From positions 1 through 35,461 of the forward strand of contig NZ_CP006373.1 in the NCBI RefSeq assembly GCF_001442755.1: DNA of 35,461 bases, in the 5' to 3' direction. The number at the start of each line of letters is the position of its first letter. Position 1 is the stretch's first letter. Position numbers and translations under genes: made by a program. Positions 1 to 35,461 of this stretch are shown in pieces. This DNA is from Aureimonas sp. AU20. Lineage in GTDB: Bacteria > Pseudomonadota > Alphaproteobacteria > Rhizobiales > Rhizobiaceae. Below the pieces are notes generated by a model. That model was not told the DNA's origin. It saw only the letters and a list, made by a program, of their open reading frames with translations, and did not search any database.

Positions 1-62
1 GCTAGTCGGCATCCTCCTGCCCCAGATCGTGGATCTCTGACGCTGAAGGGCCGCCCGCTGCC

Positions 63-350
63 CTATTTGGCGCGCTGCGCCTGATACAGCGCCCAGGCTT
101 CCTCAACGATGACGCCTTGCGTCGTGCCGCGCCGTGTCGCCTCGGCGGCGATCTCGTCGGCGATATGCGGCAGCACCTTGGCGTGGACCTGACCAATGCG
201 CTCGCTCTTGGGGCGTCCTCGCCTCGCCTTTACGCTCCGGTCGACGAAGCCGCGCTTCTCGCCGGCAGCGTCTACCTTAGCGATCGCTGCTTCGCTCGAC
301 GGCTTGTCGCGCCGCTTCAGCGTGGAAAGATCAACCGCAAAATCACTCAT
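63..350 (-). CDS. Small ParB-like / ribbon-helix-helix partition partner of ParA
   Basis: A 95-aa protein whose ATG overlaps the parA stop as ATGA, so it is the second gene of a parA operon and probably translationally coupled. The N-terminal half is basic and low-complexity (KARRGRPKSER near residues 42-51), which suits DNA contact. The C-terminal half (VLPHIADEIAAEATRRGTTQ, then VEEAWALYQ) looks like a helix-turn-helix or ribbon-helix-helix dimerisation unit. Small DNA-binding partners next to class Ib ParA proteins act as centromere-binding adaptors and autorepressors. That role is inferred from position; no large ParB is present. Likely binding sites are the ATTACCCGGT-type palindromes upstream of parA. 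A CopG-like copy-number regulator is the main alternative. Confidence 0.65.
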   Translation of the reverse strand: MSDFAVDLSTLKRRDKPSSEAAIAKVDAAGEKRGFVDRSVKARRGRPKSERIGQVHAKVLPHIADEIAAEATRRGTTQGVIVEEAWALYQAQRAK

Positions 351-1009
351 TGCATCGCCTCCGCAAGCTGTTTGTAGACCGCTTGGGCAAAGGCCAAGGC
401 GTTCTCGGCCGCGCCTTCCATGTTGCCTTGTGACGGGATCGAACGTAGGTCGCCACCGAACTCGAACAGCGCCGAGAAAGCGGCGCGTTCCATTAGGGAC
501 GGCTCGATGATCCGGATGCCCTGATCGCGAAACGACGCCTCGATGCCGTTTTGCTGTTTGGAACGGATCGCACGGGTCATCGTGAAGACGACTGCATGCG
601 CGATGTCTCGGCCAAGCGACTCCTCCTCCTCAGCAATCAGCGCCAGGGATCGGGCGCCAATCGTGGCGTCCAGGATCGTGGCGCGCATCGGGATCAGCAC
701 CAAATCGGCTTGCGAGATGGCCCGGGAGACCATGCGGGAAGCCACGCCTTCAAGGTCGACGACGACTACCCGGCCGTCGTCGTCGTGCTGCTTGATAATC
801 TTCACGACGCTCGACTCGGTCACGTCAGTGACCGTCTCGATGTTTTTCGGAACGGTTCCCTTCGACGCCCAAAGGCTGAGCGAATGGTTGGGGTCGCAAT
901 CGAGCATCGTCACCTTCGCGCCAGCATGAGCGAGCTCGGTGCCGAGCAAAACGGCGGTAGTGGATTTTCCAGCGCCCCCTTTCGAGGACGCGATGACGAT
1001 CACTGGCAT
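347..1009 (-). CDS. parA: ParA-family plasmid partition ATPase (small, class Ib-like)
   Basis: About 220 aa. It opens with a hydrophobic strand and a deviant Walker A motif, SSKGGAGKST, near the N-terminus, typical of ParA/Soj/MinD ATPases. A Walker A'-like VVVVDLEGVAS and LVLIPMRAT follow, matching the family's DxxG and switch regions. There is no N-terminal DNA-binding extension, so it resembles class Ib ParAs. I chose the ATG at 1009, with GAAG about 6 nt upstream, over a TTG nine bases earlier. ParA drives segregation of plasmid copies by ATP-dependent patterning on the nucleoid, with its small partner gene just downstream. The AT-rich palindromic region upstream probably holds its promoter, operator and centromere. 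Confidence 0.9.
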   Translation of the reverse strand: MPVIVIASSKGGAGKSTTAVLLGTELAHAGAKVTMLDCDPNHSLSLWASKGTVPKNIETVTDVTESSVVKIIKQHDDDGRVVVVDLEGVASRMVSRAISQADLVLIPMRATILDATIGARSLALIAEEEESLGRDIAHAVVFTMTRAIRSKQQNGIEASFRDQGIRIIEPSLMERAAFSALFEFGGDLRSIPSQGNMEGAAENALAFAQAVYKQLAEAMQ

Positions 1010-1526
1010 GTTCTTCAATTACCGGATAACTGAAAATACCAGGTTAACGAGGATACCCGCCTGGTGCCAGCGCTGACCGGCAGCGGCACAGATTTTTACC
1101 GGAGAATTCTGATCACTGTGCCATTTTTACCAGGTATTTCCTGTTATCGGATAAATTAAATTACCCGATAATTTAATTTATCCCGTGGTAAATCGGAACA
1201 CCGGGTAATATTTTAACCGCGCGAGCGGAAGCCAACCCTGAAAATGGCTTTCCAGGTGATCCGAATAACCCATAAATCGGATTACTTGGCAAAATAGACG
1301 GGAATCGCGGACTACCTCCCGGATTTGGCCGCCTGAAGGACCTCTGCCGGGTCCATCTTTTCATATTCTGAAGCCATTTTACGACGCTACCTCGTTGTTA
1401 AGGTTGGATTGTGCGGATCGTCCGGCAGGGCGGGTATTGCATAGTTAAGTGATCGCTGAACGTGATGCCGATTCTGATCAACCATGGAAGTAGATATCGA
1501 TGCCTGCCGTTATCCCCAGCCCTTCG
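1010..1526. other. Intergenic par control / centromere-like region
   Basis: About 500 bp upstream of parA with no convincing gene. It is much more AT-rich than its neighbours and carries several variants of an ATTACCCGGT motif: ACCGGGTAAT at 1200-1209 (identical to 3049-3058), ATTACCCGAT at 1160-1169, TTACCGGATAA near 1019, and looser TTACCGG/TTACCAGG forms near 1095 and 1125. Repeats of this sort beside parA usually serve as operator and centromere. That is inference; no binding data can be read from sequence. Confidence 0.5.
1149..1183. repeat. Perfect 14-bp inverted repeat, AT-rich
   Basis: GGATAAATTAAATT (1149-1162) is followed by a 7-nt spacer ACCCGAT and then its exact reverse complement (1170-1183). 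The arms are almost pure A/T inside GG/CC caps, and the spacer overlaps an ATTACCCGAT motif. Without a T-run it is a poor terminator. A protein-binding palindrome, or an unwinding/centromere element of the par region, fits better. Confidence 0.75.
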
Positions 1527-1566
1527 GTCTCTTTAGTTGTCTCTAAAGAGTCTCTTAAGTCTCTAG
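1527..1566. repeat. Four short direct repeats of GTCTCT
   Basis: GTCTCTTTAG (1527), GTCTCTAAAG (1539), GTCTCTTAAG (1550) and GTCTCTAG (1559) are spaced 12, 11 and 9 bp. The first two also form an inverted repeat, CTCTTTAG/CTAAAGAG, around a 6-nt spacer. They lie just before the iteron array, so they may belong to the replication origin (host-factor or regulator binding) or to a par/rep control site. The function is unknown. Confidence 0.5.
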
Positions 1567-1608
1567 GATAGCGTAAGCGCCTAATACAGCGTTATAAAAT
1601 CAACCTTT

Positions 1609-1914
1609 GGTAGGCTGCAATTCCCGGAAAGTAGGCTGGTTCTCCCGGAAGGTAGGCCGCTTTTCCACAATGGTAGGCTGGCTTTCCAACTATCCACAGC
1701 TGCTATCCGCATCCTGGTTCTACCGCCACCACAAGCAAAGGTAGGCTGCCATTCCGATTTTTGTGGCGCGAAGTTTGGTTGTTGGGTAGGCTCCAATTCC
1801 CCGAAGGTAGGCTGCCATTCCGAAAACGAGGTTTCTGCGGGTTTGGCAGCATATTTCAGGAGGTTAGACCATCGTTGAGGGTGCCAGAGCGTGTATAAGG
1901 TAGGCCGGTTTTCC
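1609..1914 (+). repeat. Iteron array of the plasmid replication origin (8 copies)
   Basis: Eight same-strand copies of a 16-bp unit, consensus GGTAGGCTGCNNTTCC, start at 1609, 1630, 1651, 1672, 1740, 1785, 1806 and 1899. The first four, and the pair 1785/1806, are spaced exactly 21 bp, two helical turns, so the bound faces align. The array ends about 26 bp before repA. In iteron plasmids the initiator binds such repeats to open the origin and to limit copy number. The last copy lies apart, next to the repA start, and could act as the autoregulatory operator. DnaA-box-like sites sit within and after the first cluster. Confidence 0.9.
1661..1698 (+). other. Two DnaA-box-like sites in the origin
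   Basis: TTTTCCACA (1661-1669) fits the relaxed DnaA-box consensus TTWTNCACA and overlaps iteron 3. CTATCCACA (1690-1698) differs from TTATCCACA at one base and lies in the gap after iteron 4. Such sites beside iterons usually recruit host DnaA. This is sequence-match evidence only. Confidence 0.5.
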
Positions 1915-1940
1915 ATCTGTCATCTAATGATTTCAATGGG

Positions 1941-3011
1941 TTGACCTTGAGCGGCACCAAAGACCAGCGTCCCTTGACCGAAGTCGAGCGCAAACGGCTT
2001 GAGCGCTTCAAAAAGCGCTTCGAAAACCAGCGCGGACGTCGCCAGCCTTCGAAGATCCCGGCCCGACTCGCACGCACCTCCGCTTTCGCGCCGAAGCGGA
2101 CCAGCCTGAACACCGACAGCAAGTTCGAGCGGCTTTACGTAGTGCCCGGCCATTCGATCATCCGGGTCTCAGGCCGCGAGCTCGGCACGCAGCACCGCGA
2201 CGCGATCTATGCCGTCTTCCGGCTACCGCACAGCGTCGAGAAGCGGTTGCGTCCGGTGGGAGCGAAAGGCGGCTTGCCGTTCGAGAAGGTTTACACGACG
2301 CGCACGACGTGGCGCGGCCTGCTGCAGGCGATGCAGCGTACGCAGCACGTCAACAACCTCGGCACGCTGATCGAGACGTTCACGGATATCCAGAAGGTCG
2401 TTTTCACCATCTTCGAGGGCGATCAGAACGAAGTGCTGAAAGCCCTCGAAAGCAATGACCTCGGCATGCTCCGAGGGAACGGACGCGGCGGCATGGGCTC
2501 GTTGATCGAGTCAGTCGAATGGGACGGGCTGGCGCTCGATAGCGAGCTGGTTATTCGCTACGGCGACTGGTCGGCGCTGATGATCGAGGCGGCGAAGTTG
2601 GTCAGCCTGAATGCCGACGTCCAGTTCAGACTCAAATCCGACCACGCCAAGACCTTCTGGCCGTATATCGACTCGATGAACAACCACAGCTGGGTCGACG
2701 AGGAAGTGCTGGCGGCGCTGGCCGGACGCAAATTATGGGACGAGGCGGCGACCAAGGTCACGCGAGGCCAGTTCCGGAAGGATTGTAAACAGGCCTTCAA
2801 CGACATGATCCAGGCGGAAGGGATCGTCAGTTGGAGGGTCGAACTTCGCGGTGCGGGCCGTAAGAAGTCCCGCCGCTACCATTATGTCCGCGCCCAGATG
2901 TCGGAAGGCGAAGTCGAGCGTCAGAAGACGCGGCAGGGAAGTCAGTCCGCCGCGATCACGGCCGAGGTCGTCATTGAACGAACAGAGGAGCAGTTGCCCC
3001 TCGGACTTTAG
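1941..3011 (+). CDS. repA: Plasmid replication initiator protein (RepA)
   Basis: A 356-aa protein right after the iteron array, the usual place for the cognate initiator. The N-terminus is strongly basic (VERKRLERFKKRFENQRGRRQ), followed by a region (SKFERLYVVPGHSIIRVSGREL, then IYAVFRLPHSVEK) that resembles alphaproteobacterial RepA/RPA-type initiators. Family assignment is by resemblance and context. I take the TTG at 1941 as the start, because the nearby ATG at 1936 is out of frame and no better in-frame codon lies between it and the stop at 1896. It should bind the 16-bp iterons, recruit DnaA and helicase, and repress itself through the iteron closest to its start. An inverted repeat follows the stop. 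Confidence 0.8.
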   Translation: MTLSGTKDQRPLTEVERKRLERFKKRFENQRGRRQPSKIPARLARTSAFAPKRTSLNTDSKFERLYVVPGHSIIRVSGRELGTQHRDAIYAVFRLPHSVEKRLRPVGAKGGLPFEKVYTTRTTWRGLLQAMQRTQHVNNLGTLIETFTDIQKVVFTIFEGDQNEVLKALESNDLGMLRGNGRGGMGSLIESVEWDGLALDSELVIRYGDWSALMIEAAKLVSLNADVQFRLKSDHAKTFWPYIDSMNNHSWVDEEVLAALAGRKLWDEAATKVTRGQFRKDCKQAFNDMIQAEGIVSWRVELRGAGRKKSRRYHYVRAQMSEGEVERQKTRQGSQSAAITAEVVIERTEEQLPLGL

Positions 3012-3028
3012 GTAGCACTCTAATATAA

Positions 3029-3058
3029 ATTACCCGGTTATTGAATTTACCGGGTAAT
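3029..3058. repeat. 10-bp inverted repeat ATTACCCGGT/ACCGGGTAAT after repA
   Basis: ATTACCCGGT (3029-3038) and its exact complement ACCGGGTAAT (3049-3058) surround a 10-nt spacer. The same 10-mer occurs upstream of parA at 1200-1209. Shared sites on both sides of repA suggest a common binding protein, perhaps the small partition protein. There is no T-run, so a terminator role is unlikely. Confidence 0.6.
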
Positions 3059-3990
3059 AAAGACACCGGCTTTCAAGCAATATGGAGCGGGGCAGGGAGC
3101 CAGTTCCGCTCGGTCATCGCCTTCGCCACGTAGGGCGCAGCTTTCGGCTTCTTCACCGCGCTGATGCTGATCGTCAGCGGGGCATGTGCCTCGGAGACGA
3201 TCCGCAGCAAAGCGTCGCGGCGCCGGCGAAATCAACGCGCGCTACGGAACCGATCCGGGCTTCAGCTTCTATACCCATGTCTCCGACCAGCGCGCGCCCT
3301 TACGCTTTGGTCGTTCGCGCTTGCTCGCGCCAAGATATCCAGCGTGACGAGCCTTCTCTACGTCTAGCCTACCATCACCTTCTGCATGGCTTGGATGATA
3401 TTGGGTAAAGTTCCCAGCCCGTCCGCTGTGTTGGGCGCGGTGCTGGCCCTCAAGGGCGTTGCCGTGGTCAACACAAGCCGAGCTGCGAGCGTACGCAACA
3501 CCTCCAGCCCGACCGAACCGACATCGCATCTAGAACGGGACATCCGCCACCGATAACTGGAAGACTGATGGTTCCGTTTTCACGTGTTTGCGTCGCGAAT
3601 AGTGTCCGTCGAGCGATCCCCTTGGCACAGGCCGCTAACGCGAAAGATGGGTGGATTCCTGCCCGTCAGCTTGCTGCTGCTCATCGTAAAGAGCAGACAT
3701 TCGGTCGCTGGAAAATGGCGGCCACCGCCTGCGATTGTTACGGCAGTTTCGGCGGGGACTGATAACGGGGGCTGATAAAAAGGTAAGGGGCGGGTCGCTG
3801 ACCTCTTCTTCCTCGATCGTCCAGTGCTCGATGTGCTTGAAAACGATCCCTTTGCCGCACGGCAGCGCCCGCGATCACCGCGAGCAGTATGAACCAGGGC
3901 TTCAGGTCCCGTTTCGCACGCGTTCGAGGAACTGCTGATCGAAGGAGGTGTTGCTCACCCATACAGCTCTGCGCTGTCGGAGGTGACGCC
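3059..3990. other. Degenerate intergenic region without an intact gene
   Basis: Over 900 bp where no frame gives a convincing complete protein. It holds a short Tn3-transposase scrap (3225-3299). On the minus strand around 3364-3530 there is an open stretch without a recognised family (…LPNIIQAMQKVMVG then stop). A possible membrane-helix fragment, LKPWFILLAVIAGAA, is on the minus strand near 3850-3900. It looks like a graveyard of insertions and deletions joining the plasmid backbone to the sulfite oxidase block. Confidence 0.5.
3225..3299 (+). pseudogene. Short remnant of a Tn3-family transposase (TnpA)
   Basis: Translation from 3225 gives GEINARYGTDPGFSFYTH followed by VSDQRAP. This closely parallels the INARYGxDPGxxFYTHxSDQ block conserved near the C-terminal catalytic part of Tn3-family TnpA. 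Homology stops on both sides and a stop codon follows soon after. Only about 25 codons survive, so it is a relic marking past transposition here. Confidence 0.5.
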
Positions 3991-5175
3991 ATGCCCACGA
4001 GACGGACCGTGCTCCAAGGATCGAGTTGCCTCGCAGTGGCCCATGCGACACGGCCAGCATTCGCCGCTTCGGCGTCGGCGGCCAGGGCGGCACCGACCAG
4101 GCCCGCCAGCGACCTGCTCGTCCACAGCAAGCTTCCCCTGAACGCCGAGACGCCGATCGCCAAGCTCCGGTCCTCCTTCGTCACGCCCCAGGCCGAGTTC
4201 TACATTCGCGACCATGGCACCGTGCCGAAGCTTGATGAAGCGGGCTACAAGCTGACGATTGGCGGCAAGGTGAAGACGCCCGTCGATCTGTCCCTCTCTG
4301 ATCTCAAGTCGCGCTTTCCGGAGCGCAAGGTCATGGCCGTCATGCAGTGCGCCGGCAATCGCCGGGCTGACATGGTTGACGTCAAATATGTCGAGGGTGA
4401 CCTCTGGGGTCCCGGGGCGATCGGCAATGCGGAGTGGACGGGTGTCTCGCTGTCCGACGTCCTCAGCGCGGCCGGCGCAGAAGTTGCAACCGGGCTCCAC
4501 GTCGCGTTCTTCGCGCATGACGAGGTCGTCATGAAGGATAACCGGTTCGACTACGGCGTCTCGATCCCGCTCGAGAAGGCGATGACCCCGGATGTCCTCC
4601 TCGCCTGGGCCATGAACGGCGAGCCCTTGATGGCCGAGCACGGCTTTCCCCTGCGCGTCGTGGTGCCCGGCTATGCCGGAACGCGCAGCCCCAAATGGTT
4701 GGCTTCGATCATGGTGCAGGACGAGGAGGCGGATACCCCGATCCAGCGCAAGGAGTATCGGCTCTTCCCTCCGACGACGACGAAAGAGACGGCCGACAAG
4801 GATCCAAACGTCGTCATCAACGACATGCCGCTGAACGCCGCGATCTGCGTTCCGGCGGCCGGGGCAACGTTGAGTCGGGGTGCGACGAAGATCGAGGGCT
4901 ACGCGATCGGGACGCAGAATGGCGTCGCGAAGGTCGAGGTCTCCTACGATGGCGGCGAGAACTGGCATGAGGCCGCCATCGACAGGCGCGCCGACACCCA
5001 ATGGGCTTGGGTCTTCTGGTCCGTCGTCCTCGACCTGCCCATTGGCCAGCACCAACTCGCCGTTCGTTCCTTCGACGAGGCCGGCGGTTCGCAACCCGAG
5101 GACATCGCGAAGATCTGGAACTGGAAGGGCTACCTCGCCCATTCATGGCATCGCGTCCCGGTAAGCGTCGGTTGA
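3991..5175 (+). CDS. Periplasmic sulfite oxidase-type molybdoprotein (SorA-like)
   Basis: A 394-aa protein starting at an ATG with a strong GGAGG 7 nt upstream. The N-terminus MPTRRTVLQGSS…PAFAAS looks like a twin-arginine signal, expected for export of a folded molybdopterin enzyme. The core has MQCAGNRR with Cys120, the conserved thiolate ligand of molybdenum in sulfite oxidases. Then come the molybdopterin-domain segments (GEPLMAEHGFPLRVVVPGYAG, SPKWL) and a C-terminal Mo-co dimerisation domain ending KGYLAHSWHRVPV. Such enzymes oxidise sulfite to sulfate in the periplasm. No sorB-like cytochrome c gene follows, so the electron acceptor must be elsewhere. A YedY-type reductase is less likely, given the length and the dimerisation domain. 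Substrate specificity is inferred. Confidence 0.88.
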   Translation: MPTRRTVLQGSSCLAVAHATRPAFAASASAARAAPTRPASDLLVHSKLPLNAETPIAKLRSSFVTPQAEFYIRDHGTVPKLDEAGYKLTIGGKVKTPVDLSLSDLKSRFPERKVMAVMQCAGNRRADMVDVKYVEGDLWGPGAIGNAEWTGVSLSDVLSAAGAEVATGLHVAFFAHDEVVMKDNRFDYGVSIPLEKAMTPDVLLAWAMNGEPLMAEHGFPLRVVVPGYAGTRSPKWLASIMVQDEEADTPIQRKEYRLFPPTTTKETADKDPNVVINDMPLNAAICVPAAGATLSRGATKIEGYAIGTQNGVAKVEVSYDGGENWHEAAIDRRADTQWAWVFWSVVLDLPIGQHQLAVRSFDEAGGSQPEDIAKIWNWKGYLAHSWHRVPVSVG

Positions 5176-5316
5176 GCTCCCCAAGCAAACGAAGGGATAC
5201 CGACGCATCCGATCGGCGACCGCGAATGCGCGTCCGATCGATGCATCCGTTGGCCGATGAGGCGAACACATGACGGGCGGGACCGCCCTGAGAAAGCGGC
5301 ACGGACCCAGCCGTCT

Positions 5317-6699
5317 CTAGCGGCTGGCGAGGACCGGGCTGGCCGTGCCCTTCAGACCCTCGACCACAACCAGCCGCGGCTCCTTGCCCGCCGTCGGCTC
5401 CCCGGGGGCGCCGATCGTGCGCACCGGGCCGATGCTGGAGGCCATGCCGGCGCCCTTGTCGTTGGTCTTCAGCACCACGACGGGCTCGTCCTGCCCTTCG
5501 AAGAAGACGCCGTATTCGGTCGCGGGCTTCAGCTTGGCGACGCTGACGTCGATCGCGTCGACGAGCCCGAGATTGCGCGAGACGACCATGCCGGAACCGT
5601 CCGCGCCTGCGGTCGCCTTCAGCGATAGCGTTAGGTTCTCTGGACCCGCCTTCAACGGCACGAGGTTCTCGGTGCCCGCGCCTTCGGGCACCGCCCCCGG
5701 CACGAATACGAGGGCCTGCGGGGCCTGTCCGATCGGGATCTCGGCCACGACCTTCTGCTCGGCCGTGTCGATCACGTCGACCTTGTCGCCGTTCTCGAGG
5801 CCGACGAAGATACGGCTACCGTCCTGCGATCCCCAGATGCCGTGCGGCAGGGCGCCGACGGGGATGGTCGCGACGAGCTGGGTCTTCTCGCCGGGCTTGT
5901 AGACCTTCACGACGTTCTCGCCGCCAATGGTGACGTAGATCAGCGTCTCGCCGTCCACCATGCCGAAGCCGAGATGGTTGGAGATCGGCCCGCTGTCGAT
6001 CACCTCCTTCACCTCGAGCGTCTCGGCATCGACGCGCGTGACCTTGCCGACGTCCTTGTGTGTCAGCCAGACATCGCTGCCGTCCGGGCTCACCTGCACG
6101 AAGGGCACGAAGGGTGAGACGACCGGGATCCGCTTCAAGAGCGCGTGGCTCGCGACGTCGAAGACCTCCAGCACCGGGTTGAACGAGTTGGCGACGAAGG
6201 CGAGTTTGCCGTCGCGTGAGAACTTCGTCATGCCCGGGCCGCTCGTCGTCGGGATGCGGCCCGTCTCCTTGAAGGTCGCGGCATCGATCACCGACAGATA
6301 GTCCTCGCCCCGCACCGTCGCCCAGACTTGCCCGCCATCCGGGGTGAAGAAGGCCTCGTGCGGGTTGCGCCCGACATAGGTCGTGCCCTTCACCGCATTG
6401 GTCGCCGTGTCGATGAAGGTGACGGAGTTCGTCACCGTCGAGACGACGACGAGCGTCCTGTGGTCCGGCGAGAAGCCGAGGCCGTGGACGTTGACCTCGC
6501 CCTTGTAGAGCGGGCTCAGAACGTCCGGTCGCGGGTTGCCGAGCCGGATCTGGCCCAGAAGCTTGTTCGCGACGGGGTCGATGACCGAGACCGTGTTGGA
6601 GTTCTGGTCGGCCGTGTAGACGCGGTCGGACGCGTCGGGCAGCGCGAAAGCCGACGTCGAGACGAGGAGCGCGGCGGCGAGGATGGCGGTGCGGGTCAT
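5317..6699 (-). CDS. Secreted YVTN/YncE-type beta-propeller protein
   Basis: 460 aa, from an ATG that overlaps the upstream DUF305 stop as ATGA. A signal peptide (MTRTAILAAALLVSTSAFA) is followed by about seven repeats of the YVTN type: RVYTADQNSNTVSVIDP, VTFIDTATNAVKGTTYVG, YLSVIDAATFKETGRIP, LEVFDVASHALLKRIP and later copies. A C-terminal segment of about 110 residues (LSLKATAGADGSGMVV…) looks like a separate beta-sandwich domain. Propellers of this family are periplasmic and their substrates are mostly unknown; some bind metals or DNA. The coupling to a DUF305 protein and an ECF-type promoter point to an envelope or metal stress role. A perfect 7-bp hairpin (5307-5327) covers the stop codon. 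Confidence 0.8.
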   Translation of the reverse strand: MTRTAILAAALLVSTSAFALPDASDRVYTADQNSNTVSVIDPVANKLLGQIRLGNPRPDVLSPLYKGEVNVHGLGFSPDHRTLVVVSTVTNSVTFIDTATNAVKGTTYVGRNPHEAFFTPDGGQVWATVRGEDYLSVIDAATFKETGRIPTTSGPGMTKFSRDGKLAFVANSFNPVLEVFDVASHALLKRIPVVSPFVPFVQVSPDGSDVWLTHKDVGKVTRVDAETLEVKEVIDSGPISNHLGFGMVDGETLIYVTIGGENVVKVYKPGEKTQLVATIPVGALPHGIWGSQDGSRIFVGLENGDKVDVIDTAEQKVVAEIPIGQAPQALVFVPGAVPEGAGTENLVPLKAGPENLTLSLKATAGADGSGMVVSRNLGLVDAIDVSVAKLKPATEYGVFFEGQDEPVVVLKTNDKGAGMASSIGPVRTIGAPGEPTAGKEPRLVVVEGLKGTASPVLASR

Positions 6700-7100
6700 G
6701 GGGTCGTCTCCGGAACGGGTGCAGTCTTGTCGGCGGATGCGGCGAGCATCGAGCGCATCAGCGTGATCTCGTAGGTCTGTTCGGTAATGATGGACTGCGC
6801 GAGGTTGCGGATCGCCGGGTCCTCGGTCGAGCCGAGGACGGCCTTGGCCATGTCGATCGCGCCCTGGTGATGCGGGATCATCTGGGACAGGAAGTCGTGC
6901 TCGGGATCGCCGGTCACCGGCGCCGACATCATGCCGGCGTGCATCCTCTCCATCGCCTCGGCGGTCGCTTCGGCATAGTGCGAGCCGTCGAGCGTGGCCG
7001 GCACCATCACCGAGTGCTGATGAGCGGGCGCATCCTGCGCCTCTGCCGAGGAGAGTGACGCCCCGGCGAAGGCCAGGGTCAGAAGAATCGTCTTCAGCAT
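6696..7100 (-). CDS. Secreted DUF305 family protein (metal-binding candidate)
   Basis: 134 aa with a clear signal peptide (MLKTILLTLAFAGASLSSAEA). The mature part is rich in His and Met and has the DUF305 signature: FLSQMIPHHQGAIDMAK, then ITEQTYEITLMRSML. Proteins of this family include the cyanobacterial copper-binding protein CopM, so periplasmic copper binding is possible though unproven here. I chose the ATG at 7100 because upstream codons in this frame lack a signal sequence and run through the promoter. It is the first gene of a two-gene operon with the beta-propeller protein, downstream of a predicted ECF promoter at 7139-7164. Confidence 0.88.
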   Translation of the reverse strand: MLKTILLTLAFAGASLSSAEAQDAPAHQHSVMVPATLDGSHYAEATAEAMERMHAGMMSAPVTGDPEHDFLSQMIPHHQGAIDMAKAVLGSTEDPAIRNLAQSIITEQTYEITLMRSMLAASADKTAPVPETTP

Positions 7101-7138
7101 GGAAACGGAGGATCCTGGAAGCACGGCGTTGAGAGGAA

Positions 7139-7164
7139 GACGCGCGCGGACGGCTTTCATTCCC
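7139..7164 (-). promoter_or_regulatory. Predicted ECF sigma promoter of the DUF305-propeller operon
   Basis: Read on the minus strand, GGGAAT (7164-7159), a 16-nt spacer and CGTC (7142-7139) lie about 38 bp before the DUF305 start. The same elements and spacing occur before the NTF2-sigma operon at 11819-11844, and parts of the spacer match too (GCCGT at the same offset). Two identical layouts near a sigma factor strongly suggest that sigma's own promoter type. Confidence 0.7.
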
Positions 7165-7300
7165 GCCGCGGCAACATTTATCCGGGGGCGAGGCATCCGA
7201 ACGAGATCCATCGCCTCGATCGATCGGAACGACCGGAACAACGCGTTGGATCGAACGATCGCGGTGGCGCAATGTCCGGGCAGGACAAGGATCCCCACCG

Positions 7301-8452
7301 ATGACCTTCGAACAGATGCGTGCCGTCACCCTCGGCCTCCAACCGCTGTCGCGCCTCGACAGCCCGCGCGAGGTCGTGCGCCAGTTCACCCCGAACTGGT
7401 TCGCCGCCACGATGGGCACAGGGATCCTCGCGATCGCGCTGTCGCAGTTCCAGGCTGACGTGCCGATGCTGCATCCGGTGGCCGAGGGCCTCTGGATGTT
7501 CAACATCGCGCTGTTCACGCTCTTCGCCGGCCTCTACGCCGCCCGCTGGATCTTCTTCTTCGACGGCGCCAAGCGCATCTTCGGCCATTCCGTCGTGTCG
7601 ATGTTCTTCGGCTGCATCCCGATGGGCCTCGCCACCATCGTCAACGGCTTCCTGATCTTCGGCCTGCCGCGCTACGGCGAGGTGGCGGTCGGGATCGCAG
7701 AGACGCTCTGGTGGATCGACGTCGCGATGGCGGCGGCCTGCGGGGTCGTCATCCCCTTCATGATGTTCACCCGGCAGAGCCACACGATCGACCAGATGAC
7801 CGCGGTCTGGCTCCTGCCGGTGGTCGCGGCCGAAGTCGCGGCCGTCTCCGGTGGGCTGCTCGCGCCGCATCTCGTCGACCCGCATTCCCAGCTCGTGGTG
7901 CTGACGCTCTCCTATGCGCTTTGGGCGCTGTCGGTGCCGATCGCACTCAGCATCCTCGTCGTGCTCCTCCTGCGCATGGCCATCCACAAGCTGCCGCATG
8001 CCAACATGGCGGCGTCGAGCTGGCTCGCGCTTGGGCCGATCGGCACCGGCGCGCTCGGGCTGATGACGCTGGGCGGCGCGGCGCCCGCGATCCTTTCCGC
8101 CAACGGTCTGGAGCGCTTCGGCGCCTTTGCGGAAGGGCTCGGTCTCTTCGGCGGCCTGCTCCTCTGGGGCTACGGGCTCTGGTGGCTGGCGATGGCCGTG
8201 CTCGTGACGCTGCGCTACCTGCGCGACGGCCTTCCCTTCAACATCGGCTGGTGGGGCTACACGTTTCCGCTCGGCGTCTATGCCGTGGCCACGCTGAAGC
8301 TCGGCACCCTTCTGCCGATTGCCGCCATCCACGTCTTCGGCGCGGGGCTCGTCGCGGTGCTGGCGGTACTTTGGGTGATCGTCGGCACGCGGACGGTGCG
8401 CGGCGCCTGGCGGGGCGATCTCTTCGTCTCGCCCTGCCTCAAGGCCGGCTGA
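7301..8452 (+). CDS. TDT/SLAC1-family (TehA-like) membrane anion transporter
   Basis: 383 aa with about ten hydrophobic segments. It starts with the family's N-terminal FTPNWFAATMGTGILAIAL block and has a late GWWGYTFPLGVYAVATLKLG block, both characteristic of the tellurite-resistance/dicarboxylate transporter (TDT) family that includes TehA, SLAC1 and yeast Ssu1. Ssu1 exports sulfite. With a sulfite oxidase about 2 kb away and a YeiE-like regulator nearby, sulfite efflux is the attractive role, though dicarboxylate or chloride transport cannot be excluded. The gene diverges from DUF305, is preceded by an AGGACAAGGA ribosome site, and its end overlaps the convergent UDG gene by 14 bp. Confidence 0.85.
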   Translation: MTFEQMRAVTLGLQPLSRLDSPREVVRQFTPNWFAATMGTGILAIALSQFQADVPMLHPVAEGLWMFNIALFTLFAGLYAARWIFFFDGAKRIFGHSVVSMFFGCIPMGLATIVNGFLIFGLPRYGEVAVGIAETLWWIDVAMAAACGVVIPFMMFTRQSHTIDQMTAVWLLPVVAAEVAAVSGGLLAPHLVDPHSQLVVLTLSYALWALSVPIALSILVVLLLRMAIHKLPHANMAASSWLALGPIGTGALGLMTLGGAAPAILSANGLERFGAFAEGLGLFGGLLLWGYGLWWLAMAVLVTLRYLRDGLPFNIGWWGYTFPLGVYAVATLKLGTLLPIAAIHVFGAGLVAVLAVLWVIVGTRTVRGAWRGDLFVSPCLKAG

Positions 8453-9149
8453 GAGAAGGAGGGGCAGCCGTCGGCGGTCGGTCGTTGAGGAACGCGGCGA
8501 CGCCGGCCCGGAACCGGACCGCGCCACCCTGGGCCGGGTGGCGCACGTAGGTGGCGGGGATGCCGAGTCCGTCCGCCGCACGCTGCGCAACCCGGCCGAT
8601 ACAGAGGATTCGGCGCGGCGCGAAGATCGCGACGATCGTCGCCAGCACCTCCCGGTGCTCGGCGATCTCGGTCCAGGTCGGCCTCCGGTTGCGCAAGGGC
8701 AGGGCGCCGCGATGGGGATGGGGATGGAAGAGCACAGCGTTCCAGAACAGCGGCAGCGAGGCGGGCATCGCGTTCCAGATCTCCCGGGAGGTTCCGGACT
8801 CCCGGATCGGCAGGGTCTCGCGGGTCACCCGTGCCAATGGCGGTTCGAGGCGGAGCCGCTCCGACAGGTCGGCGAGCCGCCCGTCGCCCGTGAACGGCAC
8901 GCCGGTCCGGCGCGCTCCAAAGCGCGAGGGCGCTTCGCCGAGCCAGAGGTCACGGACGCCGTGATCCGCCATCGCGGCGAGATAGCGCTGGAGATTTCGA
9001 CGGCGGGTCGCCGGCGCGTCCGCGTCCTCGATCTCCGCGTCGAACCCGGCATACGGGTTGAACAGGTCGGCCTTGCAGGGCAGCGCCGCGAGACGCTCGA
9101 CGATCGCGTCGACCGAATGTCGTCCGGGCGTGGTCGATCCATCGATCAC
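8439..9149 (-). CDS. Uracil-DNA glycosylase superfamily protein
   Basis: 236 aa from a GTG that overlaps the LysR stop as GTGA, which makes it the last gene of the five-gene sigma operon. The motif LGEAPSRFGARRTGVPFTGD (residues about 70-89) corresponds to the GEAPGxxGxRxTGxPF motif of the uracil-DNA glycosylase superfamily. WNAVLFHPHPH lies mid-protein and YVRHPAQGG near the end matches the family's HP-containing loop. Enzymes of this fold remove deaminated bases from DNA; exact substrate and activity are not known for this branch. Being in an ECF-controlled unit suggests DNA repair as part of the stress response. The frame stays open upstream to 10049, but that part is an artefact in the LysR gene. 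Confidence 0.8.
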   Translation of the reverse strand: MIDGSTTPGRHSVDAIVERLAALPCKADLFNPYAGFDAEIEDADAPATRRRNLQRYLAAMADHGVRDLWLGEAPSRFGARRTGVPFTGDGRLADLSERLRLEPPLARVTRETLPIRESGTSREIWNAMPASLPLFWNAVLFHPHPHRGALPLRNRRPTWTEIAEHREVLATIVAIFAPRRILCIGRVAQRAADGLGIPATYVRHPAQGGAVRFRAGVAAFLNDRPPTAAPPSLSRP

Positions 9150-10039
9150 GCCGTCGGCACCTCGACCGCCGGGAGCTCGGCGAGAAAGGCGGCGACGGCG
9201 CGGCTGCGGTGACGGTCCCTCGCCAGCACCGCATGGAACCCGCGCGACGGCAGGTCGAAGGGCAGCGCCACCAGTGTCCCCGTGCGAAGGCCGGCATCCG
9301 CGACCACGGCGGGGAGGATCCCTATGCCGGCGCCTGCCTCGATCGCCGCGCGCACGGCCTCGTTCGAGGGCAGCTCGAGTTCGACCGACAACGCGGTGGG
9401 ATCGACACCGAAGGCTTCGAGCGCGCCTTCGAGGATCGCGCGGGTGCCCGAGCCCCGTTCGCGCAGCACCCAGCGCGCCGATGCAAGATCCGCGGGCGCG
9501 ACGGGAGAGCCGCAGCCCACGTGCCCCGATGCCGCGGCCAGCATCAGTCGATCGTCGGCGACGCGTTGCATGGCGAGCCGGGCATCGCCAAGCTCGTCCT
9601 CCACGAAGCCGAGATCGGCCGTGCCATCCAGCACCGCGTCCGCCGTACGCGCCGTGTTGGCGATGCTCAGCCGAAGGTCGATCCCGGGATGGCGGGCCTT
9701 GAAGCGAGCGAGCATCGGCGGCAGCCAGTGGTTCGCCACTGTCTGGCTGGCGACGATGCGCAGACGACCCCGCTTCAGTCCGGCAAGTTCGGAAAGCATG
9801 TTGCCGGCGTCCTCGGCGCGGCCAAGGACGGCGCGGGCCTCGGGCAGGAACAAGCGACCCGCCTCGGTCAGTTCGATCCGCCGTCCGACGCGGTCGAACA
9901 GCCGGACGTCGTGGCGTTCCTCCAGCGCGGCGATGGCGGCGCTCGTCGCCGACTGCGTGAGGTTCAGCGCCTTCGCCGCCTCCGTCACATGCTCGCGCTC
10001 GGCCACGGCGACGAACACGCGAAGCTGTTCGAGCGTCAA
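9146..10039 (-). CDS. LysR-family transcriptional regulator, YeiE-like
   Basis: 297 aa. The start is a TTG overlapping the anti-sigma stop as TTGA, giving MTLEQLRVFVAVAEREHVTE, the usual LysR opening. A winged helix-turn-helix (AAKALNLTQSATSAAIAALE) is followed by a LysR substrate domain with WVLRERGSGTRAILE and SNEAVRAAIEAGAGIGILP, which resemble CbbR/YeiE proteins. YeiE of enterobacteria responds to sulfite. With sulfite oxidase and a TDT transporter close by, sulfite sensing is plausible, but it is inferred. It is co-transcribed with the sigma/anti-sigma pair rather than divergent from a target, which is unusual for a LysR regulator. Confidence 0.87.
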   Translation of the reverse strand: MTLEQLRVFVAVAEREHVTEAAKALNLTQSATSAAIAALEERHDVRLFDRVGRRIELTEAGRLFLPEARAVLGRAEDAGNMLSELAGLKRGRLRIVASQTVANHWLPPMLARFKARHPGIDLRLSIANTARTADAVLDGTADLGFVEDELGDARLAMQRVADDRLMLAAASGHVGCGSPVAPADLASARWVLRERGSGTRAILEGALEAFGVDPTALSVELELPSNEAVRAAIEAGAGIGILPAVVADAGLRTGTLVALPFDLPSRGFHAVLARDRHRSRAVAAFLAELPAVEVPTA

Positions 10040-10845
10040 AGCGTACCACCGGAGAAGCTCGGGGCGGGGCGGTTCAGGCTGTCGTAGACGGCGATCGCCA
10101 CCTGCATCAGCCGTTCGCGCGGCGCCTCGGCCGACACGACGTAGCCAAGGCCGGCGTCGCGCCAGAAGAAGGCGGAGATGCCGTCCTCCTCGACGAACTG
10201 GAACGACGTCTCGTCCTTCTCGTCGGTCTTGATGAACAGCGTCAGCCGCGTGCCCTGGTCGTCGTCGTACATCAGCATCGCGGCGGGACCTGCGCCCGCC
10301 GGCAGCAGGCGCCCACCCATCAGCCGATAGCCGAGCCCCGTCAGGTCCGGGGCCGACAGCCGCGTTCCCAGCCGCTTCGACAGCCATTGCAGGAGATGCG
10401 CCTCGTCGTCGGCGCGCACTTCGACGGGATGGACCACCTCGACAACGAAGGTTCGATGCGCCGCGATCGCCTCGTCGGCCATGACGGCCACTCGGGTCGG
10501 CTCCACCGGCACGCGTAAGGCGTCGTTCGCCAGCCACCCGCCGGCGCTGCCAAGGATGAGCCAGCCCATGACGGCCGCGATGCGCAGGCGCGTGACAGCA
10601 AAGCGACCGCGCCGGGCCTCGTGGATGTTCGCGATGCGCAGCCGCGCCGGGATCGGCTCTTCCGCCTTGAAGGCCAGCCGTTCGCGCAGCGTTCGGGCGA
10701 TCTCGCGGTCGCGCTCGAGGGCCGCGGCGATCTCCGGTCGCTCCGTGAGATAGGCCTCGACTGCGGACAGTCGCTCGGCCTCGAGCCGTCCATCCACATA
10801 GGCTTGCAGGTCGTCCTCACCGACGGGCGCGTCCCTGCGGCTCAT
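10036..10845 (-). CDS. Membrane anti-sigma factor for the adjacent ECF sigma
   Basis: 269 aa, starting at an ATG that overlaps the sigma stop as ATGA. The cytoplasmic N-terminus (EDDLQAYVDGRLEAERLSAVEAYL, then a charged helix) has the fold expected for a sigma-binding anti-sigma domain of the RsiW/ChrR-like sort, without a visible zinc HxxxCxxC motif. One membrane helix (IAAVMGWLILGSAGGWLA, about residues 88-105) leads to a periplasmic domain of about 160 residues with GLGYRLMGGRLLPAGAGPAAMLMYDD, seen in many alphaproteobacterial anti-sigma proteins. It should hold the sigma factor inactive until an envelope or oxidative signal is sensed. The signal cannot be read from sequence. Confidence 0.87.
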   Translation of the reverse strand: MSRRDAPVGEDDLQAYVDGRLEAERLSAVEAYLTERPEIAAALERDREIARTLRERLAFKAEEPIPARLRIANIHEARRGRFAVTRLRIAAVMGWLILGSAGGWLANDALRVPVEPTRVAVMADEAIAAHRTFVVEVVHPVEVRADDEAHLLQWLSKRLGTRLSAPDLTGLGYRLMGGRLLPAGAGPAAMLMYDDDQGTRLTLFIKTDEKDETSFQFVEEDGISAFFWRDAGLGYVVSAEAPRERLMQVAIAVYDSLNRPAPSFSGGTL

Positions 10846-11357
10846 TTGACTCTCCTCAAGGGCGCGCGGATCCCGGTCTCCAGGATCGCGCGCAGCTTCT
10901 CGCGCGCCCGCGACAGGCGCGACATGACTGTGCCGACCGGAAGCCCGATTACCCGCGCCGCCTCGTCGTAGCTCATGTCCTCGACGCCGACGAGAAGGAG
11001 GACGGTGCGGTGCTCTTCGCTCAGCGCATCGAGCCCCGCGAGAACGTCGCGAAGCCCGGCGCGACCGTCCTGGTCACCGTCCACCGCCGGCGGCGAGGCC
11101 ATCTCGTCGAGCGCCACGTGGGGCCCGCGCCGCTTGTGCTGGCGAAGACCCGAGAGATGGAGGTTGCGCAGGATGGCGAACAGCCAGGCGCGCAGGTCGC
11201 CGTCGGGCCGGCGCAGGTGCCAGCGCCCGACGGCGCGCTCCAGGCAATCCTGGACGAGATCGTCGGCGGCATCGCCATCGCGCACCAGCCCATAGGCATA
11301 GCGCCTCAGGCCCGGAATGAGCGGTTCGATCCGCGCCGCAATCTCGTCGGTGGACAT
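10842..11357 (-). CDS. ECF-type RNA polymerase sigma factor
   Basis: 171 aa, the usual ECF size, with region 2 (DLVQDCLERAVGRWHLR, DLRAWLFAILRNLHL) and region 4 (ALSEEHRTVLLLVGVEDMSY, then AARVIGLPVGTVMSRLSRAR) joined by a short linker. There is no extra C-terminal domain. It sits three bases after the NTF2-like gene and overlaps the anti-sigma gene. The GGGAAT-N16-CGTC pattern before this operon and before the DUF305 operon fits an ECF promoter, so the factor probably controls itself and both groups. Confidence 0.93.
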   Translation of the reverse strand: MSTDEIAARIEPLIPGLRRYAYGLVRDGDAADDLVQDCLERAVGRWHLRRPDGDLRAWLFAILRNLHLSGLRQHKRRGPHVALDEMASPPAVDGDQDGRAGLRDVLAGLDALSEEHRTVLLLVGVEDMSYDEAARVIGLPVGTVMSRLSRAREKLRAILETGIRAPLRRVK

Positions 11358-11360
11358 GCC

Positions 11361-11777
11361 TTACTTCGCCAGCGCGGGGTCGATCTGCCAGATCTCGTCC
11401 GCGAGCTTCCCGTCCCGGAATAGCATGACGTAGCGCACGGGGATCTTGTTGTCGTTGGCAAAGACGACATCGGCGACGACGGTGGCGCCCTTCGGGTTCA
11501 TGCTCTCGGTCATGTTCACGACGGTGGCCTTCAGGCCCGTCTGCGCCTTGGCGAACTTCGCCCAGGTCGCGGCGATCTCAGGACCCGTATAGGTGCCGTC
11601 GAGCGGACCGCCGACCCAGTGGAGCGTTGCGGACGGCGCGTAGGCGGCGGTGACCGCGGCGGTATCGCCCTTCGCGATCGCCTCGATATGCGCCTTCGCC
11701 ATGTCGCCGGCGGGACCCGCAAGCGCGGCCGAAGCCCCAGCGGAGAGAATGGCGATGGCTGCGAGGAGGGTCTTCAT
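11361..11777 (-). CDS. Secreted NTF2/SnoaL-like protein heading the sigma operon
   Basis: 138 aa with a signal peptide (MKTLLAAIAILSAGASAALA). The mature domain (MAKAHIEAIAKGDTAAVTAA, APSATLHWVGGPLDGTYTG…, MLFRDGKLADEIWQID) has the NTF2/SnoaL-like cone fold pattern: paired helices, then a curved sheet. Such proteins bind small hydrophobic ligands or act as isomerases or hydrolases; no function can be assigned here. I chose the ATG at 11777 because it starts the signal peptide and lies about 42 bp after the predicted ECF promoter. A three-base gap to the sigma gene shows it is in the same operon. Confidence 0.8.
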   Translation of the reverse strand: MKTLLAAIAILSAGASAALAGPAGDMAKAHIEAIAKGDTAAVTAAYAPSATLHWVGGPLDGTYTGPEIAATWAKFAKAQTGLKATVVNMTESMNPKGATVVADVVFANDNKIPVRYVMLFRDGKLADEIWQIDPALAK

Positions 11778-11818
11778 GGCTCGGTGTCCTTCGGTTCGGC
11801 CGCGATTGGCCGACAAAG

Positions 11819-11844
11819 GACGCCGCAAAACGGCACTTATTCCC
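11819..11844 (-). promoter_or_regulatory. Predicted ECF sigma promoter of the NTF2-sigma operon
   Basis: On the minus strand, GGGAAT (11844-11839), 16 nt, then CGTC (11822-11819), about 42 bp before the NTF2 start. It matches the element at 7139-7164 in both boxes and in spacing. It implies autoregulation of the ECF sigma factor. Confidence 0.7.
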
Positions 11845-12121
11845 AAAGGACTGAAAATTTGAGACCAGCGGGGTCCGTTCGGCGCCCGGACGAAAGGTCC
11901 GCCAACGGCGCAGGCTGAAAAGGCGCCCAACGGCTCCGGTGGGGTCGAAGGGCGACGGTCTTCCTTCTGACAAAGTGCGTCAAAATCAGCATCTCGGATC
12001 AATAGGTTGGTTCTTTGCAGCGACGATGCTTGCAACGCTAAGCCCTCCAATGCAGAGCTTTCGCCAGCGCAAGTGCTCGTCCTGCATAAGCGACATACGG
12101 CCCATTGCGTCGAGTGCCTCC
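11845..12121. other. Intergenic region between divergent sigma operon and kinase
   Basis: The far half of the 344-bp space between divergent genes. The kinase frame stays open upstream to 11939, but that part codes for an atypical sequence and is probably leader. No clear sigma70-type promoter stands out for the kinase. Confidence 0.35.
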
Positions 12122-14503
12122 ATGAACCTGCCCACCGAGACGGTACCGATCGTCAACCCCATGGAGCCGCAGCAGGGTGCGTTGCAGAGCGATGCGCCCC
12201 TGGCGGACGCGGACCGGGTGCAGCTCGCCTTGGCGGCGGGCGCCATCGTCGGCACGTGGTTCTGGGACATCAAAGCCGATCGCTTCACGATCGACGAGGC
12301 GTTCGCAACCGCGTTCGGCCTTGATCCCGCACTCGGTCGCGAGGGCATCCCGCTCGCCCAGATCGTCGCCACCGTCCATCCCGACGATCAGGCGGGCTTG
12401 GCAGCCGCCATCGACGAAGCAGTCCGACGTGGCGGAACCTATGCGCACCAATACCGGGTGCGCCGTCACAGCGGACGCTACCACTGGCTGGAGGCGAACG
12501 GGCGCGTCGAGCACGGCCCAGACGGAACCCCGCTGCGCTTTCCCGGCGTCCTGATCGACGTCGCGGCCCGACGCCTGGAACGGATCCTCAGCGAGCTGGG
12601 TGATCGGCTGCGGACCTTGGACGACCCGCAGGCAATGGCAATGGCGGCATCGGAGATTGTCGGCACCGCTTTGGACCTGTCGCGTGTGGCCTACGGTGCG
12701 ATGGACGCCACCGGACGGTATATGGTCATCGATCGTGACTGGCTGGCGCCGGGACAGGCAAGCCTAGCCGGAACGCACGACTTCGAGACCTACGGCTCCT
12801 ACATCGAGGCATTGCGGCGCGGCGAGGACGTCGTCATCGATGACGTTGAGACCGATCCACGGACAGCGGACCAAGCGACAAGCTTCGCGTCGATCCGGAT
12901 CCGGTCCCTTGCCAATCTCCCCCTGATGGACCGTGGCCACCTCAAGGTGGTGCTCTGCCTGAACCAGGACGAGCCGCGTGCCTGGACTTCGGACGAGGTG
13001 CTCTTTGCCCGGCGCGCCATGGACCGCACCGAGGTTGAGATCGCCCGTCGCGCCGCCGAGCACAAGCTGCGCGACCTGAATGCAGACCTCGAGCGTCAGG
13101 TCGCGACGCAGACGGCCGAGCGCGACCGCATCTGGCAGCTCAGCGGCGACATGCTGGGGGTCGCCGACGACAAGGGTGTCTGGCTCTCGATCAACCCGGC
13201 CTGGACGCGCACGCTGGGTTGGCGGCAGGAGGAGATCGTCGGGCACACGTCGCAATGGATGGAGCATTCCGACGACGTCGCCAGGACACGTGCTGAGATC
13301 GGCCGTCTGGCGGCGGGCCGCAAGACCTTCGAGTTCGAGAACCGCTTCCGTTCCAAAGATCGCGGCTACCGGACCCTGTCCTGGACCGCTGTTCCCGAGA
13401 ACGGGCTTCTCTACTGTATCGCCCGCGACGTCACCGACGAACGGGCACAGGCCGCCGCCATCGCCGAGCAAACGGCGCAACAGGATCGGACGTGGCGCTT
13501 CAGTCCCGACCTTCTATCGGTCATCGACATGCCGAGCGGCGCGTTCGACCGCGTCAACCCGGCCTGGATGACAGCGCTTGGCTGGAACATCCGGGAGATC
13601 GAGGGGAAGCCTTATAACGACTTCGTCCATCCCGACGACTTGGAGGCGAGCTTGACCGCGTTCGAACGCGTGCGAGCCGGTCATCCGGTTCTTCGGTTCG
13701 AGAACCGCTACCGGATGAAGGCAGGCGGTTGGCGTAGGCTATCCTGGGTCGCCTTCCCGGAGGGCGACAAGCTCTACTCCAGTGCCCGCGATATCACCGC
13801 CGAGACCGAACAGGCTGCCGCCCTGGTCGACGCCAACGAACTGATCGCCGCCAAGGAGCGCGCCGAGCGGCAACAGCGCGAACTCCAGAACGAAATGGCG
13901 CACCGCATTAAGAACACCCTGTCCATGGTGAAGGCCATCGTCTCGCAGACCATGCGGCACGCCGAGACCAAGCAGGAAGCCGCCGTCACGATCGACCAGC
14001 GGATCGCGGCGCTGTCGAACGCGCAGGACCTCCTGCGCCAGACAACCTACAGCAGCGCTACGATCCACGAGGTGGTGCGGGGGGCGCTGAAGGTCCATCT
14101 GGAAAGCGACGACCGGGTCACGATCAAGGGCGTTCGTCTCGACCTTCCGTCGCAGGCCGCGCTCGGCCTCTCTCTTGCGATCCACGAATTGGCAACCAAC
14201 GCCGCGAAGTACGGCGCCTTGTCCAACGACACGGGCCACATCCGTATCACGTGGCGACACGGGACCGATGGCGCCTTCCACTTCGAATGGCGCGAGGAGG
14301 GCGGCCCTGAGGTCGTGAAGCCTGTGCGCCGCGGCTTCGGGTCCCGTCTGACCAACCAGATCGTGCCGTCCTACTTCGAGGGCAGCGGAGAGACCGCGTT
14401 CACGTCGGAGGGCCTATGCTACGTCCTCGATGGCAAGCTGCCGATGGAAACGCCGGCCTCGCCGGAACCAAGCCCCCGACGCCCTGTTGCAGACCATGGA
14501 TGA
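12122..14503 (+). CDS. PAS/GAF HWE-family sensor histidine kinase (copy 1)
   Basis: About 793 aa, no membrane segment, so cytoplasmic. Order: PAS domain (GAIVGTWFWDIKADRFTIDE…YHWLEANGRV, about residues 30-145), GAF domain (about 150-330), two more PAS domains (WQLSGDMLGVADDKGVWLSI…; WRFSPDLLSVIDMPSGAF…), then the kinase core. The phospho-acceptor is His594 in EMAHRIKNTLSMVKAIV, the N-box is HELATNAAKYGALSN, and Trp723 in FEWREEGGP is the WxE motif that names the HWE family. It should phosphorylate the response regulator that overlaps its 3' end by 8 bp. I chose the ATG at 12122 over the longer frame because the PAS domain starts soon after. The signal is unknown; no LOV cysteine motif is evident. 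Confidence 0.87.
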   Translation: MNLPTETVPIVNPMEPQQGALQSDAPLADADRVQLALAAGAIVGTWFWDIKADRFTIDEAFATAFGLDPALGREGIPLAQIVATVHPDDQAGLAAAIDEAVRRGGTYAHQYRVRRHSGRYHWLEANGRVEHGPDGTPLRFPGVLIDVAARRLERILSELGDRLRTLDDPQAMAMAASEIVGTALDLSRVAYGAMDATGRYMVIDRDWLAPGQASLAGTHDFETYGSYIEALRRGEDVVIDDVETDPRTADQATSFASIRIRSLANLPLMDRGHLKVVLCLNQDEPRAWTSDEVLFARRAMDRTEVEIARRAAEHKLRDLNADLERQVATQTAERDRIWQLSGDMLGVADDKGVWLSINPAWTRTLGWRQEEIVGHTSQWMEHSDDVARTRAEIGRLAAGRKTFEFENRFRSKDRGYRTLSWTAVPENGLLYCIARDVTDERAQAAAIAEQTAQQDRTWRFSPDLLSVIDMPSGAFDRVNPAWMTALGWNIREIEGKPYNDFVHPDDLEASLTAFERVRAGHPVLRFENRYRMKAGGWRRLSWVAFPEGDKLYSSARDITAETEQAAALVDANELIAAKERAERQQRELQNEMAHRIKNTLSMVKAIVSQTMRHAETKQEAAVTIDQRIAALSNAQDLLRQTTYSSATIHEVVRGALKVHLESDDRVTIKGVRLDLPSQAALGLSLAIHELATNAAKYGALSNDTGHIRITWRHGTDGAFHFEWREEGGPEVVKPVRRGFGSRLTNQIVPSYFEGSGETAFTSEGLCYVLDGKLPMETPASPEPSPRRPVADHG

Positions 14504-14879
14504 CATCGTGACTGACAAGTGTGTGCTGATCGTCGAGGACGAGCCCCTAATCCGCGTCGACGCCGTCGACATGGTTGAGGATGAAGGCTTCCCGGTCTGC
14601 GCCGCCCCGAACGCGGCCAAGGCGCTGGCAATACTCGAAACCCGCGACGACATCGGCATCCTGTTCACCGATATCGACATGCCCGGTGAGATGGATGGGT
14701 TGGAACTGGCGCGCACCGTGCGCAAGCGCTGGCCGCACATCGCCATCATCATCGTGTCGGGCCATACCCAGCTTTCCGATGCCCAAGTGCCAAAGGGAGG
14801 AGAGTTCTTCTCCAAGCCCTACCTACGGGCGACCATTCTGAAGGCGTTGCATCGAGCTGATGCCCGCGTGGGAGACTGA
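14496..14879 (+). CDS. Single-domain response regulator (copy 1)
   Basis: 127 aa, just one receiver domain and no output domain. Acidic pocket E14/D15 (LIVEDEP), phospho-acceptor Asp59 (LFTDIDMPG) and conserved Lys107 (FFSKPY) are all present. It overlaps the kinase end by 8 bp, so kinase and regulator are a coupled pair. Single-domain regulators next to HWE kinases often act as phosphate sinks or relay partners. Which downstream protein it feeds is not visible. Confidence 0.9.
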   Translation: MDDIVTDKCVLIVEDEPLIRVDAVDMVEDEGFPVCAAPNAAKALAILETRDDIGILFTDIDMPGEMDGLELARTVRKRWPHIAIIIVSGHTQLSDAQVPKGGEFFSKPYLRATILKALHRADARVGD

Positions 14880-15163
14880 TCGAGCAGGCGCTATCTGCCC
14901 TCAGCGAGTCCGTCTTTTGGGAGGTTGCCGCATCCGCACAGTGGTCTGCGAGATGTCGAAAGCGGATAGTTCTCATCCAGCCTACCACTTCCCCACCGCG
15001 GTGTTGCACGACGGGACAGCAAGATGCCCGTCAGCGATCAGTTATGCCCAGGCGACAACCGTGGTCCGCGACTGGTGAACTTCCTTCCATCTCGGCCGTG
15101 GAACGCTTACGAATGGCGCAAGCGGTGTGCGATTGGGAACGGTTTCGACCTTTGAGCGACAGG
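14880..15163. other. Intergenic region between the two kinase modules
   Basis: 284 bp separating copy 1 from copy 2. The second kinase frame stays open back to 15044, but the first 40 codons of that frame do not resemble the family. I see no hairpin terminator or clear promoter here. Confidence 0.3.
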
Positions 15164-17557
15164 ATGACGGCGCGGGCATTTTCCGGCGCGGAGCAAGACC
15201 CTGGCAAAGTGCTGCCGATGGCAGACCAGATCTCGCATCATGACTGGTCAGGCACGCCACTCGGCTCGCATCGGCGGTGGCCTCAGAGCCTTCACACCAT
15301 TGTCGATATGATGCTGGCCTCGGGCCATGCGATCTGCTTGGCCTGGGGACCGGAGCAAACTTTTCTCTACAACAACGCCTATGCGCCGTTCCTGGGCGCC
15401 CGCCACCCGCAGGCGCTCGGCAGGCCGTTTGCTGAAGTCTGGCCTGATGTCTGGGCCGAGATCGAGCCCCTCGTGACACGCGTCTACGGCGGCGAGACCG
15501 TGACGTTCCAGGCCATGCCACTCATCATGACGCGCAACGGGTATGCCGAGGACACGTGGTGGGACTTTTCCTACTCGCCCATCCGAGACGAGACAGGTGA
15601 GGTCGCAGGACTGTTAAATATCGCCGCAGACGCAACGCCGCGGATCGTGGCGGAACGGGAGCGTGACGCTGCAACTGAGAAGCTGCGGGTCAGCGAAAGT
15701 GTCGCGCGGGCGAACTTCGAACGTGTCCAGTTGGCGCTTGGCGCGGGCGCCATCATCGGCACTTGGTTCTGGGACATCGTGGCCGATCGCTTCACGATCG
15801 ATGAGCCGTTCGCCAGAGCGTTCGGTCTCGATCCGGCATTGGGACGCGAAGGCATCTCGCTCGCGCAGATCGTAGAGACCGTTCATCCCGACGACCAGGT
15901 TGGATTGGCCGATGCGATCAAAAAAGCTGTTGCCCGCGGTGGTCACTATGCGCACCAGTATCGCGTGCGGCGATCGGACGGGAACTACTATTGGTTGGAG
16001 GCGAACGGGCGCGTCGATCGTGCGCCGGATGGAACGCCGAAGATGTTCTCCGGCGTTCTAATTGACATTGCGGAGCGGCTCGCCGCCGAGGACGCCTTGG
16101 CTCGCAGCGAAGCTACTTGGCGAACTGTCTTTGAGACGCTGCGCGAAGGCTTCATCCTCGGCGAGGTGATCAGAGATGCATCTGGCCAGGTCGTCGACTG
16201 GCGCTATGAGGCAGTGAACAACGCATGGCATGATATGCTTGGTATGCCACGAGGCACAGCGGTCGGGCGTACGGTCCGCGACCTCCTTCCCGACATCGAG
16301 GATGAGTGGATCAACGAGTTCGCGCGGGTCGTCGAGACCAGTGAACCTGCTCGCTTTACGCGGCGGGTTGGTACGTTGGACCGCTGGTACGACGGCGTGG
16401 CGCAATCGATCGGCGATGATCGCTTTACGGTAATCTTCGTGGATGTCACGGACCGCATCAAGCGGGAGCGCCGCCAAGCAACGCTTTTGACGCTGGCGGA
16501 CGAACTGCGCGGTCGATCGGACCTCCAGACCATCGTGACGGCGGCGGCACGTTGCCTCGCCGATGGACTGGAGGTTGATCGCGTGGGCTCAGGCACTGTG
16601 AACCTTCGCCAGGATACGATCGACGTCCAGTCCGACTGGTGCGAGCAAGGCGTGCCGAGCGTCGTCGGTCGGCATGCATTCTCGTCCTATGGATCGTACC
16701 TCGCCGACCTCAGACGCGGTGACATCGTCGCGGTCGACGATATTTACGAGGACGCACGAACAAGTGGCCGGCAAAGGGAATTTGACGCGATCCAGACCCG
16801 ATCGTTCCTCGACCTGCCCATCAGCTTCGACGGCCGCCTCTATGCCGTGGTCTTCGCGCATTCTCGCACGCTTCATCCCTGGACCGACGGCGAGCGGCAG
16901 TTTGTTGAGCAGGTAAGCGATCGAGTTCGTGTGGCGTTGGCTCGTCAGCGAATGGAGGACGCCCAGCGGGTCCTGACGCAGGAGATGTCGCACCGCATGA
17001 AGAACACGCTCGCCATGGTGCAGGCGATCGCGACGCAGACACTTCGGCAGGCCCACACGATGGACGAGGCCCGCGAGGCTATCTCCAGCCGGCTGTCGGC
17101 GCTGGCACGGGCGCAGGACATCTTGACGCGCACGAACTTTACCGAGGCCGACGTGCGCGAGGTCGTGGAGGCGGCGATCGCACCGCATCGGCTGGCGGGC
17201 GAGCGCGTCGCCATGTCAGGCCCAAGGGCGGACCTGTCGGCGCAACAGGCGCTCGGCCTGAGCCTCGCCATCCACGAGTTGGCGACGAATGCCGCGAAGT
17301 ACGGGGCTTTATCGAACGAGACGGGCCGCGTCGACATGACCTGGGGCATGGCTGACGGCGCGTTCAAATTTCATTGGATCGAAACCGGGGGGCCCCTTGT
17401 TATCGTTCCGAAACGGCGCGGGTTCGGCTCCAAGCTGATTGAACGCATTGTTGCCTCTTACTTCGACGGCGAGGGCCATATTGAGTTTGATCCAGCCGGT
17501 ATCTGTTTCACGTTGACCGGATCGCTCGTGCAGCCCGTAAACGCTCTCAAGACCTGA
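15164..17557 (+). CDS. PAS/GAF HWE-family sensor histidine kinase (copy 2)
   Basis: About 797 aa, cytoplasmic. It begins with a PAS-like region typical of HWE kinases (HDWSGTPLGSHRRWPQSL, then ICLAWGPEQTFLYNNAY), followed by a PAS domain nearly the same as the first one of copy 1 (GTWFWD…ADRFTIDE, FGLDPALGREGI), a third PAS domain (WRTVFETLREGFILGEV), a GAF domain, and the kinase core. His610 lies in EMSHRMKNTLAMVQAIA, the N-box is HELATNAAKYGALSN, and Trp738 in HWIETGGP gives the WxE motif. I prefer the ATG at 15164, which leaves about 25 residues before the first PAS block as in relatives; ATGs at 15113 and 15218 are alternatives. It is 10 bp from its response regulator. Confidence 0.87.
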   Translation: MTARAFSGAEQDPGKVLPMADQISHHDWSGTPLGSHRRWPQSLHTIVDMMLASGHAICLAWGPEQTFLYNNAYAPFLGARHPQALGRPFAEVWPDVWAEIEPLVTRVYGGETVTFQAMPLIMTRNGYAEDTWWDFSYSPIRDETGEVAGLLNIAADATPRIVAERERDAATEKLRVSESVARANFERVQLALGAGAIIGTWFWDIVADRFTIDEPFARAFGLDPALGREGISLAQIVETVHPDDQVGLADAIKKAVARGGHYAHQYRVRRSDGNYYWLEANGRVDRAPDGTPKMFSGVLIDIAERLAAEDALARSEATWRTVFETLREGFILGEVIRDASGQVVDWRYEAVNNAWHDMLGMPRGTAVGRTVRDLLPDIEDEWINEFARVVETSEPARFTRRVGTLDRWYDGVAQSIGDDRFTVIFVDVTDRIKRERRQATLLTLADELRGRSDLQTIVTAAARCLADGLEVDRVGSGTVNLRQDTIDVQSDWCEQGVPSVVGRHAFSSYGSYLADLRRGDIVAVDDIYEDARTSGRQREFDAIQTRSFLDLPISFDGRLYAVVFAHSRTLHPWTDGERQFVEQVSDRVRVALARQRMEDAQRVLTQEMSHRMKNTLAMVQAIATQTLRQAHTMDEAREAISSRLSALARAQDILTRTNFTEADVREVVEAAIAPHRLAGERVAMSGPRADLSAQQALGLSLAIHELATNAAKYGALSNETGRVDMTWGMADGAFKFHWIETGGPLVIVPKRRGFGSKLIERIVASYFDGEGHIEFDPAGICFTLTGSLVQPVNALKT

Positions 17558-17567
17558 CCGCGCATCA

Positions 17568-17957
17568 ATGACCCAATCCTTAGATCCCGCCCGATACGCC
17601 GTTCTGATCGTGGAAGACGATGCTCTTGTGCGAGCCGAAGCGGTGGACCTGTGCGAGGAAGCAGGCTTTACGGCCTACGAGGCGCGTAACGCCGATCAAG
17701 CCATCCGCCTGCTGGAGCGCCATTCCGACATCCGTGTCCTGTTTACCGACGTAGAGATGCCCGGAACGATGGACGGTCTGAAGCTCGCGAGAGGCGTACG
17801 CGACCGTTGGCCACCGGTGGCGATTATCATGACGTCCGGACGCATCAAGGTAGAAGCATCAGACATGCCCGAGAACGGCCTGTTCTTCGCCAAACCGTAT
17901 CCGCCAAAGGGCATCATCAAGGCGTTGAACGAGATCGCGACTCAGCTTCACACCTGA
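17568..17957 (+). CDS. Single-domain response regulator (copy 2)
   Basis: 129 aa, one receiver domain only, with acidic residues in LIVEDDALV, phospho-acceptor Asp61 (LFTDVEMPG) and Lys109 (FFAKPY). It resembles the regulator at 14496 throughout (EMPGTMDGLKLAR versus DMPGEMDGLELAR), as expected if the kinase-regulator pair was duplicated. It lies 10 bp after its kinase in an apparent operon. There is no output domain. Confidence 0.9.
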   Translation: MTQSLDPARYAVLIVEDDALVRAEAVDLCEEAGFTAYEARNADQAIRLLERHSDIRVLFTDVEMPGTMDGLKLARGVRDRWPPVAIIMTSGRIKVEASDMPENGLFFAKPYPPKGIIKALNEIATQLHT

Positions 17958-18416
17958 TTCTCGTGAGCCGTGCTTTCATCGCGCGACAGAACGTTGCGTC
18001 GTGCTGTCCTTATCCTTAGTCTCACCCTCGATCTCCCGTGAGGCAGCTGCCCAAAACTCGTGCTCGCGTCCCCAAGGGCTGCCGGCTTCTTCCCACAGCT
18101 CTTAGGCGCGTTGCCGCACTCTGGCGTCGAAATCCCTGTCGTCCATTCTTCCACCCTTTCGAGCGCATGCCGTATTACACAGACGAAAGCTCACAGCGGT
18201 TCCAAACGCTCCATAATAGCAAAGTGGACAGGTCCTGGGACTTGATACGACCGCTTGCAGATACAAGGTTTTCAGCTCCTGAATGACCTTGATGGGTCAA
18301 AACCTGCCGGGTTGCAGACCGGCGGCGACACCTTGGCGATGCTCCTGCCAGCTTGTCAAAATCCGAAACCACCATTTCGGATTTTTCACCTCATCACGAC
18401 TTCGTCCACTTCTCGC
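17958..18416. other. Intergenic region with one hairpin, no gene seen
   Basis: About 460 bp between the second response regulator and the convergent recombinase gene. Open frames here are short and show no family resemblance or good ribosome sites. The only clear structure is the hairpin at 18358-18386. It may be a scar of insertion at the boundary of the mobile Dnd segment. Confidence 0.4.
18358..18386 (+). terminator. Possible bidirectional terminator between convergent genes
   Basis: AAAATCCGAAA (18358-18368), a 6-nt loop, and the exact complement TTTCGGATTTT with one more T (18375-18386). The 11-bp stem with flanking A- and T-runs can work on both strands, and it lies between the converging response-regulator and recombinase genes. 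The stem is AT-rich at its base, so strength is uncertain. Confidence 0.55.
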
Positions 18417-19070
18417 CTACCTGATCACCGAATATACAGGCTCGACCTCGGTCGTAAGCGAGGGCTTAGCTCGCTTCGCAATTTTCGCGACCGTCGCACG
18501 CGAACACCCGAAGACCTGCTGAACCGTGGTCCATGACGAGCCGCCCTTGAGCATGGCGGCGATGCCGGCGTTGCGCCTGGTGTCTTCTGGGCGCCCCTTG
18601 TAGGCCCCCGCAGCCTTGGCCCGCTCCTGGCCCTGCGTCTGGCGACGGCGCCGATCTTCGTAGTCCTTACGGGCGACCGCCGCGAGGACGTCGAGCATCA
18701 TGCCGTTGACCGCCGCGAACATGCGTCCGGTGAATTCATCAGTGGGCGTGGCCAGCATCCAGGAGGTTGGCAGATCGAGCGCGACGACGCGGACCTGACG
18801 CGTGGCCAATTCAGCGCGCAGCAGTTCCCAATCGGCAGAGGTCAAGCGGGAGAGACGGTCCACCTGCTCGATCAGGAGAACGTCGCCGGGATGGCTGTCG
18901 GCGAGAAGGCGAAACAGTTCGGGACGGGCGAGCTTGGCGCCGCTCTCGTTCTCGACATAGTAAGCCGCGACGCGCAGGCCTCGCTCTTCGGCGAAGGCGC
19001 GCAGCTGATCCCTAGCCCGGTTCGCATTCTGATCGTCGGTGGATGCTCGGAGATAGGCACGGACGAACAC
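18417..19070 (-). CDS. Serine recombinase (resolvase/invertase family)
   Basis: 217 aa. The N-terminus VRAYLRASTDDQNANRARDQ carries the catalytic serine (Ser10) and the YxRxS pattern of resolvases. LLIEQVDRLSRLTSADWELL is the conserved DRLxR block, and the C-terminus (RRNAGIAAMLKGGSSWTTVQ, then CSRATVAKIAK) is a Hin-like helix-turn-helix. The start is a GTG with AGG about 8 nt upstream; an earlier ATG in frame is cut off by a stop. It probably resolves cointegrates or plasmid multimers at sites in the palindrome-rich DNA just upstream. It borders the AT-rich side of the Dnd island, so it could also have served in its acquisition. Confidence 0.9.
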   Translation of the reverse strand: MFVRAYLRASTDDQNANRARDQLRAFAEERGLRVAAYYVENESGAKLARPELFRLLADSHPGDVLLIEQVDRLSRLTSADWELLRAELATRQVRVVALDLPTSWMLATPTDEFTGRMFAAVNGMMLDVLAAVARKDYEDRRRRQTQGQERAKAAGAYKGRPEDTRRNAGIAAMLKGGSSWTTVQQVFGCSRATVAKIAKRAKPSLTTEVEPVYSVIR

Positions 19071-19103
19071 GAGAACCTGCTATGGTCTGTTTTGCATAGT
19101 ACA

Positions 19104-19190
19104 CACCATGGTGGTCCAGTTTGGTTTGGTCAAACCGGTTTCTGAACCACCTCAAGCAATGGTTCATTTTAGGCATGCCCAAAATAAACC
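19104..19190. repeat. Cluster of short palindromes between recombinase and dndB
   Basis: Three clean elements lie close together: CACCATGGTG (19104-19113), GGTTTG-GT-CAAACC (19123-19136) and AAACCGGTTT (19132-19141). A fourth, quasi-palindromic stretch at 19161-19190 is centred on GGCATGCC with TTTT/AAAA and GGTT/AACC flanks. The first three lie in the recombinase promoter zone, where res sites are usually found. The last, just after the dndB stop, could instead end dndB transcription. Confidence 0.45.
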
Positions 19191-19198
19191 ACGTACCC

Positions 19199-20467
19199 TT
19201 ACGCCGCTTGAATTGCTGATTCAATAGACTGCCGAATGGCACTTCGCCCCGACCCTGACGCATTTCGATAAAAGTCCGTCGAAAAGTCTATCTCTCCAGC
19301 TTTCATAAGTCTTTTCTCAAAGTAGTCTATATCTATTACTTTTCCCTCAAACGCTTCGATCGATAGCTTTCGTAGTATATCAAGAAGAGCTTGAACTCCT
19401 ACAGTTTTTGTAATGAAAGAAGTTGGAGTTGCCTTTTTCCAAAACACTTTTTCGCAGGCGGCAAGGTAGTTTTTTACGATTTCATAGATAACTGCATCAA
19501 GGCCTTTCACATAAGCCAATCTCAAAGGCGACCGATCAGTCCTAGATTTTTTATCTAGAAATATCTCTCTTGTCTTTTGCTCAGGAGTGATAAGTTCATT
19601 TGAATCTGATTTTGGGTTACTGGATATAAGCCGAAGTATTCCCTCGACAATTACAGCCGTAGAGACTCTCCAGACACGCGAGTCAAAAATGCTATATAAC
19701 TGGTCATCTTTTCGAGGGGAAATGACAATCTTCTGATAAAGTGGAGAAGCGGGATCCGCCGCCAGCCGTCGCGTCAAATATACAGCTAATTTATCTGGCG
19801 CCCATTCCGGAGCTTCTTCTTTTTCTACATTATATCCAAACAGTTCATAGGTAAGACTTTTGTTTACTTTTCTCTGATTCGAATTAATTGTCGCAAAAAG
19901 CTGTGCCTGTAAAGGTTTGGCCAAATCCATGTAAATCGAACAGGAAATTGCCATATTTAGCCTGCTAGCGACACGCGCATATGAAAATCCCCACAAGCGA
20001 TGCTGACCATCAATGATAGATGCGAGCTTTGCGCCTGTTGGAATCGTTAGCGTTGTGTTTCCGGTTTCATCACTATTCACCGTCCATCTACGATTTATAG
20101 GGTTTGTGACTTCAGCTTTTTTGATTTCATCATCATTAGCTCCGGGAAGGGATGCCATATGTGCATTCAGCACTGCCTCTTCTTCCACAAGTCCGTCTTC
20201 TGCACGCATGTTTGCTGCAATGATGATTGAATTTGGAAAAGCAGAGTCATCCCGATCGATGTATGCGCCAATTTCTTGAAATCTCTTTATTTGAGGCTCT
20301 CTCTGAGTCCCTCGTAATCTATAGGGAATTTCAGCGTTTCCTGTTGCCTCAGCTGTCAACAAGTCGCTATACCCAACTTCAAGAAGCAGTCTAGCTGGAA
20401 GACTTACAATATAAAAAGATCCCATTGGTTGTTCAATAAGTATTGCACTTGCTTTAAATGGAAACAT
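19199..20467 (-). CDS. dndB: DndB-like DGQHR-domain protein of the phosphorothioation island
   Basis: 422 aa. The motif SIIDGQHRLWGF (DGQHR at residues 153-157) defines the DGQHR/DndB family, and FATINSNQRKVNKSLTYELF is the second conserved block. DndB proteins are non-essential members of DNA phosphorothioate (Dnd) systems and are reported to repress dnd transcription or modulate modification. It lies on the strand opposite to dndC-dndD, with the divergent promoter region in between, after a membrane protein gene 11 bp upstream. Its DNA is clearly more AT-rich than dndC-dndE, suggesting another origin. DGQHR proteins also occur in other defence islands, so the name DndB depends on context. 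Confidence 0.8.
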   Translation of the reverse strand: MFPFKASAILIEQPMGSFYIVSLPARLLLEVGYSDLLTAEATGNAEIPYRLRGTQREPQIKRFQEIGAYIDRDDSAFPNSIIIAANMRAEDGLVEEEAVLNAHMASLPGANDDEIKKAEVTNPINRRWTVNSDETGNTTLTIPTGAKLASIIDGQHRLWGFSYARVASRLNMAISCSIYMDLAKPLQAQLFATINSNQRKVNKSLTYELFGYNVEKEEAPEWAPDKLAVYLTRRLAADPASPLYQKIVISPRKDDQLYSIFDSRVWRVSTAVIVEGILRLISSNPKSDSNELITPEQKTREIFLDKKSRTDRSPLRLAYVKGLDAVIYEIVKNYLAACEKVFWKKATPTSFITKTVGVQALLDILRKLSIEAFEGKVIDIDYFEKRLMKAGEIDFSTDFYRNASGSGRSAIRQSIESAIQAA

Positions 20468-20478
20468 GGAATCAGGAC

Positions 20479-21036
20479 CTAATACTTGAAATCTGAGAGT
20501 GCGTCTTCGCCGCTCAACGTTGCAACTGCATCTACGCCCCCGGATGAATCTTCAGGCGCCGACGGCGTATCATCCCTCAGAGCGGGATCATCCGCATTTA
20601 CAATCCAGCAACAACATAAGGCCAGTATACTTGTTACCGATGCAACAAATATTGCAACAGGATCGCTGATATTTTTTGAGGATATGAGCACTAAGCTCAC
20701 CGCTATAAATGGAAACGGTAATATATTACATAACGCACGGATGCTTTTATGAGCAGTATCCGACAACGCCAGCTGAAGACAAACTGATCCTAATATCGCT
20801 GGAAAATATGCAACGATTGCCGATCTTAAAGGGGTCAGACCGTTTTCTATTGGCGGATTTCCAAAAAGATAAAAGCCTAGCTCGATCCATACACTTACAG
20901 CTGCAAAAAGTATAAAGTTCCCTACGAAATGGAACGCATAGGTGGGGTGCTTCCTTGGTGCTGACCAACGACGCCGTATATCAGCAAAGAGGCGTTCGTA
21001 ACCATCATAGTCGTCGTTAGTAGATGCCGCATTCAT
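20479..21036 (-). CDS. Predicted four-helix membrane protein, co-transcribed with dndB
   Basis: 185 aa, no recognised family. A charged cytoplasmic N-terminus (YERLFADIRRRWSAPRKHPT) is followed by about four hydrophobic segments: FVGNFILFAAVSVWIELGFY, IVAYFPAILGSVCLQLAL, ILPFPFIAVSLVLI and VAIFVASVTSILALCCCWIV. An acidic, Ser/Asp-rich tail (DDPALRDDTPSAPEDSSGG) follows. It starts the minus-strand unit, with dndB 11 bp after its stop. The DNA is AT-rich like dndB. Membrane proteins in defence islands sometimes act as abortive effectors, but there is nothing specific to show that here. Confidence 0.6.
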   Translation of the reverse strand: MNAASTNDDYDGYERLFADIRRRWSAPRKHPTYAFHFVGNFILFAAVSVWIELGFYLFGNPPIENGLTPLRSAIVAYFPAILGSVCLQLALSDTAHKSIRALCNILPFPFIAVSLVLISSKNISDPVAIFVASVTSILALCCCWIVNADDPALRDDTPSAPEDSSGGVDAVATLSGEDALSDFKY

Positions 21037-21137
21037 TCGTTATCGGATCCAGAAGCGATGTTTCATGCTGATATCGCGTTGTCGGACTCATGTTCGTCAA
21101 GGGCAATTACGTTCACAGGTTGATTAATGAAGTTTTC

Positions 21138-21155
21138 TGATGCAGTGTGATGCAG
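21138..21155 (+). promoter_or_regulatory. Direct repeat, likely operator of the dnd operon
   Basis: TGATGCAG occurs at 21138-21145 and again at 21148-21155, ten base pairs (one helical turn) apart, and ends 19 bp before the RHH gene start. Ribbon-helix-helix repressors commonly bind tandem half-sites of this spacing, so autoregulation by the adjacent RHH protein is likely. The repeats lie in the divergent dndB/dndC promoter region. Confidence 0.5.
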
Positions 21156-21174
21156 AAAATGGGCTGTGGGCATC

Positions 21175-21384
21175 ATGGGTCGACCGAAAAAGCGGGAGCA
21201 ATCCGTCAGACTATCAGTTAGCCTTGATCCAACAGATCACGCTATAATCTGTCGTATGGCGGACGAAATGAACATATCGGCCGCATGGTTCGTTCGCCGT
21301 GCTATTTCAGAGTTTGTCAGTCGCCAAAATCAAAGTGCACAGACTGAACTTCCACTTGTGAGCATTGCGAAAAGAACGATCTGA
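21175..21384 (+). CDS. Small ribbon-helix-helix (CopG/Arc-like) regulator of the dnd operon
   Basis: 69 aa from an ATG at 21175; a GTG nine bases earlier is possible. MGRPKKREQSVRLSVSLDP gives the basic arm and beta-strand, then ICRMADEMNISAAWFVRRAI forms the two helices of an RHH fold. Its stop codon touches the dndC ATG with no gap, so both are in one operon. Small RHH proteins often repress their own operon, and a one-turn direct repeat sits just upstream. DNA-binding target and regulatory role are inferred. Confidence 0.75.
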   Translation: MGRPKKREQSVRLSVSLDPTDHAIICRMADEMNISAAWFVRRAISEFVSRQNQSAQTELPLVSIAKRTI

Positions 21385-22524
21385 ATGTTCCAATCTTTGT
21401 CATCGTCTTATCAGATACCGTCGATTGAAGAGACTTGGAGTTCGATTGTTTCTTCAATTCGTACTGAGTATCTATCGGAGTCGCAGTCCTATCCGTGGAT
21501 CATTGGCTTCTCTGGGGGGAAAGACAGCACCGTCGTCACGCACGCGGTGTTCGAGGCTCTTCTTCAGATCTCGCCATCCCGGCGGACGCGTCCGGTCCAT
21601 CTCGTCTCGAACGATACGATGGTCGAGTCTCCTCTCGTCATCGCGCATCTGGATGTGGTCACCCAACGGATCGCAGAAGCGGCTGATGGGCTGGGACTGC
21701 CCATCACTGTCGCGCGGACGAAGCCAGATCCCGATAAGACGTTCTGGGTGCTGCTCATCGGCAAAGGCTACCCAAGCCCCAACATGACAATGCGCTGGTG
21801 CACGGATCGGCTGAAAATTCAGCCGACAAGCGGCTACATCAAAGGCCAAGTTTCAGAGTCAGGCGCGGCGATCGTTCTGCTTGGGGTGCGCCGCGACGAG
21901 AGCCAATCGCGTCAGAAATCAATCGATCGCTGGCGGAATGCTCGCGGTAGCAATCTCTCTCCGCATGAGCGCCTACCGGGCGCCCTCATCTACCGGCCGA
22001 TCGTCGATCTCGCGGTTGAGGACGTTTGGGAGATCCTTGGGACCTGCCATGCTCCCTGGGGCGGTGATCACACGGCCCTCATCAAGCTTTATCGTGACGC
22101 CGAAGGCGGCGAATGCCCTGTGGTGCTGAGCGTTGACGAGGCGCCTGGCTGCGGGACCGCGAACAGCCGTTTCGGCTGCTGGACCTGCACGGTGGTCGAA
22201 AAGGACAAGAGCCTGCAAGGGTTCGTGGATGCGGGCCAACACCATTACGTGCCCCTGCTTGGCTTCCGTGACTGGCTGCGTTCGATCCGAAACAAGCCAG
22301 AGATGCGTCAGATCGTTCGCCGGAACGGCAAGGTGTCGTTCAGTCCGGACGGAAAACACATTCCAGGCCCGTTCACGATCCAGGCCCGGCGCGAAATCCT
22401 GGCACGCCTCCTCGACGTGCAAAGCCAATTTGGCGCTCCCCTCATCAGCGACGATGAGGTTCATCGCATTCATCAGCATTGGTCTGAAGAACTCCAAACC
22501 CAAGGTGCGCTAGCGAATGTCTGA
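21385..22524 (+). CDS. dndC: DndC: PAPS reductase-like sulfurtransferase for DNA phosphorothioation
   Basis: 379 aa. The PP-loop SGGKDST (residues 43-49) binds ATP as in PAPS reductases and tRNA thiolases. Conserved cysteines follow: Cys139 in MRWCTDRLKIQP and the cluster Cys256-x8-Cys265-x2-Cys268 (GCGTANSRFGCWTC), which fits the iron-sulfur cluster of DndC proteins. LGVRRDESQSR is a further family block. DndC activates the DNA backbone phosphate and inserts sulfur with the DndD-DndE complex. It starts immediately after the RHH gene stop and overlaps the next gene by 8 bp. The sulfur would normally come from cysteine desulfurase DndA/IscS, which is absent from this window. Confidence 0.93.
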   Translation: MFQSLSSSYQIPSIEETWSSIVSSIRTEYLSESQSYPWIIGFSGGKDSTVVTHAVFEALLQISPSRRTRPVHLVSNDTMVESPLVIAHLDVVTQRIAEAADGLGLPITVARTKPDPDKTFWVLLIGKGYPSPNMTMRWCTDRLKIQPTSGYIKGQVSESGAAIVLLGVRRDESQSRQKSIDRWRNARGSNLSPHERLPGALIYRPIVDLAVEDVWEILGTCHAPWGGDHTALIKLYRDAEGGECPVVLSVDEAPGCGTANSRFGCWTCTVVEKDKSLQGFVDAGQHHYVPLLGFRDWLRSIRNKPEMRQIVRRNGKVSFSPDGKHIPGPFTIQARREILARLLDVQSQFGAPLISDDEVHRIHQHWSEELQTQGALANV

Positions 22525-22732
22525 CGCCACGCTCGAAGAGATTAATCTCAGTGACCTGCCGCTATGGGCGGATGAAGAGGCCACTGCGATCCTGGAAGGG
22601 ATTGCAGCCGAGCACGGCGTCCCTGTGGACGTTCTGACTGAGCTGGTTGGATTGCAACGCGCGAGACAGCACCAAGAGCGTGCTGCCGGCATCAATCAAC
22701 GGATCGAGGAGATCCTGGGGCGAATGGACTGA
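22517..22732 (+). CDS. Small Dnd-associated protein between dndC and dndD
   Basis: 71 aa, overlapping the end of dndC by 8 bp, so it is translated from the same message. Acidic N-terminus (ATLEEINLSDLPLWADEEA), then a helical region with GIAAEHGVPVDVLTELVGLQ and RQHQERAAGINQRIEEILGR. The latter looks like a short coiled coil, which suggests docking onto DndD or DndE. Small proteins in this position are seen in other Dnd clusters and are described only as modification-associated. I know of no established function. It has no DndE-like sequence. Confidence 0.7.
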   Translation: MSDATLEEINLSDLPLWADEEATAILEGIAAEHGVPVDVLTELVGLQRARQHQERAAGINQRIEEILGRMD

Positions 22733-22759
22733 TGAGATCGCATCAAACGGGAGGCGTCG

Positions 22760-24829
22760 ATGTGGATCTCTAAAATCGAGTTGGTCTGCTTCAAATCATA
22801 CCAGCGCCAGGAGTTCGAGTTCCCGCAACCCGAGGGTGGTCGGAACATCGTTCTCGTGGGTGGTCTGAACGGTTACGGAAAGACCTCTATTCTGGAGGCC
22901 ATCTACCTGTGCCTGTATGGCAAGGATGCGATGGCCCACCTGGCACGAGCCGGCTTGAAGACGGACGAGAAGAAGGGCTATCCGACCTTCCTCGAAAAGG
23001 CTTTCAACGGAGAGGCGCTAAGGGCAGGCCAAGACACGATGACGGTTCGGGTCGTTGTTCAGAGGACCAAGACCAAGGGCGCTGAAATCACGCGCAAATG
23101 GTACTTCCGATCGAACGGTACGTGGACGGACGAGGAGACAACCTACCGTGAGATCGTTCGCGGCGTACCGGAAATGCCGAGATCTGACGGGCGAAACGGC
23201 TTCCACCTTTCGGAAGTGCTCGACGAGTTTTTCGTACCGGCTCACATCGCGCCCTTCTTCTTCTTTGACGGTGAAGAGGTCAAAAAGCTCGCCGATCAGA
23301 ACCGGATCGAACAGGTTAAGCAGGGCTTGGAAGGCCTTCTCGGTGTTGTGCTCCTGCGCTCGCTCACGGAGCGCCTACGCAGCTTCGAGCGCTCTAAGCG
23401 TGATGGTGTTGCCAACGTCGACGAGGACCGCCTTCAGAGCCTCTATACGCAGCTGACCGAGAATGAACGTCAGGCTTCAGAACTGGCGCGTAAGGGCGTC
23501 GAGACGAAGGCGGACCGCGAGGCTCTAGAGGGCGAATTCCAGTCGCTTTTGGAGCGTGTCACATCGCTTGGCGGTGGAGGTGGCGATACCGCGACCTACA
23601 AGGACCTAATCGAAGAGCGAGAGCAGGTTCGCAACCGCCTCCGGGAAACTCACCGCCGGATGGAAGAGGTTCTTGCTGGACGGCTACCGCTTCATCTCGT
23701 GTCCAAGGACGTGTTTACGACCTTCAAAAACCAGCTCGAGGAAGAGGTTCGCTACTTCCAGTGGGAAGGGGAGAAGCGTGCCTTGGAACCGCGTCAGCGC
23801 GAGTTTGAAAGCGCCTACGACAAACAGACAGAGCGCCCGATCAATCCGCCGCTGACAGCGGAGCAGGAGGGGATCGTAAAGTCGCGCATTCAAGCCGCGT
23901 GGGAAAGCCTATTTTTCCCGCCACCGGACGACTGCGCGGATGAGATCATCTACGACTTCCTCTCGATTGAGCAGCGCACTCAAACGCTGGCAGCTCTCGC
24001 CGGCTCCTCGCTTGGAATGCAGGAAATCCAGGAAGTTCTGCGGCAGCAAAGCGAGGCAGAAGAGCGCATCAACGATCTCGGGCGCAAAATCTCCCGCCTG
24101 GAAGGCATTGATCGCGACGGCACTCTCACCGCTCTACGGGCGGAGCTTAAGACGGTTCAGGACCGGCGAACAGAACTCGATGAAACCTGGCGCACGGATG
24201 AGCGCCGCGTTGTGGGTCTGGAGGCCCAGATCAGTTCGCAGCGTGCCGAATATGAGCGCGAGAGGAAGAAGCTCGATGACTCCTCGCCGTCTCGCGAGAT
24301 TATCGATCGCTCCGAGCGCGTCCGCCGCGTCATTGACGCTGTGATCCCCGCCCTTTTCCCGCTGAAGGTGAAGGAACTCGCGAGCAGCATGACGCAGGTC
24401 TACAAACAGCTCGCGCACAAAGGTCAGGTCGCCAAGATCGAGATTGGTGATGATGGATCGACGACGATCCTCAGCAAATCCGGTAAGGCTCTGACGTTCG
24501 ATCGGTCCGCTGGCGAAAATCAGATCTTTGCCACAGCCCTTATCGCAGGGTTGGCGAAGGTCTCAGGCGTTCGCGCGCCATTGGTGGTCGATACGCCGCT
24601 TGGCCGGTTGGACAGCCGTCATCGTCAGAACATTCTTGGCTACTGGACGAGCGATAAGAACCGTCAGGTCATCCTCCTCAGTCAGGACGAGGAAATCGAT
24701 GCGGATTTTGAGAAGCGGCTGCGCAAGTCCGTCTCCAAGACGTACCTGCTGAACCACATCGATGTCGGCGATGGAGTTGGACGTACAACAGCCATCCCGG
24801 ATGCCTACTTCGCGGAGCGCGGCGAATGA
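22760..24829 (+). CDS. dndD: DndD: SMC/Rad50-like ATPase of DNA phosphorothioation
   Basis: 689 aa with a split ABC-type ATPase. Walker A GLNGYGKTS (35-43) is at the N-terminus after IELVCFKSYQRQEFEF. The FFFFDGEEVKKLAD block typical of DndD is near 168. A long coiled-coil middle section follows, then signature SAGENQIFATALI (Ser583) and Walker B PLVVDTPLGRLD (Asp611 within). DndD is thought to act on DNA structure for DndC/DndE with ATP hydrolysis. The start ATG has GGGAGG 9 nt upstream, and its stop overlaps the next ATG as ATGA. A classical CxxC zinc hook is not seen. Confidence 0.93.
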   Translation: MWISKIELVCFKSYQRQEFEFPQPEGGRNIVLVGGLNGYGKTSILEAIYLCLYGKDAMAHLARAGLKTDEKKGYPTFLEKAFNGEALRAGQDTMTVRVVVQRTKTKGAEITRKWYFRSNGTWTDEETTYREIVRGVPEMPRSDGRNGFHLSEVLDEFFVPAHIAPFFFFDGEEVKKLADQNRIEQVKQGLEGLLGVVLLRSLTERLRSFERSKRDGVANVDEDRLQSLYTQLTENERQASELARKGVETKADREALEGEFQSLLERVTSLGGGGGDTATYKDLIEEREQVRNRLRETHRRMEEVLAGRLPLHLVSKDVFTTFKNQLEEEVRYFQWEGEKRALEPRQREFESAYDKQTERPINPPLTAEQEGIVKSRIQAAWESLFFPPPDDCADEIIYDFLSIEQRTQTLAALAGSSLGMQEIQEVLRQQSEAEERINDLGRKISRLEGIDRDGTLTALRAELKTVQDRRTELDETWRTDERRVVGLEAQISSQRAEYERERKKLDDSSPSREIIDRSERVRRVIDAVIPALFPLKVKELASSMTQVYKQLAHKGQVAKIEIGDDGSTTILSKSGKALTFDRSAGENQIFATALIAGLAKVSGVRAPLVVDTPLGRLDSRHRQNILGYWTSDKNRQVILLSQDEEIDADFEKRLRKSVSKTYLLNHIDVGDGVGRTTAIPDAYFAERGE

Positions 24830-26349
24830 GCGCCCTCAGCCTCCAGCAAATCATGTCGTCACGGTTTCGCACGTCGGCCGTAGCGGATGGGCACACCCGA
24901 GAGCTGATGGATCTCCTAGGCCTTTCCACGAAGGCCAACGTCGCACGCTTGTCGATCGGCCGCTCCTTGTCGCTTGGAGCCTTCGATAACGACAGCGTCG
25001 ATGCAAAAGGTTTGGAGATCCCAGCTGCGTCCCTGTTCACGCAGGAGGACGTAACAATCTGGGTCGGACTGATCCTGACTCATGCCAGGGCGAACGGCAT
25101 CACCATGGATGGAATGGATGCATTCCGTTCGGCACTTCGCCAGCATTGGCACCGAGGCGCTGGCCTGCTCATGGAGGATTGGCGAAGCAGCGGCGAGAAT
25201 TTCGACAACTTCGTTAGCACCCTTGTGAAGCGTCGTGCGGACTTGCCGGACATCGGTACGCCGGCACAAGCGCAGAAGGCGACAGTCGGCAAAGCTGTCT
25301 CGGCCGAGGATCAATCTACGCAGCTTGGTAAGGCGCTCGGCGAGATCGGCGTGGGTGCTGAGGTCAAGGGCGTGGTCCACGGTCCTCGCCTATCCCGGTA
25401 CAAGGTCGCGCTTCGCGACGTGAACCAGCTCGATAAGCTCCGCAAGGGACTAGAGCGTTTGGCGTTGGCCATGAGCCTTCAGGACATGATGCCAGCGCTT
25501 GGTCATAGCGACGAGCCGAAGACTGTCACGATCGATATTCCCCGCCTCAGCAAATCCTGGACCACGGCTTCGAAGATCGAGTTCCTGGAAGCCCTGAATG
25601 CGGTGAGCGGTTCAGGGACGGAACTTATCGTCTGCCCTGGTATGACGGTCGTTGGCGAGCCCGTTCTGTTCGATCTCCGCTCGGCGCCTCACCTTCTGGT
25701 GGGCGGCGCTACCGGACAGGGCAAGAGCGTGTGCGTCCATGCGATCCTCAGCTCGCTCATTGTGAAGCACACCCCGGCGACCCTTCAGCTCGCATTGATG
25801 GACCCCAAACGGGTTGAGTTCTCGATCTACGCGAAGAGCCGCTTTCTCTGGCGCAATGAGATCGCCGTGGGCGCAGATGCAGCACTTGAAACTCTGCGAG
25901 CGCTCGTTGCGGAGATGGATGATCGATACGAGCGGATGAGCGAGCTGGGGGTCAACAGCATTGGGGATCTCGCGCTGAAGGGCGTGAAGCTCCCCTATAT
26001 CGTCGCCTGCGTGGACGAGTTAGCCGACCTCATCATGCAGGATCGAGGCGTCGAAGCTGAAATTATCCGGCTGGCACAGATGGCCCGTGCGGCTGGCATT
26101 CACCTCATTTTGGCGACCCAACGCCCCGACGCTAAGACGTTCAGTGGTTTGATCCGCAGCAATATCCCGGCTCGAATTGCTCTGACGGTTCAGAAGGCGT
26201 CGGAGTCGCAGATCATCCTGGACGAAAGCGGCGCAGAGGACCTGCTGGGCCGAGGAGACATGATCGTCAAGCTGGCGGGCTCACCGCTGGTCAGGGCGCA
26301 TGGATATTACCTGACGTCGACCGACGTCGAGAACATCGTCGCTCGATGA
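24826..26349 (+). CDS. DndE domain fused to an FtsK/SpoIIIE-type DNA translocase motor
   Basis: 507 aa. Residues 1 to about 125 read as DndE: FRTSAVADGHTRELMDLLGL, then ANVARLSIGRSLSLGAFDND and IPAASLFTQEDVTIWVGLIL. From about 170 the FtsK motor begins: VGAEVKGVVHGPRLSRYKVA matches the beta/alpha region, Walker A GATGQGKS is at 294-301, Walker B has Asp397-Glu398 in VACVDELADLI, and LILATQRPDAKTFSGLIRSN is the standard FtsK box. There is no membrane domain and no C-terminal gamma (KOPS-reading) domain. In ordinary systems DndE is a separate protein of about 110-120 aa that binds nicked DNA. This fusion places a hexameric DNA pump in the modification complex. It overlaps dndD and tusA by four bases each. 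Confidence 0.85.
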   Translation: MSALSLQQIMSSRFRTSAVADGHTRELMDLLGLSTKANVARLSIGRSLSLGAFDNDSVDAKGLEIPAASLFTQEDVTIWVGLILTHARANGITMDGMDAFRSALRQHWHRGAGLLMEDWRSSGENFDNFVSTLVKRRADLPDIGTPAQAQKATVGKAVSAEDQSTQLGKALGEIGVGAEVKGVVHGPRLSRYKVALRDVNQLDKLRKGLERLALAMSLQDMMPALGHSDEPKTVTIDIPRLSKSWTTASKIEFLEALNAVSGSGTELIVCPGMTVVGEPVLFDLRSAPHLLVGGATGQGKSVCVHAILSSLIVKHTPATLQLALMDPKRVEFSIYAKSRFLWRNEIAVGADAALETLRALVAEMDDRYERMSELGVNSIGDLALKGVKLPYIVACVDELADLIMQDRGVEAEIIRLAQMARAAGIHLILATQRPDAKTFSGLIRSNIPARIALTVQKASESQIILDESGAEDLLGRGDMIVKLAGSPLVRAHGYYLTSTDVENIVAR

Positions 26350-26582
26350 CCGATCAAGCGTTCGACCATCTGCTCGACACGTCAGGCCTGAAATGTCCTT
26401 TGCCGGTCATCCGGGCTCGCAAGCTCATTCGGACAATGCCATCCGGGACGCGGTTGAAAATCATTTGCACCGATCCGCTGGCGGAGATCGATATTCCGCA
26501 TATGGCCGCGACTGACGGACATAAGCTTATGGGAAAAGGGCGTGAGGGAGACCAGCTTTGGTACACGCTACAAACCGCTTAG
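26346..26582 (+). CDS. TusA-family sulfur carrier protein in the dnd operon
   Basis: 78 aa, complete. It carries the family motif DTSGLKCPLPVIRARKLI with the sulfur-accepting Cys17 in CPLP, and a C-terminal IDIPHMAATDGHKLMGKGRE that matches TusA/SirA proteins. TusA takes persulfide sulfur from the desulfurase IscS and hands it to other proteins, for example for tRNA 2-thiouridine. Here its ATG overlaps the DndE-FtsK stop as ATGA, so it is the last gene of the dnd operon, before a terminator. In the absence of dndA it could deliver sulfur to DndC. That link is inference from operon structure. Confidence 0.9.
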   Translation: MTDQAFDHLLDTSGLKCPLPVIRARKLIRTMPSGTRLKIICTDPLAEIDIPHMAATDGHKLMGKGREGDQLWYTLQTA

Positions 26583-26615
26583 ATTAATTTAATCTTCTGC
26601 TTTTGTTTTGACATG

Positions 26616-26654
26616 ACGGAGTGCTGAAATATGACTCAGCACTCCGTTATTTTT
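26616..26654 (+). terminator. Strong rho-independent terminator of the dnd operon
   Basis: ACGGAGTGCTGA (26616-26627), an 8-nt loop, and the exact complement TCAGCACTCCGT (26636-26647), followed by TATTTTT. Twelve perfect pairs plus a T-run make it convincing in the plus direction, 34 bp after the tusA stop. A small palindrome, AGATTAATTTAATCT, overlaps the end of the gene just before it. Confidence 0.88.
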
Positions 26655-26657
26655 GGC

Positions 26658-27014
26658 TTAGACGCAGACCATCTGTCGAATTTGATCCAGAGTGGCCTTC
26701 GCGTCATTCGCTGCAAAGTCCCTCAACTTTGCATCATTGCCTTCGTCATCAACGTCCATCACGAGGCCAATCAAATCAGCGATCGGGCTCCCAAGGCGAA
26801 ATAGGCGGACCTTGCGCCACTGCTCCTGAGGAAGCTCAGGCGGATAATGCCCGATGCCCTTAGCAGCCAGGTTTTTGCTGATGGCCTCAACGACGTATGG
26901 CCCAAGCCTTCCGCTTCCGTTGACGTCTCGCAGTTCTCCAATCGTGACGGTCAGCACGTTCTCTGAGGCGGTAACAGCCTTGCTGATGTCGTCATATGTC
27001 TTCAAATTCGCCAT
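26658..27014 (-). CDS. Hypothetical protein convergent with the dnd operon
   Basis: 118 aa from an ATG at 27014 with AGGGA about 7 nt upstream; a longer start at 27038 has a poorer site. I do not recognise a family. It has two helical parts joined by NGSGRLGPYVVEAISKNLAA, then GIGHYPPELPQEQWRKVRLF and a Val/Asp-rich VMDVDDEGNDAKLRDFAAND. The middle strands may form a compact alpha/beta domain. It converges on the dnd operon, its stop being a few bases from the dnd terminator. It could be an accessory or anti-defence gene, but nothing shows that directly. A hairpin lies in its leader. Confidence 0.5.
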   Translation of the reverse strand: MANLKTYDDISKAVTASENVLTVTIGELRDVNGSGRLGPYVVEAISKNLAAKGIGHYPPELPQEQWRKVRLFRLGSPIADLIGLVMDVDDEGNDAKLRDFAANDAKATLDQIRQMVCV

Positions 27015-27030
27015 ATGAAATTCCCTATTT

Positions 27031-27060
27031 AAAATCATCCTTGCCGTAAGGATGGATTTT
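27031..27060. other. Near-perfect hairpin before the hypothetical gene
   Basis: AAAATCATCCTT (27031-27042) and AAGGATGGATTTT (27048-27060) pair around a 5-nt GCCGT loop with a single-base bulge. It lies 17 bp upstream of the minus-strand start at 27014, in its leader. It could attenuate that gene or bind a regulator. In the plus direction the stem ends in a run of five T, so a weak terminator is also possible. Confidence 0.4.
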
Positions 27061-27188
27061 TATCTCACGTCATCCCGCTCATGTAAAATGCAATCTTAGA
27101 TAGGAGGATAGAATTTAATCCGAAATTTTTTCCGCCTTGGAGGGAGCCTTCCCAACGCCAACGTATCAAATGCTCCAAAACTATCGGC

Positions 27189-27217
27189 TTGAACCGATAT
27201 TGGCTCTAGCCTATAAT
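27189..27217 (+). promoter_or_regulatory. Sigma70-type promoter of the toxin-antitoxin operon
   Basis: TTGAAC (27189-27194), a 17-nt spacer and a perfect TATAAT (27212-27217). The inverted repeat TATCGG…CCGATA (27182-27199) overlaps the -35 box, where the antitoxin would block RNA polymerase. The expected transcription start, about 7 bases after TATAAT, falls at or next to the toxin ATG at 27223. Confidence 0.7.
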
Positions 27218-27222
27218 TCGGC

Positions 27223-27567
27223 ATGTGGGCGGTTTTCGAACATCCGAATTTTGCGCAAGAGCGGGAAGAGCTTCCCGATGGCGTGTCAGACAAGCTCGAC
27301 GAAGTCATTCTAGCGCTGTCCAAGGCCGGTCCTCAGCTAGGCCGTCCGCAGGTCGATACCCTCAAGGGTTCGAAGCACGCCAACATGAAAGAGATCCGGG
27401 TCGCAGTCGGCGGCGCATGGCGCTTTGCGTTTGCCTTCGACACCGAGCGGAACGCCGTCGTTCTGTGCGGCGGAAACAAGGAAGGTACGAGCGAGAAACG
27501 CTTCTACCGCACCCTTATCAGCACAGCAGACACACGTTTCGACGATTGGTTGGCGGCAGAGGAGTGA
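27223..27567 (+). CDS. RelE/HigB-family toxin
   Basis: 114 aa. The sequence MWAVFEHPNFAQEREELPDG, QLGRPQVDTLKGSKHANMKE and GAWRFAFAFDTERNAVVLCG, ending SEKRFYRTLI, is typical of phage Gp49/HigB-like RelE-type toxins. These cleave mRNA at the ribosome. The toxin gene precedes the antitoxin, as in higBA modules. The start at 27223 agrees with the family but lies only five bases from the end of the -10 box, so the transcript may be leaderless. The inverted repeat over its promoter suits repression by the downstream XRE antitoxin. Confidence 0.87.
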   Translation: MWAVFEHPNFAQEREELPDGVSDKLDEVILALSKAGPQLGRPQVDTLKGSKHANMKEIRVAVGGAWRFAFAFDTERNAVVLCGGNKEGTSEKRFYRTLISTADTRFDDWLAAEE

Positions 27568-27572
27568 GCGAA

Positions 27573-27929
27573 ATGAAGAAGTCAGACTTTCGGTCATCGC
27601 TGGAGCGGATTGAGGCTCTGCCCGCAGAACGACGCGAAAAGATCGAAGCCGGCGCTGCGAAGGTGCTGGAAGACATGCACTTGGCCGACATTCGCAAGGC
27701 CCTGCACCTGACACAGGCGCAGGCGGCTGAACGCAGCGGGCTAAAACAGAGTGAGGTTTCCCGGATCGAGCGGTCGCCAGAGACCGTACAGCTTCGAACC
27801 CTATGGCATTACGCCAGCAGTTTGGGAGGCAGCGCGCGGGTCGTTCTGGATTTTCCAGATGGTACAAGCGCGTCTGTCGGACTTCACCGGGGCAAACTGT
27901 CAAAGTCCAAGATCGCTGCAAAAGCCTGA
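27573..27929 (+). CDS. XRE-family antitoxin (HigA-like)
   Basis: 118 aa beginning five bases after the toxin stop. The helix-turn-helix is clear: ADIRKALHLTQAQAAERSGL, then KQSEVSRIERSPETVQLRTL. A basic C-terminal tail (HRGKLSKSKIAAKA) follows a short beta region. It should bind and neutralise the RelE/HigB toxin and repress the operon through the palindrome over the promoter. The earlier open frame back to 27225 is a shadow of the toxin gene. The pair probably stabilises the plasmid. Confidence 0.87.
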   Translation: MKKSDFRSSLERIEALPAERREKIEAGAAKVLEDMHLADIRKALHLTQAQAAERSGLKQSEVSRIERSPETVQLRTLWHYASSLGGSARVVLDFPDGTSASVGLHRGKLSKSKIAAKA

Positions 27930-27974
27930 GGCGTCGGAACTTAAGCGCCAACGGCAGGACCGGCCCCGACCGGA

Positions 27975-27997
27975 GCCCTCCATAGCGAAGGGAGGGC
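27975..27997. terminator. Possible hairpin between convergent genes
   Basis: GCCCTCC (27975-27981), 9-nt loop, GGAGGGC (27991-27997), a perfect 7-bp GC-rich stem between the antitoxin gene and a convergent hypothetical gene. It lacks a T-run, so termination is possible but not strong. Confidence 0.35.
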
Positions 27998-28027
27998 GGG
28001 CCGGATCGCAGCCGCCCCTTCGTCAGC

Positions 28028-28717
28028 TCAAGCGGCGACCCGCCGCTCGATCTCAGCGAGGAACGGCAGGTTGATCCGCCGGTAGAGCGGCAGTTGCCTG
28101 CGGACCTGATCGTAAAGCGTGGGGCTTGGCTGCCGATCCATGCGGATCAACTCCAGAACCTGGCCGACGTTGATCTGATCTGCGCTAAATGGCCTGACGG
28201 GATCGATGATCCAGTTCTGCAAGGCCTCCACCAACGGACCGTCTTCCCGCTGGTACTCGGGACGCCCATCGTCCGGATCGAAGCCGAGGTTTCCGCAGGC
28301 CATGCGATAGGCGGGCGTGTCCCAGCTAAAGCGCGGGGTATCCATGATCTCGCAATAAAGGGGGAACGCGTCCCGGATCGCCTGACGCTCGGCACGCGGC
28401 GTCAACGGCAGGGCGACGATTTCCGGCAGCTGCGCGAGCAGAACGCATCGCAGGGCGAACACATGAACCTCTCCCGCGTCCTCCAGCTCGAACACGGCCA
28501 TGTCGCTGCCGCGCGAACCGGCGATCGTCTCCACGACTTCGGGATACGTGCGCTCCGGCAGCGCCTCTACATAGGCGCGCACCGTCATCGGTCCGCTGTT
28601 CGACCGCTCATGCAGGCGCCAGGTCTCGACCCGCCATTCACCCGTGGCCGGATCGCGGCTCGCACGATGCCGGCTCGACACCCAGCGCTGCCAGCCCGGA
28701 CCCTGTTCTTCGTTCAT
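28028..28717 (-). CDS. Hypothetical protein next to traA
   Basis: 229 aa from an ATG at 28717 with GGAG six bases upstream; a GTG twelve bases earlier is less likely. I do not recognise a family. Acidic, no signal peptide or membrane segments; Trp-rich start (GPGWQRWVSSRHRASRDPAT), then VYVEALP-like and VHVFALRCVLLAQLPEIVAL segments. The C-terminal half (VEALQNWIIDPVRPFSADQI…) is probably helical. It lies about 124 bp after traA on the same strand and may be a cargo or an accessory gene of mobilisation. No catalytic motif is apparent. Confidence 0.55.
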   Translation of the reverse strand: MNEEQGPGWQRWVSSRHRASRDPATGEWRVETWRLHERSNSGPMTVRAYVEALPERTYPEVVETIAGSRGSDMAVFELEDAGEVHVFALRCVLLAQLPEIVALPLTPRAERQAIRDAFPLYCEIMDTPRFSWDTPAYRMACGNLGFDPDDGRPEYQREDGPLVEALQNWIIDPVRPFSADQINVGQVLELIRMDRQPSPTLYDQVRRQLPLYRRINLPFLAEIERRVAA

Positions 28718-28841
28718 GCCATTCTCCACTTTGAACCTCAGGCACAGTAGGTGTCTGGCTAAGGACCTGACAAGCGAGCGGGCGGCCCAAGGTGCGGATA
28801 TGGTTTACCGCAAGGAGGGTCCCTCTTGCCCCGTTCAAACG

Positions 28842-31817
28842 CTAAAGCTCGTACCCGCCGCGATCGCGCTCTCTGTCGCGCTCCTGCTCCCGCTCTCGGG
28901 CACGCTGGCGTTCCTCGGGCGTGTCCATGCTCGCATAGAGGTCCGCTATACGCTCTTCGATCGATCGTTTCCGGACCGGCTCGGTGCCGGTCTCCCGCTC
29001 CTGCGACGGTTCACGCTCCCTTGCCCCTTCCACACTCTCACGAAGCGCCTCCAGGCGCTCGCTGATGCTGAGGCTCGGTGTTGCATCCTCACGCTTCTCG
29101 CCGCGCTCCAGGCCACGGTCCTGCAACGCCTCGAGGCGTTCGGTGATGCTCGGCCGATCCTCCTCCCGTTCCGCATCCCTTTCCGCTGAGCAGCCTCTCT
29201 CCCGATCACGATCGATGGTTTCGTTCCGTTCAGGGTGGGGTCCGGTTCGCTCCTCGACCGGACGCTCCTCCCTGGCGGATGCCGGTGGCATGAGATGGTC
29301 GAGGCGGATCGTAACCGAGGCGCGCTCGAAGGTGGGTTTGGGCTCGGGCGCCTCTCGTGGCGCGGTCCATCGGTCCCGTGCCTCGCGGATCTCGCGCAGC
29401 ACCCGCGCCGTGATGGACTCCTTCGCAGCTTGGGGCTCGGTCTCGTCCGGAACGCGGATGGCCTTGGCCTCGTCCCCCAACAGCCGCTCCGCGCGCTCGT
29501 CGCGATCCGAGCGCTCGTCGCGCCGCCCCTCGACCTCGATCCCGCGCCGCTCGGCATAGTCCAGCGTCGTTTCCTTGCTGTTGGCGTGGCTGAGGCCGGT
29601 GACCAGCGCTTGTCTGTCGGCGAAGTCGTCGCGGCCCACATGGAGCTGCACAGCGTCACGGTGACGGGTCATCGCGACATAGGCGAGATGGCTGTCCATG
29701 CCGCCCGACGCCAGCACGTAGGATCGGTCGACGGTCGCCCCCTGGCTTTTGTGGATCGTCGTCGCGTAGCCGTGGTCGAACTTGTCGTATTCGGCCACTG
29801 GCACGGTGACGATGCGCCCTTTCTCCGTCTCGCCTCCCGGCCCCTGCGCCCCGTCCAGCCTGACGACGATCTCGCCCTCGCGAACCGCGCCGACGGTCCC
29901 CAGCATGCCGTTCTTCACCCCGAGATCCCGGCTGTTCTCCAGGAACAGGAACCGGTCTCCGATCGCGAAGACCCGCTCGCCGTCGTTGGTCCGGTAAGAG
30001 CGCTCGACATTCAGCTCGCCGCGCTCGCGCCGCTCGCCCCGGATCGCCTCGTTCAGCTCGCGAACGTCCGCGCGCCGATAGGTCAGCACGAGCTGCGAGG
30101 CCTCCGGCTTCGCGTCATGGTCCCGCATGACCTCCGACACGATCGCGTAGCGTGCCGCCTCGCGTGTCTCCGCGAACCGGATCGCGCCATGCCCGTCATA
30201 GGCCGAGAGACCTTGGCTGACGCGCAGCCGCGCGAAGTCATGGCTCGCCTCGCGCTGCCAGCCTTCGCGCTGCCGGCGAACCTCCTCCAGCTCGGCAAAG
30301 CCGATGTGCTCGGTGACGGCCCGGAACGCCGCGCCGGCCTGGATTGGCTGCAGCTGCTGCGGATCGCCGACCAGCACGAGCTTGGCCCCGGCGCGGTCCG
30401 TCTCCTCGATGAAGCGGGCGAGCTGGCGCGACGACACCATGCCCGCCTCGTCGATGACGAACACATCGCCCGGATCCAGCTGTCCGCGTCCGTTCGCCCA
30501 GCCATATTCCCACGAAGCCAGCGTGCGCGAGGCGATGCCCGAACTCTCCTCCAGCCCCTCGGCCGCCTTGCCGGCGAGCGCTGCGCCATGAACGCGGTAA
30601 CCTTGCGCTTCCCACGCCTCCCGCGCGCTCGTCAGCATGGTCGACTTGCCCGCTCCTGCCAGTCCGACCACCGCCGCACAACGCTCTTCGCCGGTGACGT
30701 GCCGAACCGCCTCCCGCTGCTCCTCGGCCAACCAGCTGCGCGCGGCGAAGGCGCGCTCGACATGATCAGCCTCGACGCCGTGCCCGCCGCTCTCCGCCAT
30801 GCGCACCGCGCGATCCACCATGCCGGCTTCCAGCGCGATCATCTCACGCGTCGAATAGCGCGCCAGCTCGGTGGCGTGTCCCTGTCGGTCCTGGACCTCC
30901 CCGCGAAGCTCCACCAGCTCGGCGCTTGCCATTACCTGTGCGAAGGCGTTCTGGAACTCCTGGGGATCGTCGATCGCCCGGTGCAACGCGCGCGCCACGT
31001 CATGCCGATCGAACACGCTCTTCTCGCCGGTGACGAGATGCAGAACCTGCTCGGGCTTCTCGCGGATCGATTGAACGTTCTGCCGCGCCGCGTCCTCTTC
31101 AAGACGAACCCGCGACACGTCCATGCCGCGCCGCTGCATCTCGGTCGCATGCACGCCCATGTGCTGCGTCGGCGCGATCTCCAGACCACGCGCTTCGTGC
31201 GAGCGATGGTCGATCCGCTCAGCGTGACCAGCACGGGCCAGATGCGCGTTGGCGTGGTGCTCCCACGCCTGCCTGAGATCACGGAGCTGCATGTGCGAAG
31301 TCGGTAGCCCTTCCGCCAGAAGCCGCGCGTTGCGCCACTCGAACTGCGTCTTATCGCCCAGTCCGTCTGCCGTGACCTCGCGCGTCGTCATCAGGATATG
31401 CGCATGATGATTGCGGATGTCAGTCTCGCCGGACGGCGAATGGATGGCGAAGTCCACCGCCGTGCCGTAGCGGTTCGCCAAGTCCTGCGAGAACGATCGC
31501 GCCAGCTCGATCCGCTCTTTCGGCGTCAGCTCATGCGGCAACGCGACTTCGAACTCGGTGGCGACACGAGCATCTTTTCGCTTCTCGGCTTTCTCGGCTG
31601 CGTTCCACAAAGCGGACCGGTCCAGTGCCCAAGCCGCATCGACGCCTTCGGGCATCACAATCTCGGTATGGCCGATGCCGCATTTGCCTCTGTAGTCGTG
31701 AACCTGCCCGTCTGAGAGATTAGCTAGCCGTTCGCCGGATCGATACGCCGCTGCCGCAACCGCGCTGCGCCCGGACGAGCGCGATAGCGATTTCATCGAG
31801 CAGTGGTAGATCGCCAT
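28842..31817 (-). CDS. traA: TraA-type conjugative relaxase with helicase domain (MobQ family)
   Basis: 991 aa. The N-terminal MobA/MobL relaxase domain has the candidate catalytic Tyr25 (AAAAYRSGERL) and the metal-binding histidines in NHHAHILMTTREV (137-140). A RecD-like helicase follows, with Walker A GLAGAGKST (385-393), DEAGM (456-460), VLVGDPQQLQPIQAGAAFRA, and a later YATTIHKSQGATVDRSYVLA. The tail of about 200 residues is rich in Arg and Glu. This is the TraA layout of Ti-type plasmids, slightly shorter than usual. It nicks oriT, which lies just upstream between traA and the divergent tra genes, and unwinds DNA for transfer. Confidence 0.95.
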   Translation of the reverse strand: MAIYHCSMKSLSRSSGRSAVAAAAYRSGERLANLSDGQVHDYRGKCGIGHTEIVMPEGVDAAWALDRSALWNAAEKAEKRKDARVATEFEVALPHELTPKERIELARSFSQDLANRYGTAVDFAIHSPSGETDIRNHHAHILMTTREVTADGLGDKTQFEWRNARLLAEGLPTSHMQLRDLRQAWEHHANAHLARAGHAERIDHRSHEARGLEIAPTQHMGVHATEMQRRGMDVSRVRLEEDAARQNVQSIREKPEQVLHLVTGEKSVFDRHDVARALHRAIDDPQEFQNAFAQVMASAELVELRGEVQDRQGHATELARYSTREMIALEAGMVDRAVRMAESGGHGVEADHVERAFAARSWLAEEQREAVRHVTGEERCAAVVGLAGAGKSTMLTSAREAWEAQGYRVHGAALAGKAAEGLEESSGIASRTLASWEYGWANGRGQLDPGDVFVIDEAGMVSSRQLARFIEETDRAGAKLVLVGDPQQLQPIQAGAAFRAVTEHIGFAELEEVRRQREGWQREASHDFARLRVSQGLSAYDGHGAIRFAETREAARYAIVSEVMRDHDAKPEASQLVLTYRRADVRELNEAIRGERRERGELNVERSYRTNDGERVFAIGDRFLFLENSRDLGVKNGMLGTVGAVREGEIVVRLDGAQGPGGETEKGRIVTVPVAEYDKFDHGYATTIHKSQGATVDRSYVLASGGMDSHLAYVAMTRHRDAVQLHVGRDDFADRQALVTGLSHANSKETTLDYAERRGIEVEGRRDERSDRDERAERLLGDEAKAIRVPDETEPQAAKESITARVLREIREARDRWTAPREAPEPKPTFERASVTIRLDHLMPPASAREERPVEERTGPHPERNETIDRDRERGCSAERDAEREEDRPSITERLEALQDRGLERGEKREDATPSLSISERLEALRESVEGAREREPSQERETGTEPVRKRSIEERIADLYASMDTPEERQRAREREQERDRERDRGGYEL

Positions 31818-32078
31818 GCAGACTGCGGCTCCGGCTTACGTGTTGGGCCGTAGGCTGGCCTCCCCTATCCCGCTGGACGTTGCCGCAGAATGGCTTGCGC
31901 CGCAAGCCGGAAGTGCGCCCTTACCATCCTGCTGACGCAGTCTGCTGTCGGTCCAACGCCCTCATTCCAGACCGACGATACCCGGGTTGAAGGTTCCTCG
32001 TATCTCACATCGTAAGATTGAAGAACGATCATTCCATGCGCTAGGGCAAATTGGGTGAAGGCGCGGAAAGGCGATGGA
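31818..32078. promoter_or_regulatory. Intergenic region holding the transfer origin
   Basis: 261 bp between divergent traA and the traD/mobC-like gene. It contains the hairpin-nic element at 31892-31921 and must also hold promoters for both transfer units. I see no gene in it; open frames here are shadows. Confidence 0.6.
31892..31921 (+). other. oriT: Predicted oriT with RSF1010/Ti-type nic core
   Basis: A perfect hairpin GGCTTGCG-C-CGCAAGCC (31892-31908) is followed two bases later by AAGTGCGCCCT (31911-31921). Known RSF1010- and Ti-type origins have the same arrangement: an inverted repeat and then TAAGTGCGCCCT, nicked between the G and the following CCC. By analogy the nick here falls after 31917. 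It lies between traA and the divergent tra genes, as expected for MobQ plasmids. Confidence 0.85.
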
Positions 32079-32390
32079 ATGGCCAAACTCTCGATCGAGG
32101 CACGCATTGCGCAGCTCGAAGCCCGCAAGCAGGCATTGAAGGCTCGTCTCGGAAAGCAGGAGCGAGCCATCGATACCCGCCGCAAAGTTCTGCTCGGCGC
32201 CATGCTACTCGATACGATTGAGCGCGCACGGGCAGGTCAAGGACGTCCGGAGGATCGTGACGTCGCTGTTATGCTGGAAGGCTGGGTCACCCGCGAACTG
32301 CCGGGCTTCTTGAAGCGAACGATCGACCGGACCCTGTTTGCCGACTTCATCACATCGGAAGAGGGTTCGCATACGGAGACCGAACAATGA
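32079..32390 (+). CDS. Small TraD/MobC-like mobilisation accessory protein
   Basis: 103 aa from an ATG at 32079 with GGAAAGG about 8 nt upstream; a GTG at 32055 is a weaker choice. The N-terminal half is a long charged helix, MAKLSIEARIAQLEARKQAL then KARLGKQERAIDTRRKVLLG, like the small TraD/TraC/MobC proteins that help the relaxase at oriT. The C-terminal half (EDRDVAVMLEGWVTRELPGF) is probably helical. Its stop overlaps traG as ATGA. The exact name is uncertain; the role is inferred from position. Confidence 0.72.
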   Translation: MAKLSIEARIAQLEARKQALKARLGKQERAIDTRRKVLLGAMLLDTIERARAGQGRPEDRDVAVMLEGWVTRELPGFLKRTIDRTLFADFITSEEGSHTETEQ

Positions 32391-34054
32391 ACCCGACCTT
32401 CTGGGGACGTCGGTTCGGTGTTGGCCCCCTTGTCTCCCTCGCCATTGTCATCGTCGCGCTCTGGTTTCCGCTGAGCTTCCTCGCCCGGCAAAGTCCACGC
32501 TTCCTGTTCTGGGCCTCGTCTCCGTTTCAGAAGGGCTTGGGCGACGCGATGAACGCCATGGGCTTTTCGATGCTCGGGCTCATTGGCATCAGCGATCCAC
32601 AGGCCTTCTACGATTACTGGACGATGGGACAGGGCCTTTACATCGCTCTGCTCTTTCCGCCCGTACTCATCGGGCTGCTGCTTTGGTTTCTCGGCCTCGA
32701 TCTCTTGCAGATGCTCATCGGTGGCGCTCCTCCGGTCCCTCATGGCTCGGGACGCTTCGCCTCCGCTCGGGAGGAAGCCTTTCATCGCCGATACAAACCG
32801 GGTGCGCTAAATGTTGGAGCCGGGCCTGGCTCCTCCTCCTATTGGTTCTCCGGGCCTGAGCATCTCTTGACGATCGCTCCCACGCGTTCCGGCAAGGGCG
32901 TCGGCGTCATCATCCCGAACCTTTTGACCGCCGAACGCAGCATCCTCGTCATCGACCCCAAGGGTGAGAATGCCGAGATCACCGCACGCCAGCGCCAGAG
33001 CTTCGGCCCGGTCTATGTCCTCGCCCCCTTTCGGCAGGACGGTGTCGCCAGCGCCGCCTACAATCCGCTCGCCGGCCTCGACCCCAAGGATGATGCCTTC
33101 GTGGACGATGCCACGACGCTGGCGACCGCTCTCATTCTCTCCGATCCCAACGCCGAGAACAGACACTTCGACGAAGGCGCTCGCGCCCTCTTGCGGGGCC
33201 TTCTCATGCTGGTGGTCGTTGCCGAACCACCCGAACGACGCCATCTCGTGACCGTCCGCGAGGTCCTGACCTATCCCAAGGAGCGCTTTGCCACCCTCCT
33301 GGAGATCATGACCTCAATGAAGGAGGCTGGAGGCGCCATCGCTTCGGTCGCCAACGTCTTTCGCGGCAAGAATGACAAGGAGCGGGCGGCCATCCTGTCC
33401 ACCGCGCAGGAGCAGACCAACTTCCTCGAAAGCCCTGCTCTCAAGCGGTCTCTGACACGCTCGGATTTCGAGTTCAGCAGCCTCAAGACGGGCATCGCCA
33501 CGGTCTATCTCGTCCTGCCGCAGGAGCGCATGGAAAGCCACGGACGCTGGATCCGTCTTCTCGTCACAAGGGCGCTTCAGGACATCCAGCGCACCAGGGC
33601 CAAACCGGCAGCGCCGATCCTCTTCGTCCTCGATGAGTTCGCCGCGATCGGCGACATGCCTGCGATCAAGACCGCCATCGGTCTCATGGCCGGTTACGGC
33701 CTTCAGATTTGGGCGTTCCTGCAGAACTGGGGCCAGCTCGAAGAGGTCTATGGCAAGGGCGCCCACACCTTCGCCGCCAATGCCGGCGTCTTCCAGGCCT
33801 TCAAGGTCAACGACACCGTCACCGCCCGCTACGTCTCGGACCTATCGGGCGATACGGCGCGCCATCAGCCTGTGACCCAAGGCAAACCCGTGGGCGGCAA
33901 GCTGCTGACGCCCGAGGAGGTCATGCACCTCGACGACAACCGCATGTTCCTCAAGTTCAAGGGAACGCGGCCCATCCTCACCGGCATGCGCCCCTACTTC
34001 CAGGATCGAAAGCTCCGCAAACTCGCAGACCCCTCCAGCTTCCAGGCCGGGTAA
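32387..34054 (+). CDS. traG: TraG/VirD4-type coupling protein
   Basis: 555 aa. Two N-terminal membrane segments (LVSLAIVIVALWFPLSFLAR; LYIALLFPPVLIGLLLWFLG) lead to the NTPase: Walker A APTRSGKGVG (164-173), VIDPKGENAEITA, Walker B LFVLDEFAAIGD, and IWAFLQNWGQLEEVYGK, the TraG/VirD4 signature. It connects the relaxase-DNA complex to a type IV secretion channel. It is somewhat shorter than usual for TraG, which is near 640 aa, but shows no frameshift. No trb or virB channel genes occur in the window, so transfer may depend on another element. Confidence 0.93.
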   Translation: MNPTFWGRRFGVGPLVSLAIVIVALWFPLSFLARQSPRFLFWASSPFQKGLGDAMNAMGFSMLGLIGISDPQAFYDYWTMGQGLYIALLFPPVLIGLLLWFLGLDLLQMLIGGAPPVPHGSGRFASAREEAFHRRYKPGALNVGAGPGSSSYWFSGPEHLLTIAPTRSGKGVGVIIPNLLTAERSILVIDPKGENAEITARQRQSFGPVYVLAPFRQDGVASAAYNPLAGLDPKDDAFVDDATTLATALILSDPNAENRHFDEGARALLRGLLMLVVVAEPPERRHLVTVREVLTYPKERFATLLEIMTSMKEAGGAIASVANVFRGKNDKERAAILSTAQEQTNFLESPALKRSLTRSDFEFSSLKTGIATVYLVLPQERMESHGRWIRLLVTRALQDIQRTRAKPAAPILFVLDEFAAIGDMPAIKTAIGLMAGYGLQIWAFLQNWGQLEEVYGKGAHTFAANAGVFQAFKVNDTVTARYVSDLSGDTARHQPVTQGKPVGGKLLTPEEVMHLDDNRMFLKFKGTRPILTGMRPYFQDRKLRKLADPSSFQAG

Positions 34055-34225
34055 AGCGCAAATGCGAGATCGCTCACCTCAGCCGCATCGGGGTTGGCGG
34101 CAATCTGGCACTGAATAAGGGTGTGCGACCCTTCTTCGCCGCAAAGATGGAGTACTGGACCCACAGGCACTTCAGGGGGCTGCACGATAGGTGCGACTTC
34201 AACTGAGTGCCGCGCGAAGGAAGCC

Positions 34226-34498
34226 ATGAATGGACGAGCGGTGCTAAAACCCGAACGCTTGGATCACGATCTCGGCCAGTGCCTCCGGCGCCTTCGCAAG
34301 GCACGCAACATCCCTTTGCCAATGTTCGCGCAACGCATCGGCGTAAGCGACGCCGATGCGCGATCCTACGAGGATGGCACCTGCCGCATCCCGGCGCGGG
34401 TTCTGCGCCGAGCGGCCGAAATCCTTGGGGTGCACGTCAGTGATTTGTTCCGGGCCGATGCGGTGTCCGACGCAGAACCGCCCCCGACTATCCACTAG
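34226..34498 (+). CDS. XRE-family transcriptional regulator
   Basis: 90 aa from an ATG with AGGA six bases upstream. A single helix-turn-helix lies in LGQCLRRLRKARNIPLPMFA, then QRIGVSDADARSYEDGTCRI and LRRAAEILGVHVSDLF. No partner domain. It lies 170 bp after traG and may regulate plasmid transfer or copy number; the target is unknown. The frame is open upstream to 34121, but that part does not resemble the family. Confidence 0.75.
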   Translation: MNGRAVLKPERLDHDLGQCLRRLRKARNIPLPMFAQRIGVSDADARSYEDGTCRIPARVLRRAAEILGVHVSDLFRADAVSDAEPPPTIH

Positions 34499-34579
34499 CT
34501 GTTTGGTTGCGGAACGTCGTTGGGATTACGCCTGGAGGTTCGAGGGTGCGCGCCGCCGTGCTGCCAGGAGGGCTCGTTG

Positions 34580-35461
34580 ATGCTCGCTATCCATCCCCAG
34601 GCCCGCACTACCCCGGCCCCGATGCCTGTCAGGATCGCTCGGCTCGGCTTCAAAAGTTGCCCTGGCGCGCCAGCGATGAGGAGCGCGCCATCGTGTGCGC
34701 GCTCCGCCGCTCCACCGGCTTCCCCTCGACGCACTGACCTTCGTCGTCAGCCACTTCCTGCCGCACCTGAACCGGGACGCCGTCTACCGCATCCTCAGGG
34801 CGGAGGGCCTCAACCGGCTGCCGCCCGCCGAGCACCCCCGGAAGCCGCACGGCACCTTCAAGGACTACGAGGTCGGCTTCGTCCACGTCGACGTGAAGCA
34901 CCTACCCAAACTGCGTGACCGCGACGGCTCCACCCGCAAGCGCTTCCTCTACGTCGCCATCGACCGCGCCTCCCGCTACGTGCACCTCGCGGTCAAGGAT
35001 GACGAGACCACGGCATCGGCGGTGGCCTTCCTCACGGACGCACTCGACGCCTTCCCCTTCCGGGTCACCCACGTGCTCACCGACCGGGGCTCCTGCTTCA
35101 CGGCCGATGCTTTCGAGGCAGCCTGCGAGCGGCACGGGGTGCAACACCGCAAGACGCGCCCCTACACGCCGAAGACCAATGGCATGGTCGAGCGCTTCAA
35201 CGGCCGGGTGCAGCGGGAGGTGTTGGGCATCATGATCTACAGCCACGCCGACCTGGAGATCGCGCTGCGCGGCTTCAACGCGGCCTACAACGAGTCGCCG
35301 TCAGCGCGTGCTCAAAGGTCTCTCGCCCGAGATGGTGTTGCGCCAGCGTCTCGAAGCTGATCCCAGGCTCGCCAATCCTATCTACAGACCGCCCAGCCCA
35401 AATCTCATCAAACGCGCCCTTCGCATCGTCGCAGACGCGAAGGAGGTCTCGCATCCAGACA
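34580..35461 (+). pseudogene. Broken IS481-family transposase, truncated by the window end
   Basis: An IS481-like DDE transposase readable only by changing frame. Its start MLAIHPQARTTPA (34580, with GGAGG upstream) lies in one frame; the helix-turn-helix that should follow is deleted. A second frame gives DRSARLQKLPWRASDEERAI. One lost base near 34730 (cccctcg) shifts to the frame of LTFVVSHFLPHLNRDAVYRI. This third frame holds the core: FVHVDVKHLPKLRDRDGSTR, HVLTDRGSCF and PYTPKTNGMVERFNGRVQRE with the DDE residues. An extra base at 35295 shifts again to RVLKGLSPEMVLRQRLEADP, which runs off the end. It cannot make a working enzyme. Confidence 0.8.

Follow-up and report, generated by a model that had tools for sequence, protein, structure and literature searches.

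A TusA-type sulfur carrier closes a dnd operon without its own cysteine desulfurase in Aureimonas sp. AU20 and may supply sulfur for DNA phosphorothioation

The dnd operon of Aureimonas sp. AU20 ends in a gene for a TusA-type sulfur carrier and contains no cysteine desulfurase gene, and the same pairing in relatives suggests a dedicated sulfur supply line. The observations behind this are an intact gene, the layout of the operon, its terminator, repeated linkage, subfamily, selection, fold and the absence of a desulfurase from the cluster. With a probability of about 0.5, we consider that a desulfurase-less branch of Dnd systems recruited a dedicated TusA, probably twice, and that phosphorothioation in this branch would run from a host desulfurase through TusA to the Fe-S PP-loop enzyme DndC. 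The window referred to below is the whole stretch of DNA analyzed, 35,461 bases, which is the complete contig C7 of a 5.2-Mb, 9-contig genome.

A dnd operon that ends in tusA

On the plus strand, dndC, a gene for a small Dnd protein, dndD, a DndE-FtsK fusion gene and tusA follow one another with overlaps or short gaps throughout (Table 1), and this gene set is predicted to install sulfur in the DNA backbone (phosphorothioation). The DndC combines the PP-loop motif SGGKDST with five invariant cysteines, and DndD is paired with a DndE that matches weakly here: in the window the DndE portion of the fusion scores 21.4 bits, under the Pfam cut-off of 25, while that of a Mariprofundaceae relative (L040) lies above it at 29.6. 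A fusion of DndE with HerA/FtsK is described in PMC10853773, and the subtype as reported there shares with the window DndC, DndD, a small protein, the fusion and a DndB-like DGQHR protein. The window differs in adding tusA as its last gene, with no dndA found; the words TusA, SirA and sulfur carrier are absent from the main text of that paper. According to its methods, the paper kept only neighborhoods present in more than one phylum, and such a filter could have excluded the arrangement of the window.

Table 1. Features of the dnd region, in positions of the window
Feature	Position	Strand	Basis or remark
DndB-like DGQHR protein 1, divergent from dndC	19199..20467	-	PF14072 33.7 bits, over cut-off
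185-aa protein, no family, divergent from dndC	20479..21036	-	no profile match
dndC, PP-loop (SGGKDST) sulfurtransferase, short form, 379 aa	21385..22524	+	TIGR03183 354 bits, cut-off 290.4
Small protein of Dnd systems (Sp-DndD)	22517..22732	+	PF20306 55.6 bits
dndD, coiled-coil ABC ATPase	22760..24829	+	TIGR03185 278 bits, cut-off 245.85
DndE-FtsK fusion: DndE-like N-terminus, FtsK/HerA translocase C-terminus	24826..26349	+	FtsK 143.8 bits
tusA, last gene of the dnd operon	26346..26582	+	78-aa sulfur-carrier protein, dnd-type subfamily
Intrinsic terminator after tusA	26613..26650	+	15-pair stem and T run

The DGQHR protein also reaches 437 bits on TIGR04172, slightly below the cut-off of 450. 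Homologs of the neighboring 185-aa protein, found by tblastn, adjoin the DGQHR gene in five other loci (L003, L192, L005, L010 and L020), and this protein is possibly an undescribed Dnd partner.

Elsewhere the window encodes a Ti-type relaxase TraA (28842-31817; TIGR02768, 1011 bits), a TraG/VirD4-like coupling protein (32387-34054) and a ParA-like partition protein (347-1018), genes that probably mark the contig as belonging to a mobile plasmid. An IS481-family transposase gene lies near the contig end (34695-35360; 177 bits, under the cut-off of 224). Two genes for large PAS/GAF sensors with HWE histidine kinase domains (11939-14503 and 15044-17557) are followed by one for a response regulator (17568-17957), and a SorA/SorT-like sulfite dehydrogenase catalytic subunit is encoded at 3889-5175 (223 bits, under the cut-off).

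The TusA protein and its terminator

The first-pass annotation had described an intact TusA with Cys17 in a CPLP motif and a four-base overlap of its gene with the DndE-FtsK stop, and each of these points holds: the open reading frame is intact, its translation places Cys17 within CPLP, and the ATGA at 26346-26349 holds the stop codon of DndE-FtsK together with the start codon of tusA. The protein scores 63.3 bits on the Pfam TusA family (PF01206; cut-off 28.6) and 55.3 bits, under the cut-off of 78, on the NCBIfam equivalog for E. coli-type TusA (PRK00299); by sequence we class it as a member of the family, without equating its function with that of E. coli TusA. Cys17, presumed to be the persulfide cysteine, is invariant together with Pro18 and Pro20 in 31 of 31 aligned TusA rows, as are Cys41 and Trp72 and the greater part of the CTDPLAEIDIPH core; the rows were picked by similarity, and dnd linkage was seen or inferred for 12. 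The copies of Rhizobium phaseoli and Ectorhizobium quercum likewise keep Cys17, Cys41 and Trp72. The AlphaFold model (mean pLDDT 91.8) predicts a TusA fold, with a helix at residues 19-29 that sets the CPxP cysteine just before helix 1, and its top match in the PDB is 3lvj_C, E. coli TusA with IscS (TM 0.90, 74 columns, 38% identity).

The terminator said to follow tusA was also recovered. Its stem folds at -25.7 kcal/mol (z -6.0), and 0 of 200 shuffles were equally stable; the pattern alone means little, because a pattern scan of the region gave 6 terminator-like sites against 8.5 in shuffles.

One further TusA is encoded in the AU20 genome, on contig C1. It scores 59.8 bits on a dnd-type TusA model on which the linked Hyphomicrobiales proteins score 115-139 bits, a model built mostly from dnd-type rows and hence biased, and it sits apart from dnd-type TusA on a poorly resolved 79-column tree. 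These comparisons point to dnd-type TusA as a separate subfamily, distinct from the second TusA of the genome. A recent duplication of the housekeeping gene is disfavored by the low score of the C1 copy on the same biased model and by its separate place on that tree.

Substitution rates indicate that dnd-type TusA is under purifying selection, with dN/dS of 0.13 and 0.15 in the two pairs of lowest dS (0.75 and 0.80); dS is higher in the remaining pairs, in some of them too high to estimate, and the ratios that could be estimated run from 0.07 to 0.44. The closest named relative at the locus, among the matches listed, is Aureimonas sp. AU12 (L003), with a DndE-FtsK 99% identical and a TusA 85% identical. 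Between the two genes dS to AU12 jumps from 0.12 to 0.75, and nucleotide identity drops from about 97% to chance level across positions 26420-26620, within and just after tusA, which resembles the border of a recombined segment. Relaxed selection as the source of the faster TusA divergence was rejected, as dS rises too and identity declines along the gene.

Linkage of tusA to dnd genes across genomes

A survey of dnd clusters for an adjacent tusA, which the first-pass annotation had proposed, speaks against a chance association. Loci came from a contig scan with a DndE-FtsK alignment, which gave the best 80 of at least 462 confirmed relatives. A TusA profile run over 98 loci found the protein, besides the window genome, in AU12 (L003), Ectorhizobium quercum (L004), a member of the Mariprofundaceae (L040) and a Rhizobium phaseoli plasmid (L083). 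A Burkholderia glumae plasmid locus has no TusA and carries an insertion sequence immediately after the FtsK gene.

Within the family of the window, DndE-FtsK matches (E <= 1e-80) occur in 7 of 394 genomes, and a PF01206 search places tusA directly after DndE-FtsK in five of the seven, the window included; all five have a second TusA elsewhere. The other two (G648 and G684) have no adjacent tusA and a desulfurase-like gene beside dndC, and their DndE-FtsK matches reach 396 and 387 bits, far below the 844-913 bits of the four linked genomes with a full-length gene. The same search, over 12 genomes in all, found TusA beside dndC in none of five other DndC-bearing genomes. In the fifth linked genome, G478 (L194 5079-5827), an intact tusA follows the 3' 172 codons of DndE-FtsK alone; dndC and dndD were not found on the 15 kb read, and the locus is a cluster remnant or an assembly matter. 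By eye, stop-start overlaps of 1 or 4 nt are present in the window, L003, L192, L193, L004, L194 and L040.

The DndE-FtsK tree has 48 rows, two of them unlabeled for too little downstream sequence, and 8 of the 46 labeled rows carry TusA. These comprise all six rows of one Hyphomicrobiales clade (SH-aLRT 100) and both Mariprofundaceae rows (clade support 100), in which TusA follows directly or past two genes. On this tree, whose rows were a non-random choice from surveyed loci, whose method was quick and whose L042 branch is very long, the trait takes 2 changes against a shuffled mean of 7.6, and 0 of 500 shuffles were that low. Inside either clade, tusA may have become associated with dnd once and been inherited since, and the two Mariprofundaceae loci are not independent because they come from the same genus.

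In the first of these two loci (L040, which has the same sequence as the G914 contig), the DndE-FtsK stop and the tusA start share one base, and the gene after tusA is mutT-like, as judged by eye. In the second (G940, L198), an AAA ATPase gene and a gene with a weak DUF4435 match stand between DndE-FtsK and tusA, purA lies downstream, and a second TusA copy sits about 100 bp from a contig end. DndC was detected in 2 of 61 Mariprofundaceae genomes, and the same two have this type of TusA above 80 bits; at E <= 1e-8 it was found in three, since a genome that lacks DndC joins the pair, at 41 bits against their 172 and 97. As a separate observation, two distant dnd loci (L198 8848-10892 and L219 9404-11445) have an AAA ATPase gene and a second gene after the one for the FtsK-domain protein, the second gene being the one with the weak DUF4435 match in L198, and these two genes are a possible effector pair.

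In the tree of TusA proteins (94 rows, 79 columns), 34 of the 36 dnd-type rows form one group with a support of 85, which is not strong; the R. phaseoli and E. quercum copies fall outside this group, and the Mariprofundaceae copies stand together alone (100). Recruitment of TusA by dnd systems on two occasions is likely on these sequences and, because the tree is poorly resolved, not proven.

Across 398 genomes sampled from the phylum, DndC (E <= 1e-50) occurs in 16, three of which (the window, G914 and G940) have TusA beside dnd, and contig ends could conceal others in fragmented genomes; in the same sample, the dnd-type TusA profile found none but the window above 87 bits. Among the matches listed, the exact contig size of a DndE-FtsK match recurred among at least 118 TusA matches for 16 of 34 proteins of at least 61% identity against 2 of 86 below that, a comparison of sizes, not of contigs read, and likely an undercount; with shifted sizes, 0 to 2 of the 120 recurred. 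Pairs linked by size, again among the matches listed, come from Brucella pseudogrignonensis, Rhizobium leguminosarum, Rhizobium sp. Root491, Ochrobactrum soli, Mesorhizobium wenxiniae and Rhizobiaceae bacterium BDR2-2. Viral contigs yielded no relative of dnd-type TusA and 46 relatives of DndE-FtsK, one of which (L145) is full-length and 56% identical, with no TusA in view.

A chance neighbor is disfavored by linkage that recurs in two clades. It could be speculated instead that tusA is a passenger gene of housekeeping or metabolic function that came to lie beside dnd and moves with it. We regard this as very improbable: the gene is small and at the cassette edge, its identity to AU12 falls inside the gene as at a recombination border, and the sulfite dehydrogenase-like gene is on the same contig, though 21 kb away; yet the two clades hold different TusA lineages and the downstream genes differ in the second (mutT-like in L040, purA in L198), while the short overlaps in seven loci, the second TusA in all five linked family genomes and the purifying selection on TusA also argue against a passenger.

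Desulfurases and the need for a carrier

That the operon is without dndA is borne out. All ten genome matches to the class-V aminotransferases (PF00266, the group including DndA and IscS) lie on C1-C4 and none on C7, and the best desulfurase match by tblastn in the window has an E value of 0.58. The three strongest PF00266 matches are on C1 and C3; by eye, the two C1 enzymes, about 4 kb apart, are SufS and an IscS/NifS-like protein, and the C3 protein is without the usual cysteine loop. The Dnd system of the window therefore has no DndA of its own among these matches, which is not disqualifying because DndA is reported in 1384 of 4287 taxa that bear the module (PMC10853773).

With the SufS and IscS-like proteins of the genome as queries, desulfurase-like genes were found near dndC in 4 of 55 loci (L027, L094, L195 and L196), a set in which L191 repeats L004; the gene of L094 is divergent and truncated by the locus end. 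In addition, plasmid pM0123d of Mesorhizobium amorphae (L219) has an annotated cysteine desulfurase gene immediately before dndC and no TusA. None of these five desulfurase loci has TusA beside dnd, and no desulfurase was seen in the eight TusA loci that show dndC (window, L003, L004, L083, L192, L193, L040 and L198), L040 having just about 0.4 kb in view before dndC. Within the DNA in view, TusA and a desulfurase exclude each other; they are not complementary, because the majority of the 55 loci, several of them short, show neither.

A carrier does not seem to be generally required, because 38 of the 46 labeled DndE-FtsK loci have no TusA, because 35 of those 38 are also without a desulfurase in the DNA in view (several being short or cut), and because the Salmonella dpt cluster is reported to carry out phosphorothioation without need of E. 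coli tusA (PMC3519819), a result that applies to that system and host only. The TusA-less relatives include some with a DndC 67-72% identical, and IscS is reported to substitute for DndA in vitro (PMC10853773). The proposal of a dedicated carrier consequently stands for a conserved, selected part of one dnd branch, and not as a general need wherever dndA is missing.

It is conceivable, if rather unlikely, that TusA is an optional booster, with the host desulfurase feeding DndC directly and TusA adding rate or specificity where the fit between them is poor. Many related clusters showed neither TusA nor a desulfurase, and for tRNA thiolation MnmA and IscS are reported to be enough in vitro, Tus proteins raising the activity 200-fold (PMC11784392). 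The fit between desulfurase and DndC matters, because Streptomyces lividans DndA is described as not replaceable by other IscS homologs (PMC2653506). Nothing speaks directly against this explanation, which is a weaker form of the relay to DndC.

The sulfurtransferase DndC

Five cysteines of DndC (Cys139, 244, 256, 265 and 268) are invariant in 32 of 32 sequences, whether TusA is present or not, and in this alignment no conserved cysteine is gained or lost in the TusA loci. Substitution by TusA for a lost Fe-S center in DndC is thereby rejected. The parallel that the first-pass annotation drew to TusA-MnmA is loose because DndC keeps these cysteines. The DndC model has a pLDDT of 83.9, and drops to about 57-69 in the stretch around residues 241-280, which holds four of the five cysteines. 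Its structural matches are headed by PAPS reductases, with TtuA (with its carrier TtuB) and LarE lower, all at low TM (about 0.3 for TtuA). Searches of the PDB gave nothing at E <= 1 with the DndC sequence and weak matches with a profile, the best being an FAD synthase at E 0.02.

DndC is reported to hold an Fe-S cluster whose assembly is promoted by DndA (PMC7188994, PMC2653506). A possible, though less probable, alternative to a relay is therefore that TusA serves Fe-S assembly or sulfur allocation, steering the host desulfurase to DndC or tuning uptake without being the donor of the DNA sulfur. The unchanged cysteines of DndC, the reported action of DndA on its cluster and reports that E. 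coli TusA affects desulfurase activity or Fe-S homeostasis (PMC11446229, PMC11302665, PMC11302051) agree with such a role; nothing separates it from the relay, as the invariant Cys17 and the CPxP loop fit both.

Discussion

The likeliest mechanism, to which we give somewhat better than even odds, is that the dedicated TusA relays sulfur from a host desulfurase to DndC for DNA phosphorothioation. A putative phosphorothioation machine of the DndE-FtsK type would be encoded without its own cysteine desulfurase; a housekeeping enzyme of the host, SufS or IscS-like and encoded on C1, would load a persulfide onto Cys17 of TusA; TusA would pass the sulfur to DndC, or to a complex of DndC, DndD and DndE; and the sulfur would end in the DNA backbone, and not only in the Fe-S center of DndC. 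We count in favor of this relay the recurrent linkage and the purifying selection, the desulfurase loci without TusA and the TusA loci without desulfurase, as well as the top fold match to TusA with IscS and the presence of TtuA-TtuB among the DndC matches (TM about 0.3). Counted against it are the TusA-less majority, the unchanged cysteines of DndC, the dpt result and the replacement of DndA by IscS in vitro.

Comparison with known systems places the proposed relay in context. The M. amorphae pM0123d cluster shares the gene order of dndC, FtsK-domain protein and DGQHR protein 1 and differs in its desulfurase gene directly before dndC and its lack of TusA. With the E. coli IscS-TusA relay for tRNA 2-thiouridine, the window shares the TusA fold and the CPxP cysteine, whereas the acceptor is MnmA there and would be DndC here; the operon is without TusBCD and TusE, because its other genes belong to other families. 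A closer parallel than TusA-MnmA is TtuB-TtuA, in which a [4Fe-4S] PP-loop enzyme is paired with a carrier. It differs in its target, a tRNA base and not the DNA backbone, in the fold of TtuB, which is ubiquitin-like, and in that DndC resembles TtuA weakly. What is shared, as far as the titles of 5gha, 5mkp and 5mkq tell, is a dedicated carrier that feeds a PP-loop sulfurtransferase with an Fe-S cluster. As to a second cysteine, E. coli TusA is reported to have Cys56 (PMC11302665), and in dnd-type TusA Cys41 is invariant.

The impression that tusA in a dnd operon had gone undescribed agrees with the literature, in which, supplements and most subscription papers aside, we found no report of it; the parts available of PMC3519819, PMC9239217, PMC7188994, PMC6884506, PMC10853773, PMC11302665, PMC11784392 and PMC2653506 do not contain it. 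Nor was a report of a carrier-fed route to DNA phosphorothioation found in the literature searched.

The account of phosphorothioation is weak on how DndC obtains its sulfur, and dndA-less clusters are common. TusA and DndC offer a two-component pair for a direct test of persulfide transfer. With a carrier borne on the operon, sulfur delivery and Fe-S assembly could be told apart, and a carrier of its own could let a mobile defense cassette function in hosts whose desulfurase fits DndC poorly.
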